A stretch of 64,000 nucleotides of DNA from Hoeflea sp. GTDB lineage: Bacteria > Pseudomonadota > Alphaproteobacteria > Rhizobiales > Rhizobiaceae. The DNA lies in the NCBI RefSeq assembly GCF_030682515.1, contig NZ_JAUXOD010000121.1, positions 1 to 64,000 of the forward strand, written 5' to 3'. Shown here one piece after another: positions 1 through 64,000 of the stretch. A model generated the notes under the pieces. The model was not told the DNA's origin. It worked only from the letters and a program-made list of their open reading frames with translations, and did not search any database. How positions within the stretch are numbered: position 1 is the stretch's first letter; every line of letters starts with the position of its first letter. A program made the translations under genes and the position numbers.

Positions 1-388
1 TGGCGATCGCCTGGGGCGAGAGATCCGAGCGGCGGGCGGCGGCGCGGGCATGCGGCGCGCCGCGGCGGGCGACGGCCCGTGCCAGCGTGCTTTCCTTGAG
101 CAGCGGATAATGGGCGATGAACGGGGCGGCGATGGCGATCGGCTCGTTGACCAGCATGTCGGCCACGTCGTCGGGCAGGCGGGGAAGCCGCGACAGCGCC
201 GCCGAGGCGGTGCGCTTCACATCGGGGTGGGCGCCTGCGTAGAGCGGCATGAACAGGCGCGAGAAGCGGACCAGATCCTGCCGCGTCGGGCGCTCCAGGC
301 ACTCGAGCCCGCTGATCGCCGCCATCAGCACCTGGTCCTTGCGGTGGGCCGCATCGGGCCGTTCGAGATCGCGGAAATTGTCGGACAC
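1..388 (-). CDS. DUF2336-like protein, N-terminal part (cut by window edge)
   Basis: An open frame runs leftward off the window from a GTG at 386-388; a second in-frame GTG lies two codons upstream. An AAGG sequence about 10 nt upstream can serve as ribosome site. The 129 visible residues contain no stop and look helical and alanine/arginine-rich, beginning VSDNFRDLERPD and containing the stretch RPTRQDLVRFSRLF. This resembles the HEAT-like DUF2336 family of alphaproteobacteria, whose function is unknown. The gene has no ATG start, so an ATG-only search misses it. The family assignment is from memory of the pattern and is moderate; that the frame is coding is more secure because its codon third positions are G/C-rich. 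Confidence 0.6.
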   Translation of the reverse strand, partial: MSDNFRDLERPDAAHRKDQVLMAAISGLECLERPTRQDLVRFSRLFMPLYAGAHPDVKRTASAALSRLPRLPDDVADMLVNEPIAIAAPFIAHYPLLKESTLARAVARRGAPHARAAARRSDLSPQAIA

Positions 389-540
389 GGGCACACCTTG
401 ACTGAAACGCAACTGGACACTTCGCTCAATTTATCCCAAAAGCGTTAGCGAGCTGTTAACCAAGTCATGGCTTGATGGCCGCCAAGCAAGGAGAAGAGTG
501 TCGAGCGTATTTCCTGTTCCACGGCGTGGGAGTTTAGAAT

Positions 541-831
541 ATGGCGACAATACTGACCTTTGATGTTTCGCGCTGCCGGCGGGGTCCCGCAGAGCCGGCT
601 CACGCCGCTGACGGCCCGGCGCGGGTGCTGATCTTCACCGGCGTCCGCCGCGAACCGCTCCATCCCCGCCCGCCGCGCCATCCCGAACCGATGTTCGAGG
701 ATCCCCTGCCCAGCCATCGCCTTCCAGGGGATCGCATTCAAGGCAATCCCCGCTACCGCGAGCCGCTTCTCAAGGACCCGGCGCCCGACAAGCCCGGCGG
801 CCGCAAGCCCCGCCGCGGCAAGGCCGGCTAG
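541..831 (+). CDS. Small conserved-type hypothetical protein
   Basis: This 96-residue protein starts MATILTFDVSRCRRG and contains VLIFTGVRREPL, a pattern seen in short rhizobial hypothetical proteins that I cannot name. A GGGAG about 8 nt before the ATG is a plausible ribosome site. The second half is rich in proline, arginine and basic residues and ends GGRKPRRGKAG. There are no membrane segments or signal peptide. It stands alone, divergent from the DUF2336-like gene. No function is assigned. An antisense frame overlaps it but has poorer codon usage. Confidence 0.55.
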   Translation: MATILTFDVSRCRRGPAEPAHAADGPARVLIFTGVRREPLHPRPPRHPEPMFEDPLPSHRLPGDRIQGNPRYREPLLKDPAPDKPGGRKPRRGKAG

Positions 832-893
832 GGCAAGGTCAGGCGCGTGTGGCATTCATAGCAGAGCAGTCCTTTTTTCGTGCCCTCTCTCCT

Positions 894-1029
894 CCGTCAT
901 CCCGGTCCCCGCGCCGGGTTCCAGCGGGCGAGCGTCGGCTGACCGGAAGACCTTTGTTTGCAAAATGAAGGGTCTCTCACCGCGCGGACGCGCGGTGGCT
1001 GGACCCCGGCGCGGGGGCCGGGGTGACGG
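894..1029. repeat. RIME-like palindromic dispersed repeat
   Basis: Two 32-nt arms at 894-925 and 998-1029 are inverted copies with only three mismatches, each a possible G-U pair. Between them lies a second hairpin at about 979-995 (CCGCGCG / CGCGCGG core). The 832-1086 gap holds nothing else recognisable. The structure is like the Rhizobium intergenic mosaic elements. A right-half relative occurs at the 3' end of the TerS gene (6812-6863). Confidence 0.7.
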
Positions 1030-1086
1030 TGACGGAAGCTGCTTGCCTCAAGTGAGATTTTGTGGGCCAGGAGGCCTTTTGTGGCC

Positions 1087-1641
1087 TCACGCAGGCTCTA
1101 TGCGGAACGGGGCGCAGAGCGCGCCGGCGAGAAAGGCGCGGGCGGCGGGTTCGTGGCTGGGCAGCGGCGCGATGGCGCGGAGGGCGACATAGCCTTCGGG
1201 CCGGGTCAGTTCGACCAGCACCGCGCGCTCGAGCGCGGCGGGCATGACGCGGCGCAATTGCAGCATCTGCGTCGGGGTGACGAAGGCGATGTCGACATCC
1301 GTGCCGATCGAGGAGCGGTCATTCATCGAATAGGTCTCGTTCGACGAGGCGTCATAGGCCGACAGCGTCCACATCGCCACATCGCCAGAAGCGACGATGC
1401 GGACCGGGGCGGCGGAAATGTCGAAGCGGCACACCGCGGTGCGGATATGGGGATCGTCGTTGAACAGCCCCGTCGGGTTGGGTTCGTTGGCGAGCGGGAA
1501 GAAGCGGTGCGGCGCCCCCATCGCCTCCACCCGCGTCCAGGCGTCCTTGCCGGTCCATTTGGGCAGCGCCAGGATGACGACGATGTGGACGATGGCCGCC
1601 CCCACCAGTCCGATGGCGATGGCAAGCAGCACGCTACGCAT
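1087..1641 (-). CDS. DUF1254-type membrane-anchored protein
   Basis: This 184-residue protein has one N-terminal hydrophobic segment (about residues 4-28, VLLAIAIGLVGAAIVHIVV) followed by a soluble, presumably periplasmic domain. It overlaps the upstream DUF1214-like gene by 8 bp, so the two are very probably cotranscribed and translationally coupled. In rhizobia a short DUF1254-related gene commonly pairs with a DUF1214 gene near a class A penicillin-binding protein, and that arrangement is seen here. Function is unknown. Pair architecture and synteny are the main support; I could not align the domain itself. Confidence 0.65.
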   Translation of the reverse strand: MRSVLLAIAIGLVGAAIVHIVVILALPKWTGKDAWTRVEAMGAPHRFFPLANEPNPTGLFNDDPHIRTAVCRFDISAAPVRIVASGDVAMWTLSAYDASSNETYSMNDRSSIGTDVDIAFVTPTQMLQLRRVMPAALERAVLVELTRPEGYVALRAIAPLPSHEPAARAFLAGALCAPFRIEPA

Positions 1642-2221
1642 CGCGGCAGCCGATCAGCGAGATGGAGGGCATGTCGAGATCGACCATGCGCGACGAGGAC
1701 GCCGCGGGCGTGTCGATCAGGGTCAGGATAAAACGCACCGGGCCGCTCGCGTCCAGCCTGATCCAGTTGCCGGGTTCGGGCGTGGCGTTGACCCTGATGC
1801 TGAAGGCGCCGTCGATGCGGCGAAGCGTCGTCCAGGAGTTCAGCGTCACGGGAAACCGCGCCTCGGCCGCAAGCGGCGCATCTGCGGCGTCGGCGATCCG
1901 CAAGGTCCAGAACCGCGCCGGCGGCGTCGTTCCGGAAATCTCATAGGCACATTTGCCCGACAGCGCTGCCCCCGTCTCGTCGGCCTCGGCGGTGAACACC
2001 AGCCCCTCGGCGCGGCCGAGCAGGATGCGGCCGTCGCCGGCGCGGTGCGCCTTGGCGAAGGGATCGGCTTTCGACGTCTGCAGGTCCGGATAGGCGCTCC
2101 AGGTGCCAAGATCGATCGCGCCGAAGCCGGAGGTGGCCTTGAGCATCCAGGACGCCGACCAGGCGCCGCCGCCGAAGGCGATCACCAGCGTGAGAAGAAC
2201 CAGGACGGGCAGGCGGAACAC
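1634..2221 (-). CDS. DUF1214-type membrane-anchored protein
   Basis: This 195-residue protein has an N-terminal membrane anchor (about residues 5-28) and then a beta-rich domain containing ARFWTLRIADAAD and FSIRVNATPEPGNWIRLD. The motif pattern of an aromatic-rich WTL strand followed by PEPGNWIRL fits DUF1214, which is normally the C-terminal half of DUF1254/DUF1214 proteins. Here the two halves are separate, overlapping genes. It is the first gene of the pair, downstream of the penicillin-binding protein on the same strand. No enzymatic role is established for this family, and none is proposed. Confidence 0.7.
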   Translation of the reverse strand: MFRLPVLVLLTLVIAFGGGAWSASWMLKATSGFGAIDLGTWSAYPDLQTSKADPFAKAHRAGDGRILLGRAEGLVFTAEADETGAALSGKCAYEISGTTPPARFWTLRIADAADAPLAAEARFPVTLNSWTTLRRIDGAFSIRVNATPEPGNWIRLDASGPVRFILTLIDTPAASSSRMVDLDMPSISLIGCRDA

Positions 2222-2392
2222 GGGCGGGGTTTTCCTTCGTCACTGCTGCGCGGCAAGGGCCGCCCAGGATGCGTCAAACCGGAGCGGCAGCGCGCCTGGC
2301 CGGCGGGCGCCGGCCGGACGTGAAGCGCCGCCACAAAACCGTGTCGTCATGAAATCTCTTCCCGCCGCCAGAAAGCCCCGTGGCCAGGCATC

Positions 2393-2414
2393 CCCGGATC
2401 CTTGAAGATCCGGG
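2393..2414 (-). terminator. Hairpin downstream of the penicillin-binding protein gene
   Basis: An 8-bp perfect stem (CCCGGATC / GATCCGGG) with a 6-nt loop lies 24 nt past the stop codon at 2438. It lacks a clear T-run in the direction of transcription, so termination is only a suggestion. The rest of the 2222-2437 gap shows nothing recognisable. Confidence 0.35.
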
Positions 2415-2437
2415 CTCCCGAACCGGGTCATGACTTA

Positions 2438-4675
2438 TCATCGTTCGACGGTGTTGGGAACAAGCTCCGGCGATGTTTGCAGCGGCGCCGCGGCCAGGCG
2501 CCCGGCGGCGCCGAGCGGCTTGGCGCGCTCGAACGCATCGGCCAGATTGCGCAGGACGGTGGTGGTGTCGCGGTTGAGGCTGCGCGGCCGCTGCAGCGCC
2601 GGCAGCGCATTGCCGTCGGCGTCGGTCGCCGCACTCGCCACCAGCGGCGCCGCGCCCGGTGCCGGAAGCGGATTGTCGACGCCGGGAATGGCCCGGAGCT
2701 CGATGCCCTGGTGGGCATAGTCCATCAGCCGCTTGAAGGTCATCGCCGGCAGCGAGCCGCCGGTCATGCGGTTGGACGAGGTGTAGTCGTCATTGCCGAA
2801 CCAGACCGCGGCGGTGAAATTGCCGGTGAAGCCGCAGAACCAGGCGTCGCGGTAGGCCTGGGTGGTGCCGGTCTTGCCGCCGGTCAGCACCCCGTCGACG
2901 GCCGCGCGCCGCGCCGTGCCGGCATAGGGGACGCGGGTCAGCATCTGGTTCATGGAGTTGTTGGCGGTCTCCGACAGCACCCGCTCGGCGGGCGGTTCGT
3001 CGCGGGCGAAATCATAGAGAACGTCGCCCTTGTAGTTGACGATCTGGGCGATGCCGTGGCGGCGCGACTGGACGCCGCCGGCGGGAAACACCGCATAGGC
3101 GGTGGCCTGGTCGAGCACGGTCATTTCCGAGGTGCCGATGGGAATGGTGACGTCGCGGCGGATCGGCGTCTCGACGCCGAACTTCTTGGCGATGCCCATG
3201 ATCTGGCCGATCGCGTCCTCGCCGAGCTGCTCCTTGGCGAGCCGGACGGGCACGGTGTTGATCGACCGGGCGAAGGCCGACTTCATGTCGACGCGGCCGG
3301 AATAGCCGCCATTGTAGTTCTTCGGGTTCCAGTTGCCCCAGTGGATCGGCGCATCGACGATGGTGCTGTCGGGCGTCATGCCTTTTTCCATGGCGAGCGC
3401 ATAGGGGAAGATCTTGAACGAGGAGCCCGGCTGCCGGAGCGCGCGCGAGGCGCGGTTGAACTGGCTTTCGCCATAGTCGCGACCGCCGACCATGGCGCGG
3501 ACGGCGCCGCCGTGCTCGATCAGCACCAGCGCCGCCTGGCTCGCGCGGTAGCGCTCGCCCTCCTGGCGCAGGCTGGTCTCGACCGCGGCTTCCGCGGCCT
3601 CCTGCATGCCCGGATCGATGGTGGTGCGCACGACCAGCGAATGCTGGTCGAAGCCGCCGGCGATGCGCTTGACCTCCTCGAAGGCCCAGTCGAGGAAATA
3701 GTCCGGCGCCTCATGGTCGCCGCGGTCGATGACGCTGGCGGGATTGCGCCGCGCGCCGATGACCTGGCCCTCGGTCATCAGATTGCCCTGGACCAGGTTG
3801 GACAGCACCTCGTTGGCGCGCGCGCGGGCGGCGGGAAGGTTGATGTGCGGCGCGTAGCGGGCAGGGGCCTTGAACAGGCCCGCCAGCATCGCCGCTTCCG
3901 CGATCGAGACCTCGGTGATGTCCTTGCCGAAATAGAACTGCGCCGCCGCCGCCGCCCCGAAGGTGCCGCCGCCCATATAGGCGCGGTCGAGATAGAGCCT
4001 GAGAATTTCCTTCTTGGGCAGGTTGGCCTCGAGCCAGAAGGCCAGGAACGCCTCCTTGATCTTGCGCTCGAGCGTGCGCTCATTGGTCAGGAACAGGTTC
4101 TTGGCCAATTGCTGGGTGATGGTCGAGCCGCCCTGGACCACCGAATTGGCCTTGACGTTTTCGGTCATGGCGCGGGTCAGCCCGAAGAAGTCGATGCCGA
4201 AATGCTCGAAGAAGCGCCGGTCCTCGGTGGCCAGCACCGCCTTGACGAAATGATCGGGCAGCTGATCGACGGGAACGGAATCCTCGTGGATGATGCCGCG
4301 GTGGCCGATCTCGGTGCCGTAGCGATCGAGGAAGGTGACGGCGAAATCGTCGCGCGCCTGCCAGTTGCCCGAGGTCTCCTCGAAGGCCGGCAGCGCCAGC
4401 GCCAAGAGCAGCACGAAGCCCGCGGTGCCCGCATTCATGCCTTCGCCGGCGACCTCGAACACGGCCTTCCAGACGCCACGGGTGCGGAAGCGGCGGAAGA
4501 AGATGGTGATCTCCTCCCAGATCTCGCCCACACGGAACCCGGCGTTCCAGATCGACGAATCGATCCAGGAATCGATGCGGAGCAAAAAATTGGAGCGCTT
4601 GCGCGGCCTGTCTTCCTGGTTGAACGGGTCTTGCACGGGTCTCGATCCATTGCGGTCGGCGGCGGTCTCGGCCAT
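2438..4675 (-). CDS. Class A penicillin-binding protein (PBP1a-type, bifunctional)
   Basis: This enzyme polymerises and cross-links peptidoglycan in the periplasm. From the chosen ATG at 4675 it has 745 residues; an in-frame upstream ATG at 4774 would add 33 residues unlike the family. A cytoplasmic basic tail precedes one membrane segment (TAGFVLLLALALPAF). The glycosyltransferase-51 domain shows ATEDRRFFEHFG with the catalytic Glu, then GGSTITQQLAKNLFL and ERKIKEAFLA. The transpeptidase domain has the SxxK motif in PGSSFK, SxN as SIN, and KTGTT. All catalytic motifs are intact. It is followed on the same strand by the DUF1214/DUF1254 pair and is divergent from the YcgN-like gene. Which PBP1 paralog this is cannot be decided here. 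Confidence 0.93.
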   Translation of the reverse strand: MAETAADRNGSRPVQDPFNQEDRPRKRSNFLLRIDSWIDSSIWNAGFRVGEIWEEITIFFRRFRTRGVWKAVFEVAGEGMNAGTAGFVLLLALALPAFEETSGNWQARDDFAVTFLDRYGTEIGHRGIIHEDSVPVDQLPDHFVKAVLATEDRRFFEHFGIDFFGLTRAMTENVKANSVVQGGSTITQQLAKNLFLTNERTLERKIKEAFLAFWLEANLPKKEILRLYLDRAYMGGGTFGAAAAAQFYFGKDITEVSIAEAAMLAGLFKAPARYAPHINLPAARARANEVLSNLVQGNLMTEGQVIGARRNPASVIDRGDHEAPDYFLDWAFEEVKRIAGGFDQHSLVVRTTIDPGMQEAAEAAVETSLRQEGERYRASQAALVLIEHGGAVRAMVGGRDYGESQFNRASRALRQPGSSFKIFPYALAMEKGMTPDSTIVDAPIHWGNWNPKNYNGGYSGRVDMKSAFARSINTVPVRLAKEQLGEDAIGQIMGIAKKFGVETPIRRDVTIPIGTSEMTVLDQATAYAVFPAGGVQSRRHGIAQIVNYKGDVLYDFARDEPPAERVLSETANNSMNQMLTRVPYAGTARRAAVDGVLTGGKTGTTQAYRDAWFCGFTGNFTAAVWFGNDDYTSSNRMTGGSLPAMTFKRLMDYAHQGIELRAIPGVDNPLPAPGAAPLVASAATDADGNALPALQRPRSLNRDTTTVLRNLADAFERAKPLGAAGRLAAAPLQTSPELVPNTVER

Positions 4676-4815
4676 CCACAGGTTGCCTGGTGCGCCGTGG
4701 GTGACGGCGCCGCGGATTTCGCCCCTGTGGCCTATGCTTTTGGCCGATTTTCGTTCAAAGGACAAGCCGGACAAGCGCGCGCAGGCGTCGCGACATGCAA
4801 ATAAGGATAACTGCC

Positions 4816-5268
4816 ATGGGCGCCAAGCCCTTCTGGGTCACCAAGCAGCTTGACGAGATGACGGCAGTCGAATGGGAAAGCCTGTGCGACGGCTGCGGCC
4901 GCTGCTGCCTGAACAAGCTCGAGGACTGGGACACCGGCGAGATTGCCTGGACCTCTATTGCCTGCCGCCTGCTTGATGGCGAGACCTGCCGCTGCAAGGA
5001 CTATTCCAACCGCCAGGCGACCGTGCCCGACTGCATCGGACTGACGCCCGACCAGGTCGAGACCATCACCTGGCTGCCGCCCACCTGCGGCTACCGGCTC
5101 GTGGCCGAAGGTTCCGATCTCTACTGGTGGCATCCGCTGGTCTCGGGCGATCCCGACACCGTGCACGAGGCGGGCGTCTCGGTGCGCGGCCGGACGCTAA
5201 GCGAGGCCGACATCCCGGTCGAGGATTTCGAGGACTACCTGGTCGAATGGCCGGGCGAGGAGCCGTAG
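4816..5268 (+). CDS. YcgN/UPF0260 family cysteine-cluster protein
   Basis: This 150-residue soluble protein contains the pattern [12 protein letters not shown] near the N terminus and further cysteines in [16 protein letters not shown], the signature of the YcgN (UPF0260) family. The cysteines probably bind a metal or Fe-S cluster, which is inference from the family pattern. The start at 4816 is preferred over an ATG at 4795 because AAGGAT lies about 9 nt before it. It is divergent from the penicillin-binding protein gene, and the two share a short promoter region. Biological role is not established. Confidence 0.88.
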
Positions 5269-5542
5269 GCGCAGGCTGCCGCGGCTGTGCGATCATGACG
5301 GCGAGCGCTGCCGGGAACAGCACGAAGAAGCCACAGATCCGAAGCGTCATCAACAGGATGAAGACCGGAAACGGCCAGGCGACCCAGAGCGCCGGGCGGT
5401 TCGAGGCTGAGGTCGCGATGGGTCGCGAAAAAGGCGGATGGCAGGCCCGGGTGGCCGGACGCGCAACGGCGCAGGTCGCGCGCGGGAACAAGCCGGGCCG
5501 ACGCGCGTTATGGACATGTGAGTTCAAACCGGAGGCTTCCCC

Positions 5543-5704
5543 ATGATCCAATGGATCCTGATCCTGCTGATTGTCGCGGCCGTGGCCGGCCTGCTCGGCT
5601 TCGGCCGCCTGTCGGGCGCGGCCCTGAGCGGCGCCAAGCTGCTGATCGGCATCGTGCTGGTGCTGTTCCTGCTGGCCGTGCTCGGCATCATCGCCATCGC
5701 CTGA
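5543..5704 (+). CDS. DUF1328-family small membrane protein
   Basis: This 53-residue peptide is almost entirely hydrophobic. It has two predicted membrane segments, IQWILILLIVAAVAGLLGF and LLIGIVLVLFLLAVLGIIAI, joined by a glycine/serine/alanine-rich turn (GRLSGAALSGAK). This matches the DUF1328 (YtjA-like) pattern. A strong GGAGG lies 7 nt before the ATG. A Rho-independent terminator follows about 80 nt downstream, so it appears to be a single-gene unit. Function is unknown; relatives are small inner-membrane proteins often associated with stress. Confidence 0.85.
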   Translation: MIQWILILLIVAAVAGLLGFGRLSGAALSGAKLLIGIVLVLFLLAVLGIIAIA

Positions 5705-5784
5705 CGCCACGACCTTCCCCCTGCCGTCCCTCGCCCCGGGGACGGCGCCCGCGCTTCACCCTGAAAAGGCTGAAGCCACCTGAA

Positions 5785-5816
5785 CCGCCGGAGAGAGATC
5801 TCTGGCGGCTTTTTTT
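5785..5816 (+). terminator. Rho-independent terminator after the DUF1328 gene
   Basis: A stem built from CCGCC...GGCGG, extended by GAGA/TCTC pairing, is followed directly by a run of seven T after the C. It is positioned 80 nt after the DUF1328 stop. Confidence 0.85.
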
Positions 5817-5833
5817 GTGTGCCCTCATCCGTC

Positions 5834-5885
5834 TGCGGCGGTTCACGAAACCGCCGCATCCACCTTCTCCACGGGTGGGAGAAGG
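5834..5885. repeat. Double-hairpin intergenic repeat
   Basis: A perfect 10-bp stem (TGCGGCGGTT / AACCGCCGCA, 5834-5858) is followed by an 8-bp stem (CCTTCTCC / GGAGAAGG, 5863-5885). CTCATCC-type text with an 'ACCTTCTCC...GGGAGAAGG' hairpin recurs as a dispersed intergenic repeat in many rhizobial genomes. Only one copy is in this window, so the repeat status is from general knowledge. Confidence 0.5.
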
Positions 5886-5945
5886 GAGGGGTGCCCGGCG
5901 GCGGGTCCGGTGCATGGAGATTCTGAGAATATAGGAAAATAATCC

Positions 5946-5974
5946 TTGACGGTGTGACGGGGCTCTGGTAGGAT
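5946..5974 (+). promoter_or_regulatory. Sigma70-type promoter of candidate sRNA
   Basis: TTGACG (5946-5951) and TAGGAT (5969-5974) are separated by exactly 17 nt, and an A/T-rich tract lies upstream. There is no start codon of a plausible gene immediately downstream. The transcript would begin near 5981. Confidence 0.65.
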
Positions 5975-5980
5975 TATGCC

Positions 5981-6085
5981 ATCGTCACAGAAGTGCGCCT
6001 GACGAGCTCTGGCCCGGAGGCCGGGTTCTGTGGACCGGATATGATCTGCGACAAGCGCCTGCGGCTCGGCCCGGGCGCTTTTTTT
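5981..6085 (+). ncRNA. Candidate small RNA upstream of the GTA cluster
   Basis: A region of about 105 nt lies between a good sigma70-type promoter and a Rho-independent terminator (AAGCGCC / GGCGCTT stem, 6053-6080, then seven T). It contains an internal GC-rich hairpin near 6012-6025. No convincing reading frame with a ribosome site is present. It does not match an RNA family I can name; SRP RNA and 6S signatures are absent. It lies 38 nt before TerS, so it could alternatively be a terminated leader of the GTA operon. Terminator read-through would then control GTA transcription. Confidence 0.5.
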
Positions 6086-6123
6086 GGCCGTCGGGCCGAT
6101 GTCAGGGATTTCGCGAGGACAGG

Positions 6124-6861
6124 ATGACCGGGAGCTTTGAGGCCTTGGGGCGGGGGATTGTGTCCGCGATCGAGACCCCTGTGGGTCGGGAGAGTGGTCA
6201 ATTCCCCGCGGCCTCGACCGAGGCGGCGTTGATCGATCTCGTGGTCGAGATGGTGCTGGCGCTCGAGCCGCTGGAACACAAGCAGCACGCCTCGGGCGAC
6301 GGAGATGCGATGGCGCCCTTGGATGCGCCAGATCCGCCGAGTGCGTTGGAGCACGCCGATGCGCCGGCAGCCGGAAGCGCGGGCGCCGCGAAGCTGGTGG
6401 CCCCGACGCTGGTGGCCCCGACGCTGGTGGCTGAGAGCACGCAGAGGATGCTGGCGCAGATGCGCGCCGTGCTCGACCGCGAGGCGGCAAGGCTCGGCGT
6501 CGATGGCGCCGAGGGCAAGGCCGCAGTCGACCAGGTGTCGCTGATCGCCCGCACGCTCGAGAAGATCGACCAGATGGAGCGGCTGATCGCCGAGGACCAG
6601 GCGCGCGCCACGGCACGCACGCTCAGCGCCGACGAGCGCGAGCAATTGAGGCAGACCGTGCGCCAGCTCATCCTCGCCGCCGCCGAACGGCTGGCGGCGG
6701 AGCGGCGGGTGGATGAGGCCGGCGGGGCCGGGGTGGCCGAAGTGGCGGGCGACGTTGCGCAGGTCCCTGATGCGGGAGGCAAGCATGTCTCTGCAGCCCG
6801 GGACAAGTCCCCTGATCCGGCAGACGCCGGGTCGCTGGATCCCGGACCGGGTCCGGGGTGA
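6124..6861 (+). CDS. GTA small terminase subunit-like protein (g1/TerS)
   Basis: This 245-residue protein lies immediately before the large terminase. The middle part (about residues 115-200) is a charged helical region with heptad character (RMLAQMRAVLDREAARL, SLIARTLEKIDQMERLI). It resembles the coiled-coil core of GTA small terminases. The N-terminal third is acidic and low-complexity and includes a tandem LVAPTLVAPTLVA encoded by two 15-bp direct repeats. The last residues (SLDPGPGPG) and the stop codon come from a dispersed palindromic repeat (6812-6863), so the C terminus is probably not ancestral. In RcGTA-type systems TerS has reduced sequence specificity, consistent with packaging of host DNA. 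Identification rests on position and helical pattern. Confidence 0.65.
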   Translation: MTGSFEALGRGIVSAIETPVGRESGQFPAASTEAALIDLVVEMVLALEPLEHKQHASGDGDAMAPLDAPDPPSALEHADAPAAGSAGAAKLVAPTLVAPTLVAESTQRMLAQMRAVLDREAARLGVDGAEGKAAVDQVSLIARTLEKIDQMERLIAEDQARATARTLSADEREQLRQTVRQLILAAAERLAAERRVDEAGGAGVAEVAGDVAQVPDAGGKHVSAARDKSPDPADAGSLDPGPGPG

Positions 6862-6863
6862 CG
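6812..6863. repeat. RIME-like half element forming the TerS 3' end
   Basis: A CCGGC/GCCGG hairpin is followed by 30 nt at 6834-6863 that align with the right arm of the repeat at 998-1029 (31 nt) with one gap and few substitutions. The TGA of the TerS gene (6859-6861) lies within the repeat's GGGGTGACG end. Confidence 0.6.
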
Positions 6864-6924
6864 TGGCGGGTTAAGTGCCTTTGAAACGGGTGCGCTTGTT
6901 GAACGGTGAGCGGAAGGGCGCGGC

Positions 6925-8565
6925 ATGATCCTGCGGTCGATGACGGTGGCGCTGTGCTGCGGGGTTTGGACCCGGCCAAAGCCCTATCGCGCGCGGCGTG
7001 TTCATGCGGTGATGGCTGGGGCGCTGCGGCGCGGGCCGCGCACCAGCGGAGCGGGCGAGGTCCGCGAAGACTACGAGGCCCGCGAGGCGGGCGATGCGGC
7101 AGGGGCGCAGGAAAGATTTGATGCCGCGCGGATGGGCGCGCAGATCGGCGTCTCCGGGGCGGCCGGCCTGGGTGGTGCGCGCGGCGTGCGGGTCGTGGCC
7201 GGGGCTGCGGAACTGACAGCGGTGCCGGGACCCGCCGGACTGCTGGCACTCTTTGGCGCGGCGGCGGCCGGTGGCGCGGAGAGCGTCGCCGACCTTGTGG
7301 CGGCGCATATATTGCGGTTCGACGACCAGGCGCTGATCGCCCAGGCCCATGACTGGCGGCTGCTGGCGCGGCCAGATCAATTGCCGCCCGAGGGCGACTG
7401 GCGCACCTGGCTGATGATGGGCGGGCGCGGCTCGGGCAAGACCCGCGCCGGGGCCGAATGGGTGCATGCGCTTGCCACGGGCGAGATCGGCGGCCTTGGC
7501 AGGGATGGCCGCATCGCGCTGGTGGCGGAAACCTTTGGCGATGCCCGCGAGGTGATGATCGACGGCGTGTCGGGGATTTTGGGCGTGGCGCGCGACCAGC
7601 GTCCGGCCTTCGAGGCGACGCGGCGCCGGTTGGTGTGGCCCTCGGGGGCGGTGGCGCAGATGTTCTCGTCCGAAGATCCCGAAAGCCTGCGCGGGCCGCA
7701 ATTCGATCTGGCCTGGTGCGACGAGCTCGGCAAATGGCGCCATGCGCGCGAGACCTGGGACATGCTGCAGTTCGCGCTGCGGCTGGGCACGGCGCCGAGG
7801 CAGCTTGTGACGACGACTCCGAGGGCGACGCCCTTGATGCTGGCGCTGGTCAAGGATCCCGCCACGCGGGTGACGCGGATCAGGACCGAGGACAATGCGG
7901 CGCATCTGGCGGCGGGGTTTCTCGAGGCGATCCGGGCGCGCTACGGCGGCACGCGGCTCGGGCGGCAGGAGCTCGACGGCGAGCTGATCGCCGACCGCGA
8001 GGACGGGCTGTGGCGGCGCGACCAGATCGAGGCGCTGACGGTGCGCAACCACGGGCTGCTCTCGCGCATTGTCGTGGCGGTCGATCCGCCGGCGTCAGGC
8101 GAGGCGAAATACTCCTGCTGCGGAATTGTCGTGGCCGGCCTCGGTCCGGACGGCCGCGCTGTGGTGCTGGCCGACGGTTCGGTCGAGGGCGCGAGCCCGA
8201 CAGGCTGGGCTGAGGCGGTGGTGCGGCTCTACCGGCGGTTTGACGCCGATTGCGTGGTGGCCGAGATCAACCAGGGCGGCGACATGGTGACGAGCGTGCT
8301 GAGGACCGTCGAGCCGTCGCTGCCGGTCAAGACCGTGCGGGCGACGCGCGGCAAATGGCTGCGCGCCGAACCGGTGGCGGCCCTTTATGAGCAGGGACGG
8401 GTGGTCCATGCCGGCCATTTCGCGAGCCTCGAGGACCAGATGTGCGATTTCGGCCCGGACGGGCTCTCCTCCGGCCGCTCGCCCGACCGGCTCGACGCGC
8501 TGGTCTGGGCGCTGACCGAGTTGGTGTTGGGCCGCAGGAGCGAGCCGCAGGTCAGGCATTTGTGA
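6925..8565 (+). CDS. GTA large terminase subunit (TerL, g2)
   Basis: This is the ATP-driven DNA packaging motor and headful nuclease. The Walker A motif is GGRGSGKT at about residues 166-173, the Walker B-like acidic motif is DLAWCDE near residue 262, and the nuclease domain starts with VVAVDPPASG. Recognisable homology begins only near 7200-7260 (LLALFGAAAAGG onward); family members usually have about 420-450 residues. The true start may therefore be a GTG at 7195 or 7222 rather than the ATG at 6925, which does have GGAAGG upstream. The first 90 residues look unlike a terminase. The last residues, PQVRHL, recur at the end of the next gene. The neighbouring gene order (TerS, portal, protease/capsid) supports a GTA origin. 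Confidence 0.9.
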   Translation: MILRSMTVALCCGVWTRPKPYRARRVHAVMAGALRRGPRTSGAGEVREDYEAREAGDAAGAQERFDAARMGAQIGVSGAAGLGGARGVRVVAGAAELTAVPGPAGLLALFGAAAAGGAESVADLVAAHILRFDDQALIAQAHDWRLLARPDQLPPEGDWRTWLMMGGRGSGKTRAGAEWVHALATGEIGGLGRDGRIALVAETFGDAREVMIDGVSGILGVARDQRPAFEATRRRLVWPSGAVAQMFSSEDPESLRGPQFDLAWCDELGKWRHARETWDMLQFALRLGTAPRQLVTTTPRATPLMLALVKDPATRVTRIRTEDNAAHLAAGFLEAIRARYGGTRLGRQELDGELIADREDGLWRRDQIEALTVRNHGLLSRIVVAVDPPASGEAKYSCCGIVVAGLGPDGRAVVLADGSVEGASPTGWAEAVVRLYRRFDADCVVAEINQGGDMVTSVLRTVEPSLPVKTVRATRGKWLRAEPVAALYEQGRVVHAGHFASLEDQMCDFGPDGLSSGRSPDRLDALVWALTELVLGRRSEPQVRHL

Positions 8566-8566
8566 G
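8544..8566 (+). repeat. 23-bp direct repeat, copy 1 (TerL 3' end)
   Basis: The last codons and stop of TerL match 9312-9334 at 21 of 23 positions, with two adjacent differences. Both copies encode PQVRHL-stop. Confidence 0.85.
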
Positions 8567-8578
8567 GTGGTCGGAAGT

Positions 8579-8631
8579 TCGGGGACGGTTTATTTTTTCG
8601 GGCGTTGCCCAAAAAAGTAAACCGTCCCCGA
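8579..8631. repeat. REP-like palindrome between TerL and methyltransferase
   Basis: Two arms of about 25 nt (8579-8603 and 8607-8631) form a nearly perfect inverted repeat with cores GGGGACGGTTTA and TAAACCGTCCCC and a 3-nt loop. T/A runs lie on the inner flanks. The core resembles palindromes recognised by REP-associated tyrosine transposases in other genomes; no such transposase is in this window. It could also act as a bidirectional terminator. Confidence 0.75.
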
Positions 8632-8688
8632 CATCCGGCGCGGAATCAGACAGGATCGGGCTTGAGGCAATGGCGACGGGCGGCAAGG

Positions 8689-9333
8689 ATGGATCTGGAG
8701 TCAGAAGCAGGCATCGCCGCGGTGCTGGCGGGCTATGCCGCCGCCGGGGCAGAGTGGATCGCGCGCTCGGACGGGTTGAGTCCAGACGAAATCTACCAAT
8801 CTGTGGCGGACCTGCTGCCGGTCCATGCGGCACGCATCCTGGATTTGGGGGCTGCGACCGGACGCGATGCGGCCTGGCTCGTCCGAAAGGGACACCGAGT
8901 CACCGCAGTGGAGCCGGTTGCTAACCTCAGGCAAGCCGGACAGAGGCTTCATCCGGAGGCAGGCATCGACTGGATTGATGATCGATTGCCGATGCTTGAG
9001 CGGATGGGGCCGAAAGTCTTCGACTGCGTGCTCGCCAATGGCGTGCTGCATCATCTGGACGCGGTTGCGCAGGAGAGGGCGGTGGCCCGGATGGCGGGAC
9101 TGCTCGCGCCCGGCGGGCTGCTGATCGCGGCGCTCAGGCATGGTGCCGGCCCGAAGGACCGTCCGGTCTGGCCGGTCGATGTGGCGGCGCTGGTCGCCGT
9201 GGCGCAGGCGAGCGGGCTGGACCTCACGCGGCTTGTGGAGACGGGCTCGATCCAGCCACAGAACCAGGACCTCGGCGTGACCTGGACCTGGCTGGCGCTG
9301 AGACGGGCCGCGCCGCAGGTGCGGCATTTGTGA
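8689..9333 (+). CDS. Class I SAM-dependent methyltransferase (cargo in GTA cluster)
   Basis: This 214-residue enzyme has the Rossmann-fold motif I ILDLGAATGRDAAWL, an acidic motif II (HRVTAVEPV), and the motif IV region FDCVLANGVLHHLD followed by LLAPGGLLIAALRHG. The substrate cannot be inferred; the pattern is that of small-molecule or O/N-methyltransferases, and there is no DPPY-type DNA methylation motif. The ATG at 8689 is preferred over a TTG at 8605 inside the upstream palindrome. Codon usage is somewhat less GC-biased than in the GTA genes. Its last six residues and stop (PQVRHL) duplicate the TerL terminus. RcGTA has no such gene between g2 and g3, so this is probably an insertion. 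Confidence 0.85.
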   Translation: MDLESEAGIAAVLAGYAAAGAEWIARSDGLSPDEIYQSVADLLPVHAARILDLGAATGRDAAWLVRKGHRVTAVEPVANLRQAGQRLHPEAGIDWIDDRLPMLERMGPKVFDCVLANGVLHHLDAVAQERAVARMAGLLAPGGLLIAALRHGAGPKDRPVWPVDVAALVAVAQASGLDLTRLVETGSIQPQNQDLGVTWTWLALRRAAPQVRHL

Positions 9334-9334
9334 G
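9312..9334 (+). repeat. 23-bp direct repeat, copy 2 (methyltransferase 3' end)
   Basis: This copy matches 8544-8566 at 21 of 23 positions. The pair brackets the palindrome and the methyltransferase gene. Confidence 0.85.
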
Positions 9335-9411
9335 CGGGCGCGTTTGCGAGGTTGCGAAGCGCGGGCGAAGGGTGAATCAGGATCACGCAGTCAAGACCGA
9401 AAGGAAGCGCC

Positions 9412-9717
9412 ATGATTCGCCATATCGTGTTTTTCAGCGTCCGCGACCCGGCCGATCGCGACCGGGTGGAACAGGGCCTCAAGCTGCTGGCCGCGATCCC
9501 CCAGGCACGGAATTTTGAAGTCGGCCGCAATCTCGCCCGGGATGCGATCTCGGAGCCTGTGGATTTCATCGTCTATTGCGAATTCGACGACGAGGCGGCG
9601 CTGGCCGCTTACAAGGCCGATCCGCTCTACCAGCGCTCGATCGACGTGGTACGGCCCTTGAGGGAGCTCAGGATTGCCGCAGATTTTGTGAGCGCAGGAC
9701 CGGCCGCCCGCGACTGA
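9412..9717 (+). CDS. Dabb (stress-responsive alpha/beta-barrel) domain protein
   Basis: This 101-residue protein starts MIRHIVFFSVRD and continues with PQARNFEVGRNL, DFIVYCEFDDEAALAAY and PLYQRSIDVVRPL. That is the usual strand-helix pattern of the dimeric ferredoxin-like Dabb domain. The conserved H in RHIVFF is present. A GAAAGGAAG ribosome site lies before the ATG. A Rho-independent terminator follows at 9757-9788. The protein has no obvious role in a virion; it is a second non-structural gene between terminase and portal. Dabb proteins include stress-induced proteins and some cyclases, and the activity here is unknown. Confidence 0.85.
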   Translation: MIRHIVFFSVRDPADRDRVEQGLKLLAAIPQARNFEVGRNLARDAISEPVDFIVYCEFDDEAALAAYKADPLYQRSIDVVRPLRELRIAADFVSAGPAARD

Positions 9718-9756
9718 GGCGGCCGCGACCGGCGGCACCGGACCGATGACATGCTC

Positions 9757-9788
9757 AACCCCGCCCGGGTCTCCCTGGCGGGGTTTTT
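9757..9788 (+). terminator. Rho-independent terminator between Dabb gene and portal
   Basis: The stem is AACCCCGCC / GGCGGGGTT with an 11-nt loop, and the T-run is five residues (9784-9788). It ends only 27 nt before the portal start codon. Confidence 0.85.
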
Positions 9789-9815
9789 GATTCCGGCTTT
9801 TGAAAGGGTGAAACC

Positions 9816-10994
9816 ATGGCATTCGGATTGAGGCTTCCCTGGACCCGCACTGCTTCGTCACGACCGCCCGCGGCCAAGAACTGGCTGCCGGGCGCGATCG
9901 CAGCACTTGCCGACGGCGACGGCGCGCGCTGGAGCGGGCGCAGCTACGGGGGCCTGGCGCGCGAGGGCTTCATGCGCAACCCGGTCGCGCACCGTGCCGT
10001 CCGGATGATCGCCGAGGCCGCGGCTTCCGTGCCCTTCGTGGTGTTCGACCAAGGCCGCGAGCAGGAGCGCCATCCGGTCATGGACCTGCTGAACCGTCCC
10101 GACCCGAACGGCGCGGGCTCGGGCTTCTTCGAGACGCTCTACGGGCACCTGGTGCTCGCGGGCAATGCCTGGATCAACCCGGTCGGAGCGGGCGGCCGGA
10201 TCGCCGGGCTGCAGCTGCTCCGGCCCGACCGCATGCGGGTGATCGAGGGACCGGACGGCTGGCCGGTGGCCTATGAGCACCAGGCGGGCGGCCGGCGGCA
10301 GCGCTTTCAGGCCCAGCCCGAGGAGGGGCCGGGGCTCTTGCATTTGAAGCTGTTTCATCCGCTCGACGATCATCTGGGGTTTGCGCCGCTCGAGGCGGCG
10401 CTGATGGCGCTGGATCTGCACAATGCGGCGATGAGCTGGAACAAGGCGCTTTTGGACAATTCCGCCCGGCCCTCGGGCGCGCTGGTCTACCAGCCCAAGG
10501 ACGGCGGCAACCTGACGCCCGAGCAGTATCAGCGGCTCAAGGCCGAGCTCGAGGACGGCTACCAGGGCGCGCGCCGCGCCGGGCGGCCGATGCTGCTCGA
10601 GGGCGGGCTCGACTGGAAGGCGATGGGGCTCACGCCCCGCGACATGGATTTCATCGAGGCCAGGAACGGGGCGGCGCGCGACATAGCCTTAGCACTCGGC
10701 GTGCCGCCGATGCTCTTGGGCATTCCCGGTGACCTGACCTACGCCAACTACCAGGAGGCCAACCGCGCCTTCTGCAGGTTGACCGTGCTGCCGCTGGTGG
10801 GCCGCACGGCGGCCGCGCTGACGGCCTGGCTGCAGCCGGTTCATGGCGCGGGGCTGAAGGTCGACTACGACGCCGACCGGCTGCCAGGGCTGTCCGTCGA
10901 GCGCGACGCGCTGTGGGCGCGCCTCGGTGCGGCCGATTTCCTGACGGACGAGGAAAAGCGCGAAGCCGTGGGATATCAAAGTGTTGCGGGCTGA
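9816..10994 (+). CDS. GTA portal protein (HK97 family, g3)
   Basis: The portal forms the dodecameric ring at the packaging vertex, through which DNA enters and leaves the capsid. The 392 residues carry typical HK97-portal landmarks: NPVAHRAVRMIAEAAASVPF, HPVMDLLNRPDP, LVLAGNAWI, a LDNSARPSGAL clip region, and a PPMLLGIPGD near the C terminus followed by YANYQEANRAF. Length is normal for the family. A GAAAGGG ribosome site lies 8 nt before the ATG. The upstream terminator means that transcription must read through it or start again in the 27-nt gap. Confidence 0.95.
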   Translation: MAFGLRLPWTRTASSRPPAAKNWLPGAIAALADGDGARWSGRSYGGLAREGFMRNPVAHRAVRMIAEAAASVPFVVFDQGREQERHPVMDLLNRPDPNGAGSGFFETLYGHLVLAGNAWINPVGAGGRIAGLQLLRPDRMRVIEGPDGWPVAYEHQAGGRRQRFQAQPEEGPGLLHLKLFHPLDDHLGFAPLEAALMALDLHNAAMSWNKALLDNSARPSGALVYQPKDGGNLTPEQYQRLKAELEDGYQGARRAGRPMLLEGGLDWKAMGLTPRDMDFIEARNGAARDIALALGVPPMLLGIPGDLTYANYQEANRAFCRLTVLPLVGRTAAALTAWLQPVHGAGLKVDYDADRLPGLSVERDALWARLGAADFLTDEEKREAVGYQSVAG

Positions 10995-11067
10995 ACCGGA
11001 CTCAAGTCCGAAGGCACTTGAATCAGGTTCTGAACGCAGGCTCTCGGTCAGGCAGGGAGGCGAGGCA

Positions 11068-11388
11068 ATGTCGGACATCACTCCGGACCATTCCATGCTG
11101 GCGATGCGGATCGCCGGCGCCATCGCCGGGGCGCTGGTCTCGCTCGCCTACATGATGCCCAAGGGCGCGCGGGAAGCTGCGGCGCGGGCGATTGCCGGCT
11201 TCATCTCCGGCCTGGTCTTCGGCGCCCCGGCGGGCGTGGCGCTGGCGCAGTGGATGGGGGTGAGCGATCTGCTCTCGCCATCCGAGATCCTGCTCACCGG
11301 ATCGGCGGCGGCGAGCCTGACGGCCTGGTGGGCGCTCGGCGCGCTGGCGCGGATCGCCGCAAGGACCGGGCGGGGACGGGGCGGTTAG
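11068..11388 (+). CDS. Small membrane protein of the GTA cluster (DUF6107-like)
   Basis: This 106-residue protein has two or three hydrophobic helices (AGAIAGALVSLAYMMP, AIAGFISGLVFGAPAGVAL, ILLTGSAAASLTAWWALGALARIA). It begins MSDITPDHSML with GGGAGGCGAGG just upstream; a longer frame opening at 10981 lacks a ribosome site and overlaps the portal end. It occupies the g3.5 position between portal and protease. Rhizobial GTA clusters carry a similar gene that I recall as DUF6107, but this name is uncertain. Role unknown. Confidence 0.7.
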   Translation: MSDITPDHSMLAMRIAGAIAGALVSLAYMMPKGAREAAARAIAGFISGLVFGAPAGVALAQWMGVSDLLSPSEILLTGSAAASLTAWWALGALARIAARTGRGRGG

Positions 11389-11432
11389 AATTTCCAAACA
11401 CTTTAATTGGGCGGGATGGCGGCGGTGACTTG

Positions 11433-11563
11433 CCTCCCCCTTGAGGGGAGGCGGGCGATTGGCTCGGCGCAGCCGAGACAGAGCCGGTGGGGGTTACGAC
11501 CTAACCATCTGTCTCAGCGCGTGAAGTTTACCCCCACCCCAACCCCTCCCCTCAAGGGGGAGG
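11433..11563. repeat. Large nested palindrome between g3.5 and protease/capsid
   Basis: Perfect 19-bp inverted arms lie at 11433-11451 and 11545-11563 (CCTCCCCCTTGAGGGGAGG and its complement). Nested inside are a GGTGGGGGT / ACCCCCACC pair and a CTCGGC-GCA-GCCGAG hairpin. The text resembles a dispersed intergenic repeat common in Hyphomicrobiales. It fills most of the 11389-11620 gap in the GTA cluster. Confidence 0.75.
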
Positions 11564-11620
11564 GGCTTAGGGCCTGCAGCCTCTAATCACCATCGAAATC
11601 ATTTCACGAAAGGACATCCC

Positions 11621-13585
11621 ATGGCTGCGAGAGCACTGCCGGGACGGCAGCGAAAACGTGTTGATCTGGCTTTGGAGGACGTGAGCGGGGACGGCAGTTT
11701 CTCGGGCTATGCGAGCCTGTTCGGCGCGGTCGATCTCGGCCGCGACGTGATCGAGCCCGGCGCCTTCGCCGCCTCGCTCAAGCGCCGGGGAGCGGGCGAT
11801 GTCCGCATGCTCTACCAGCACGACCCGGACCAGCCGATCGGCCGCTGGCTGTCGATCCGCGAGGACGCGCGGGGCTTGCATGTCGAGGGCAAGCTGTCGC
11901 TCGGCGTGGCTCGGGCGCGGGAGGTGCATGAGCTGATGAAATCCGGCGCGCTCGACGGCCTGTCGATCGGCTTCCAGACAGTTCGCGCCCGAACCGAGGC
12001 CAAGGGTGGGGTGCGCCGGATCCTGAGCGCCGATCTCTGGGAGATCTCGGTGGTGACGTTTCCGATGCAGCCGGGCGCGCGGGTGACCGCGGTCAAGGCC
12101 GCGGCGGATGCGCCGCTCACCGTGCGCGACCTCGAACACCGGCTCACGCGGGATGCGGGGCTGACCAGACGCCAGGCGCGCGGGCTGATTGCCCGCGGCC
12201 ATGGCGGCCTTCCGGACAGGCGGGATGCTGGCCCGGAGGTTCTCAAACGCCTGGAACTCAAGCTCAGAACCCTGACCGGGGCGCTGGCGGGTTCCGCCCC
12301 ATCCACCGAATTCACCCTGTTGAAAGGACGACCCATGACCAGTCAGTCGAAAACCCGAACCCGGCGCGCGCCGGAAACCAAGAGCGTCGACGCCGATATC
12401 GCCGACGCCTTCGAGGACTTCATGTCCGCCTTCGAGCACTACAAGCAGACCAATGAGCAGCGGCTCGCCGAGATCGAGCGTCGCGGCGGCGCCGATGTGC
12501 TGTTTGAGGAAAAAATGGCCCGCATCGACCAGGCGCTCGACGAGCAGAAGCGCACGATGGATGCGCTCATCGTCAAGCGCGCCCGCCCCGATCTCGGACA
12601 TGGCGGCGGCTCGGCGCCGAGCGCGGTGCGCCAGGCCTTTGACGCCTATGTGCGGCGCGGCGACGAGGCCGGGCTGCGCCAGGGCGAACTCAAGGCCATG
12701 TCGGTGGGCAGCGATCCCGATGGCGGCTACCTGGTGCCTGACGAACTCGACACCGAGATCGGCCGCAGGCTTTCCGAACTCTCGCCGATCCGCTCGATTG
12801 CGACGGTGCGGCAAGTGTCGGGCGCGGTGCTGAAGAAGCCGTTTGCATTGAACGGCATGGCCACGGGCTGGGTGGGCGAGACCGCCGCGCGGCCGCAGAC
12901 GGCCACGCCGCAGCTGACCGAGCTGCAGTTTCCGACCATGGAGATCTACGCCATGCCGGCCGCCACCGCCTCGCTGATCGAGGACGGCGCGCTCGACATC
13001 GAGGGCTGGATCGCCACCGAAGTGGAAGCCGCGTTTGCCGAGCAGGAGGGCGCGGCCTTCGTCGCGGGCGACGGGATCAACAAGCCGCGCGGTTTCCTCG
13101 ACTATCCCAATGTCGCGGACAGCGCCTGGACCTGGGGCAACCTCGGCTTCATCGCCACCGGGGCTGCGGGCGCCTTCGGGACCAACCCGTCCGACCGGTT
13201 GATCGAGCTGATCTATGCGCTCAAAGCCGGGCACCGGCAGAACGGTCGCTTCGTGATGAACCGCAAGACCCAGGCCCAGATCCGCAAGTTCAAGGATGCG
13301 GACGGCAACTATCTCTGGATGCCGCCGGCGGGCGCAGGCCAGGCGGCCTCGCTGATGGGCTTCCCGGTGGTCGAGGCCGAGGACATGCCCGACATCGCCA
13401 CGGGGGCGCTGTCATTGGCCTTCGGCGATTTCCGCCGCGGCTATCTGGTGGTCGACCGGACGGGCGTGCGCATCCTGCGCGATCCCTATTCGGCCAAGCC
13501 CTATGTGCTTTTCTACACCACCAAGCGTGTGGGCGGCGGGGTGCAGAATTTCGAGGCGATCAAGCTTCTGAAATTCGCCGCCTGA
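11621..13585 (+). CDS. Prohead protease and major capsid protein in one frame (g4-g5)
   Basis: The 654-codon frame encodes an HK97-type prohead protease (about residues 15-165) with catalytic His67 in YQHDP and Ser115 in DGLSIGF. A linker follows, and then the HK97-fold major capsid from Met239. The capsid part has a coiled-coil delta/scaffold region (about residues 250-315) and the mature shell domain (GELKAMSVGSDPDGGYLVPDE onward, ending VQNFEAIKLLKFAA). No stop separates the two. An internal ATG at 12335 with GAAAGGA 6 nt upstream should give free 416-residue capsid, so both a fusion and separate capsid are possible. In RcGTA the two are separate genes. A TGA at 12321 in the +1 frame overlaps the internal ribosome site, suggesting how the ancestral stop was lost. 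Confidence 0.93.
   Translation: MAARALPGRQRKRVDLALEDVSGDGSFSGYASLFGAVDLGRDVIEPGAFAASLKRRGAGDVRMLYQHDPDQPIGRWLSIREDARGLHVEGKLSLGVARAREVHELMKSGALDGLSIGFQTVRARTEAKGGVRRILSADLWEISVVTFPMQPGARVTAVKAAADAPLTVRDLEHRLTRDAGLTRRQARGLIARGHGGLPDRRDAGPEVLKRLELKLRTLTGALAGSAPSTEFTLLKGRPMTSQSKTRTRRAPETKSVDADIADAFEDFMSAFEHYKQTNEQRLAEIERRGGADVLFEEKMARIDQALDEQKRTMDALIVKRARPDLGHGGGSAPSAVRQAFDAYVRRGDEAGLRQGELKAMSVGSDPDGGYLVPDELDTEIGRRLSELSPIRSIATVRQVSGAVLKKPFALNGMATGWVGETAARPQTATPQLTELQFPTMEIYAMPAATASLIEDGALDIEGWIATEVEAAFAEQEGAAFVAGDGINKPRGFLDYPNVADSAWTWGNLGFIATGAAGAFGTNPSDRLIELIYALKAGHRQNGRFVMNRKTQAQIRKFKDADGNYLWMPPAGAGQAASLMGFPVVEAEDMPDIATGALSLAFGDFRRGYLVVDRTGVRILRDPYSAKPYVLFYTTKRVGGGVQNFEAIKLLKFAA
12322..12337 (+). 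promoter_or_regulatory. Internal ribosome binding site and start for the major capsid
   Basis: GAAAGGA (12322-12328) precedes an in-frame ATG (12335-12337) inside the protease-capsid frame. The same GAAAGGAC sequence precedes several other starts in the cluster. It implies independent synthesis of a 416-residue capsid protein. Confidence 0.75.
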
Positions 13586-13610
13586 TCAAAGCCCGAAGTT
13601 TCGAGACATT

Positions 13611-13635
13611 CCTCTCCCGGTTTTCCGGGGGAGGG
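13611..13635 (+). terminator. GC-rich hairpin after the capsid gene
   Basis: A CCTCTCCCGG / CCGGGGGAGG stem with a TTTT loop lies in the short gap between capsid and connector. There is no T-run after it, so it may affect mRNA stability rather than termination. Confidence 0.4.
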
Positions 13636-13672
13636 ATCCCGACACCTTCACGCCAAACTCCCGGAGACCGCC

Positions 13673-14239
13673 ATGACCCTGATCCAGACCGATCCGCCCT
13701 TGGCGGAGCCGGTGACGCTTGCCGAACTCAAGGCGCATCTGCGGATCGATGCTGCCGACGAGGACGAGCTTCTCGAAGGCCTGATCCGGGTTGCCCGCGC
13801 GCATCTTGAAGCCGTGGCCGGCGTGGCGCTGATGAGCCAGGGGTTCCGGCTGTTGCTCGATGACTGGCCGCGGGGATCGGTGATTCAGCTCATGAAAACC
13901 CCGGTTCAAACCATTGACGGGATTCTGGTTTATGACGCTGACGGGGTGGCGCAGGATCTCGCGCTCTCCGACATGCTGCTCGACGCCACGGCGCGCCCGG
14001 CGCGACTGGTGATCAAGGAGCGGCCGCGGCCGGGCCAGCCGATCAACGGCATCGAGATCGAGTTCACCGCGGGCTTCGGGTCGGCGCTGGAAGTGCCGCC
14101 CGAACTCAAGCGGGCGATCCTGGTGCATGCCGCGCATCTTTATGAGTTCCGCGGCGCGGTGACGCTCGCCATGCAGCCGGCTTCGATCCCGCCGGGCTAC
14201 GACCGGCTGATCGCGCCCTGGCTGAGGCGGGGGCTGTGA
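13673..14239 (+). CDS. Head-tail connector protein (gp6-like, g6)
   Basis: This 188-residue protein forms the ring under the portal that joins head to tail. The pattern MTLIQTDPPLAEPVTLAELKAHLRID, with EDELLEGLIRVARAHLEAVAG, is the HK97 gp6 / phiE125 gp8 helical fold. Later strands (PVQTIDGILVYD, YDADGV) and the helix ELKRAILVHAAHLYEFRG are typical of the longer GTA version. The stop TGA overlaps the start of the next gene (TGATG), indicating translational coupling. Confidence 0.9.
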   Translation: MTLIQTDPPLAEPVTLAELKAHLRIDAADEDELLEGLIRVARAHLEAVAGVALMSQGFRLLLDDWPRGSVIQLMKTPVQTIDGILVYDADGVAQDLALSDMLLDATARPARLVIKERPRPGQPINGIEIEFTAGFGSALEVPPELKRAILVHAAHLYEFRGAVTLAMQPASIPPGYDRLIAPWLRRGL

Positions 14240-14574
14240 TGGGCGGGCTGTTTGTCGATCCGGGCCTGCTCAGCGCGCGGCTGTCGCTGGAAACGCCCGA
14301 AGAGCGGCCCGACGGGCAGGGCGGCATGACCGAGGGCTGGGTGCCGGTGGCGAGCCTGTGGGGGCGGATCGAGCCGCTCGGGGCGCGCCCGGACGAGATC
14401 GCCGGAGCGGCGATTGCGATGATCGCCCACCGCGTCACCATCCGCCACCGCGAGGATGTTCGCCACGCCATGCGCTTTGTCCACCGGGGCCGAAACCTCG
14501 TCATCCGCGCGGTGCGCGATCCCGACGAGAGGCGCCGCTACCTGGTCTGCGACTGCGAGGAGGTGATGCCATGA
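14239..14574 (+). CDS. Head closure / head-tail adaptor protein (g7)
   Basis: This 111-residue protein belongs by pattern to the phage head closure knob family (TIGR01563-like): LSLETPEERPDGQGGMTEGW, then SLWGRIEPLGARP, the strand HRVTIRHREDV and a terminal RYLVCDCEEV. It acts as the stopper between connector and tail. The ATG overlaps the preceding stop, and the next gene overlaps it by an ATGA. Identification relies on the conserved order connector-stopper-terminator and on the SLWGRIEP motif. Confidence 0.88.
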   Translation: MGGLFVDPGLLSARLSLETPEERPDGQGGMTEGWVPVASLWGRIEPLGARPDEIAGAAIAMIAHRVTIRHREDVRHAMRFVHRGRNLVIRAVRDPDERRRYLVCDCEEVMP

Positions 14575-14969
14575 GCGCCAATCACTTGCAGAGTGCGGTG
14601 GTCGAGCGGCTCGCCGGCGATCCCGATGTGACCGCGATCGCCGGCGCCGGCCGGATCTTCGACCGGCAGATCACCCGCGCCGAGCCGCCTTACCTGGTGC
14701 TGGGCGAGATGACGACATCGGATTTTTCGACCGGCGACGGCGCCGGAAGCGAGCACCGGTTCGAGATCGAGGCCTGGAGCAAGGACAACGGCCGCAGGCA
14801 GGCGGCAGCGCTGGCCGACGCCGTGCGCGCGGCGCTGCATGACGCCGATCTCGCGCTTGCCGGCGCGGTGCTGATCAATCTCCGCCACGAGCGCACGGTG
14901 AGCCGGCGTGCGCCGAAGTCTGGCCTGCACGTGGCGCGGCTCAGGTTCCGCGCGGTGACCGAGCCGTGA
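14571..14969 (+). CDS. Tail terminator protein (DUF3168, g8)
   Basis: This 132-residue protein starts MSANHLQSAVVERLAGDPDV and contains IFDRQITRAEPPYLVLGEMTTSDFS, GSEHRFEIEAWSKDNGR and ADAVRAALHDADL. These are DUF3168 landmarks; members form the ring that caps the tail tube and joins it to the head. The ATG overlaps the previous stop codon (ATGA). Confidence 0.92.
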   Translation: MSANHLQSAVVERLAGDPDVTAIAGAGRIFDRQITRAEPPYLVLGEMTTSDFSTGDGAGSEHRFEIEAWSKDNGRRQAAALADAVRAALHDADLALAGAVLINLRHERTVSRRAPKSGLHVARLRFRAVTEP

Positions 14970-15018
14970 GCGCGAGTGCCGCGATCCCCCATTTTCCAGA
15001 GCATGAAAGGACACGCCG

Positions 15019-15426
15019 ATGACGGCCCAGAAAGGCAAGGACCTGCTCATCAAGATCGATGATGACGGGGCATATGTGACCATCGCTGGCCTGCGCGCCC
15101 GACGGTTGGCGTTCAACGCGCAGGCCGTCGACATCACCGACGCGGAATCGGCAGGGCGCTGGCGTGAGCTGCTCGGCGGCGCGGGCGTGCAGCGCGCCTC
15201 GCTGTCGGGCGGCGGGCTGTTCAAGGACCAGGCAAGCGACGCGCTGGCGCGCGCGGTGTTCTTCGCCACCGAGATCCGCGGCTGGCAGGTGGCGATCCCC
15301 GACTTCGGCACCGTCACCGGCCCGTTCCAGATCACGGCGCTTGAATATGCCGGGCGGCACGACGGCGAGATGAGTTTCGAGATCGCGCTCGAATCCGCTG
15401 GCGCACTCTCTTTCGCCGCCCTGTGA
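15019..15426 (+). CDS. Major tail tube protein (TP901-1 family, g9)
   Basis: This 135-residue tail tube subunit starts MTAQKGKDLLIKIDDDG and has the LRARRLAFNAQAVDITDAES pattern typical of TIGR02126 tail proteins, followed by WRELLGGAGVQRASLSGGG and a C-terminal beta hairpin (DGEMSFEIALESAGALSF). A GAAAGGAC ribosome site precedes it. The stop is directly followed by the g10-like gene. Confidence 0.93.
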   Translation: MTAQKGKDLLIKIDDDGAYVTIAGLRARRLAFNAQAVDITDAESAGRWRELLGGAGVQRASLSGGGLFKDQASDALARAVFFATEIRGWQVAIPDFGTVTGPFQITALEYAGRHDGEMSFEIALESAGALSFAAL

Positions 15427-15434
15427 GGCGGGCG

Positions 15435-15845
15435 ATGGGTGTTCATCCCAACCGCCGCCGCGGCGAGATCGCGGCCACCTTCGATGGCGAGACGCGGCTC
15501 CTGTGCCTGACGCTTGGCGCGCTGGCCGAACTCGAAAGCGCCTTTGGCGTCGGCAATCTCGCCGAGCTTGCGGGCCGCTTCGAGGCGGGGCGGCTGTCGG
15601 CGGGCGACATCATCCGCGTCCTCGGCGCCGGGCTTCGCGGCGCGGGCAATGCGTTCAGCGACGAGGACGTGGCGGTCATGTCGGTCGAGGGCGGGGCAGC
15701 GGGCTTTGCCCGGATCGCCACGGAGTTGCTGTGGGTGAGCTTCGGCGGCGCCCTCGAAATCAGCTCATCCCCAGATCGGGAGGACCGGGCCACGCCTGCG
15801 GGCAGGCCGGAAAACCCTCCCGGGCCGCAGGCGGAAGCTTGGTGA
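15435..15845 (+). CDS. GTA-family tail assembly chaperone-like protein (g10)
   Basis: This protein of about 136 residues has the pattern NRRRGEIAATFDGETRLLCLTLGALAELESAFG, then AELAGRFEAGRLSAGDIIRVLGAGLRGAG. This is the GTA-specific g10 family (TIGR02215/DUF3356-type small tail protein), thought to act in tail assembly with g10.1. The ATG at 15435 has GAGGCGGG before it; a GTG at 15423 that overlaps the previous stop is an alternative. The C-terminal 25 residues are proline/glycine-rich. The stop overlaps the GTG start of the next gene. Confidence 0.88.
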   Translation: MGVHPNRRRGEIAATFDGETRLLCLTLGALAELESAFGVGNLAELAGRFEAGRLSAGDIIRVLGAGLRGAGNAFSDEDVAVMSVEGGAAGFARIATELLWVSFGGALEISSSPDREDRATPAGRPENPPGPQAEAW

Positions 15846-16069
15846 CGGAGCCGGACCGGACGTTTTTCCCCTGGGCGTCCGTGATCCGCTTCGGCCTCGC
15901 CCGCCTGCGGCTGCCCCCTCACGCCTTCTGGCGCCTGAGCCTGGTCGAACTGACGGCGCTGATCGACGCCGGAGACTTGCCGGCGATGGCGACGCGCCAG
16001 GGACTTGAGGCGCTGATGGCGCAGTTTCCGGACACGGCACTGAAAAAGGAGCCCGACGATGACCGATGA
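15842..16069 (+). CDS. Phage tail assembly chaperone (rcc01693 family, g10.1)
   Basis: This 75-residue protein starts at a GTG that overlaps the previous stop (GTGA). The pattern PWASVIRFGLARLRLPPHAFWRLSLVEL contains the FGL..LRL.P..FW..SL..L signature of TIGR02216, the rcc01693 family found in GTA clusters next to the tape measure gene. The end overlaps the tape measure gene by 11 bp. It is often missed because of its size and GTG start. Confidence 0.88.
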   Translation: MTEPDRTFFPWASVIRFGLARLRLPPHAFWRLSLVELTALIDAGDLPAMATRQGLEALMAQFPDTALKKEPDDDR

Positions 16070-16643
16070 GCCGAACCTGAATGTGAGCGTCGAGCTCGAT
16101 CTCAACGGCGCCGACCGGGCGCTCGACGAACTCCGCGACAAGGCAGATGCCTTTGGCGGCACGCTGTCCGGCGCCTTGAAGGCGGCCACCGTCGACGGGC
16201 GCGCGCTCGACGACGTGCTGCGCACGCTCGGCACCCGCATGGTGGGCATTGCGCTCGACGCGGGCATGAAGCCGCTCGAGCAGTTGATCAGCAGCTCGAT
16301 TTCCGGGCTCACGGGAAGTCTCGGCCGGGTGCTGCCCTTCGCCAAGGGCGGCGTGCCGGGCAGGCTCACCGCTTTCGCCGACGGCGGCGTGGTGGGCGGG
16401 CCCTCCTATTTCCCGATGGCGGGCGGCGAGGTGGGCCTGATGGGGGAGGCCGGCGCCGAGGCGATCCTGCCGCTCAGCCGCGGGCCTGACGGCAGGCTCG
16501 GAGTGGCCGCCGGCGGAAGCGGCCAGGCGGTGCATGTGACGTTCAACGTGACGACGCCGGACGTGGCGGGCTTTGCCAAATCCGAGGCGCAGGTCAGCGC
16601 CATGCTGGCCCGCGCGGTCGGCCGCGGCCGGCGCGGGTTGTGA
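16059..16643 (+). CDS. GTA tail tape measure protein (g11)
   Basis: This 194-residue protein sets tail length. It begins with an acidic beta strand (LNVSVELDLNGADRALDELR), then a short helical region, and continues with the glycine-rich motif FAKGGVPGRLTAFADGGVVGGPSYFPM followed by GLMGEAGAEAILPLSRG, which is diagnostic of tape measure C termini. It is far shorter than phage tape measures but normal for GTAs, whose tails are short. It overlaps the upstream chaperone gene. Confidence 0.92.
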   Translation: MTDEPNLNVSVELDLNGADRALDELRDKADAFGGTLSGALKAATVDGRALDDVLRTLGTRMVGIALDAGMKPLEQLISSSISGLTGSLGRVLPFAKGGVPGRLTAFADGGVVGGPSYFPMAGGEVGLMGEAGAEAILPLSRGPDGRLGVAAGGSGQAVHVTFNVTTPDVAGFAKSEAQVSAMLARAVGRGRRGL

Positions 16644-16659
16644 GCGGGAGGAGACGGCC

Positions 16660-17301
16660 ATGAGCAACGGTTTTCACGAAATTCGGTTTCCGCTGCGGTT
16701 GTCGCTGGGCGCCAGCGGCGGGCCGGGGCGGCGCACCGACATCGTGGCGCTGTCGAATGGCGGCGAGACGCGCAATGCGCGCTGGGCCGATGCAAGGCGG
16801 CGCTATGACGCGGGCACCGGCCTGCGCGGGCTCGAGGATCTCTATGAGCTCACCGCCTTTTTCGAGGCCCGGCGCGGCCAGCTCCATGGCTTCCGGTTTC
16901 GCGATCCGGTCGATCACGCCTCGGCGCCGCCGGGGCAGGCGGTGACGTCCATCGACCAGCCGATCGGCACCGGCGACGGGGTGAGGACCCTGTTCGCGCT
17001 GTCCAAGACCTATGCCGACGCAGGCGGCGCGACGGTGCGCCGGATCGAAAAGCCGGTGGCCGGCAGCGTCGTGGTGGCGGTGGGCGGCGTGAGCCTCGCT
17101 TCGGGCGCCTATTCCGTCGACAGCGCCACGGGGCTGGTGACGTTTGCCCCCGGCCTGACGCCGGCGCCCGGCGCGCCTGTGACGGCGGGCTTCGAGTTCG
17201 ACATCCCGGTGCGCTTTGGCACCGACCGCATCGAGATCAGCCTGGCGGCGTTCAAGGCGGGGTCCGCGCCCTCCGTGCCCCTGGTGGAGATCAAGCCATG
17301 A
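16660..17301 (+). CDS. Distal tail protein (TIGR02217/DUF2460, g12)
   Basis: This 213-residue protein begins FHEIRFPLRLSLGASGGPGRRTDIV and continues with ALSNGGETRNARWADARRRYD and RGQLHGFRFRDPVDH, the invariable landmarks of the DUF2460 family. It forms the distal tail ring below the tail tube in RcGTA. GGAGGAG lies 7 nt upstream of the chosen ATG. It overlaps the next gene by an ATGA. Confidence 0.95.
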   Translation: MSNGFHEIRFPLRLSLGASGGPGRRTDIVALSNGGETRNARWADARRRYDAGTGLRGLEDLYELTAFFEARRGQLHGFRFRDPVDHASAPPGQAVTSIDQPIGTGDGVRTLFALSKTYADAGGATVRRIEKPVAGSVVVAVGGVSLASGAYSVDSATGLVTFAPGLTPAPGAPVTAGFEFDIPVRFGTDRIEISLAAFKAGSAPSVPLVEIKP

Positions 17302-18188
17302 GAGACTTTCCGAGCGCACTCACCGCCCATCTCGCCCAGACCTCGACCACCACCTGCCACGCCTGGCGGTTGACGCGGGCGGATGGTCTGGTGCTGGGGT
17401 TCACCGAGCATGATCATGACCTTGAATTTGCCGGCACGGTGTTTTCCGCCGCCACCGGGTTTCGCGCGAGCGAGGTGGAATCGGGCCTGGGTCTCGAGGC
17501 CGACGCCGCCGATGTGGCGGGCGCCTTTTCGGACGAGGCGATCAGCGCCGACGATCTGGCGCTCGGCCGCTATGACGGCGCGCGGGTGGAGGCCTTTCTG
17601 GTCAACTGGCAAAGCCCCGCGGACCACGCGCTGCTGTGGGTCCGGGACCTGGGCGAGGTGCGGAGCGCCGGCCCGGCTTTTGCGGTGGAACTGCGCAGCC
17701 TGGCGGCCCGGCTCGACCAGCCGCGCGGACGCCTCTATGGCAGCCGCTGCGACGCTGATCTTGGCGACGGGCGATGCGCCAGGGACATTTCAGCGCCGCC
17801 GTTCCGGATGGGCGCAACCATCGTGGCAGTGCCCGACGAGATGACGCTGGTTGCGAGCGGGCTTGGCGACCGGCCGGCGGGCTGGTTCGGGGGTGGCCGC
17901 CTGAGGTTCCTGACCGGTCTGCTTGCCGGGCTGACGGCGGACATTTCGGCCCACGGCATCGAAGCCGGCGGCGCGCGGCTGGAGCTGTGGTCGCCAATGG
18001 CGCGGCTGCCATCGCCCGGCGACGGGCTCGAGGTCACGGCGGGCTGCGACAAATCCTTCGACACCTGTCGAGACAAATTCGCCAACATCCTCAACTTTCA
18101 GGGGTTTCCTTTCCTGCCTGGCAGCGATTTCGCCTATGGCTACGCCGATGCGGACACGGTCCATGACGGCCGGCCGATCGTGCCATGA
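17298..18188 (+). CDS. Tail hub protein (TIGR02218/DUF2163, g13)
   Basis: This 296-residue baseplate hub protein has TCHAWRLTRADGLVLGFTEHDHDL at the start and LYGSRCDADLGDGRC plus TAGCDKSFDTC later. The last two contribute four cysteines, matching the iron-sulfur site described in the RcGTA hub. FQGFPFLPGSD at the end is typical for TIGR02218. Start and stop both overlap neighbouring genes (ATGA), so this is a tightly coupled tail-tip unit. Confidence 0.94.
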   Translation: MRDFPSALTAHLAQTSTTTCHAWRLTRADGLVLGFTEHDHDLEFAGTVFSAATGFRASEVESGLGLEADAADVAGAFSDEAISADDLALGRYDGARVEAFLVNWQSPADHALLWVRDLGEVRSAGPAFAVELRSLAARLDQPRGRLYGSRCDADLGDGRCARDISAPPFRMGATIVAVPDEMTLVASGLGDRPAGWFGGGRLRFLTGLLAGLTADISAHGIEAGGARLELWSPMARLPSPGDGLEVTAGCDKSFDTCRDKFANILNFQGFPFLPGSDFAYGYADADTVHDGRPIVP

Positions 18189-18628
18189 GCGGCGACGACC
18201 AGGGCGCGCGCGTGGTCGCGGCGGCGCGGGCCTGGATCGGCACGCCCTACCGGCACCAGGGCGCGCGCAAGGGTGTGGGCTGCGACTGCCTGGGTCTGGT
18301 GCGCGGCGTCTGGGCCGAGATCATGGGCCGCGAGGCGGAACGGCCCGGAGCCTATGCGCCCGACTGGGCCGAACGCGGGTGCTCCGACCGGCTGATCGAG
18401 GCGGCGCTCCGGCATTGCGGTCCGGCGATCCCCCTGGCCATGGCGGGGGCCGGGGACATCATCCTGTTTCGCTGGCGCGACGGTGTGTCGGCCAAGCACG
18501 CGGGCATTCTTTCGGACGCCGACCATTTCATCCACGCCTACGAGGCCGCGGGCGTCATCGAGAGCGCGCTGGTTCCCTCCTGGCGGCGGCGGATCGCGGT
18601 GGTGCACCGGTTTCCGAACCCGGCCTGA
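18185..18628 (+). CDS. NlpC/P60 cell wall peptidase of the tail tip (g14)
   Basis: This 147-residue protein probably opens peptidoglycan during DNA delivery. It has ARAWIGTPYRHQGARKGVGCDC with the catalytic Cys35 in CDCLGLVRG, His105 in AKHAGIL, and a third polar site near HAYEAAG. The motif order is that of TIGR02219 peptidases encoded between hub and host-contact protein in GTAs and siphoviruses. The catalytic residues are intact. Confidence 0.94.
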   Translation: MSGDDQGARVVAAARAWIGTPYRHQGARKGVGCDCLGLVRGVWAEIMGREAERPGAYAPDWAERGCSDRLIEAALRHCGPAIPLAMAGAGDIILFRWRDGVSAKHAGILSDADHFIHAYEAAGVIESALVPSWRRRIAVVHRFPNPA

Positions 18629-18667
18629 ACATCTTCTCTCCAAGTTTCCGACAAGCGAGATCCCGAT

Positions 18668-21600
18668 ATGGCGACTATCCTCTTGCAGGTGGCGGGCGCG
18701 GCGCTCGGCGGCGTCTTCGGGCCGGTGGGCACGGCCATCGGCTCCGCCCTGGGTGCTACGCTCGGCGGCATGATCGACACGAGCCTCATCAACTCCACCC
18801 GCACGATCCGCGGCCGCGGCCTGAGCGGCGCGCGGATTCCCTCGGCCGACGAGGGCGCTCCCATCTTGAGGGTGCATGGATCGATGCGCGTCGCCGGCGC
18901 GCTGATCTGGGCGACGCGGTTCGAGGAGACGGTGACGCGGGAGCGCCAGGGCGGCAAGGGCCGGGGTCCAAAAGTCGAGACCTATAGCTATCACGCCAAT
19001 TTCGCGCTTGGCCTGTGCGAAGGGCCGATCGCCTCGATCCGCCGGGTCTGGGCTGACGGGCGCGAGCTGGATCTCGAAAGTCTCGACATGCGGGTCTACC
19101 GCGGCACCGCGGCGCAATTGCCCGACCCGCTGATCGAGGCCAAGCAGGGCGCGGGCAGGGTGCCTGCCTGGCGCGGGCTCGCCTATGTGGTGTTCGAGCG
19201 GCTGCCGCTCGATGCCTTCGGCAACCGCATCCCGGTGCTGCAGTTCGAGGTGGTGCGCCCGGTGGGACAGCTGGAAGCCGCCATCAGGGCGGTGGCGGTG
19301 ATCCCCGGCGCCACGGAGCACGGCTATGCCACCACGCCGGTGCGCGAGACGCTGGGCCCGGGCGCGGTGCGCGTGCTCAACCGCAACATGCGCCAGGCCT
19401 CGACCGACTGGACCCAGTCGATGGACGAGCTGCAGGCGCTATGCCCCAATCTCACATCGGTGGCGCTGGTCACTTCCTGGTTCGGCGACGATCTGCGCGC
19501 GGGCCATTGCCGGTTCCGTCCCGGCGTCGAGGTGGTGGCGCGGCAGGGCGAGACGCGGCCATGGAAAGTGGGCGGGCTCGATCGCACTGGCGCGCATCTG
19601 ATCAGCTTGAACGATGGCGGCCCGGCCTATGGCGGCACGCCCGATGACCGGGCGGTGATCGAGGCGATCGGCGATCTCAAAGCGCGCGGGCTCTCGGTGG
19701 TGCTCTATCCCTTCGTGCTGATGGACGTGCCGGCCGCCAACGGCCTTGCCGATCCGAACGGCGCAGCCGAACAACCGGCCTATCCCTGGCGCGGACGCAT
19801 CACCGCAAGCCCGGCGCCGGGGCGCGCGGGCACGCCGGACCGGACGGCGGCGATGCGGACCCAGATTGCGGCGATGAGCGGCGGGATGGCGCCCGCGGAT
19901 TTCACCGTTGCGGGGGACGCTGTCTCCTGGGCCGCGGGCGACGAAGGCTATCGCCGCTTCGTGCTGCATCATGCGGCGCTGGCGCTGGCCGCGGGCGGCG
20001 TCGACGGCTTCGTCATCGGATCGGAAATGACCGGGCTCACGCGATTGCGCGACGAGGCCGGCGCCTTCCCCTTCGTCGAGGAGCTGATCGCGCTGGCGGA
20101 CAACGTCAAGACGATGCTCGGGCCCGCCACCACCGTGACCTATGCCGCCGACTGGACCGAATATGCGGGCTACCGGCCCGACGACGGCTCGGGCGACGTC
20201 TTGTTCAATCTCGATCCGCTGTGGGCGCATCCGGCGATCGGCGCTGTCGGCATCGACAACTACATGCCGCTGAGCGACTGGCGCGACGGCGACCGGACCA
20301 CAGGCAACCCCGATGGCGCGCGGTTCGCCAATGATGCCCGGGCCATGGGCCGGGCGATCGCCGGGGGCGAGGGTTATGACTGGTACTATGCCAACAAGGC
20401 GGGACGCGATGCCCGCGCGCGGCTGCCGATCAGCGACGGACTCGCCGGCGAGGATTGGGTCTACCGGGTCAAGGACTTGCGCGGCTGGTGGCAGAACCCG
20501 CATTATGACCGCGTTGGCGGCAGCGAGGTGGCAAGTCCCAGCCCCTGGGTTCCGGGCTCGAAACCCTTGTGGTTCACCGAACTCGGCTGCCCGGCGGTCG
20601 ACAAGGGCGCGGGCCAGCCCAATCTGTTTCCCGATCCGAAATCGTCGGAAGGCGCGCTGCCCTGGTATTCGACCGGCGCGCGCGACGACCTGGCCCAGCG
20701 CGCCTTTCTCGAAGCCCATCTGGCCCATTGGGCGGGTCCTGCCAATGCAGACGGCATGGTCGCGACCGACCGCATCCACCTGTGGACCTGGGACGCGCGG
20801 CCCTATCCGGCCTTTCCCCTGTCGTCGACGGTGTGGTCGGATGGACCCAACTGGCGCACCGGCCACTGGCTCAACGGGCGGCTGGGGACCTTGGCGCTCA
20901 AGGATCTGATCGCCGCGGTCCTGATCGACGCCGGGATGACGGAGTTCAACGTGGACCGGGTCGACGGCATGGTCACCGGCCATGTGATCGCGGGTCCGGC
21001 CTCGGCCCGCGCGGTGCTGGAGCCGCTGCTGGAGGCCTTCGCCATCGATGTGCGCGAGGGGCCGGGCGGGCTCGAATTCGCCTCGCGGCTGAAGCTCGGC
21101 GCGGCGCCGGTCCAGATCGGCGTAGTGGCCGAGGCCGAGGAGGGGCCGCTGTTCACCGAGATCCGCGGCGAGATCGGTGAGTTTGCCAACGAGGCGGTGG
21201 TGCTGTCGGCCGACCCGCTTAATGATTACGCGCCTGCATCGGCCCGCTCGCGCAGGCTCGAGGGCGAGGCGGTGCGCCAGCGGGATCTGGCGCTGAGCCT
21301 GGCGCTGGATCCCGGGCTGGCGCGGATGACCGCCGATCAATGGCTGCACGACCATCGGCTGGGCCGCCGCCGGCTCAGCTTCGCCATGCCGCCGCAGGCG
21401 GCCCGGCTGCAGCCGGGCGATGTTGTCCGTTTTTCGCTTGAGGACGCCCCGCAGGGCCGCTTCCGCATCGCCCGCATTGAGGATGGCGACATGCGCCGCA
21501 TCGAGGCGGTGGCCCATGCGGGGACGACGCCGGGCGAGATGGCCGAAACGCTCAAGCCCCGCAGCCCCGCCGACGCCAATGCCTATTTCGCGCCGGAACT

Positions 21601-22516
21601 CGTGTTCCTCGATCTGCCGGCACTCTCCGGCGCGGAGGAAACCGGCTGGGCGCGGGCGGCCGCGCTCGGAATTCCGTGGCGGCGGATGGTGCTGTCGAGT
21701 TCGGTGGAGCAGGAGGGTTATGCCGCGCGGGTGACGCTCGATGCGCCGGCGCGGATCGGCGCGCTCTCGGCGGATCTGCCGCCGGGCGGCGTCGAAGGCC
21801 GGTTCGACCGGCGGGCGGCGCTCGAGGTGGATCTGAGCTTCGGCGGACTGTCGAGCGCCGGCCGGCTGGCGGTTCTCAACGGCGCCAATGTGGCCGCGAT
21901 CCGCTCCCTGTCGGGCGCCTGGGAAATTCTCCAGTACGAGACCGCCGAGGAAATCGCGCCCGGGCGCTGGCGGCTCACAAGCCTGCTGCGCGGGCAGGCG
22001 GGAACCGACGACGCCATGCGCGCGGGCTCGGCGGCCGGAGCGGCGTTCGTCGCGCTCGACGGCGCGGTCCGGTCGCTCGGACTGTCGATCGAGGACGCGG
22101 GACGCGCGTTCAACTGGATCGCCGAGGCTGCGGGCGGGCCCGCGGGCGGGTTTGGGCCGGTGGCCTTTGCCGGCGGCGAGCGGGCGCTCACGCCGCTGTC
22201 GCCGGTGTATCTCAGAGGCCTGCGCGTGGCGGAAGGCGTGCGCCTCTCCTGGATCCGGCGCGGCAGGCTTGCGGCCGACAGCTGGAGCCCGGCGGAGATC
22301 GCCCAGGAGGAGGGCTTCGAGCGCTACCGGATCGAGATCCTGTCGGGCGAGACGGTCGTCCGCACCGCCGAGGCCGAAAGCCCGCACTGGCTCTATCCGG
22401 CGGGCGATGAAATCGCCGACTTCGGCGCGGTGCAGGTCGCGCTCACGCTGCGCGTGGCGCAGGCCGGAAAGCGCGTGCCCTGGGGCGTGGCTCGCCGGGG
22501 CACGCTTGACCTTTGA
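18668..22516 (+). CDS. GTA megatron / host-contact protein with TIM-barrel domain (g15)
   Basis: This is the largest gene of the cluster, with 1282 residues. A glycine-rich hydrophobic start (LLQVAGAALGGVFGPVGTAIG) is followed by tail-tip domains with GPKVETYSYHANFALGLCEG. A glycoside-hydrolase-like TIM barrel lies at about residues 430-730 (VTYAADWTEYAGYRPDDGSGD, KPLWFTELGCPAVDKG), then a phage-tail_3-type domain (VDGMVTGHVIAG...) and a C-terminal beta region. In RcGTA the equivalent caps the tail and contacts the recipient envelope. No frameshift or truncation is seen. Confidence 0.95.
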   Translation: MATILLQVAGAALGGVFGPVGTAIGSALGATLGGMIDTSLINSTRTIRGRGLSGARIPSADEGAPILRVHGSMRVAGALIWATRFEETVTRERQGGKGRGPKVETYSYHANFALGLCEGPIASIRRVWADGRELDLESLDMRVYRGTAAQLPDPLIEAKQGAGRVPAWRGLAYVVFERLPLDAFGNRIPVLQFEVVRPVGQLEAAIRAVAVIPGATEHGYATTPVRETLGPGAVRVLNRNMRQASTDWTQSMDELQALCPNLTSVALVTSWFGDDLRAGHCRFRPGVEVVARQGETRPWKVGGLDRTGAHLISLNDGGPAYGGTPDDRAVIEAIGDLKARGLSVVLYPFVLMDVPAANGLADPNGAAEQPAYPWRGRITASPAPGRAGTPDRTAAMRTQIAAMSGGMAPADFTVAGDAVSWAAGDEGYRRFVLHHAALALAAGGVDGFVIGSEMTGLTRLRDEAGAFPFVEELIALADNVKTMLGPATTVTYAADWTEYAGYRPDDGSGDVLFNLDPLWAHPAIGAVGIDNYMPLSDWRDGDRTTGNPDGARFANDARAMGRAIAGGEGYDWYYANKAGRDARARLPISDGLAGEDWVYRVKDLRGWWQNPHYDRVGGSEVASPSPWVPGSKPLWFTELGCPAVDKGAGQPNLFPDPKSSEGALPWYSTGARDDLAQRAFLEAHLAHWAGPANADGMVATDRIHLWTWDARPYPAFPLSSTVWSDGPNWRTGHWLNGRLGTLALKDLIAAVLIDAGMTEFNVDRVDGMVTGHVIAGPASARAVLEPLLEAFAIDVREGPGGLEFASRLKLGAAPVQIGVVAEAEEGPLFTEIRGEIGEFANEAVVLSADPLNDYAPASARSRRLEGEAVRQRDLALSLALDPGLARMTADQWLHDHRLGRRRLSFAMPPQAARLQPGDVVRFSLEDAPQGRFRIARIEDGDMRRIEAVAHAGTTPGEMAETLKPRSPADANAYFAPELVFLDLPALSGAEETGWARAAALGIPWRRMVLSSSVEQEGYAARVTLDAPARIGALSADLPPGGVEGRFDRRAALEVDLSFGGLSSAGRLAVLNGANVAAIRSLSGAWEILQYETAEEIAPGRWRLTSLLRGQAGTDDAMRAGSAAGAAFVALDGAVRSLGLSIEDAGRAFNWIAEAAGGPAGGFGPVAFAGGERALTPLSPVYLRGLRVAEGVRLSWIRRGRLAADSWSPAEIAQEEGFERYRIEILSGETVVRTAEAESPHWLYPAGDEIADFGAVQVALTLRVAQAGKRVPWGVARRGTLDL

Positions 22517-22545
22517 TCATTCTCAACCTTGAAAGGACAAGTCCG

Positions 22546-22752
22546 ATGACCGACATCAAGCCGTGGTGGCAATCCAAGACCCTGTGGGGCGCCCTCGTCA
22601 CCCTGGGCTCCGCGGCCCTGGGCCTCGCTGGCCTCGACATGGGCGACGCCGACCGCGACGCGCTGATCGACCTCCTGACCTCGCTCGGCGCGGCCATCGG
22701 CGGCGTGATCGCGATCTTCGGGAGGATTGCGGCCAGGAGCAGGATCGGGTGA
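22546..22752 (+). CDS. Holin-like small membrane protein
   Basis: This 68-residue protein has two hydrophobic segments (TLWGALVTLGSAALGLAGL and LLTSLGAAIGGVIAIFGRIAA) separated by an acidic turn (DMGDADRDALID), and a basic C-terminal tail (ARSRIG). KPWWQSKTLWGALV is a frequent start in phage holin-like proteins. GAAAGGAC precedes the ATG, as in other GTA genes. It could help release particles; RcGTA lysis genes lie elsewhere, so a linked holin would be notable. No endolysin is adjacent. The function is inference from topology. Confidence 0.65.
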   Translation: MTDIKPWWQSKTLWGALVTLGSAALGLAGLDMGDADRDALIDLLTSLGAAIGGVIAIFGRIAARSRIG

Positions 22753-22859
22753 GGATTAGCCCCCCACGCCCCAAATCCCCGTTTCCATTCATTTGCGGTT
22801 CAGGCAGGATCTTGTATCACTGGCTCCAAGATGAAATGCGAACCGCTTCAGGGCTGATC

Positions 22860-23147
22860 ATGACCATGAATATCCTCAGTATTGGCTTAATCGCCGCGCA
22901 GGCCGCGACCATGGCGCCGGTTGCCGCGGTGCCGGCGGGTCCGTGGGCGCAAGAGGGCGCGGCGATCATCCGGGTCGCGGCGGACTGCTCCGCGGCTGCG
23001 GCCCAGGTCGTGGGCGAGACCGGCGGGCAATTGCTCTCGGCCTCGGCCGAGACGCAAGGCGGCCAGGTGGTCTGCGTGATCACCGTGCTGGTGGCGGGCG
23101 ATGGCAAGGACCGCCCGAAGAAAGTCACCGAAACCCGTGCGCCTTAA
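22860..23147 (+). CDS. Small secreted protein, FeuN-like
   Basis: This 95-residue protein starts MTMNILSIGLIAAQAATMAP, a signal-peptide-like leader, followed by a short soluble region ending VVCVITVLVAGDGKDRPKKV. It contains two cysteines (ADCSAAA, VVCVI). It lies 157 bp upstream of a FeuP-like regulator and FeuQ-like kinase. In Sinorhizobium the small periplasmic FeuN is encoded before feuPQ and restrains FeuQ, so position, size and export signal suggest the same role. I cannot align it to FeuN from memory, hence moderate confidence. An upstream in-frame ATG at 22836 is an alternative start. Confidence 0.6.
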   Translation: MTMNILSIGLIAAQAATMAPVAAVPAGPWAQEGAAIIRVAADCSAAAAQVVGETGGQLLSASAETQGGQVVCVITVLVAGDGKDRPKKVTETRAP

Positions 23148-23304
23148 GCGGAAAAGATACTGGATGCAGCGAGGCACGGCATGTCCTGGAACACCCGCCT
23201 TGCCATCGTGGACTAGGCGGCTCTCGCGAGTCGATGCATGGTAGGGGACGCGCACTGGCGGTGTTGACCCGTCCGCGCAAGGACAAACGGCAGGAGCAGT
23301 TCAC

Positions 23305-23991
23305 GTGCGCATCTTGATTGTCGAGGATGACAAGGATCTCAATCGCCAGCTTACCGAGGCGCTGATCGAGCAGGGCTATCTGGTGGACCGCGCCTATGAC
23401 GGCGAGGAAGGCCATTATCTCGGCGACACCGAGCCCTATGACGCGGTGATCCTCGACATCGGCCTGCCGGAAATGGACGGCGTCACGGTGCTGGAGAAAT
23501 GGCGCGCCAGCCAGCGCGTCATGCCTGTGCTGATCCTGACGGCGCGCGACCGCTGGAGCGACAAGGTGGCGGGAATCGACGCCGGCGCCGATGATTATGT
23601 GACCAAGCCGTTCCATGTCGAGGAAGTGCTCGCACGCGTCCGTGCCCTGATTCGCCGCGCCTCGGGCCATGCCTCCTCGGAAATCTCCTGCGGCCCGGTT
23701 CGGCTCGACACCAAGGCGTCCAAGGCCAGTGTCGACGGGACCATGCTGAAACTGACCAGCCATGAATTCCGGCTCCTGTCCTACCTCATGCATCACATGG
23801 GCGAGGTGGTGTCGCGCACCGAACTGGTCGAACACATGTATGACCAGGATTTCGACCGGGATTCCAACACCATCGAAGTCTTTGTCGGACGGCTGCGCAA
23901 GAAGATCGGCGTCGACATGATCGAAACCGTGCGCGGCCTCGGCTACCGGATGGTCCCGCCGGACGGCGCCGACGCCGGCAAGTCCGGATGA
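23305..23991 (+). CDS. feuP: OmpR-family response regulator, FeuP-like
   Basis: This 228-residue regulator has a receiver domain with acidic pocket ED (LIVEDDKDL), phospho-acceptor Asp51 in ILDIGLPEMDG, Thr in ILTARD and Lys in VTKPFHVEEV. The winged-helix DNA-binding domain follows (LTSHEFRLLSYLMHHMGEVV, RLRKKIGVDMIETVRGLGYR). The wording of both domains closely fits rhizobial FeuP, which with FeuQ controls cyclic glucan export and osmoadaptation. It overlaps the kinase gene by an ATGA. The specific name is based on pattern and gene context. Confidence 0.85.
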   Translation: MRILIVEDDKDLNRQLTEALIEQGYLVDRAYDGEEGHYLGDTEPYDAVILDIGLPEMDGVTVLEKWRASQRVMPVLILTARDRWSDKVAGIDAGADDYVTKPFHVEEVLARVRALIRRASGHASSEISCGPVRLDTKASKASVDGTMLKLTSHEFRLLSYLMHHMGEVVSRTELVEHMYDQDFDRDSNTIEVFVGRLRKKIGVDMIETVRGLGYRMVPPDGADAGKSG

Positions 23992-25370
23992 AGCGCGGGT
24001 CGCTTACTGCCCGCGTTCTGCTGTTTGCCTCGGTATGGGCGGTGATCGCGCTTGTCGCCATCGCCATCGTGATTTCCCAGCTCTATCGTGCAGGCAGCGA
24101 ACGCGCCTTCAGCGACCTGCTGCGGGCCCACTTGAACAGCGTCATCAACGCGGTGTCGATCAATGCCGAGGGCCACCTCGCCGGCAACCCGCAGCTCGGC
24201 GACCTGGTGTTCGACCAGCCCGGCAGCGGATGGTTCTGGTTGGTGGAGCCGCTGGGCGCGCTGGAGAGCCCGAGGCTCGCCTCGATCTCGGTCGGCAACA
24301 CCGTGATTGCGCCGCCAGGCATCGCCGAGCTGCCATTCAACGAACGCTACCAGCGCACCTATCCGGCGGTCGACGCCCGGGGCAACCGGCTGGTGATCAT
24401 TGAGACCGAAGTCGAACTCGATGCCCAGGGCCATGCCGCGCGCTTCCGGGTGGCGGGCAACCGCGCAGTGCCGGAAGCCGACATCGCCGCGTTCTCGGGC
24501 AATCTCTATCTGGCGCTGGCGCTGTTCGGCATCGGCAGCCTGCTCGTCAACGCGGTCGCCATTCTCTATGGCCTGAGGCCGCTGGACCAGGCCCGCCAGG
24601 CGCTGGGGCGCATTCGCGCGGGCGAGGCGCAGAAGCTCGACGGCGCCTTTCCGCGCGAGATCGCGCCGCTGGCGGGCGAGATCAACGCGCTGATCGAGGC
24701 CAACCAGCGCGTGGTCGAGCGGGCCCGCATGCAGGTCGGCAACCTGGCGCATTCGCTCAAGACGCCGATCGCCGTGCTGATCAATGAAGCGCGCGACATG
24801 GGCCCGGCGCACGCCAAGCTGGTGAAGTCCCAGGCCGAGACCATGCAGGCCCAGGTGCAGACCTATCTCGACCGGGCCCGCATCGCCGCCCAGCGCGGCA
24901 GCGTGCTGGCCCGCACCGAAGCCGGCCCGGTGATCGAGCGGCTGGTGCGGGTGATGGCGAAACTCAACCGGGATCTCGATTTTTCCGCCGATATCGAGCC
25001 GCGCGACGCGGTGCTCGCCATGGAAGCCCAGGACCTGGAGGAGGCGCTCGGCAATCTGGTCGAAAATGCGGCCAAATTCGCGCGAACGACGGTCGTGGTC
25101 CGCTTGCGCCGGGCACCGGACGCCGGCGGGGAGCGGCCGATGTACCGGATCGACATCGACGACGACGGTCCGGGACTTGACGAGGCGGGCATGGCGGAGG
25201 CCATGAAGCGCGGCCGAAGGCTCGACGAATCCAAGCCCGGCACGGGCCTGGGCCTGTCGATCGTCGGCGAGATCGCGTCCGAGTACAAGGGCGGCTTCGC
25301 GCTGGCCCGGGCGCCGTCGGGTGGATTGTCGGCGCGGCTCAGCCTGCCGGCGCTGATTGCGGAAGCGTGA
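23988..25370 (+). CDS. feuQ: Sensor histidine kinase, FeuQ-like
   Basis: This 460-residue membrane kinase has a first membrane segment (ARVLLFASVWAVIALVAIAIV), a periplasmic sensor region of about 140 residues and a second segment near residues 175-195. HAMP-like linker follows, then the H-box NLAHSLKTPIAVL with His255, an N-box LGNLVENAAKFA and G-boxes DDDGPGL and GTGLGLSIV. It pairs with the preceding regulator through a 4-bp overlap. By homology to rhizobial FeuQ it senses low osmolarity; the adjacent secreted protein may modulate it. Confidence 0.85.
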   Translation: MKRGSLTARVLLFASVWAVIALVAIAIVISQLYRAGSERAFSDLLRAHLNSVINAVSINAEGHLAGNPQLGDLVFDQPGSGWFWLVEPLGALESPRLASISVGNTVIAPPGIAELPFNERYQRTYPAVDARGNRLVIIETEVELDAQGHAARFRVAGNRAVPEADIAAFSGNLYLALALFGIGSLLVNAVAILYGLRPLDQARQALGRIRAGEAQKLDGAFPREIAPLAGEINALIEANQRVVERARMQVGNLAHSLKTPIAVLINEARDMGPAHAKLVKSQAETMQAQVQTYLDRARIAAQRGSVLARTEAGPVIERLVRVMAKLNRDLDFSADIEPRDAVLAMEAQDLEEALGNLVENAAKFARTTVVVRLRRAPDAGGERPMYRIDIDDDGPGLDEAGMAEAMKRGRRLDESKPGTGLGLSIVGEIASEYKGGFALARAPSGGLSARLSLPALIAEA

Positions 25371-25480
25371 GAGGCCGGAATGAAGGCCACAATGCGGCCA
25401 CAGGAACGCGGCACAGAGTTGTGCGTTATGGTTTCAGGCGCGACGATTTCCGTGCGTTTGGACATGTAGGGACTAACGGT

Positions 25481-25930
25481 ATGGCATTTTCTTTCTCAAA
25501 CGTCGCAAGGCTCTTCTTTCTGGCAGGCCTGTCGGCCACTGTGGCCGGCTGCACAAGTGTTGGCGGCGCGCGGCCGCTGGCGTTCGGACCGGTCGAGGCC
25601 CCGAGGATCGGCGGCGGCGACGCACTCCTGGTCTCGCTGAATGGCGGCCTGCTGCCGCCCGAGACCATCAGGAGCCTCGGCACGCCGGACCAGATGCGCG
25701 CCCTGGCTGCCGAATACGAGGCGCTTGAAAAGGCCCCGCTCGGACAAAGGGTCGCCTGGAGGAGCCCGACGGGCAATGCGTCGGGCGAGGTTTTCGCCGG
25801 AACACCCTACCAGGTTGGACAGCAGAATTGCCGTCAATACACCCATGCCGCCACCATCAGGGGCGCTGCGGTGACACGGCAGGGCGCGGCCTGCCGCAAT
25901 GGGGATGGCAGCTGGACTCCTCTCGGCTGA
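25481..25930 (+). CDS. RT0821/Lpp0805-type surface antigen lipoprotein
   Basis: This 149-residue protein carries a lipoprotein signal: a hydrophobic leader ending GLSATVAGC with the lipid-modified cysteine at about residue 23. The mature part has LGTPDQMRALAAEYEALEKAPLGQRVAW, then an SPTGNASGEV and CRQYTHAATI, the pattern of the rickettsial 17-kDa/RT0821 surface antigen family. The cysteine pair in NCRQY and ACRNGD is typical. Probably an outer-membrane lipoprotein between the FeuPQ pair and the ccm operon. The ATG at 25481 is the only start with a proper leader. Confidence 0.82.
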   Translation: MAFSFSNVARLFFLAGLSATVAGCTSVGGARPLAFGPVEAPRIGGGDALLVSLNGGLLPPETIRSLGTPDQMRALAAEYEALEKAPLGQRVAWRSPTGNASGEVFAGTPYQVGQQNCRQYTHAATIRGAAVTRQGAACRNGDGSWTPLG

Positions 25931-26093
25931 CACGCGCTGGCGGTTTGATCCGTGTCATTGCTTTCGGGGTCGCGGGGTCTATCTCTGAATTGGGTGCCGA
26001 TGGGTTTCGGTTGCGACGCGACCAATCGCCCCAATCCCCCTCGCCGCGCCGATTGGTGTTGGAAAACAAACAATGCTCGGATATTGAAGCCAC

Positions 26094-27704
26094 ATGTTGT
26101 TCTGGGTAATCGTAGCCGTCATGACCGCCGCAACGACGCTGGCCCTGCTTGGGCCGGTGGCGCGCGCCCGCAGATCCGCCTCCGCCGCACCGGAGTCCCA
26201 CGATGTCGAGGTCTACCGCGACCAGTTGACCGAGATTGACCGCGACTTGGCCGATGGCCTGGTTGATTCGGTTCAGGCGGAAGTGGCGCGGACCGAAATC
26301 TCCCGTCGCCTGCTCACTGCGGCGCGCAAGAGCGAGGCAGCCGATGCGGCCGGCGCGAAGGCAGACAACCCTTGGCTTCGCCGCGGGGTCACCATTGCCG
26401 TTGCCCTCTTCATGCCGGTTGCCGCCATCACCGCCTATATCGAACTTGGGCGGCCCGATCTGCCGCAATTGCCCTTGTCGGCCAGGCTGGAGGCCCAACC
26501 CCAGGTGACCGATATCGCCATGCTGATTGCAAGGGCGGAGCAGCATTTGGCGGCCAACCCGGACGATGGCCGCGGCTGGGACGTGCTAGGGCCGATCTAC
26601 ATGCGCACCGGCCGCTTTGCCGAAGCCGCCACCGCGTTCCAGAAGTCGATCACGCTTCTGGGACCCTCGTCGGAGCGCCAGGCGAGCCTGGGGGAAGCGC
26701 TGTACTCCGCCGCGGGCGGCATTGTCACGGAGCAGGCGAGCCTCGCGTTTCAGACCGCCCGCGAGCTTGATTCGAACGATCCGAGGCCAAGGTTCTATCT
26801 GGCGCTGGCGCTGGCCCAGTCCGGCAAGACCACGGAAGCACGCGCGGCGTTTGCCGGCATGCTGGAAAGCGCGCCGGCGGGAGCGCCCTGGATACCGGCC
26901 GTCGAAAGCCAGATTGCCGCGCTGCAGCCAGACAGCGGACCGGTGGTCCCGGGCAACCCCTCCGCGGCCGATATCGCCGCCGCGCAGTCCATGAGCCCGG
27001 AAGACCGCCAGGCGATGATCGGCTCGATGATCGAAAGCCTCGCGGCTAAGCTCGCCGACGATCCCGACAATATCGAGGGCTGGCTGCGGCTGGTGCGGTC
27101 CTACGCGGTCACAGGAGACCGCGACAAGGCGCAGGCCGCGCTCGATCAGGCATTTGCCGCGTTCGCGCCCTCCGGATCCGAGCGCCAGGCCTTGAATGCG
27201 CTTGCCAACGAGCTCGGTTTGACCGCCATGCCGACTCTGGGCGGAGTGCCGATGGCGCCCGCGATCGCGGCCGACCCACAGCCGTCCGGCGAGCCGACGG
27301 CGGCCGCGCAGACGCCGTTCATCCTGCCCGGGGCAAGCGCCGGCGACACGCCTGCATCTGGAGCCGGGGACGCCGCCGCGGTCTCCGCTCCGACCCCGCC
27401 GGCAACGTCCGGCGGGCCGACCGAGGCCGATGTCGCCGCCGCGGCGGCGATGTCGGAGACGGATCGCATGGCGATGATCCGCGGCATGGTGGCGTCGCTC
27501 GACGCCAAGCTCACCGACAATCCGGACGATCTCGAGGGCTGGCTGCGGCTGGTCCGTTCCTACGCCGTCCTCGGTGACCGGGTGGCCGCCGGACAGGCGC
27601 TGGCTCGCGCCGGGGATGCATTCCCGGGCGACAGCGTCGGCGGCCTGGCACTGGCCGGTCTCGCGGCCCAACTTGGACTTGAACCTGTGGTGGAGGGCCA
27701 ATGA
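26094..27704 (+). CDS. ccmI: Cytochrome c biogenesis protein CcmI with duplicated C-terminal module
   Basis: CcmI presents apocytochrome c to the haem ligation complex. The N terminus ([20 protein letters not shown], then [18 protein letters not shown]) and a second membrane segment ([21 protein letters not shown]) are typical of CcmI/CycH. The periplasmic part has TPR repeats ([23 protein letters not shown]). Unusually, the module with [21 protein letters not shown] and [12 protein letters not shown] occurs twice (about 26960-27165 and 27420-27610), separated by a proline/alanine/threonine linker. This makes the protein 536 residues, longer than usual. It overlaps ccmE by an ATGA. Confidence 0.92.
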
Positions 27705-28171
27705 CCCGCAAGCAGAAACGATTGACCATCATCGCCGCCGGTGCGGTGTTCCTGGCCGGCGCCGCAGCCCTGGTGACATCGGCGCTGCGCGAACAGATCG
27801 TGTTCTTCAATTCGCCCACCGACGTGCTGGCCCAGCAGCTGGCGCCGGGCACAAGGGTGCGGCTCGGCGGGTTGGTGGAAGCGGGCACGGTCGAGCGCGG
27901 CGAGAATTCAGCCGTCACCTTCCAGGTCACCGACACCAGTGCCTCGGTCAAGGTGCGCTATGTTGGCATCCTGCCCGACCTGTTCCGCGAAGGCCAGGGC
28001 GTGGTGACCGAAGGCGTGTTCTCCCCGGATGAAGGCACGTTCCTGGCCGATACGGTGCTTGCCAAGCACGACGAGAACTACATGCCCAAGGAAGTCGCCG
28101 ATGCGCTCAAGGCGCAGGGTGTCTGGAAGGAAGGCGACCCGGCACCGGGCGTCGGCATCCAAACGCAATAG
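27701..28171 (+). CDS. ccmE: Haem chaperone CcmE
   Basis: This 156-residue periplasmic haem chaperone has an N-terminal membrane anchor ([23 protein letters not shown]), an OB-fold ([32 protein letters not shown]) and the haem-binding motif with His123 in [10 protein letters not shown], followed by the conserved Tyr127. Length is standard. It is translationally coupled to ccmI and followed by ccmF. Confidence 0.96.
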
Positions 28172-28232
28172 GCCGCACGCGGTCGATGTCGTGAAACTTT
28201 GAGCCGTTGAAGCTATTGGAGGTGAGGACGCC

Positions 28233-30227
28233 ATGATCACAGAAATCGGCCATTTCGCCCTTGTGCTTGCGCTGGCCACGTCCATTGTCCAGTCCTTCGC
28301 GCCGCTGATCGGCGCCCGGCGCCGCGATGCCGGTCTGATGGCGATCGGTCCGGTGGCGGCCATGGCCTCACTGACGCTGGTGGCGATCGCGTTCGCCGCC
28401 CTGACCTATGCCTATGTGACCTCGGATTTCTCGGTCCTGAACGTGGTCGAGAACTCGCATTCCTTGAAGCCGATGCTCTACAAGGTGACCGGTGTATGGG
28501 GCAACCACGAGGGCTCGATGCTGCTGTGGGTGCTGATCCTGGTGCTGTTTTCGGCGCTCGTGGCGCTGTTCGGGCGCAATCTGCCCGACACGCTGAAAGC
28601 CAATGTGCTCTCCGTCCAGGCCTGGATCACGGTGGCCTTCCTGCTGTTCGTGCTGCTCACCTCCAATCCGTTCATCCGGCTCGACCCGGCGCCCGCGGAA
28701 GGCAACGACCTCAATCCGATCCTGCAGGACATCGGCCTCGCCATCCACCCGCCGCTGCTCTATCTCGGCTATGTCGGGTTCTCCATATCGTTCGCCTTCG
28801 CCATTGCCGCCCTGATTGAGGGCCGCATTGACGCCGCCTGGGCGCGCTGGGTGCGGCCGTGGACGCTGACCGCCTGGGTGTTTCTCACCGCCGGCATCTC
28901 GATGGGCAGCTACTGGGCCTATTACGAGCTCGGCTGGGGCGGCTGGTGGTTCTGGGATCCGGTCGAGAACGCCTCCTTCATGCCCTGGCTGGTGGGCACG
29001 GCGCTGCTGCACTCGGCGGTGGTGATGGAAAAGCGCGAGGCGCTCAAGATCTGGACGGTGCTCCTGGCCATCCTCACCTTCTCGTTCTCGCTGCTGGGCG
29101 CATTCCTCGTCCGCTCCGGCGTTCTCACATCGGTGCACGCCTTCGCCACCGATCCCGAACGCGGCGTGTTCATCCTGGGTATTCTGGTGGTCTTCATCGG
29201 CGGCGCGCTGGCGCTGTTCGGCCTGCGCGTCGGCACCTTGAAGGCCGGCGGCATGTTCGCGCCGATCTCGCGCGAAGGCTCGCTCGTGCTCAACAATCTA
29301 TTCCTGACCACGGCGGCGGCCACCGTGCTGATCGGCACGCTCTATCCGCTGCTACTGGAAGCTGTCACCGGCACCAAGATCTCGGTCGGCGCGCCCTTCT
29401 TCAACCTGACCTTCGGTCCGCTGATGGTGCCCCTGTTGATGGCGGTGCCGTTCGGGCCGCTGCTCGCCTGGAAGCGCGCCGATCTGGCGGGCGCGGCGCA
29501 CCGGCTTTACTTTGCCATTGGCGCCTCCCTGCTGGTCGGTCTCGGCGTGGTGTTCGTGCAGACCGGCGCCCCGGTCCTGGCCGGACTCGGCATCGCGCTC
29601 GGCATGTTCCTGATCTTCGGCGCGCTCACGGATCTCGCCTTGCGCGCCGGCATCGGAAGGGTGAGCCCGGGCGTCGCCTGGAGCCGCCTGTCGGGCCTAC
29701 CGCGCTCGGCCTTCGGCTCGGCGCTGGGGCACCTGGGACTGGGCGTCACGGTGATCGGCATCGTCATGGTGAGCGTGTTCTCGACCGAGACGGTGGTCGC
29801 CATGAAGCCCGGCGACACCGCCACGGCCGGCGGCTACGAGCTCCACTTCGACGGCATTCGCGAGTACAGCGGGCCGAACTACACCGCCCAGTCGGGCGAA
29901 TTCACGGTCTCGCGCAACGGCGAGGAAGTGGCGATGATCGCCTCGGCCAAGCGCTTCTACCAGGCGCGCGGCATGCCCACGACCGAGGCCGGAATCCTGA
30001 CCTTCGGTGCGAGCCAGCTCTACATCGCGCTCGGCGATCCGGAAGCCAATGGCGGCCTCGTGGTGCGGATCTGGTGGAAGTCATGGGTCACCTTCATCTG
30101 GTACGGCACCGTGGTGATGATGATCGGCGGGATCCTGTCGCTGTCCGACCGCCGGCTCCGGATTGGCGCTCCCAACCGGGCGAGGTCCAGCAAGGTCGGC
30201 GCAAAGCCTGCCGAGGCCACCGCATGA
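28233..30227 (+). CDS. ccmF: Haem lyase CcmF
   Basis: This polytopic membrane protein of 664 residues ligates haem to apocytochrome c. It contains the tryptophan-rich WWD motif [20 protein letters not shown] at about residues 230-250. The conserved histidine regions are present, for example [14 protein letters not shown] and [16 protein letters not shown], and many transmembrane helices follow. Length and motifs match the family. A GGAGGTGAGG ribosome site precedes the ATG. The end overlaps ccmH (ATGA). Confidence 0.97.
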
Positions 30228-30712
30228 GATCGTTGCGCCAGGCGCTGGCCGCCTTCGTGCTGATGCTGGCGCTGGTCGCGCCGGCATCAGCCTTCAATCC
30301 CGACGAAGTGCTCGACGATCCGGCGCTCGAGGCGCGGGCGCGATCGCTGTCGCTCGAATTGCGCTGCCTGGTGTGCCAGAACCAGTCGATCGACGATTCC
30401 AACGCCGAACTGGCCCGGGACCTGAGGCTGCTGGTGCGCGAACGCCTCGTGGCGGGTGACAGCGACGAGGACGTGATCACCTATGTCGTTTCCCGCTATG
30501 GCGAATTCGTGCTGCTCAAGCCGCGCTTTTCCGTCCAGACAGTGCTTTTGTGGGGCGCGCCGGTGGCGATCCTTCTGATCGGCGCCACGGTGATGGTGAT
30601 GAATGGCCGCAGCCGCAGCCGGGCCGCCGCGGCGCCCGGCCAGGACGGGCTCTCGACCGCCGAACGGGCCGAGCTCGCGAAACTGTTGAAAGACCGTGAT
30701 CAGCATTCCTGA
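30224..30712 (+). CDS. ccmH: Cytochrome c maturation thiol reductase CcmH
   Basis: This 162-residue protein has a signal peptide ([17 protein letters not shown]) and the redox motif [11 protein letters not shown] with Cys48 and Cys51. A C-terminal membrane anchor ([20 protein letters not shown]) completes the CcmL-type topology. It keeps apocytochrome haem-binding cysteines reduced. It ends the ccmIEFH set; other ccm genes (A-D, G) are not in this window, as is usual in rhizobia. Confidence 0.96.
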
Positions 30713-30747
30713 TAGGGTCCCTCCGAGTGAATCGGAGGAACCAGGAC

Positions 30748-31977
30748 ATGGCCGCACACGCGATCAAGGCCGAATTTGAAGGCCATTCCGGCGCGACGCT
30801 CGCCGCGCGGCTCGACATGCCGGCGGGCGAAATCCGCGCCTGGGCGCTGTTTGCCCATTGCTTCACCTGCTCCAAGGACACGCTGGCTGCCAAGCGGATC
30901 TCGGGCGAACTCGCCCGCGCCGGCATCGCCGTGATGCGGTTCGACTTCACCGGGCTGGGCTCAAGCGACGGCGACTTCGCCTCCACCAATTTCTCCTCCA
31001 ATATCGAGGACCTGCGCGCCGCAGCCCGTTGGCTGGAGGAGCACCATGACGCGCCCAAAATCCTGGTCGGGCACTCGCTCGGTGGCGCCGCCGTGCTGGC
31101 GATCGCCGGGGAGCTGGCCTCGGTCAAGGCGGTCGCCACGATTGGCGCGCCGTCTGAGGCGAGCCATGTGATCGGCAATTTCAGCCAGCATGTCGAGGAG
31201 ATCAGGGCGAAGGGAGAGGCCGAGGTCGATCTCGGCGGGCGGCCCTTCACCATCCAGCGGCAGTTCGTCGAGGATGTAAACGCCATCAGCCTGGGCGAGC
31301 GCATCGGCAGCATGAAGAAGGCGCTCCTGGTGCTGCATGCCCCGCGCGACGCGGTGGTGGGCATCGACAATGCCGGCGCCATCTTCGCAGCCGCCAAACA
31401 TCCCAAGAGCTTTGTCTCGCTCGATGACGCCGATCATCTGCTGACACGCGAGGCCGACGCCAATTATGTGGCCGGCGTGATCGCCTCCTGGGCGTCGCGC
31501 TACCTGCCCGCCGACATGGCCCGCCACGAGGATGATCCGGTGGAAGACGTGGTCGTTGCCGAAACCGGGCAGGGCACGTTCCAGGTGGCCGTCCAGGCCG
31601 GGCTGCACCGGTTCCTGGCCGACGAGCCGGCGGATGTCGGCGGCGCGGACACCGGACCATCCCCCTATGATCTCATCTCGGCGGCGCTCGGCGCCTGCAC
31701 GGCCATGACCCTGCGCATGTATGCCCGGTTCAAGAAGATCGAGCTTGGTCTGGTCACCGTCACGGTGCGACACAGCAAGATGCACGCCAGGGACTGCCTT
31801 GACTGCACCGACGAGGAACGTGGGGGCGGCGGCAAGATCGACCGCTTCGAGCGGGTGATCTCCATTGACGGCGGCGCGCCGGAGGGGCTCGCCGACAAGA
31901 TCGCCGAGATTGCCGGGAAATGCCCGGTTCACCGGACGCTCGAGCACACCGCGAAGGTGGTCACCACCGTCGAATGA
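30748..31977 (+). CDS. Bifunctional alpha/beta hydrolase - OsmC family protein
   Basis: This 409-residue fusion has an N-terminal alpha/beta hydrolase with the nucleophile elbow GHSLGGAAVL, an acid in HAPRDAVVGID and a histidine in DDADHLLTR. An OsmC-type domain (about residues 275-405) follows, with SPYDLISAALGACTAMTLRMY and a second cysteine in GKCPVHRTLEHTA. OsmC domains reduce organic peroxides through the two cysteines. The two-domain arrangement is found in other proteobacteria and may link ester or thioester hydrolysis to peroxide defence, but its substrate is unknown. CGGAGG precedes the chosen ATG; an in-frame ATG 21 nt earlier lacks a good site. Confidence 0.9.
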   Translation: MAAHAIKAEFEGHSGATLAARLDMPAGEIRAWALFAHCFTCSKDTLAAKRISGELARAGIAVMRFDFTGLGSSDGDFASTNFSSNIEDLRAAARWLEEHHDAPKILVGHSLGGAAVLAIAGELASVKAVATIGAPSEASHVIGNFSQHVEEIRAKGEAEVDLGGRPFTIQRQFVEDVNAISLGERIGSMKKALLVLHAPRDAVVGIDNAGAIFAAAKHPKSFVSLDDADHLLTREADANYVAGVIASWASRYLPADMARHEDDPVEDVVVAETGQGTFQVAVQAGLHRFLADEPADVGGADTGPSPYDLISAALGACTAMTLRMYARFKKIELGLVTVTVRHSKMHARDCLDCTDEERGGGGKIDRFERVISIDGGAPEGLADKIAEIAGKCPVHRTLEHTAKVVTTVE

Positions 31978-32120
31978 AACGCCAGCGTCAATTGCGGCAA
32001 GGACAAGGCTGCCAACATTACAAAGGTTTAATGATCCGGAAAGCTTGCAGTAACTCACACAGCCCTATCTGTACGTCCTAAGCCGCAAAGTCGGCTGGAA
32101 CCAACAAAAGAGGTTGAGAC

Positions 32121-33686
32121 ATGTCGAACAAGCCCCGCAAGCTTTCCAAAGGTTTCCTGTCCACGACCGCGATCGCAGGCGTTGCCGCGGCGCTGCTGGC
32201 CACCGGTGTGCCCGCCCCGATTTCCAACGCCTTTGCCGAAGCCGTGCGCGTGGAAGCGCCGCAGGCGCCGAGTTTTGCCGATGTCGTCGAGGCGGTGTCG
32301 CCGGCCGTCGTGTCCGTGCGCGTGCAGGCCGAAACCAGGCCGGTATCCAATGACGGCCCGTTCAGCTTCGATTTCAACGGACGCGGCTTCGATGACCTCC
32401 CCGACGACCACCCGATGAAGCGCTTCTTCGATCAGTTCGGCCGCGGCTTCGGCGAGCAGCCGGGCCGGGAAGAGCGCCGCGCCGAACGCGACCGCCGCGG
32501 CCCCGGCATGCAGGATCGGCCGGGCCGGGTGCGTCCGGTGAGCCAGGGCTCGGGCTTCTTCATCTCCGAGGATGGCATGCTGGTCACCAACAGCCATGTC
32601 ATCGGCAAGGGCACGGCTTTCACCGTGATCATGGATGACGGCACCGAGCTTGAAGCCACGCTGGTCGGCCGCGACGACCGCACCGATCTCGCCGTGCTTA
32701 AGGTCGAGGAAGAGCGCAAGTTCACCTATGTGGATTTCGCCGATGACACCAAGATCCGCATCGGTGACTGGGTCGTTGCTGTCGGCAACCCCTTCGGACT
32801 TGGCGGCTCTGTGACCGCAGGCATCGTCTCGGCGCGCGGCCGCGACATCGGCGCCGGCCCCTATGATGACTTCATCCAGGTGGACGCCGCCGTCAACCGC
32901 GGCAATTCGGGCGGCCCGACCTTCAACCTCAACGGCGAAGTGATCGGCATCAACACCGCCATCTTCTCGCCCTCGGGCGGCAATGTCGGCATTGCCTTCG
33001 CCATTCCGGCCAGCACCGCCCGCTCGGTGATCAGGGACCTGATCGAGAACGGGTCGGTCGAGCGCGGCTGGTTGGGCGTGCAGATCCAGCCGGTCACCTC
33101 CGACATCGCCGAATCGCTCGGCCTTGCCGGGTCGAACGGCGCCCTGGTGGCAGAACCCCAGAAGGGAACGCCCGCCGAGAAGGCCGGCATCAAGGCAGGC
33201 GACGTGGTCACGGCCGTCGATGGAGACACGGTCAAGGGTCCGCGCGAGCTGGCCAAGATGATTGCCGCGATGGATCCGGGCAAGACCGTCGACATCACCA
33301 TCTGGCGCAATGGCAAGAGCGAGACCCTGAAGGTCGAACTCGGCTCGCTCCCCACGGACGTCGCGGCCGTGACACCCGCCGAGGAGGACGTTCCTTCGGC
33401 TCCCCAGGCTGAAGCCACGCTCGATGATTTCGGGCTGACAGTGGTTCCCGCCGAAACCGGAACCGGCCTGGTGATCACCGCGGTTGAGCCCGACAGCGCC
33501 GCCGAGGAGCGCGGCCTGCGCGCCGGTGACGTCATCGTCGCAGTCAACAACCAGGAGGTCAAAACCTCCACGGATGTGGTGAGCATCATCGACGCCGCCG
33601 CCAAGGACGGCCGCAAGGCCGCCCTGTTCCAGGTGGAAAACGAGAACCGGTCGCGCTTCGTGGCCCTGCCGATCGACCAGGGCTGA
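32121..33686 (+). CDS. degP: DegP/HtrA family periplasmic serine protease
   Basis: This 521-residue protein combines a signal peptide (TTAIAGVAAALLATGVPAPISNAFA) with a trypsin-like domain whose triad is His159 (TNSHVIG), Asp189 (DRTDLAVL) and Ser263 (RGNSGGP). Two PDZ domains follow (LGVQIQPVTSDIAE and LVITAVEPDSAAEERGLRAG). It degrades or refolds damaged periplasmic proteins. The acidic/arginine linker EERRAERDRRGPG corresponds to the variable LA-loop region. It is followed by a strong terminator, so it is separate from the two-component genes downstream. Confidence 0.95.
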   Translation: MSNKPRKLSKGFLSTTAIAGVAAALLATGVPAPISNAFAEAVRVEAPQAPSFADVVEAVSPAVVSVRVQAETRPVSNDGPFSFDFNGRGFDDLPDDHPMKRFFDQFGRGFGEQPGREERRAERDRRGPGMQDRPGRVRPVSQGSGFFISEDGMLVTNSHVIGKGTAFTVIMDDGTELEATLVGRDDRTDLAVLKVEEERKFTYVDFADDTKIRIGDWVVAVGNPFGLGGSVTAGIVSARGRDIGAGPYDDFIQVDAAVNRGNSGGPTFNLNGEVIGINTAIFSPSGGNVGIAFAIPASTARSVIRDLIENGSVERGWLGVQIQPVTSDIAESLGLAGSNGALVAEPQKGTPAEKAGIKAGDVVTAVDGDTVKGPRELAKMIAAMDPGKTVDITIWRNGKSETLKVELGSLPTDVAAVTPAEEDVPSAPQAEATLDDFGLTVVPAETGTGLVITAVEPDSAAEERGLRAGDVIVAVNNQEVKTSTDVVSIIDAAAKDGRKAALFQVENENRSRFVALPIDQG

Positions 33687-33742
33687 GCCCCGGCCCAACC
33701 GACCACAGCCGGTGACATGCTCGTCATGTCCCGGATGTCCAG

Positions 33743-33779
33743 ACGCGGCGGGCTGTCCCCCTCAGGCCCGCCGCGTTTT
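33743..33779 (+). terminator. Rho-independent terminator after degP
   Basis: A long GC stem (CGCGGCGGGC / GCCCGCCGCG) with a 12-nt loop is followed by TTTT at 33776-33779. It lies about 60 nt after the degP stop. Confidence 0.85.
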
Positions 33780-33863
33780 CATGTCCGGTGCCGCGGTTCC
33801 GTGTTGCCGGGGTTGCCGCAAAACCGCTGCACACTTTTTCGCGACATTCGGTAGGATCACTCC

Positions 33864-34541
33864 ATGAAGATTCTCATCATCGAAGACGATCTGGAGACCG
33901 CGGCCTATCTGTCCAAGGCCTTTCGCGAGGCGGGGATCACCGTCGATCACGCCAGCGATGGCGATTCGGGCTACTATCTTGCCTCCGAGAACAGCTATGA
34001 CGCGCTGGTGGTCGACCGCATGCTGCCCAAGCGCGACGGCCTGTCGATCATCGCCGAGCTGCGCGGCAAGGGCGACGACACGCCGGCCTTGATCCTCTCG
34101 GCGCTGGGCCAGGTGGACGACCGGGTCACCGGCCTCCGCGCCGGCGGCGACGACTATCTGACCAAGCCCTATGCATTTTCGGAGCTGCTGGCGCGGATCG
34201 AGATCCTGGGCCGCCGCAAGGGCGGGCGCGACCAGGAAACCACCTACCGGGTTGGCGATCTCGAGCTCGACCGGCTGAGCCACGAGGTCCGCCGCGCCGG
34301 AACCCCGATCCCGCTGCAGCCGCGCGAATACCGCCTGCTCGAATACCTGATGAAGAACGCCGGGCAGGTGGTGACCCGCACCATGCTGCTCGAGCATGTC
34401 TGGGATTACCATTTCGATCCGCAGACCAATGTCATCGACGTGCACATTTCAAGGCTTCGGTCCAAGATCGAGAAGGATTTCGGCGAACCGCTGCTCCGTA
34501 CCGTGCGCGGCGCCGGCTACATGATGAAAGCCGGAGGCTGA
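33864..34541 (+). CDS. OmpR-family response regulator
   Basis: This 225-residue regulator has the acidic pocket LIIEDDLET, phospho-acceptor Asp51 in VVDRMLPKRDG, the switch residues LILSALG and Lys in LTKPYAFSEL. A winged-helix domain follows (LQPREYRLLEYLMKNAGQVV, RLRSKIEKDFGEPLLRTVRG). The replacement of the usual MP(G/N)MDG by LPKRDG and the shape of the output domain fit the CusR/QseB-like branch. It is cotranscribed with the kinase 8 bp downstream. In rhizobia the same gene order degP - regulator - kinase - glnE is seen. Its signal is unknown. Confidence 0.9.
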   Translation: MKILIIEDDLETAAYLSKAFREAGITVDHASDGDSGYYLASENSYDALVVDRMLPKRDGLSIIAELRGKGDDTPALILSALGQVDDRVTGLRAGGDDYLTKPYAFSELLARIEILGRRKGGRDQETTYRVGDLELDRLSHEVRRAGTPIPLQPREYRLLEYLMKNAGQVVTRTMLLEHVWDYHFDPQTNVIDVHISRLRSKIEKDFGEPLLRTVRGAGYMMKAGG

Positions 34542-34549
34542 GTCCTGCG

Positions 34550-35953
34550 ATGACCCGGCTGCGCGCCATGCTCTCGACGACGGCCGTGCGGCTGTCCGCG
34601 CTCTATCTCGGCCTGTTCGCGCTCTGCGCGGTGGCGCTGGTGTTCTACGTCACCGCCATCTCCGAAGGGATGCAGCGCGACCGCACCCAGAGCGCCATTG
34701 CCAGTGAACTGCGCATCGTCGCCGGCGCCTATCGCCGTTTGGGCGTGGCAGGCCTTGTCCGGGTGATCGAGCGCCGCTCTCGCCAGCCCGGGGCCAATCT
34801 CTACGCCATCGCCATGCCCACCGGAGAGCTGATCGCCGGCAACATCGCCGCGTTGCAGCCCGGAGTGCTGGACCAGGAGGGATGGACGACGCTGCCCTTC
34901 CGCTACCAGCGCAACGGCGACACGGCCGAGGACGACCACCGGGCGCTGGCCCAGGTGGTGTTCCTGCCCAACGGCATGCGGCTGATGGTGGGCCGCGACA
35001 TCGGCGAGCGCGACCAGGTGCGCGGCCTGGTGCGCCAGGCGCTGATGATCGCGCTGGCGATCATGTTCGCGGGCGCGCTGGCGATCTGGTTCTTTGTCGG
35101 CCGCCGGGCCTTGAAGCGCATCGACCACATGTCTGAGGCGAGCAAGAAGATCCTCGCCGGCGACCACGCGCAACGGCTTCCGGTCAATGGCTCCGGCGAC
35201 GAATTCGACCGGCTGAGCCTGTCGCTCAATGCCATGCTGGGGCGGATCGAGCGGCTGAACGAGGGCTTGCGACAGGTCTCCGACAACATCGCCCACGATC
35301 TCAAGACGCCGCTGACGCGGCTCCGCAACCGCGCCGAGGCTGCCCTTGCCGGCGACGGTGGCGGCAATGCCCACCGCGAGGCGCTTGAACAGATGATCGC
35401 CGACAGCGACCAGCTGATCCGCACCTTCAACGCGCTCCTGATGATCAGCCGGGTCGAATCCGGCTCGTCGACCGCGCAGATGAGCGACGTCGATCTGTCG
35501 GGACTCGCCGCGGATGCCACCGAGCTCTACGAGCCGCTGGCCGAGGAACAGGGCATCAGGCTGACCGCCAACATCGAGCCCGGCATCACCATCCGCGGCA
35601 ACCGCGAGCTCTTGGCCCAGGCACTGTCGAACCTGATCGACAACGCGATCAAATATGCCGAAGGCGGAACACCGCCCGAGATTGCCGTGACGCTGACGCG
35701 GGCGCGCGGCGAGGTGCGGCTGGCGGTCACCGACAACGGCCCCGGCGTGCCCGAAGACCGGCGCGAGGACGTGGTCAAGCGCTTCGTCCGCCTCGATGAA
35801 AGCCGTTCAAAACCCGGCACCGGGCTTGGATTGAGCCTTGTACAGGCGGTGACGGCGCTGCATGGTGGGCAATTGCAGCTCCATGACGCATCGCCTCAGG
35901 CAAAGGACCATCCCGGCCTCGCCGTGATCATGGTGCTGCCGGGGGAGACATGA
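34550..35953 (+). CDS. HAMP-domain sensor histidine kinase
   Basis: This 467-residue membrane kinase has two membrane segments (about residues 13-35 and 160-182), a periplasmic sensor of about 125 residues, a HAMP domain (RRALKRIDHMSEASKKILAG) and the H-box NIAHDLKTPLTRL with His249. The ATPase domain shows LSNLIDNAIKYA, TDNGPGV and GTGLGLSLV. It belongs with the preceding regulator. Its stop overlaps the ATG of glnE (ATGA), which ties expression of a nitrogen-control enzyme to this sensor operon. Confidence 0.92.
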   Translation: MTRLRAMLSTTAVRLSALYLGLFALCAVALVFYVTAISEGMQRDRTQSAIASELRIVAGAYRRLGVAGLVRVIERRSRQPGANLYAIAMPTGELIAGNIAALQPGVLDQEGWTTLPFRYQRNGDTAEDDHRALAQVVFLPNGMRLMVGRDIGERDQVRGLVRQALMIALAIMFAGALAIWFFVGRRALKRIDHMSEASKKILAGDHAQRLPVNGSGDEFDRLSLSLNAMLGRIERLNEGLRQVSDNIAHDLKTPLTRLRNRAEAALAGDGGGNAHREALEQMIADSDQLIRTFNALLMISRVESGSSTAQMSDVDLSGLAADATELYEPLAEEQGIRLTANIEPGITIRGNRELLAQALSNLIDNAIKYAEGGTPPEIAVTLTRARGEVRLAVTDNGPGVPEDRREDVVKRFVRLDESRSKPGTGLGLSLVQAVTALHGGQLQLHDASPQAKDHPGLAVIMVLPGET

Positions 35954-38900
35954 ACGACACACCAGGCCCCGGGCCGCTTGCCGGATTGACCGTGAGCCCG
36001 ATCCGCGCGCCGTCCGACGCCGCCGCCCGGTCGGTGGCGGCCGATTTGAGGCCGCTGGCCCAGGATCATCCCGAAATTGCCGCCGTGCTTGCGGGCGAGG
36101 GTGCGGCGCGCGACTTCCTGCTCGCTGCCCTTGCCCTGTCGCCGTTCCTGCGCGAGACCGCGCTCACCGATCCGGGCTCGCTGGCGCTCGTCTTGTCGCG
36201 GCCCTGCGCCGAGATCCTGGCGCACGCCATCGGCTCTGCCCGCGCCTGCTGGCGCGACGCGGACGGCGCGCTGGCGAGCGAAGCGGAACTTATGGCCGGC
36301 CTGCGCCGGGCCAAGCGGCGGGTCTCGCTGACGCTCGCGCTCAATGACCTGTCCCGACAGATCGATGCGCGCCACACCACCGCCGCGCTCAGTGATCTTG
36401 CCGACGCGTGCCTGGGCGCGGCCTTCGACCACCTGCTGCGCGCGGGCCACGACGCGGGCAAGCTCGTCCTGCCCGATCCCGACCGGCCCTCCGATCGCTC
36501 CGGCCTGATCGTGCTCGGCATGGGCAAGCACGGCGCCCGCGAGCTCAACTATTCCTCCGACATCGACATCGTCGTGTTCTTCGATCCCGAGGCCGGCATC
36601 GTCAAGGACCGCGACGAGGCCACCGACGTGTTCGCCCGGATGGTGCGGCGGCTGGTCAGGATCATGCAGGAGCGCACCGGCGACGGCTATGTGTTCCGCA
36701 CCGATCTGAGGCTCCGGCCCGATCCGGGCTCGACGCCGCTCGCCTTTCCGCTCGAGGCCGCGCTCAATTATTATGAAAGCCGCGGGCAGAACTGGGAGCG
36801 GGCGGCCTACATCAAGGCGCGCCCCGTGGCCGGCGACGGGGACGCCGGCGAGCGCTTCCTCAAGGAGCTGGTGCCCTTCGTCTTCCGCAAGTATCTCGAT
36901 TTCGCCGCCATCTCCGACATTCATTCGATCAAGCGGCAGATCCACGCCCATCGCGGCTTCGGCGACATCGCGGTCAAGGGCCACAATGTCAAGCTCGGCC
37001 GCGGCGGCATCCGCGAGATCGAGTTCTTCGTCCAGACCCAGCAGCTGATCGCCGGCGGACGCATGCCGCGGCTCAGGCTCCGGCGCACCGACGAGATGCT
37101 GGTGGCGCTGGCGCGGGCCCGCTGGATCGATCCGGCCACCGCGCGCACGCTCGCCGAAAGCTACTGGTACCTGCGCGATGTCGAGCACCGCGTCCAGATG
37201 GTACGCGACGAGCAGAGCCACACGCTCCCTGAGAGCGAGGCGGAGCTTGGCCGCATCGCGCTGATGATGGGCGAGGAGAGCACGGCGAGCTTCGGCAGGT
37301 CCTATGTCGCCGTCCTGTCCCGGGTCGAGCAGTGCTATGCGGAGCTGTTCGAGAAGGAGGTGGGCCTGTCGGGCGGCATCGGCAATCTCGTCTTCACCGG
37401 CGAGGACGACGATCCCGGCACGCTCACCACCCTGGCCGCGCTCGGCTTCCAGCGCCCGGCGGACATCTCGCGCATCATCCGCACCTGGCATTACGGCCGC
37501 TACCGCGCCACCCAGTCGGTGGAGGCGCGCGAACGGTTGACCGAGCTCACGCCGGAACTCCTGCGCGTCTTCGGCGCCACCAAGCGCGCCGACGAGGCGT
37601 TGATCCGCTTCGATGCGTTCATTTCCGGCCTGCCTGCGGGCATCCAGCTGTTCTCGCTGATCGGCACCAATCCCGGCCTGCTGACGCTGATGGTCACGAT
37701 CATGGCCTCGGCGCCGCGGCTGGCCGAGATCATCGCCCGCAAGCCGCATGTGTTCGACGGCATGCTCGATCCAGGCCTGATGGCGGACCTGCCCACGCGC
37801 GACTATCTCTCCGAGCGGCTCGAGGCCTTCCTCGAGGGCGCGCATGCTTACGAGGAGATCCTCGACCGGCTCCGGATCGTGGCGCTCGAGCAGAAATTCC
37901 TGATCGGCGTGCGGCTGCTCACCGGTGCGATCTCGCCCGAACGCGCCGCGCGCAGCTTCTCCCATCTGGCCGACCTGATCATCGGCGCGGCGCTCAATGC
38001 GGTGCGCGAGGGGCTGGAGGAGGCCCATGGTCGGGTGCCGGGCGGCCGCGCCGCAGTCATCGGCATGGGCAAGCTCGGCAGCTACGAGCTGACCGCGGGC
38101 TCGGACATCGACATCATCCTGCTCTATGACCATGACCCGGAGGCCGAGGAGTCTGACGGTCCCAAACCGCTCGATCCGGTGCGCTACTACACCCGCATGA
38201 CCCAGCGTCTGGTGGCGGCCCTGTCGGCGCCCACCGCGGAAGGCATCCTCTACGAGGTGGATCTCAGGCTGAGGCCGTCCGGCAACAAGGGCCCGGTGGC
38301 GACCTCGATACGGGCGTTCTCCAAATACCAGTCGGAAGAAGCCTGGACCTGGGAGCACATGGCGCTGACCCGCGCCCGCACGGTGGCGGGCGAGGACAGC
38401 CTGCGCGCGGAAGCGCGAACGCTGATCGATGCGGTGCTGGCCAAGCCCCGCGACGAGGCGAAGCTGCGCGCTGACTTGACCGAGATGCGCGGCCTGATCG
38501 AACAGGAGAAGCCGCCGCGCGACATCTGGGACGTCAAGCTGATCCCCGGCGGGCTGATCGACATCGAGTTCATCGCCCAGTATCTCTCGCTCAAGGCCCG
38601 CGCCGCGGGCTGGCTGCCTGCGCGCGAGGACGACGAGGCCGCGGGCCTGCTTGCCGGGTCCGATCCGGCCCAAGCCGGCGACGACGGCACATCCGATGCC
38701 GTCGTGGCCCCCGGTACCGTCCCGAAACGGGCCCTGATCGGCGAATGCACCTCGACCGACGCCACGCTCAAGATCCTCGGACCGGACGCCTTCGGCCAGG
38801 AGACGACCGAGGAGCTGCGCCGGGCGCTGGCGCTGTGGAGCGGCCACGCCCAGATCGTGCGGCTGTGCACCGAAGGCGGCTTCGATCCCAGGCAAGCCCC

Positions 38901-39021
38901 CGCCGGCCTCATCGACCTGCTCACCCGCACCGCCCAGTCCCCCGACCTCGCAAGCCTCGAAGCCGACTTCAAGACCACGTCGAAACGGGTGCGGGCGATT
39001 TTCAAGCGGGTGACGGGGTAG
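35950..39021 (+). CDS. glnE: Glutamine synthetase adenylyltransferase/deadenylase GlnE
   Basis: This 1023-residue bifunctional enzyme adds AMP to glutamine synthetase, and removes it, in response to PII. The N-terminal deadenylase nucleotidyltransferase domain shows GLIVLGMGKHGARELNYSSDID and later KLGRGGIREIEFFVQ. The C-terminal adenylylase domain repeats the motif as AAVIGMGKLGSYELTAGSDIDII, with the metal-binding Asp pair and LIPGGLIDIEFIAQYL. Both catalytic domains look intact and the length is normal. It overlaps the sensor kinase gene by 4 bp and converges on the cytochrome b561 gene, with only 17 bp between the stops. Confidence 0.96.
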   Translation: MNDTPGPGPLAGLTVSPIRAPSDAAARSVAADLRPLAQDHPEIAAVLAGEGAARDFLLAALALSPFLRETALTDPGSLALVLSRPCAEILAHAIGSARACWRDADGALASEAELMAGLRRAKRRVSLTLALNDLSRQIDARHTTAALSDLADACLGAAFDHLLRAGHDAGKLVLPDPDRPSDRSGLIVLGMGKHGARELNYSSDIDIVVFFDPEAGIVKDRDEATDVFARMVRRLVRIMQERTGDGYVFRTDLRLRPDPGSTPLAFPLEAALNYYESRGQNWERAAYIKARPVAGDGDAGERFLKELVPFVFRKYLDFAAISDIHSIKRQIHAHRGFGDIAVKGHNVKLGRGGIREIEFFVQTQQLIAGGRMPRLRLRRTDEMLVALARARWIDPATARTLAESYWYLRDVEHRVQMVRDEQSHTLPESEAELGRIALMMGEESTASFGRSYVAVLSRVEQCYAELFEKEVGLSGGIGNLVFTGEDDDPGTLTTLAALGFQRPADISRIIRTWHYGRYRATQSVEARERLTELTPELLRVFGATKRADEALIRFDAFISGLPAGIQLFSLIGTNPGLLTLMVTIMASAPRLAEIIARKPHVFDGMLDPGLMADLPTRDYLSERLEAFLEGAHAYEEILDRLRIVALEQKFLIGVRLLTGAISPERAARSFSHLADLIIGAALNAVREGLEEAHGRVPGGRAAVIGMGKLGSYELTAGSDIDIILLYDHDPEAEESDGPKPLDPVRYYTRMTQRLVAALSAPTAEGILYEVDLRLRPSGNKGPVATSIRAFSKYQSEEAWTWEHMALTRARTVAGEDSLRAEARTLIDAVLAKPRDEAKLRADLTEMRGLIEQEKPPRDIWDVKLIPGGLIDIEFIAQYLSLKARAAGWLPAREDDEAAGLLAGSDPAQAGDDGTSDAVVAPGTVPKRALIGECTSTDATLKILGPDAFGQETTEELRRALALWSGHAQIVRLCTEGGFDPRQAPAGLIDLLTRTAQSPDLASLEADFKTTSKRVRAIFKRVTG

Positions 39022-39038
39022 GGGCGAGGATCTGCCCG

Positions 39039-39575
39039 TTACCTCGAAAACCACATCCGTTTGAGCGTCGCGTCGCGCTTGACGAAGTGGTGGTAGAGCG
39101 CGGCGCCCGCATGGCCGATGAACAGGGCTGCGAGCAACTTGGCGCCGATGCCGTGCGGGACGCGCGGCGCGAAATCGGCGAAATCGGGCAGAGGGCCGGG
39201 CGCGCCGCCAAAGAGGATGGCGCCCGCGCCCGAGAGCACGAACAGGCCGATGCCGCTGGCTGCCATGCCCAGCACGACAATGTAGAGAAGCCCGTGCACG
39301 GCCCTGGCGGCTTTCATCTGCCAGGACGGATCGCCCGCCAGCGGCGCGGGGTGGCTGTCAAGCCGCCACCACCAGACGATGCGGGCCAGCGTCAGCAGCA
39401 GCACGGCGATGCCCATCGGCGCATGCGCCGACAGAATCCGCGCCTTGGTGGCCGGATCGCCGGTATCGTCGGCCAGCATGCCGGAAACCAGCAGGCCAAC
39501 GATCAGCAGGGCGCTCAACCAGTGGATGCTCACGGCGACCGCGCCATAGGTTGTGGGGCTGCTTTTCATGCTCAT
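39039..39575 (-). CDS. Cytochrome b561 family membrane protein
   Basis: This 178-residue protein has four hydrophobic helices with haem-ligand histidines: AVSIHWLSALLIVGLL, ILSAHAPMGIAVLLLTL, ARAVHGLLYIVVLGMAAS and LLAALFIGHAGAALYHHFVK. These match the bacterial cytochrome b561 (CybB-type) family, which carries superoxide or quinone electrons. The C terminus KRDATLKRMW is typical. It is divergent from a MarR-type regulator gene, which may control it. Confidence 0.92.
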   Translation of the reverse strand: MSMKSSPTTYGAVAVSIHWLSALLIVGLLVSGMLADDTGDPATKARILSAHAPMGIAVLLLTLARIVWWWRLDSHPAPLAGDPSWQMKAARAVHGLLYIVVLGMAASGIGLFVLSGAGAILFGGAPGPLPDFADFAPRVPHGIGAKLLAALFIGHAGAALYHHFVKRDATLKRMWFSR

Positions 39576-39658
39576 CGCGATTATCCTTTCCCTGGCCTTG
39601 CTCTGAGGCCTTCTGCCCGGCGCCGGGCGTCCTCGACGGCGTCAGGTGCCTGGCGCGC

Positions 39659-39676
39659 GGTTTCGGGCTTGAAACC
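39659..39676. promoter_or_regulatory. Candidate MarR operator in the b561/marR divergent region
   Basis: A perfect inverted repeat GGTTTC-N6-GAAACC overlaps a TTGAAA (39669-39674) that could be the -35 element of the MarR gene, with CATAAT at 39690-39695 as -10 (spacer a short 15 nt). Two TTTACA direct repeats (39697, 39712) lie just before the start codon. Confidence 0.35.
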
Positions 39677-39716
39677 CGCATCGATCCGGCATAATGTTTA
39701 CACGGAAATGATTTAC

Positions 39717-40220
39717 ATGGCAACTAATAAACCGCTCGAACGCCCGAAATCCCTGGGCCAGGTCCTGACCTTCGCCACCGCAGCCACCGGGGCGATGTGC
39801 CAGGAGCTGCTGGCCGCCCATGACCTGACGCTGGCGCAATGGGTGATCCTGTCGGCGCTCTGGCGCCGCGACGGAATGCTTGTGAGCGAAATTGCCGACT
39901 ACACGGGCAACAATGCGCCGGCGGCCTCGCGCATCATCGACAGGATGGCCGAACGCGGACTGGTCACGCGCGTCCCCGACGGCGAGGACAAGCGCGTGGT
40001 CCGCGTGCATGTCACGGAGATGGGCCTCGGCCTCAAGCATCTCGAGGACTTCCATGAGCGGGTCAACACGCAGCTTCTGGAAGGCATCAGCGCCGAAGAG
40101 GCCGACACGCTCTTCCGCTTGCTCAGGCAGGTGGACGCCAATGCCCGCCGTGCAACAGGTTCCGGAGCGGAAATGGCGGGAAAACAGCTGCGCGGGCAGG
40201 CCGGGGAGGGCAATGAATAG
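39717..40220 (+). CDS. MarR family transcriptional regulator
   Basis: This 167-residue protein has the MarR winged-helix pattern: LTLAQWVILSALWRRDGMLVSEIADYTGNN, the recognition region APAASRIIDRMAERGLV and the wing TRVPDGEDKRVVRVHVTEMG. The conserved DxR motif appears as DGEDKR. MarR proteins are ligand- or redox-responsive repressors. It is divergent from cytochrome b561, so autoregulation and control of that gene are likely. An in-frame ATG nine bases upstream (39708) is an alternative start. Confidence 0.92.
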   Translation: MATNKPLERPKSLGQVLTFATAATGAMCQELLAAHDLTLAQWVILSALWRRDGMLVSEIADYTGNNAPAASRIIDRMAERGLVTRVPDGEDKRVVRVHVTEMGLGLKHLEDFHERVNTQLLEGISAEEADTLFRLLRQVDANARRATGSGAEMAGKQLRGQAGEGNE

Positions 40221-40283
40221 GCAAAATCATACCTGAATTGTGATGTATCCAGCTTAACTCAAATAAATATGTATCAGACGAAA

Positions 40284-40324
40284 ACAACACCAGTGTCCAC
40301 GACCAGACTCAGGATTGGTGTTGT
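40284..40324 (+). promoter_or_regulatory. Hairpin in the chemoreceptor mRNA leader
   Basis: A perfect 9-bp inverted repeat (ACAACACCA / TGGTGTTGT) ends 3 nt before the chemoreceptor ATG at 40328. The only Shine-Dalgarno-like sequence (CAGGA) lies in its loop, just 5' of the right arm. It could control translation initiation. The 40221-40327 region is A/T-rich relative to its surroundings. Confidence 0.5.
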
Positions 40325-40327
40325 AAT

Positions 40328-42148
40328 ATGATGAGTAGTTTCAAGATCTCGACAAGGCTCTACTGCCTGGTCGGCCTCGCTCTGGCAATTTTCACCGGAG
40401 CCGCCATCTACCAGCTCTATGATTCGCACGACGCGATGGTCGCCGAGCGCAAGGCAAAGCTGAGCGCCATGAACCAGACCATTGTCACCATGCTCGGCCA
40501 TTACCAGTCCCTGGAAGCCTCCGGCGCGCTCAGCCGCGAGGAAGCCCAGGCCCGCGCCGTCGAAGCCGTCAAGCCGATGCGCTACGAGGACAGCGGCTAT
40601 TTCTGGATCAATGACATGTCCAACATGATGATCATGCATCCGATCAGCCCGAAGCTGGACGGAACCGATCTGGCAGGTCTCAAGGATCCGACCGGAAAGT
40701 TTCTTTTCCGCGAGTTCATCCAGGTCGTGAAGGCCGACGGCAAGGGCTTCGTCGATTATTACTGGCCCAAGCCCGGCGCCGACGCGCCGGTGCTCAAATA
40801 CTCCCATGTCGAGGGATTTGCACCCTGGGGCTGGATCGTCGGCACCGGGGTCTATGCCGATGACCTCGCCGCGCTGTTCTACAAGAATGCCGCCACCACG
40901 GCGGTGACGCTTGGTATCGGCGCGCTGGCCATTCTGCTGATCGCCTTTGCCACCGTGCGCAGCGTGGTGACGCCGATCCGCCGGCTGAACGCCACCATGC
41001 AGGACATCGCCCGGGAAGACGTGAGCGGCGAGGTTCCCGAGACCGGCCGCAAGGATGAGGTCGGCGAAATGGCGGCCTCCGTGCTGGTGCTGCGCGATTC
41101 GGTGCGGGAGCGGGCGGACATGCGGGTGCGCGAGATCGAGCAGCAGCAGTATCTCGACGCCGAACGCAGCGAAGGCGAGCGCCGCCAGGCCGAGGTCAGC
41201 GAGACCCAGGCCGACGTCATGTCCAAGCTGGGCTCCGCCCTTGAAAGGCTGGCCAGCGGCGACCTCACGGTCCAGATCGACAGGCTGGCGCCCGAATACG
41301 CCAAGCTGCGTGACGACTTCAACGACGCGGTCACGGCCCTTGGCGATGTGATCGCGACCATTGCCCAGTCGACCGATGTGGTCAGCGTCAGCGCCGACGG
41401 CATTTCCGAGGCCGCCAACAACCTGTCGCACCGCACGGAGCAGCAGGCGGCCTCGCTCGAGGAAACCGCCGCCGCGCTCGACGAGATCACCTCGACGGTC
41501 CGCAACTCCTCCGAACGGGCCACCGAGGCCAACCGGATGGTAGGCCAGACCCGCCAGAGCACCGACAAGTCGGGCAAGATCGTCACCGAGGCGATTTCCG
41601 CGATGAACCGGATCAAGGACGAATCCGACCGCATCGGCAAGATCATCGGCGTCATCGACGAGATCGCCTTCCAGACCAACCTGCTGGCGCTCAATGCGGG
41701 TGTCGAGGCTGCACGCGCCGGCGAGGCGGGCAGGGGCTTTGCCGTCGTCGCCCAGGAAGTCCGCGAACTGGCCCAGCGTTCGGCCACCGCGGCCCGGGAA
41801 ATCAAGGAGCTGATCTCCAGTTCCGCCGGCGAGGTCCAGAACGGCGTGTCGCTGGTTCAGTCGACCGGCGAGGCGCTCGCGGAAATCGAGACCTTCGTCA
41901 CCCAGGTCAACGAGCAGGTCAATTCGATCGCCACGGCGGCGCGCGAACAGGCCAATGCGCTGGCCGAGGTCAACACCGCCGTCAACCAGATGGATCAGAT
42001 GACCCAGCAGAATGCCGCCATGGTCGAGGAGACCAGCGCGGCGAGCATGACGCTGACCCAGGAAAGCGCGCAGCTCAACGCCATGCTGCGCAAGTTCCGC
42101 CTGCCACCGGCCCGCGGCGGGACCCAGGTCCGCGCCCGCGCCGCCTGA
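40328..42148 (+). CDS. Methyl-accepting chemotaxis protein with Cache sensor domain
   Basis: This 606-residue chemoreceptor has a first membrane segment ([20 protein letters not shown]), a single-Cache periplasmic domain ([38 protein letters not shown]) and a second membrane segment near residue 195-215. HAMP follows ([20 protein letters not shown]), then a long signalling domain with the conserved hairpin tip [28 protein letters not shown]. The Cache type binds small organic acids in relatives. There is no CheR-tethering pentapeptide. A strong terminator follows, so it is monocistronic. Confidence 0.95.
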
Positions 42149-42210
42149 GCGGACCGGCCGCCTCCGGGCCACCGGAACGGTGGCCGCGGCCCGACATCAT
42201 CGCAACACAG

Positions 42211-42238
42211 GGCGGGCGCCACATGCGCCCGCCTTTTT
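42211..42238 (+). terminator. Rho-independent terminator after the chemoreceptor
   Basis: The stem is GGCGGGCGC / GCGCCCGCC with a 5-nt loop (CACAT) and five T (42234-42238). It lies about 60 nt after the stop codon. Confidence 0.9.
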
Positions 42239-42414
42239 GTGTTAATCTGGCGTGATCCGCCGGCGCGAGGATTTTGCGGGAAACCAGGGAACCGAATGGC
42301 CGTTGCGGCGTTGCCATCCGCAGCCCTTACCGGCGCCGCGGCTCGAAGAGAGACCCAAACGCCGAGTGGCACGCTGTCGGAAGACGGCCCCACGACCCAG
42401 TCACCGGACAGACC

Positions 42415-43494
42415 ATGCGCCGCTATTCCTGCCCCAACTGCTCCAACGAAGTGCATTTTCGCAACAGCCGCTGCGTCAGCTGCGATTCCAAGCTCGGCTA
42501 CGTGCCGGCGCGCGATCAGATGTTTTACGCCGCGCCCGAGAGCGAGCAGTGGCATGACGGCGCCACCGCCTACAATGCCTGCGCCAACCGGCACATGATC
42601 GGCTGCAACTGGCTTGTCCAGGACGGGCTAGAGGAGGGGCATTGCCTGAGCTGCAGCCACACATTGGTGATCCCCAATCTCTCTCTGCCTGAAAACCGCG
42701 ACCGCTGGGCGGCGCTGGAGGAGGCCAAGCGGCGGCTGTTCTACTCGATCGTCAAGTTTCGGCTCGGCGTCGGCGATCTGGTGCATGCGCCCGATTTCGC
42801 GCTGCGCTTCGAGTTCAAGGCCGATGTTCTCGCCCCCGACGGCAAGCTCAAGAAGGTGCTGACCGGCCATGAGAACGGCCTGATCACCATCAACATCGCC
42901 GAGGCGGACGATCCCACCCGCGAGAAGCACCGGAAGGCCATGGGCGAACCCTACCGCACCCTGATCGGCCATTTCCGCCACGAGATCGGCCATTACTACT
43001 GGGACCGCCTGGTCGCCAACAGCCCGGCGCTCGACGGCTACCGCGCCATCTTCGGCGACGAGCGCGAGGATTACGCCGAGGCGCTCAAGCGGCATTACGC
43101 CAACAGCGCGCCGCCGGGATGGCAGATGACCCATGTCAGCTCCTATGCCTGCGCCCATTCCTGGGAGGATTTCGCCGAGACCTGGGCGCATTACTTTCAT
43201 ATTGTCGACGGGCTGGAAACGGCCGGATGGTACGGGCTCGATGGCCACACGCCGGACGCCGGGCTCCACCGGACGCCGGGCGGCTGGTCGGATGCCGGTC
43301 CCTATGGCGCGGTCGAATTCCGGCCGCTGATCGAGGCCTGGGTGCCGCTGACGGTGGCGATGAACGCCATGAACCGCTCGATCGGGCTCGGGGATTTCTA
43401 TCCCTTCGTGCTCTCGGACGTGATCTTTTCCAAGCTCGAGTTCATCCACCGCCTGATCCACGACCGCGGCGGGCCGGACGCCGTTCGCCTGTAA
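42415..43494 (+). CDS. Putative zinc-binding metallopeptidase with zinc ribbon
   Basis: This 359-residue protein starts with a zinc ribbon (CPNCSNEVHF...CVSCDSKLGY) and has further cysteines in GHCLSCSHTLV. A HExxH metallopeptidase motif follows: RHEIGHYYWD with His189, Glu190 and His193. A downstream acidic third ligand probably lies in SWEDFAETWAHYFHI. This is the pattern of the putative zinc-binding metallopeptidase family (PF15887/DUF2248). No signal peptide is seen, so it is cytoplasmic. Substrate unknown. The frame is open for 47 codons upstream of the ATG, but that part is low-complexity and lacks homology. Confidence 0.88.
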   Translation: MRRYSCPNCSNEVHFRNSRCVSCDSKLGYVPARDQMFYAAPESEQWHDGATAYNACANRHMIGCNWLVQDGLEEGHCLSCSHTLVIPNLSLPENRDRWAALEEAKRRLFYSIVKFRLGVGDLVHAPDFALRFEFKADVLAPDGKLKKVLTGHENGLITINIAEADDPTREKHRKAMGEPYRTLIGHFRHEIGHYYWDRLVANSPALDGYRAIFGDEREDYAEALKRHYANSAPPGWQMTHVSSYACAHSWEDFAETWAHYFHIVDGLETAGWYGLDGHTPDAGLHRTPGGWSDAGPYGAVEFRPLIEAWVPLTVAMNAMNRSIGLGDFYPFVLSDVIFSKLEFIHRLIHDRGGPDAVRL

Positions 43495-45837
43495 CTAGGC
43501 TGCGGCCGCACGGTTGTCCTCGGAGGCGACCGGCACGCGGATGCTGACGATGGTGCCCACGCCTTCCACGGACCTCACCTTCATCGCCCCGCCATGCAGT
43601 TCGGCGAGGCTGCGCGAGATGGCAAGGCCCAGGCCCGAGCCGCCGGTGGATTTGGAGAACTGGTTCTGCACCTGCTCGAAGGGCTGGCCGATGCGGCCAA
43701 GCAGCGCCTTGGGGATGCCGATGCCGGTGTCCTCGATCGTCAGCGTCACCGCGCTCGAGGTCTTGCGTGCGCGCACCAGGATGCGCCCGCCCGGTTCGGT
43801 GAACTTGACCGCATTGGACAAGAGATTGAGCAGGATCTGCTTCATCGCGCGACGGTCGGCGGTCAGCGCCAGGTGCAAGGGGATCTTCTGCTCCACCTCG
43901 ATGCCCTTCTTCTCGGCCTGGATGGCCAAAAGCCGCAGCGTTTCCTCGAGCAGCGGCACCAGGTCCACGCTCTCGCGCTCGATCTGCATCTGCCCGGCCT
44001 CGATCTTGGCCATGTCGAGAATGTCGTTGATCACGGTGAGCAGGTGAATGCCGGAATTGTGGATGTCGTCGGCATATTCGGAGTATTTCTCCGATCCCAG
44101 CGGACCGAACATGCGCGCCTGCAGCACTTCGGAGAAGCCGATGATGGCGTTGAGCGGAGTCCTGAGCTCATGGCTCATATTGGCCAGGAACTCGGACTTG
44201 GCGCGGCTTGCGGCTTCCGCCCGCTCGGTCTCGACCTGGTAGTCCTTGTTGAGCTCTGACAGTTCCTCCGCCTTGCGCTTGAGTTCGTGCTGGGAGGCGG
44301 TCAGATCGCCGATGGTGGCCATCAGCCGCTTCTCGCTGTCGCGCAGCCGTTCCTGGTTGCGCTTGAGCGGCGTGATGTCGGTGCCCACCGACACCTGGCC
44401 GCCGTCGCGCGTCTGGCGTTCGTTGATCTGCAGCCAGCGTCCGTCGGCCAACTGGACCTCATAGGTCTGCGCCACGCCCCTGGCGCAGGGGACGGCAAGA
44501 CGCCGTGCCACCACGGGCCGCGTCGCCGCAGCCTCCACCTGGCCGCGCGGGGTTCCCGGCGCCAGGATGTCGGAGGGCAGGCCGTGGATCTCCTGGTAGT
44601 GCTTGTTCCACAGCACCAGCCGGTCGTCGCGGTCCCACAGCACGAAGGCTTCCGAGGTGCTCTCGATGGCGTCGAACAGGCGCTGGTCGGCCTCCACCGT
44701 GCGCTGCTGCAGCCGGTGCTGCTCGGTCACGTCCATGGCGATGCCGATCAGATGGGTCTGCGCCGAGGTCGGATCGACCACCTGCGCGCGCGCCCGCATC
44801 CAGACAAAATGCCCGTTGGCGTGGCGCATGCGGAACAGATGGTCGACCTGCTTGATGTCGCCGCTGGCCACTTTCTGGGCGATCTCGTAGAGGTCGCCGT
44901 CGTCGGGATGGATCAGCCGCGAGGCCTCGCCGAACGAAATTACGCTGTCGCGCGGCGGCAGGCCAAGGATCTCGTACATCGAGCGCGACCAGTACAGCCG
45001 CCCGCGCGCCATGTCCCAGTCCCACAACCCGCAGCGCCCGCGCGACAGCGCCATGTCGACGCGGCGATGGCTTTCGAGATAGATGCCGTCGGCCTCCTGG
45101 GCGCGCCCGGCCTGGCTGAAATAGGCGTACAGGATCACCAGCAGGATCGAGGAGGTGGCGATGAACAGCGTCACATTGACCGAGACCGACTGCCGCCACG
45201 CCTCGTTCATGTCGGAGACCGGGGTCAGCGCCAGGATGGCGCCCGCGCCGTCGGGCAGCCGCGCCATCGCCGCCAGGTAGCGCGCTTCGTCAAAGCCCAG
45301 CTCCTGCACGCCGGCGCGATCGCCGAACAGCCAGAGCGGCGAGGATTCGGGCAGGAGACTGGCGACCGGCCGTCCGACCAGGTGCTGCCCGCCGGAGGTG
45401 GCGGCGAAGACGCGGTCCTGGGCATCGATGACGACCAGGTAGCGGCCGCCGGTGTCGGGCATGGCCCCCAGCACCCGGTTGAGCCGGGCTTCGGTTTCCC
45501 AGCGCAGCGCCTGCTTGATGGGCGTGGTGTCGGCGGAGAATGTCGCGCTGGCGGCGGCCAGCGACAGGGCGGTCATGTGCTCGGCGGCGGTCAGCAGGCG
45601 GTCGCGGTCGTCGCTCATGTTGACGAAGCGGGCCGTGGCCACGACCACCAGGAAGGCGACGATGAGAACCGGGATCAGACGCTTGAGAAAAGGCTCGGCG
45701 CCCACCAGGCGGTCATAGGCCGGCTGCGCGAACAGCTTTGCGTGACCGGAAAGTTCCCTGCCTGCCGCCCGCTTTGCGCCAGGCTTTCGTGCATGAGTCG
45801 ACCTCTCGGCCGCAGGTATATGCTGCGCGTCCGCCAT
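43495..45837 (-). CDS. PAS-domain sensor histidine kinase, PdhS/CbrA-like
   Basis: This 780-residue membrane kinase has two membrane segments (about residues 52-72 and 225-247) flanking a periplasmic region. PAS domains follow (RCGLWDWDMARGRLYWSRSM, then AFVLWDRDDRLVLWNKHYQE). A coiled linker leads to the H-box FLANMSHELRTPLNAIIGFSE, the N-box LLNLLSNAVKFTEPGG, and G-boxes DTGIGIP and GGSGLGLAIS. The EVLQARMFGPLGSEKYSEY segment after the H-box is characteristic of the PleC/DivJ/PdhS/CbrA group that feeds DivK and CtrA cell-cycle control. In Sinorhizobium CbrA is, as far as I recall, encoded close to pepN, as here. Five GANTC sites cluster upstream. The group assignment is firm; the CbrA name is not. 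Confidence 0.9.
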   Translation of the reverse strand: MADAQHIPAAERSTHARKPGAKRAAGRELSGHAKLFAQPAYDRLVGAEPFLKRLIPVLIVAFLVVVATARFVNMSDDRDRLLTAAEHMTALSLAAASATFSADTTPIKQALRWETEARLNRVLGAMPDTGGRYLVVIDAQDRVFAATSGGQHLVGRPVASLLPESSPLWLFGDRAGVQELGFDEARYLAAMARLPDGAGAILALTPVSDMNEAWRQSVSVNVTLFIATSSILLVILYAYFSQAGRAQEADGIYLESHRRVDMALSRGRCGLWDWDMARGRLYWSRSMYEILGLPPRDSVISFGEASRLIHPDDGDLYEIAQKVASGDIKQVDHLFRMRHANGHFVWMRARAQVVDPTSAQTHLIGIAMDVTEQHRLQQRTVEADQRLFDAIESTSEAFVLWDRDDRLVLWNKHYQEIHGLPSDILAPGTPRGQVEAAATRPVVARRLAVPCARGVAQTYEVQLADGRWLQINERQTRDGGQVSVGTDITPLKRNQERLRDSEKRLMATIGDLTASQHELKRKAEELSELNKDYQVETERAEAASRAKSEFLANMSHELRTPLNAIIGFSEVLQARMFGPLGSEKYSEYADDIHNSGIHLLTVINDILDMAKIEAGQMQIERESVDLVPLLEETLRLLAIQAEKKGIEVEQKIPLHLALTADRRAMKQILLNLLSNAVKFTEPGGRILVRARKTSSAVTLTIEDTGIGIPKALLGRIGQPFEQVQNQFSKSTGGSGLGLAISRSLAELHGGAMKVRSVEGVGTIVSIRVPVASEDNRAAAA

Positions 45838-45880
45838 GTTTTTCGATTATCCCCGTTGGGATCCGGACAACCGCATCTCC

Positions 45881-45981
45881 GAATCTAACCTAATGAATCA
45901 AAGGTGATTCGGCTTGTCCAGCCCTAAAAGAAAGCTTTTGTTAAGGATTTGAATTCGCTGATTTTTAATCAGATTCGAGTC
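45881..45981. promoter_or_regulatory. Cluster of five GANTC (CcrM) sites upstream of the PAS kinase
   Basis: GANTC occurs at 45881, 45895, 45906, 45972 and 45977, all in the gap between the kinase start (45837) and the pepN stop (46071). At this GC content roughly one site per 300 bp is expected. CcrM methylates GANTC and times expression of cell-cycle genes in alphaproteobacteria. Confidence 0.6.
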
Positions 45982-46070
45982 GCTCCGGGAGGCGCCCGGC
46001 GCGACCGCCCCGGCAGGCGGACGCGCAAATCACTTCGCATCCCGCCTGCAGAGCCCGATCCGGTCGATGC

Positions 46071-48713
46071 TCAGCCCGCCAGCATCCGGTCGACAATGTC
46101 GCCCACGTCGGGCGAGAGGTTTCCGGCTTCGCGGATCGTGACCAGCGCCAGCCGGGCATGGTCCTGCCGTCCGGCCTCAAGCGAGCGCCAGGACCGCATG
46201 GCGGTCAAAAGACGCGCGGCGAGCTGCGGATTGCGCTTGTCGATGTCGATCACCTCGCGCGCCAGCAGCCGGTAGCCGGCGCCGTCGGCGGCATTGAAGC
46301 CGGTCGGATTGCCCGACGAGAACGCGCCGATCAGCGCGCGCATGCGGTTGGGGTTGGTGCGGTCGAAATCCGGGCTCGCCAGAAGCGCCTCGACCCGAGC
46401 GCAGGTTTGCGCGCCAGGCGCCGTGGCCTGGATCGAGTACCATTTGTCGAGCGCCAGCGGATCGGCGGAAAAGCGGGTCTTGAAGGCGTCGAGCGCCTCG
46501 GCGGTTTCCCGCGCCGAGGGGAAGGTCTGGGTCAGCACCTGCAGTGCCTGGGCCAGCACGGTCATGTTGTCGGCCGCGTCGAAGGCCGCCTTGGCGCGGG
46601 CAGGGGTGCCTTCGGCGATGCAGGCGTAGCTCATCGCGGCCCCCGCAAGCGCCCGCAGTCCCGCATCCTCGGCACCGGGGCTGTAGTCGCCCCGGGGCGC
46701 GCGGCCCGCGAGCCTGGCGAAGACCTCGAGCCCGGCGCGGGCGACTTCCGACAGCACCGCCTCGCGCGCCGCATGGATGGCGTCGGGATCGATGTTGGAG
46801 CCGATTTCGCGGGCGATGTCGCTTTCCGCGGGCAGGGCCAGCGCCTGGGCGCGGAAGGCCGGCTCCAGGCTTTCGTCCGCCGCCGTGGCAATCAGGATAT
46901 CGGCGAGCTCTTCCGCCGAAGGCAGGTTGCGGCCGTCGCGGGCGAGCCGGGAGGCTGCCACCAGATGTCGGGTCGCCTGTTCGTTGAGCGCCTGCCAGCG
47001 CGCCACGCCGTCGCTGTCATGGCGCGCGATATGGGCGAGATCGGCGGCACTCTGCTCCATGGCGATGTTGACCGGGGCGGAGAAGCCACGGTTGATCGAC
47101 AGCACCGGACGGCCGGGCACGTCGGTGAAGCTGAAGGTCTGCTTGCGCCGGGTCAGGTGGAACACGCCGCCCTTGGCTTCCCCGCCGCTGGGCTGGCCGG
47201 AGAATTCCGATCCGTCGGGCAGGATCAGGCCATAGGCCAGCGGGATGTGCATCAGCGCCTTGCGCGACTGGCCGGGCGTGGGTGCGAGCGACTGCTCGAG
47301 CGTCACCTTGAAGGTCTTCTTGGCCTCGTTCCACTCGGTCGACACCGACACCGAGGGCGTGCCCGCCTGGCTGTACCACAGCGCGAACTGCTTGAGGTCG
47401 CGGCCGCTCGTCTCCGCGAAACAGGCGAGGAAATCCTCGATCGTCGAGGCGTCCCCGTCGTGCCGCTCGAAATAGAGATCCATCCCCTTGCGGAAATCCG
47501 CCTGGCCGAGGATGGTGCGGATCATGCCCACCACTTCCGAGCCTTTCTCATACACGGTGGCCGTATAGAAATTGTTGATTTCGCGATAGGATTCCGGGCG
47601 AACGGGATGCGCGAGCGGGCCCGCGTCCTCGGGAAACTGATGCGCCTTGAGAAGCCTGATCTCGGCGATGCGCTTGACGGCCGCCGAGCGCTGGTCGGCG
47701 GAGAACGCATGGTCGCGATAGACCGTCAGCCCTTCCTTCAGGCACAGCTGGAACCAGTCGCGGCAGGTGATGCGGTTGCCGGTCCAGTTGTGGAAATATT
47801 CATGCGCGATGATGGCTTCGATATGGGCGTAGTCGGCGTCGGTCGCGGTCTCGGGATCGGCCAGCACATATTTGTCGTTGAAGACATTGAGCCCCTTGTT
47901 CTCCATGGCGCCCATGTTGAAGTCCGAGACGGCGACGATCTGGAAGATGTCGAGATCATATTCCCGGCCGTACTTCTCCTCGTCCCATGTCATCGAGCGC
48001 TTGAGCGCGTCCATGGCGTAGCCGGCGCGGCCTTCCTTGCCATGCTCGACATAGATCTTGAGCGCCACCTCGCGGCCGCTCATGGTGGTGAAGCTGTCCT
48101 CGACCAGGCCGAGGTCGCCGCCCACCAGCGCGAACAGATAGGACGGCTTGGGGTGCGGATCGAACCAGGCAGCGAAATGCCGGCCTTCGTCATAATTGCC
48201 GCCGCCCAGGAAATTTCCGTTCGACAGCAGATGTTTGGCATCGTCCTTGGCGGCGATGATGGTCACCGTGTAGACGGCCAGCACGTCGGGCCGGTCGTAG
48301 AAATAGGTGATGCGTCGGAAGCCCTCCGCCTCGCACTGGGTGCAGTAGACGCCGTTGGTGCGGTAAAGCCCCATCAGCTTGGTGTTGGTTTGGGGCGAGA
48401 TCGTCGTGCTGACGGTCACCTCGAAGGGGCCGCTATCGGGCAGGCCGCGGATCGTCAGGCTTTCGGGCGTGGCCTTGTAGAGCGACGGATCGATGTCGTT
48501 GCCGTCGAGTTGCAGCCCGTCGAGGCTGAGTTCATCGCCATCGAACACAAGCGGAGCGTCCGCAGCCACGCCCTCGCGCCGGTGCAGGATCACGCGGGAG
48601 ACGACCTTGGTCTCGGTCGGATCGAGCTCGAATGTGAGGTCGATGCGCTCGACCACGAAATCGGTCGGCCTGTAATCCTTGAGCTTGAACACCTGTCCCG
48701 TTTCAGTCCGCAT
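46071..48713 (-). CDS. pepN: Aminopeptidase N (M1 family)
   Basis: This 880-residue zinc aminopeptidase removes N-terminal residues from peptides in the cytoplasm. It shows the exopeptidase motif GAMENKGLNVF and the zinc site HEYFHNWTGNR with His304, Glu305 and His308. The third ligand Glu lies in CLKEGLTVYRD. FRRITYFYDRPDVLAVYTV near the N terminus and the C-terminal helical bowl (ending VGDIVDRMLAG) are standard for the proteobacterial PepN type. Length is as expected. It lies upstream of the PAS kinase on the same strand, with about 230 bp between them. Confidence 0.96.
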   Translation of the reverse strand: MRTETGQVFKLKDYRPTDFVVERIDLTFELDPTETKVVSRVILHRREGVAADAPLVFDGDELSLDGLQLDGNDIDPSLYKATPESLTIRGLPDSGPFEVTVSTTISPQTNTKLMGLYRTNGVYCTQCEAEGFRRITYFYDRPDVLAVYTVTIIAAKDDAKHLLSNGNFLGGGNYDEGRHFAAWFDPHPKPSYLFALVGGDLGLVEDSFTTMSGREVALKIYVEHGKEGRAGYAMDALKRSMTWDEEKYGREYDLDIFQIVAVSDFNMGAMENKGLNVFNDKYVLADPETATDADYAHIEAIIAHEYFHNWTGNRITCRDWFQLCLKEGLTVYRDHAFSADQRSAAVKRIAEIRLLKAHQFPEDAGPLAHPVRPESYREINNFYTATVYEKGSEVVGMIRTILGQADFRKGMDLYFERHDGDASTIEDFLACFAETSGRDLKQFALWYSQAGTPSVSVSTEWNEAKKTFKVTLEQSLAPTPGQSRKALMHIPLAYGLILPDGSEFSGQPSGGEAKGGVFHLTRRKQTFSFTDVPGRPVLSINRGFSAPVNIAMEQSAADLAHIARHDSDGVARWQALNEQATRHLVAASRLARDGRNLPSAEELADILIATAADESLEPAFRAQALALPAESDIAREIGSNIDPDAIHAAREAVLSEVARAGLEVFARLAGRAPRGDYSPGAEDAGLRALAGAAMSYACIAEGTPARAKAAFDAADNMTVLAQALQVLTQTFPSARETAEALDAFKTRFSADPLALDKWYSIQATAPGAQTCARVEALLASPDFDRTNPNRMRALIGAFSSGNPTGFNAADGAGYRLLAREVIDIDKRNPQLAARLLTAMRSWRSLEAGRQDHARLALVTIREAGNLSPDVGDIVDRMLAG

Positions 48714-48925
48714 ATGCTTTTGCCCCGCAAATTCCCATTATGGCACAGGACGCTATCATACGGGATCCTGACACACGGTTAAGATGATTTGTCGATAAGA
48801 AGGGGCGCAATCCGGGTGAGAAATGGCTTGCCTTGCCTGCCCCCCTCGACATTCCGCTTCCCGCCATTATGTTGGAGCGCAGAGTCGCGCGCGGCTCCAA
48901 GCCAATCAAGCCCCCGGGACCTGCC

Positions 48926-51223
<2,298 letters not shown>

Positions 51224-51431
51224 GCAGGGATGGTCGGGCCCGCTGGCGCGGCAGGTAAGGCGCATCGGCGCGACGCATCAGCGCGACGTGGGGCGCCCAT
51301 CAGGTTTTTTGATCGGACGATGAGGCGTGAAGCGGTTATCGTCTGGCGAAACGGTTGCTGTAACCGGTGATCGCCCCCAACCGGATCCGCGGGACCTCAG
51401 GCCGCGCGGGTCGGATCACGAAAGAGATCAG

Positions 51432-52418
51432 TTGACAGATCCCACGCCTGACGCCGCCCCAAAGGCGGCATCGCCCTCGTCGGTGGCAACATACACCGGA
51501 TCCCCGATGATCGGCATTGCACTCAAGGTGGCCTCGGTCGCCGTGTTTGTCTCCATGTCGACGCTGATCAAGGCTTCCGGCGAAGGCATGCCGGCAGGCC
51601 AGATCGTGTTCCTGCGCTCCGCCTTCGCCATGATCCCGGTCCTGGTCTTCCTGGCGGTGGTCGGCCAGCTCGACACTGCCTGGCGCACCGCAAGCCCGAT
51701 GTCCCACGTCCGGCGCGGGCTGGTGGGCGTGACCGCGATGGCGCTCGGCTTCTACGGCATCATGCGGCTGCCGCTGCCCGATGCGATCGCCATCGGCTAC
51801 GCCATGCCCCTGCTGACGGTGGTCTTCGCGGCCCTGTTCCTCGGCGAGACCGTGCGCATCTTCCGCTGGTCGGCGGTGGTCGTGGGCCTGGGCGGCGTGC
51901 TGATCATCACCTGGCCGCGGCTGAGCCTGTTTGGCGACGGCTTCGGCTCGGAGGAGGCGCTGGGCGCCGCCGCCGTGCTGGCATCCGCAGCCCTCGGCGC
52001 CGCCGCGATGATCCTGGTGCGCAAGCTGGTGCTGACCGAACGCACGCCCACCATCGTGCTCTATTTCTCGCTCACGGCCACGGTGCTGTCGCTCGCCTCG
52101 CTGCCCTTCGGCTGGATCGTGCCCGACTGGCAGACGCTGGGTCTCATGGCGCTGGCGGGCTTCTGCGGCGGGCTCGGGCAGATCCTGCTGACCCAGAGCT
52201 ACCGCCACGCCGATGTCTCGACGATCGCGCCGTTTGAATACACCTCGATCGTGCTCGGCATCGTCATCGGCTATTTCATCTTCGGCGACGTGCCGACCTG
52301 GACCATGCTCGCGGGCACCACCATCGTGGTGGGCGCCGGCATCTTCGTCATCCTGCGCGAGCATTCCCTCGGCCTCGAACGCAAGGCCCAGCGCAAGCTG
52401 GTGACGCCGCAGGGATAG
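51432..52418 (+). CDS. EamA-type DMT superfamily transporter
   Basis: This membrane protein has ten hydrophobic segments in two EamA halves. The first spans IALKVASVAVFVSMSTLIKAS to GVLIITWP, the second AAAVLASAALGAAAMILVRK to TIVVGAGIFVILRE. Typical motifs are LPLPDAIAIGYAMPLLTVVFA and ADVSTIAPFEYTSIVLGIVIG. Such proteins export small metabolites; the substrate is unknown. The start is uncertain: a TTG at 51432 follows a GAAAGAGA sequence, while a GTG at 51327 would add 35 residues of unlikely composition, and an ATG at 51507 begins at the first helix. Confidence 0.88.
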   Translation: MTDPTPDAAPKAASPSSVATYTGSPMIGIALKVASVAVFVSMSTLIKASGEGMPAGQIVFLRSAFAMIPVLVFLAVVGQLDTAWRTASPMSHVRRGLVGVTAMALGFYGIMRLPLPDAIAIGYAMPLLTVVFAALFLGETVRIFRWSAVVVGLGGVLIITWPRLSLFGDGFGSEEALGAAAVLASAALGAAAMILVRKLVLTERTPTIVLYFSLTATVLSLASLPFGWIVPDWQTLGLMALAGFCGGLGQILLTQSYRHADVSTIAPFEYTSIVLGIVIGYFIFGDVPTWTMLAGTTIVVGAGIFVILREHSLGLERKAQRKLVTPQG

Positions 52419-52457
52419 TCCGGAGCAGGGCCGTTTGGCCGGACAGGGATCAGGCCG

Positions 52458-53744
52458 TCAGGCCGCGGTGCGATCGTCCGGCGCATCCTCCGCCCCATCC
52501 TCGCCATAGGACGGGTCGGAGCGCGGGTCGAGCTCGGCGGTTTGCGGGGTGAGGTCGGGCAAAGCCGCCATCGGCAGGAAGTCCGAGCGCATGTCCTGGG
52601 ACGGTTGCTCGCGGCGGCTGATGCGCCAGGCCGCATGGGCCGAATAGGCGGCAAAGCAGATGGCGATGGTAACAAACAGCGCGTGCGGTCCGAAGCGGTC
52701 CATGGCAGCGCCCGTGATCAGCGGTCCCACCATGGTGGCGCCGCCATAAGTCAGCATCAGGCCGCTCGAGACTTCGACGAATTCGTCTGGCTTGGCGTGG
52801 TCATTGGCATGCGCCACGTTGAGCGAGTAGATCGGAAACAGCACGGTCCCGAGGCAAAGCATCCCGGCGAAGAACACGATCCGGTTCTCGACCCCGAAGG
52901 CCACCGTGACCGCGCAGGCGAAAATGCCGATGAAGCCCGCGAAGATCATCACCTTGCGGCGGTCCATCCGGTCCGACGCCCGGCCCAGCGGATACTGGAA
53001 GATCGCGCCGCCGATCATGGCGATGGCGAGCATGCTGGCGCCCTCGGTCGTCGAAAGCCCGAGCTGCGTCGCATATACCGGCCCCAACCCGCCCCAGGCG
53101 CTGGCGATCATACCGGCGAGCAGGGTTCCCACCACCGCCGCCGGCGAGCGACGGTAGAGCCCGGGAATGTCGAATTTCACCTGGGTCAGCGGCTGCGGCG
53201 ACTGTGCGCTCGACAGCGCCGTGGGCATCACCGCGAGCGAACAGATGAGCGCGCAGATCATGAACAGCGTCGGCCCCAGCGGATCGCCGAAGGGCACGAT
53301 GTACTGGCCGACCATGACCGCCGTCATGCTCACCACCATGTAGACCGAAAACAGCGCGCCGCGGTTCTCGTTGCTGACCTTCTCGTTGAGCCAGCTTTCG
53401 ATGATCATGTAGGCGCCGGCGATGGAAAACCCGGCGAGCGCCCGCGTCAGCACCCAGACGGCCGGATGCACGATCAGCGAATGCAGCAGGAACGACATCG
53501 CCATGATCGTGGTCAGCGCCCCGAACACGCGCACATGTCCCACCCGGAGCACCAGCCGGGGCGTGATGACGCAGCTTGCGGTGAACGCGATGGCGTAGCC
53601 GGTGGCAATCAGCGAGATGGTGAAGGTCGACCAGCCCTCGGCCACGGCGCGGACCGGGATCAGGTAACCGGACAAGCCCATAGCGGCCAACAGGAAAAAG
53701 GTCGAAATCAGCAACGACGCCACCGATCGAATGGACTGGATCAT
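52458..53744 (-). CDS. MFS transporter (YcaD-like)
   Basis: This 428-residue permease has twelve hydrophobic segments, starting SVASLLISTFFLLAAMGLSG. The motif YPLGRASDRMDRRKVMIFAG between helices is the MFS motif A variant, and ALAGFSIAGAYMIIESWLNE is a hallmark of the YcaD-like group. The C-terminal tail is acidic and cytoplasmic. Substrate unknown. GGGAAG lies before the ATG at 53744; a longer frame starting at 53792 adds 16 unlikely residues. It is convergent with the DMT transporter, with 39 bp between the stops. Confidence 0.88.
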   Translation of the reverse strand: MIQSIRSVASLLISTFFLLAAMGLSGYLIPVRAVAEGWSTFTISLIATGYAIAFTASCVITPRLVLRVGHVRVFGALTTIMAMSFLLHSLIVHPAVWVLTRALAGFSIAGAYMIIESWLNEKVSNENRGALFSVYMVVSMTAVMVGQYIVPFGDPLGPTLFMICALICSLAVMPTALSSAQSPQPLTQVKFDIPGLYRRSPAAVVGTLLAGMIASAWGGLGPVYATQLGLSTTEGASMLAIAMIGGAIFQYPLGRASDRMDRRKVMIFAGFIGIFACAVTVAFGVENRIVFFAGMLCLGTVLFPIYSLNVAHANDHAKPDEFVEVSSGLMLTYGGATMVGPLITGAAMDRFGPHALFVTIAICFAAYSAHAAWRISRREQPSQDMRSDFLPMAALPDLTPQTAELDPRSDPSYGEDGAEDAPDDRTAA

Positions 53745-53917
53745 GGCGGCTTCCCTGGCGACAAACCGGGCCTGTCCGAAGTCCGGTGACATCCGGAAGT
53801 GGCGGGCCCGAGTGCATGACTGACTCTGGCGCCCACCATGTCATGCGCGATTGCGACAGGAAAGCCCGATTGCGACGCAAGCGAGGAAATTCGCGCCTTC
53901 GGTCGGTCGGAGCGGCG

Positions 53918-54820
53918 CTAGCCGGCGTCGAGCTGTTCGATCCGCGCCTGCAGCGACAGCAGATCCGCCCAGACCAGCCGCTTCTGCGCGGGATTGCGCA
54001 GCAGGTAGGCCGGATGCAGCGTCGGCAGCGCCGGGATCCGGACCTCGCCTGCCTGGAAGTCCATCCAGGTGCCCCTGAGCGAGAGAATGCCCTTGTCGGT
54101 GCCAAGCAGCGACTTGCTGGCGACATTTCCCAGCATGACCACGATCTTCGGCGCCGCGAGCGCCACATGGCGTTCGATGAAGGGGCGGCACAGCTCGATC
54201 TCGTGCGGCGCCGGCGTGCGGTTGCCCGGCGGCCGCCAGGGGATCATGTTGGTGATGTAGGCGGTGTCGCGGTCAAGACCGATGGCGCCCAGCATGCGGT
54301 CAAGCAATTGCCCGGCGCGGCCGACGAAGGGCGCGCCCTGGATGTCCTCCTCCCGACCGGGCGCCTCGCCGATGAACATCACGCGCGCTTGCGGATTGCC
54401 GTCTGCGAACACCAGCGTCTTGGCGCTATGCCTCAGATTGCAGCCGGTGAACCCGTCGAGTGCTGCGCGCAACTCGGCGATCGTCGTGGCGCCGGCGGCA
54501 AGCGCGCGCGCGTCCTCGAACGCGGCTTCTCCCGGGATGGTCAGCTGCGAGGCCTGCGGGGCGGGCGTCATCGGCGCCGCCGTCGCCGCAGCCCTCGGGC
54601 GCTCCGCTTGCGGTGAAGCCGCCGGATGCCCGGAGGCCTGACCACTGTCGGCAGGGGCGGCTGCGGCCTGGGGCCTGGATTTCGCCCGCGACTGCGCCGC
54701 CGACTGCTCGAACCGGTCGATCGCCGCGTCTTCGCAGAGCTCCTCCACGCCGCTGTCGGCGTAGAAGCTCAAAAGCGCGGCAAGCGCCTGAGGGGTCATG
54801 TCGGATGCGGAGATGGCCAT
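53918..54820 (-). CDS. Uracil-DNA glycosylase, family 4-like
   Basis: This 300-residue DNA repair enzyme has motif [21 protein letters not shown], the [18 protein letters not shown] segment and motif [12 protein letters not shown], as in family 4/5 glycosylases. The N-terminal 110 residues are a low-complexity alanine/proline linker after a short helix ([16 protein letters not shown]). Compared with classic family 4 enzymes, two of the four 4Fe-4S cysteines are missing: the N-terminal CxxC reads CNLR, and KCRPP reads PWRPP. Catalytic motifs are intact. Alphaproteobacterial relatives may share this; whether a cluster is still bound is open. Confidence 0.9.
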
Positions 54821-54883
54821 GGTGCGGTTTTACCGCAAAGGCATGGCTTGGCAAAGCGGATTGATCCGCCGGCTCCAAATGAA

Positions 54884-54910
54884 AACGCCCGGATGAGCCA
54901 TCCGGGCGTT
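54884..54910 (-). terminator. Rho-independent terminator of the rpsF-rplI operon
   Basis: A perfect 12-bp stem (AACGCCCGGATG / CATCCGGGCGTT) with a 3-nt loop is followed, in the minus-strand direction, by TTCATTT (T-rich). It lies about 45 nt after the rplI stop. Confidence 0.85.
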
Positions 54911-54955
54911 CTGGATTGTCATGTCTGCACGACGCCCTCGGGCGCGGGCAGGAAA

Positions 54956-55549
54956 TCAGGCGTTGTCTTCGCCGTCTTCCTCGTCGTTGAAGTCCGGATC
55001 GGTGGCGGCGGCTTCCGCGGCTTCGGCGGCGGCTTCCTCGTCGATGCCGTAGATCGCGTCGGCCGACGAGAGATCCTCGCCCTTGGCCTGGCGCTGGGCC
55101 TCATCGGCGGAACGGGCCACGTTGAAGGTCACCTGCACGGTGACGTCGGCGTGCAGCGCCAGCGGCACGGTGTGCAGGCCGATGGTCTTGACCGGGTTGT
55201 TCATGTCGACCTGGTTGCGGCCGATGACGAAGCCGTTGTCGGCCAGGACCTGGACCACGTCGCGAGCAGCGACCGAACCGTAGAGCTGGCCGGTTTCGCC
55301 GGCCGAGCGGACGACGACGAAGGTCTTGCCGTCGAGCTTCTCGGCGATCTGCTGGGCTTCGGTCTTGCGCTCGAGGTTGCGGGTCTCGAGGACCGCGCGC
55401 TCGGCTTCGAAGCGGGTCTTGTTGGCGGCGTTGGCGCGCAGCGCCTTGCCCTGCGGCAGCAGGAAGTTGCGGGCGTAGCCGTCGCGAACCTTGACGGTCT
55501 CGCCCATCTGGCCAAGCTTGGCAATGCGTTCAAGAAGAATGACGTCCAT
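54956..55549 (-). CDS. rplI: 50S ribosomal protein bL9
   Basis: This 197-residue protein has the bL9 N-terminal domain ([34 protein letters not shown]), the long connecting helix and the C-terminal domain ([29 protein letters not shown]). The extended acidic C-terminal tail ([21 protein letters not shown]) is common in rhizobia. It is the last gene of the operon and is followed by a terminator. AAAGGAA lies before the ATG. Confidence 0.98.
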
Positions 55550-55587
55550 GTGATGTTCCTTTCAGGAAGTGGTGTGAGGCACAAGTT

Positions 55588-56547
55588 TCAGCGTTTGGAA
55601 TTGGGACCGGACCCGGTCACCGTCGCAGCGCGGGCGGTGTCGAACAGCCCGAGGAAGAAGAAGAAGAACAGCGGCACGGTGAAGATCACGGTGGCCAGAT
55701 AGATGGTCCACAGCAGCAGGCCGCGGGCCGGCTTGCCGCGGGTGCGGTGATGGGCGATGGCGTATCCGGCCACGGCGAAGCTGATCCCGAAGGCGCCGAT
55801 CAGGGTCCAGCCGATGAGGCCGATGCCGCCGCCGGCAAAGCTCATCAGCACGCCGGCCGCCAGTGCGATCGCGCCCATGCGCGGCATCCGGAGCTGCGAG
55901 GGCAGGTCGTCCTTGGGGCGTTTGGAGCGGCCCGACAGGCGCACGATCGCCGAGGCGGCGTACCAGCCGGCGAGCAGGATCAGCACCCAGATGGCGGCCT
56001 GGATGGCGGGCAGGGCGAACAGGAAGAACGCCTTCATCTCCGTCAGGCTTTCGGCAGACGGCTGGTAGTCGGCATTGCTGTCCCGGAGCGTGGCGACGAA
56101 CACCTCGACCAGCTCGCCCACGAACTCCTTGCCGTAGCCCATGGCGAGTCCGATGGCCACGAGGCCGACGCAGACGCAAGCCGCGATGTTGAGCAGGATG
56201 TCCGACAGCGGATACCAGGCGACCGCGCCTTCCGGTCCGCCGATCTCCTCGGCCGGACGGGCGAGGTTGGACAGGTGGGCGATCCAGGCTGCGGGCATCA
56301 GCGTGGTGACGGCCGACACCAGCGCCGCCTGCGGCGTCGTGGCAAGGCCGATGATCGCCATGGCCGAGAACACCGCGACGATGGAGGCGAGATTGGACCA
56401 GCCGAGGCCCGCAATCATGATCGGCAGGGCTGCGGCGGCAAACAGGATGAAGGACAGGCTCGAGGGGGAGCCGGCGCTGACAAGCAGAAGCGCGGCGGAA
56501 ACGCCGGCGAGCAGGCCCACGAGGAGCGATGTGCTTTGCTGTGTCAT
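55588..56547 (-). CDS. DUF2232 (YybS-like) membrane protein
   Basis: This 319-residue polytopic protein has about eight hydrophobic segments: LLVGLLAGVSAALLLVSAG, LSFILFAAAALPIMIAGLGW and others up to LLLWTIYLATVIFTVPLFFFFFLGLF. The region FFLFALPAIQAAIWVLILLAGWY is typical of DUF2232. It sits between rpsR and rplI, a conserved place for this family in alphaproteobacteria. Its function is unknown, possibly a cell-envelope component or an ECF-type S protein. Confidence 0.85.
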   Translation of the reverse strand: MTQQSTSLLVGLLAGVSAALLLVSAGSPSSLSFILFAAAALPIMIAGLGWSNLASIVAVFSAMAIIGLATTPQAALVSAVTTLMPAAWIAHLSNLARPAEEIGGPEGAVAWYPLSDILLNIAACVCVGLVAIGLAMGYGKEFVGELVEVFVATLRDSNADYQPSAESLTEMKAFFLFALPAIQAAIWVLILLAGWYAASAIVRLSGRSKRPKDDLPSQLRMPRMGAIALAAGVLMSFAGGGIGLIGWTLIGAFGISFAVAGYAIAHHRTRGKPARGLLLWTIYLATVIFTVPLFFFFFLGLFDTARAATVTGSGPNSKR

Positions 56548-56675
56548 CTGTCGCTGTCCTGCGTCACGCAGTTAGAGGCGGTCTCGCCCCAACCCGGGAT
56601 TTGGCGGCCCAGACCCCGCGCCCGTCGCGGGAAGGGAAGGGGACTCGGCGCCATGCGCCGGGTCCGGTAGCTTGA

Positions 56676-56924
56676 TTAACGCAGCACGTAGGGCAGCAGG
56701 CCGAGGAAACGGGCGCGCTTGATCGCCTTGGCGAGTTCGCGCTGCTTCTTCTGGCTCACCGCGGTGATGCGGGAAGGAACGATCTTGCCGCGCTCGGAAA
56801 TGTAGCGCTGCAGCAGACGCACGTCCTTGTAGTCGATCTTCGGCGCATTGGCTCCCGAGAACGGGCAGGTCTTGCGGCGGCGATGGAACGGACGGCGTGT
56901 CGGGATCTGGTTGATGTCGACCAT
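56676..56924 (-). CDS. rpsR: 30S ribosomal protein bS18
   Basis: This 82-residue protein has the complete bS18 pattern: [40 protein letters not shown] and [20 protein letters not shown], ending [10 protein letters not shown]. It binds next to bS6 on the small subunit platform. Only 11 bp separate it from rpsF. Confidence 0.98.
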
Positions 56925-56935
56925 TGTCTGTTCTC

Positions 56936-57376
56936 CTATTCGCGGTCTTCGCGCGGACGGCGCGGGCCACGGTCGCCACGGTCACCGCGATCGCCACGGT
57001 CACGATCGCCACGCGGACGGTCGTCGCGGTCGCCGCGGGGGCGGTCATCACGGTCGCGCTTCTGAAGCATGGCCGAGGGGCCTTCCTCATGGGCGTCGAC
57101 GGACACGGTCATGAAACGAAGAATGTCTTCGTTGAAGCGCATCTGGCGCTCCATTTCCTTGACGGCGTCCGAGGGTGCGTCGATGTCCATCAGCGCGTAA
57201 TGCGCCTTGCGGTTCTTGTTGATGCGGTATGTGAGGGACTTCAGTCCCCAGTGCTCAATACGCCCGACTTTGCCGCCATTCGCTTCGATCACACCCTTGT
57301 ACTGTTCTACAAGGCCTTCGACCTGCTGGCTGGAGACATCCTGCCGGGCAAGGAATACATGTTCATACAGAGCCAT
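56936..57376 (-). CDS. rpsF: 30S ribosomal protein bS6 with Arg/Asp-rich tail
   Basis: This 146-residue protein begins [20 protein letters not shown] and continues with [32 protein letters not shown], the bS6 fold. The last 40 residues are a repetitive RD/RG-rich tail of tandem PRGDRDD-type units encoded by repetitive DNA (56945-57060). Such tails occur in rhizobial bS6. It is the first gene of the rpsF-rpsR-DUF2232-rplI operon. Confidence 0.98.
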
Positions 57377-57809
57377 GATTGACTTGCCTTTCTTGCATTA
57401 TACATCACCCGGATCCGGCGCTAAGCCCCATCGACTTGTCCTGACGGCCATGAGGCCGGGCAAGAAAGACGTGGTATCGAGACGGTCGTGAGCGGAGACA
57501 CGGGAGGCCGGAGCGCTGTTGCCCCTAGGATCCTTCGAAAAGGATCGCACCCTCCGTTCAGCCACCAGCCAGATGACCGGGTGTTCGAACAGCCGCGCTT
57601 ATACGCGGTTTCCTGCGCATTGCAAGGCCGGGATGGTTCAAATCCGGTTTGAACGGGCCGGCAATCACGTCCGTGACGGTCTGCCTGTGCCAAATCAGGC
57701 GGGATCGTGAAAATTGAAACTATCGTTTTAAGCAGCGCTTAGCGGGAAGGTGGTACTTACTTCGATATCGAAACGGCTGGTTCTCCAAACCCCATTCATA
57801 GGACATGCC
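57377..57809. other. Intergenic region between rpsF operon and pruR-like gene
   Basis: This 433-bp gap contains no convincing gene. A minus-strand promoter for rpsF lies at 57598-57625, giving a long leader of about 215 nt. The leader contains a GATCCTT-type hairpin (57529-57546) and could hold a ribosomal-protein autoregulatory structure, but I see no recognisable S6:S18 motif. Confidence 0.6.
57598..57625 (-). promoter_or_regulatory. Promoter of the rpsF operon
   Basis: On the minus strand, TTGCAA (57625-57620) and TATAAG (57603-57598) are separated by 16 nt, a good sigma70-type match. Transcription would start near 57591. Confidence 0.6.
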
Positions 57810-58292
57810 ATGTTTTCTCGTCTGCGTACCATTCTCGCCGCCACCACCGTGCTTGCCATCAGTTCGCTGACGGCGGCAGCCAACGATGTCATTCTCTCGA
57901 TCGACGGCGAAATCGCCGGCGGCACCCAGGTCGACATGACAGTTGAAGATCTCGAGGCGCTCGGCATGACCACCATCGTGACCAAGACCCCCTGGCATGA
58001 CAAGACCGTGACCTTCGAGGGTGTGTCGTTCGCCGATCTGCTCGCCAAGGTCGGAGCCACCGGCAGCAATCTCGCCGTCCTCGCCCTCAACAATTACCGC
58101 TCGGAACTCCCGGTAGAGGACATCGAGAAACACGGTGTCATCCTGGCGCTGAAGCAAGACGGCGCCTACATGCCGGTGAGCGACAAGGGGCCTCTCTTTG
58201 TCGTCTACCCGTTCGATGCCAACCCGGCGCTGAACACCGAGGTCTATTACGCACGCTCCGCCTGGCAGGTCCGGTCGATCACTGTCGAGTAG
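57810..58292 (+). CDS. pruR: Periplasmic molybdopterin-fold protein, PruR-like pterin receptor
   Basis: This 160-residue protein has a signal peptide (TILAATTVLAISSLTAAA) and a compact sulfite-oxidase-like fold (VDMTVEDLEALGMTTIVTKTPW, VTFEGVSFADLLAKVG, then LNNYRSELPVEDIE and GPLFVVYPFD). It is encoded 26 bp before a GGDEF-EAL protein. In Agrobacterium a periplasmic pterin-binding protein of this fold, PruR, is encoded with the dual-function c-di-GMP enzyme DcpA and controls it. Gene order, size, fold and export signal all match. The catalytic cysteine of true sulfite oxidases is not evident, in line with a binding rather than enzymatic role. The symbol rests on synteny. Confidence 0.78.
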   Translation: MFSRLRTILAATTVLAISSLTAAANDVILSIDGEIAGGTQVDMTVEDLEALGMTTIVTKTPWHDKTVTFEGVSFADLLAKVGATGSNLAVLALNNYRSELPVEDIEKHGVILALKQDGAYMPVSDKGPLFVVYPFDANPALNTEVYYARSAWQVRSITVE

Positions 58293-58318
58293 CAAACCCG
58301 CCTCGAAAGGAGAGCGCC

Positions 58319-60328
58319 ATGCGGCGGTTGACCAGTATCTTCAATGTCATCGCGGCAACGATGACGGTGGCTTTGCTCACCATCATCGTCGTTCACGCGG
58401 ATCTGGTGACCGCCACAGAGAAGGCCATGCAACGCTCGTCACGCTATGACAGCGCCTGGGTCGGGGCCGCCGGCCGCCTGGAGATCCTCTACCTGCAGAA
58501 GGCGCTCGGCAATTTCACCATCGAGCCAGATGCTGGAAACGCCGCGCAGGTCAATCTTTTCGCCGACATCATGACCAACCGGTTCAAGATCTTCGATGCG
58601 CCCGGGTTCCAGGCCTTCATGGACATCAAGCCCAAGCGCCGTCAGTTGATCGAGACCGCGCGGGTGGAGTTTGCCGAAATCAGGCTCCGGCTTGGCGACG
58701 TCGCCAGCCTGGAGCCAGACGCGCTGGAAACGCTGCGGCGCGACCTGGAAAAGGTCTACGAGGCCATCGACCGGGTCGGGGCCGAAGCGCAGGGGGATTC
58801 GGTCAATGAAGCCGCGAAGATCCGCGCGGAGATGCAGGCCAAGCAGAAGCTTCAGACCTGGCTGGTCAGCGGTCTTTTCGGTTCCATCGCCCTGCTTCTG
58901 GGTATTTCCACGCTTCAGAACCGTTTTCTGCGCCAGGCCGCGCGCACGGCGCTGCGCAGTGCCAAGGACTTCTCCTATCTCGCCTATCACGACAATCTCA
59001 CCGGCCTGCCCAACCGCATGGCCTTCACCGCCGAGTTCGAACGCGCCGCCGCTTCCTGCGGCAATGAGACGGCCAAGAGAATCGCGGTGCTGGCCATCGA
59101 TCTCGACGGGTTCAAGACCGTCAATGACCGTCTGGGCCACGCCACGGGTGACGCCCTCCTCAAGCAGGTGGCCCACCGCATCTCGCACACCTGCGCGGGC
59201 TTTACCAACAGCATCCTGAGCGCCAGGCTCGGTGGCGACGAGTTCGTTGTCGTGCTAGAGGCGCCCGGCGACGCCGATGACATCGCCCGCCAGGCGGAGC
59301 AATTGCGCCAGGTCCTGTCGCAGACCTACGCGCTCGAGGGCAGTTTGCTCCAGGTCGGCGTATCTGTGGGCATTGCCGTCAGCGTGCCCGGCCATGATGC
59401 CAACAGCCTGCTCATCGACGCGGACATCGCGCTGTCTCAGGCCAAGGCATCTGGCAAGGGACGGATCATGCGGTTTGACCCGGCGATGCGCGACATCTTC
59501 CTCAGGCGCGCCTCGATCCAGGCGGAACTGGCGGACGCCATCGAGAACGACCAGATCATTCCCCACTACCAGATCAAGATGGATGTGCTGTCCGGCCGCG
59601 TTTGCGGCGTCGAGGCCCTGGCGCGATGGACCCACCCGACCTTGGGCAACGTCCCCCCGGGCGAGTTCACCAAGATCGCCGAGGAAGCCGGCCTCATTGT
59701 CGGCCTGGGGCGCAAGATCCTGGAGCGGGCCTGCCGTGACGGGCTTCACCTCGCCGCCGATATCGGCGTCGCCGTCAACCTCTCCGCCAACCAGTTCATT
59801 CGCGAGGACATCCTGGCCACGGTGCGCGAGATCCTGGACGTCACCGGGTTTCCGGCCAACCGGCTGACCCTGGAAGTGACCGAGACGCTGATGATCTCGG
59901 AAGCCGATCGCGCCGTGGGAATCCTGTCGCGCTTCAGGGAGATGGGCATCTCCATCGCGCTCGACGATTTCGGCACCGGCTATTCCGCGCTGTCCTATCT
60001 CAGGCAGTTCCCCTGGGACGAGCTCAAGATCGACCGCGCCTTCGTCATGGAGATGGAGACCGATGAGCGCGCCTGCGCCATCGTCGGCTCGATCACCGAA
60101 ATGGCCCACCGGCTGGGCATTTCGGTGACGGCGGAAGGCGCCGAGACCCGCGGGCAGATCGAGGCCCTGCGCGATATCGGCTGCGAGACGATTCAGGGCT
60201 ATCATTTCGGCCGCCCGGTGTCCTTCGAAGAACTGCCGCTTGCCATGCTCAAGGGCACCGCAGCCGCGGCAAAGCTCAACATGGGCCAGCCGCCGCGCGT
60301 GCGCGATGTGACGTCCCTGACTGCCTGA
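58319..60328 (+). CDS. dcpA: Diguanylate cyclase/phosphodiesterase, DcpA-like
   Basis: This 669-residue inner-membrane protein has membrane segments at about residues 5-28 and 180-203 flanking a helical periplasmic domain. A GGDEF domain with intact GGDEF at residues 305-309 follows. The EAL domain has EAL at residues 432-434 (GVEALARW), NLSANQF, and DDFGTGYSALSYLRQFPWDELKID. Both activities could therefore be present, as in Agrobacterium DcpA, which switches from synthesis to degradation of c-di-GMP when PruR binds pterins. AAAGGAG precedes the ATG. The two genes almost certainly form one operon. Confidence 0.85.
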   Translation: MRRLTSIFNVIAATMTVALLTIIVVHADLVTATEKAMQRSSRYDSAWVGAAGRLEILYLQKALGNFTIEPDAGNAAQVNLFADIMTNRFKIFDAPGFQAFMDIKPKRRQLIETARVEFAEIRLRLGDVASLEPDALETLRRDLEKVYEAIDRVGAEAQGDSVNEAAKIRAEMQAKQKLQTWLVSGLFGSIALLLGISTLQNRFLRQAARTALRSAKDFSYLAYHDNLTGLPNRMAFTAEFERAAASCGNETAKRIAVLAIDLDGFKTVNDRLGHATGDALLKQVAHRISHTCAGFTNSILSARLGGDEFVVVLEAPGDADDIARQAEQLRQVLSQTYALEGSLLQVGVSVGIAVSVPGHDANSLLIDADIALSQAKASGKGRIMRFDPAMRDIFLRRASIQAELADAIENDQIIPHYQIKMDVLSGRVCGVEALARWTHPTLGNVPPGEFTKIAEEAGLIVGLGRKILERACRDGLHLAADIGVAVNLSANQFIREDILATVREILDVTGFPANRLTLEVTETLMISEADRAVGILSRFREMGISIALDDFGTGYSALSYLRQFPWDELKIDRAFVMEMETDERACAIVGSITEMAHRLGISVTAEGAETRGQIEALRDIGCETIQGYHFGRPVSFEELPLAMLKGTAAAAKLNMGQPPRVRDVTSLTA

Positions 60329-60449
60329 TCGCCGGCCCCTGACTTCCGGTGCGCCGCCGCCGCTACGGATCAAATCCGCGGCGCCCACGCAACCAATCGT
60401 CGCCGTCGCGCGTTCCCCTGCTGAACCACAATTCAACAGGAGCGGACCA

Positions 60450-60926
60450 ATGACAAAGATCGATCAGCAACATGTCTGGGACATGATCGAGGACATCCAC
60501 ATCAGCATGTTGATCACCTGGGACGGCAAGCGCCAGAGCGCACGCCCCATGGCCGCCATGCCGAGGCAGGACGAGCACGCGATCTACTTCCTGACCGATT
60601 CGGCCGCCGAAAAGGACGGCCAGATCGAACGCTTCCCGATCGTCACCCTGGCCTTCGTCGACCAGTCCAAGAACGACTATGTCTCGCTCACCGGCACCGC
60701 CACCGTGTCCAACGACCGCGCCAAGATCGAGGAGCTGTGGTCGCCGATGATGAAGACCTTCTGGGACGGGCCCGAGGACCAGACCATCCGGCTGATCACG
60801 GTCGTTCCCGAGGACGCGCAGGCCTGGGACAGCCCGCACAACATCGTCTCGACCATCAAGATGGCCGCCGCCGCAGCCGGTCTGGGCAAGCCCGACATGG
60901 GCGATAGCGGCAAGGTGAAGATGTAA
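60450..60926 (+). CDS. Pyridoxamine 5'-phosphate oxidase-fold protein (general stress protein 26 type)
   Basis: This 158-residue protein has the split-barrel flavin-binding pattern: ISMLITWDGKRQSARPMAAMP, AIYFLTDSAAEKDGQIERFP, VTLAFVDQSKNDYVSLTGTATV and IEELWSPMMKTFWDGPEDQTIRLI. The PMMKTFWDGPEDQTI motif is typical of the general stress protein 26 branch rather than of true pyridoxamine oxidase. AGGAGCGG precedes the ATG. It is a single gene followed by a hairpin. Substrate unknown; FMN or a related flavin is the expected cofactor. Confidence 0.88.
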   Translation: MTKIDQQHVWDMIEDIHISMLITWDGKRQSARPMAAMPRQDEHAIYFLTDSAAEKDGQIERFPIVTLAFVDQSKNDYVSLTGTATVSNDRAKIEELWSPMMKTFWDGPEDQTIRLITVVPEDAQAWDSPHNIVSTIKMAAAAAGLGKPDMGDSGKVKM

Positions 60927-60938
60927 CCCTGCATCCGC

Positions 60939-60976
60939 TCATCCCTGCCGCGGCCTCCGGGCGGCGTCAGGGATGA
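60939..60976 (+). terminator. Hairpin after the PNPOx-fold gene
   Basis: A perfect 9-bp stem (TCATCCCTG / CAGGGATGA) lies 13 nt after the stop codon. There is no clear T-run, so termination is uncertain. Confidence 0.4.
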
Positions 60977-61119
60977 ACCTGATCTCAGGTGTCGAGGGCG
61001 CAACGGTTGCGGTGCACAAGACTGATGATGCGCCGACATCTTGCCAGAATCGGGAATCGGGCAGATTGTGAGCCGCATAAGCGTCTCCCGCTGCCTCTTT
61101 TTGTGCGTTAGTCCCGATT

Positions 61120-62322
61120 TTGCTTCAGAACCGACTTCCCCTCGTCGAGTTTCCTCCGGCCAGGCCGGGCGTGAATTCCTTCGCCATCCTGGCCGCGTGC
61201 GAAGCGTCCGCCCGCGCCACGCTGATTTCCGTCTATCCGGTGCTGATGTACCGGGCGCTCGGCAGCGCCACCTCGGTGTCGGAGGCCTATGTGCTGATCG
61301 GCTGTTCCGGTCTTGCCTGCGCACTGGGCGTGCCGCTCCTGGCCCGCTATGTGCCGCGGCGCTGGCTTTACACGCTCGGCATCCTCATCATGGTCGCCGG
61401 CAGCGCTCTCGGCGGATTTTTCGATGCCCGGTTCATCCCGGTCGCGGTCGCCCTCAATTCGGTCGGGCTGGTGATCGTGGCGGTGTGCTTCAACGCCTAT
61501 GTGATGGATTATGTCGAACGCGCCTCGATGGGCCGCATCGAAAGCCGGCGGCTCCTGTTCAGCGGCATTCCCTGGAGCGTCGGCCCGTTCTTGGGCGTGG
61601 TGCTGATGGATCTGCACCCGAAGATCCCGTTCCTGATCTCGATTGCCGCCTGCCTGGTGATGCTTTTCTATTTCTGGCACCTGCGGATGGGCGACGGCAA
61701 GGTCATCACCAGCGCCCGGCGCCCGCCGGCCAATCCGCTGCGCTATCTGCCGCGCTTCTTCCGCCAGCCCACCCTGGTGGCGGGCTGGTTCTATGCCACC
61801 ATGCGCTCCGTCGGCTGGTCGATCTACATCATCTATGTGCCGATCTTCGCGGTGAAATCCGGTCTCAGCGACCAGATCGGCGGGCTGGCGCTGTCGATTT
61901 CCAACGCCTTCCTGTTCCTGACGCCGCTGATGCTCGGCTATCTGCAGAAGACCGGCGTGCGCAACGCATTGGTCACCGGTTTTGCCGGCAGCGGCGTCCT
62001 CTTCGTCGCGGCCACGCTTCTCTCCGGGTTTCCCTGGCCCGCCATCGCCATCCTGGTGTCGGCGACGCTGTTCCTGGTCCTGCTCGATATCTGCGGCGGG
62101 CTGCCGTTCCTGCTCACCGTCAAGCCGTCCGAGCGCACCCAGATGGCGGCGGTCTATTCGACCTTCCGCGATGTCGCCTCCGTCGGCTCGCCGGCCTTTG
62201 CCTGGCTGGTGCTGCTGTTCATGCCGGTGCATGGCGTGTTCGCCGCCACCGGCGCGGCGCTGCTCGGCTGTGCGCTCATTGCCCGGCGCACCCACCCGGG
62301 GCTGGGCCGGCGCCGCCATTGA
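61120..62322 (+). CDS. MFS transporter
   Basis: This protein of about 400 residues has eleven or twelve hydrophobic segments, for example LYTLGILIMVAGSALGGFFDA, FIPVAVALNSVGLVIVAVCFNAYV and LVAGWFYATMRSVGWSIYIIYVPIF. YVPRRWLYTLG after the second helix corresponds to MFS motif A. The start is not clear: only a TTG (61120) and a GTG (61171) are in frame near the beginning, and neither has a strong ribosome site. Substrate unknown. It is convergent with the aldo-keto reductase gene. Confidence 0.82.
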   Translation: MLQNRLPLVEFPPARPGVNSFAILAACEASARATLISVYPVLMYRALGSATSVSEAYVLIGCSGLACALGVPLLARYVPRRWLYTLGILIMVAGSALGGFFDARFIPVAVALNSVGLVIVAVCFNAYVMDYVERASMGRIESRRLLFSGIPWSVGPFLGVVLMDLHPKIPFLISIAACLVMLFYFWHLRMGDGKVITSARRPPANPLRYLPRFFRQPTLVAGWFYATMRSVGWSIYIIYVPIFAVKSGLSDQIGGLALSISNAFLFLTPLMLGYLQKTGVRNALVTGFAGSGVLFVAATLLSGFPWPAIAILVSATLFLVLLDICGGLPFLLTVKPSERTQMAAVYSTFRDVASVGSPAFAWLVLLFMPVHGVFAATGAALLGCALIARRTHPGLGRRRH

Positions 62323-62346
62323 CAGAACTGGCGGATTGCCGCCGTC

Positions 62347-63390
62347 TCAGATCGGCAGCGGATGCGCGCGGCGAGCAATGGCGATGTCCCTGAGGACATC
62401 ATCCGAGAGCGTCACGTCCTTCGATCCGATGGCAAGCTTGAGCTGCTCCATCGAGGTCGCGCCGATGATTGCCGAGGTCATGAACGGCCGCGTCAGGCAG
62501 AAGGCGATGGCCATCTGCGACGGATCGAGCCCGTGCCTGGCGGCGACCGCGAGATAGGCGGCGGTGGCGGCTTCCGCCTCCGGCCCCCAGCGGCCACCGA
62601 GGTTTTCCACCCTTGAGCGGCGCGAGCCTTCGGGGATGACGCCGCCCTGGTATTTTCCGGTCAGGATGCCCGTGGCCAGCGGCGAGAACGCCAGCAGGCC
62701 CACATCCTCGTGATGCGCCAGTTCGGCCAGATCCGTGTCGAACATCCGGCAGATCAGGTTGTACTCGTTCTGGATCGAGGCCACGCGCGGCAGGCCGTGC
62801 GCTTCGGCAAGCCGCACGAACTGCATCGTGCCCCAGGCGCTTTCATTGGACAGGCCGACGGCGCGGATCTTGCCGGCCTTGACCGCGTCGCCAAGCCCCT
62901 CGAGCGTCTCGCGGATATCGTCGGCCGCGCCACCCTTGTCCTGGGTGCTGGCGTCGAAGGCCCAGTGCTTGCGGAAATGATAGGAGCCGCGGTTGGGCCA
63001 GTGCAGCTGGTAGAGATCGATGTGGTCGACGCCCAGCCGCTTGAGGCTGCCGTCGACCGCCTGCATCACCGAGGCCCGGGTAAATCCCTGGCCGCCGCGG
63101 ATCCAGGCAACGCCGTCGCCACCCATCTTGGTGGCGAGGATCACCTCGTTGCGCTTGCCCGAGGCGCGAAACCAGCTGCCGATGAACTCTTCGGTGCGGC
63201 CTTGCGTTTCCGCCCGCGTCGGGTTGGTCGGGTACATTTCCGCCGCATCGAAGAAGTTCACGCCCTGGGTCAGCGCGTAATCCATCTGCGCATGGGCCTC
63301 GGCCTCGGTGTTCTGTTCGCCCCAGGTCATGGTGCCGAGACAGATCTCGCTCACCCTCATGCCGGTGCGTCCGAGCGGGTTCATCTTCAT
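62347..63390 (-). CDS. Aldo/keto reductase (Tas-like)
   Basis: This 347-residue NADPH-dependent carbonyl reductase starts MKMNPLGRTGMRVSEICLGTM. The catalytic tetrad is visible: Asp and Tyr in FFDAAEMYPTN, Lys in LATKMGG and His in LYQLHWPNRG. The cofactor-binding end contains IAFCLTRPFMTSAIIGATSMEQLK. The NTEAEAHAQMDYAL and YPTNPTRAETQGRTE segments are typical of the Tas subgroup. AGAGGA lies before the ATG at 63390; a longer frame from 63471 has no ribosome site. Confidence 0.93.
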   Translation of the reverse strand: MKMNPLGRTGMRVSEICLGTMTWGEQNTEAEAHAQMDYALTQGVNFFDAAEMYPTNPTRAETQGRTEEFIGSWFRASGKRNEVILATKMGGDGVAWIRGGQGFTRASVMQAVDGSLKRLGVDHIDLYQLHWPNRGSYHFRKHWAFDASTQDKGGAADDIRETLEGLGDAVKAGKIRAVGLSNESAWGTMQFVRLAEAHGLPRVASIQNEYNLICRMFDTDLAELAHHEDVGLLAFSPLATGILTGKYQGGVIPEGSRRSRVENLGGRWGPEAEAATAAYLAVAARHGLDPSQMAIAFCLTRPFMTSAIIGATSMEQLKLAIGSKDVTLSDDVLRDIAIARRAHPLPI

Positions 63391-63522
63391 GCGTGTCGTC
63401 CTCTTGCGTGGAGCTGTGGGGTCTTGGGGCGAAAGTCGGGTGCACCATAGCCACCGCGCCGAAGGGTGCAACCCGTTCGGCGCGGAAACCGGCGGCTCAG
63501 TTCATGACCCTGAGCCGCCCTC

Positions 63523-64000
63523 CTAGAACAGCCAGATCACATAGCCCACATAGACGCCGACCATCACGATGCCCGCCGGACGGCTGATCCGGCCTGCGAC
63601 CAGGATCAGCGCGACGAGCGCCAGCGACACCGCCAGCATGAACGGAATGTCGAAGCCGGCCATGGCCGGGTCGACCGGAACCGGCGTGACGATGCCGGTG
63701 ATGCCGAGGATGGCAAGGATGTTGAAGATGTTGGAGCCGACGACATTGCCGAGCGCCACTTCGGCGTGGCGGCGGAAGGCCGCGACGACCGAGGTCGCAA
63801 GTTCCGGCAGGCTGGTGCCGACGGCGACGATGGTGAGCCCGATGACGGCTTCGGAGATGCCGAATTCCCGTGCAATCGAGGTCGCGGCGTCAATCAGCAG
63901 GCTGGCGCCGATGAACAGGCCAGCAAGGCCGCCAGCGATGAACAGGGCTTCCTTCCAGCCCGGAAGCTTGATCACGAGATCGGCTTCCTCCGCGGTCAGG
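63523..64000 (-). CDS. Calcium/sodium antiporter (CaCA family), C-terminal part cut by window edge
   Basis: The visible 159 residues are the second half of a YrbG-type K+-dependent Na+/Ca2+ exchanger. They contain the alpha-2 repeat GTSLPELATSVVAAFRRHAE and GNVVGSNIFNILAILG, which form the ion-binding site, and several membrane helices up to MVGVYVGYVIWLF. The frame stays open to the right edge (LTAEEADLVIKLPGWKEAL), so the gene continues beyond 64000. It exchanges ions across the inner membrane. Confidence 0.92.
   Translation of the reverse strand, partial: LTAEEADLVIKLPGWKEALFIAGGLAGLFIGASLLIDAATSIAREFGISEAVIGLTIVAVGTSLPELATSVVAAFRRHAEVALGNVVGSNIFNILAILGITGIVTPVPVDPAMAGFDIPFMLAVSLALVALILVAGRISRPAGIVMVGVYVGYVIWLF

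Follow-up and report, generated by a model that had tools for sequence, protein, structure and literature searches.

Does a single reading frame that joins a prohead protease to a major capsid protein represent a genuine gene of a GTA head module and, if so, what does it produce and how did it arise? The question is raised by a 64,000-nt stretch of Hoeflea sp. DNA (contig NZ_JAUXOD010000121.1 of RefSeq assembly GCF_030682515.1; hereafter the window), in which one frame of 654 codons (11621-13585, + strand) joins an S78 prohead protease to an HK97-type capsid protein. In the GTA of Rhodobacter capsulatus (RcGTA), which has the same gene order as the window's cluster, the protease (g4) and the capsid (g5, Rcc01687) are separate genes, as are the protease and capsid genes of HK97. 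RcGTA shares both protein families with the window and its capsid (6tba/6tsu) is homologous, the difference being the single frame; HK97 gp4 protease and gp5 capsid also belong to these families, with an N-terminal scaffold domain and cleavage after Lys. The available text of one report likewise names the RcGTA protease and capsid as separate genes (PMC11409702).

The initial annotation had proposed that the frame runs from protease into capsid without a stop, and this was confirmed by the open frame together with both domains. Pfam searches identified Peptidase_S78 (PF04586) at residues 24-160 of the fusion (11690..12100, +; E 1.5e-34) and Phage_capsid (PF05065) at residues 368-652 (E 2.7e-91), and NCBIfam assigned the 654-codon frame to the same two families, the protease as TIGR01543; both domains thus lie within one uninterrupted frame, as in phage-type protease-capsid fusions. 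Membership of the HK97 prohead protease family (S78) is indicated by the family match and by the presence of His67 and Ser115, which we take to be the catalytic residues. These are intact, as had been claimed, and together with Lys358 are invariant in 20 aligned fused proteins. The start at 11621 is preceded by a ribosome site, GAAAGGA (11608..11614, +), and a site of the AAGGA type was found upstream of the fusion start in all 22 fused frames examined. Further upstream, the intergenic sequence at 11400-11590 is repeat-like, with CCCCCTTGAGGGG and CCCCTCAAGGGGG mutually inverted.

Between the two domains lie a protease tail (about residues 167-219; 12119..12277, +), which junction translations show to be conserved and which also occurs in separate-gene Hoeflea species, and a 57-nt linker open in frame 0 (12278..12334, +). 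Third codon positions had been described as G/C-rich up to the junction; this holds for the protease core, but the signal weakens in the tail and is absent from the linker (G+C at codon positions 1/2/3 of 0.73/0.50/0.84 in the core, 0.81/0.54/0.78 in the tail, 0.63/0.68/0.68 in the linker and 0.66/0.47/0.87 in the capsid). Parsimony steps over the last 47 codons of the tail were distributed as 49/41/100 by codon position. An AlphaFold model of the fusion, built on an alignment of 17 sequences, was uninformative (pLDDT 34).

The capsid part can also be read from its own ATG as a gene of 416 codons (12335..13585, +), this ATG standing behind a ribosome site in 25 fused-lineage junctions. Its best match by sequence among solved structures is the RcGTA capsid (6tba/6tsu; E 9e-96), and the alignment to 6tba together with the RcGTA capsid model predicts a scaffold (delta-like) domain at residues 239-358 (12335..12694, +), followed by a mature subunit carrying PF05065 (12695..13582, +); removal of the N-terminal segment on maturation is predicted from the RcGTA model. 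In the text available from the respective sources, the N-termini of the RcGTA capsid model fall at residues 99-106 (PMC7296036) and HK97 capsid is cleaved after Lys, at K103/S104 (PMC10275583). Given these positions, the alignment with the RcGTA capsid and the invariance of Lys358, maturation cleavage is predicted near Lys358/Ala359 (12692..12697, +).

The fusion had been placed in a GTA, and the surrounding genes agree with this: the cluster is of the RcGTA type, with terminase, portal, protease, capsid and tail genes, and includes the Pfam families Phage_TAC_11 (GTA-gp10), GTA_TIM and Rcc01698_C. The terminase large subunit (6925..8565, +), the portal (9816..10994, +) and a DUF6107 gene (10981-11388) precede the fusion, and head-tail genes follow it (13673..22516, +), in the order connector, head completion, tail completion, tail tube, Phage_TAC_11, TAC_6 chaperone, DUF2460, hub protein, NlpC/P60 and a 1282-residue protein with GTA_TIM and Rcc01698_C. 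From their sequences, the GTA genes of the window look intact. Between terminase and portal are a methyltransferase gene (8605-9333) and a small frame (9412-9717); the terminase frame shares its last residues, PQVRHL, with the methyltransferase frame, which suggests a repeat that supplies gene ends. Directly after the capsid gene lies a 13-bp hairpin with no T run (13608..13637, +; -23.7 kcal/mol, z -2.4), and the element CCTCTCCCGG...CCGGGGGAGGG or a variant of it was visible by eye in 21 capsid-gp6 spacers, including that of the window; possible roles are stabilisation of capsid mRNA or reduced expression of the genes downstream. A promoter and terminator scan found no promoter-like site; its three terminator-like sites, against an expectation of 1.2, all lie on the minus strand.

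An error of sequencing or assembly could have produced such a frame in a draft genome of 144 contigs, and the junction was therefore compared in related genomes. Among 18 Hoeflea genomes, 16 match the fusion query, and ten carry the full fusion (G000, the source of the window, and G001, G002, G004, G006, G008, G010, G012, G013 and G017); many close relatives thus share it, contrary to the possibility that all of them have separate frames. Across the Hoeflea-type isolates, MAGs and IMG/VR contigs examined, 24 distinct open junctions were found (L185 and L186 being nearly identical). Recurrence in independent isolates and metagenomes led us to reject an error, the probability of which is negligible, and the open junction is more than chance.

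The remaining Hoeflea genomes depart from this pattern in several ways. G014 has a fused junction, its capsid being truncated after about residue 481 and continued, as judged by eye, by sequence of the NlpC/P60 gene (L010 / L093), and its GTA looks broken by deletion. In G015 (L035 / L085) the conserved protease tail is interrupted by an in-frame TAG and the linker downstream is still open; either the fused form is dispensable there or this GTA is decaying. Protease and capsid are separate genes in G003, G007 and G016. In G005 (L172), inspection by eye placed a gp6-like frame so close behind the GTA protease that a capsid gene would not fit between them; a 54% identical capsid is present on another contig of this genome (L095). 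No match to the fusion query was obtained in G009 (77% complete) or G011.

Among the rows examined in wider searches, the GTA fusion was confined to this genus. Of 255 loci collected, 247 possess both parts, 44 rows being fused and 203 separate. The fused rows comprise 39 Hoeflea-type GTA rows, many of which represent one species present in several collections, and five rows representing two prophage-like loci of G010 and G004. The separate rows comprise ten Hoeflea-type GTA rows, ten prophage-like rows from Hoeflea and 183 GTA-type rows of non-Hoeflea origin (repeats between collections included), and none of these 183 is fused. A search of the family matched 171 of 247 genomes (E <= 1e-150), with full-length, stop-free matches coming exclusively from Hoeflea among the matches listed; none of the 57 loci inspected (26, plus 31 with long open frames) was fused. 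At the level of the class, matches came from 29 of 152 genomes, including that of the window, and no fusion was found in the 23 of the 28 other loci that have both parts. Phage records (the best 60 of 872 and best 25 of 344 matches) were judged by annotation names only. Under the title Bacillus subtilis strain SK6B4, one record contains a GTA-type locus (L026) whose match equals that of Pseudochrobactrum saccharolyticum (L027) in length and in rounded identity; this assembly is possibly mislabelled or contaminated.

If the fusion is real, is it the only product of the gene? Inside the fused frame, GAAAGGA recurs at 12322..12328 (+), followed by the ATG at 12335, which is in frame with 11621, lies 238 codons downstream of it and would yield a free capsid of 416 residues. 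This site and start had been assigned to a free capsid, and GAAAGGA proved to be kept in 25 of 25 linkers; a conserved internal ribosome site and a start in the same frame are therefore both present in the sequence. The region at the internal site folds worse than shuffled sequence (z +1.2). Among the 23 junctions with a 57-nt linker, parsimony counts on the protease-capsid gene tree gave 168 steps over the first 42 linker sites (59/40/69 by codon position), which shows that the linker amino acids are almost unconstrained, as opposed to no steps at the seven consecutive sites of GAAAGGA. These seven sites include third codon positions, and about four changes per site are seen elsewhere in the linker. 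Since they are unchanged while the rest of the linker varies, selection for internal initiation is suggested. One frame would in principle suffice if the fusion were the only product, with every capsid subunit bringing a protease into the prohead and the internal ribosome site surviving as a relic, and the linker is indeed open. Such an account fits poorly with the unchanged GAAAGGA, and a protease on every subunit, about 150 per small, oblate, T=3-derived head (the RcGTA head type according to the available text of PMC7296036), looks sterically implausible; we regard it as very unlikely.

A TGA in the +1 frame (12321..12323, +) overlaps the internal ribosome site, as the initial annotation had noted in suggesting that it looks like the ancestral stop. 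Its position matches that of the protease stop in G003, where the linker is 56 nt long and a TGA in the protease frame overlaps the ribosome site, and the ancestral-stop interpretation is consistent with this. Alternatively, the TGA might be in use, a programmed frameshift at the junction releasing free protease and leaving the fusion as a minor product. Stops occur in the +1 frame in 24 of the 25 linkers, compared with 12 in the +2 frame and none in frame 0. However, the TGA at the ribosome site is missing in three of the 25 (L009, L003 and L007) and otherwise follows simply from the TTGAAAGGA context, which makes a frameshift a highly improbable explanation. As many +1 stops arise from the ribosome site itself, the contrast between frames 0 and +1 is partly built in. 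Taking the unchanged ribosome site together with the occurrence of the same layout in distant phage-type loci, the proposal of two products, a fusion and a free capsid, gains support, and the locus probably represents a nested two-start gene in an RcGTA-type head module, encoding a protease-scaffold-capsid fusion and a free capsid.

We then considered whether selection holds the frame open or whether the fusion is a neutral accident, in which a small length change removed the stop and generated a harmless fusion from which the protease frees itself at once. The near absence of constraint on linker amino acids and the loss of continuity in G015 are in accord with an accident, as are neutral simulations in which all tips remained stop-free in 8-18% of runs, that is, with a probability of 0.08-0.18. 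These values are slightly too small, since simulated steps exceeded the observed 168 by 6-13%, and the simulation tree has an inflated L010 branch because the capsid end of L010 is non-homologous; the absence of stops was in any case discarded as proof of selection, being too weak alone. Linker length provides a contrary indication. All lengths are multiples of three (57 nt in 23 junctions, 51 nt in one and 48 nt in one), whereas the adjoining capsid-gp6 spacer, in 21 of the same lineages, ranges from 84 to 90 nt with eight phase-changing length steps. At the spacer rate, 3.8 such steps would be expected in 42 nt of linker, and the probability of observing none is about 0.02. This comparison covers 21 of the 25 fused-lineage rows, leaving out L010, L207 and L193, which yielded no spacer, and L007, which has an 827-nt gap; in the latter (Hoeflea olei), the gap between capsid and gp6, after position 4971, consists of an assembly gap and further sequence. 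A neutral origin and persistence also sits uneasily with the retention of ten full copies across the genus and with the recurrence of a similar layout in distantly related phage-type loci, and we consider it rather unlikely. Taken together, GAAAGGA, the stops and the linker phase constitute moderate, though not decisive, sequence evidence for selection keeping the frame open.

The origin of the fusion was traced using a species tree of rpoB and gyrB from 18 genomes and three outgroups (the latter rpoB only). All fused genomes, together with G015 and the two genomes without a match, form one clade (support 92), with G003, G005, G007 and G016 branching before it (supports 64-83) and G003 being the nearest separate-gene genome. 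By contrast, the best gene tree of the protease-capsid core nests the G003 sequence within a set of fused sequences (support 97), with the G007/G016 type beside that set (support 81); on removal of L010 the former support of 97 is retained and the latter becomes 75. When only codon positions 1 and 2 are used, G003 falls just outside 18 fused-lineage sequences (80), the fused ones still being split, and the AU test does not reject a gene tree in which the fused sequences form a single clade (P 0.21). Concerning vertical inheritance, 16 of 18 genomes match, G005 is GTA-like in the protease only, and the gene and species trees differ; their disagreement over the separate-gene species may reflect exchange of GTA genes between species. 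The simplest reading is a single origin with some gene exchange or weak resolution, although reversals or repeated gains of the fusion are conceivable. Most simply, therefore, the fusion arose once, within Hoeflea, from separate and closely spaced genes. The linker measures 56 nt in G003 and, in 23 of the 25 junctions of the fused lineage, 57 nt, so that a single net change in length could account for the fusion.

A similar layout was found in phage-type loci. Two prophage-like loci in Hoeflea genomes (L167 and L168) possess S78-capsid fusions of their own, each with a ribosome site and an ATG where the two parts meet, and the L168 protein is 39% identical to that of the window but lacks the protease tail. 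Searching IMG/VR with the L168 protein yielded 29 loci, 16 of them with both parts and 12 of those 16 fused, a count that includes the prophage from which the query was taken (L297). The junction zone of ten of the 12 fused frames contains a ribosome site plus ATG, whereas the frequency of this pattern elsewhere in these frames predicts 0.4; in L304 and L306 an in-frame ATG is present at the junction but the ribosome site pattern is lacking. Another prophage (G014:C7), considered as a third fused prophage, was rejected, its protease and capsid being separate. Domain order in all these fused loci (L167, L168 and the 12 from the IMG/VR search) is the same as in the window, and their fusions probably had a separate origin.

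Fusions of protease and capsid are in themselves known from phages. The thaumarchaeal proviruses NCAV2-Pro1 / NitIsl-Pro1, in which S78 is fused to the MCP, and Nvie-Pro1 carry such fusions, as do LC2 and LC3 of M. nodulans ORS 2060 (PMC6563490 and PMC11409702); these resemble the window in having both domains in one protein and differ in being proviruses rather than GTAs, and the available text of the two sources mentions no second start. In Paracoccus siphovirus prophages, a ClpP-type protease is fused before a Mu gpT-type head protein (17, or 34%, in the available text of PMC6536676), so that the protease precedes the capsid as in the window but both families differ. Among the papers listed in literature searches, titles and first lines of abstracts contained no report of a protease-capsid fusion in a GTA. 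What appears to be new here is that a domesticated GTA carries a protease-capsid gene of the nested two-start kind.

From these features a candidate mechanism can be outlined. Because no stop remains between the domains, initiation at 11621 must result in the 654-residue protease-tail-linker-scaffold-capsid protein, as read from the sequence, while initiation at 12335 on the conserved GAAAGGA would give the free 416-residue capsid precursor. The two would co-assemble through their common scaffold and capsid parts, holding the protease inside the prohead on the inward-facing end of the scaffold, at a dose set by the ratio of the two starts. By analogy with HK97, the protease would at maturation cut at about Lys358/Ala359; the subunits would thereby lose the scaffold, and the fused subunits the protease as well, with identical mature capsid subunits as the predicted outcome. 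Nested protease-scaffold genes are known from lambda (C/Nu3) and herpesviruses (UL26/UL26.5), where a long protease-scaffold form is accompanied by a short scaffold form that comes from an in-frame internal start; there the scaffold is separate from the capsid protein, whereas in the window it is a domain of the capsid. We tentatively suggest, at somewhat short of even confidence, that Hoeflea carries a domesticated GTA in which self-tethering of the protease has been selected, probably with one origin, and in which the protease dose of each prohead is determined by two in-frame starts, in convergence with the logic of UL26/UL26.5 and of distant prophages. This suggestion is weakened by the gene tree, which shows no single fused clade.

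Extant members of this GTA lineage include species with and without the fusion, which makes protease tethering testable within a single genus. The fusion further suggests that, among GTA head genes, some remain under functional selection rather than undergoing mere decay. That prophage-type loci of distant relationship have a similar layout points to two starts as a recurrent means of dosing the maturation protease and, if self-tethering is true, the particle would still be selected for efficient head maturation in Hoeflea.
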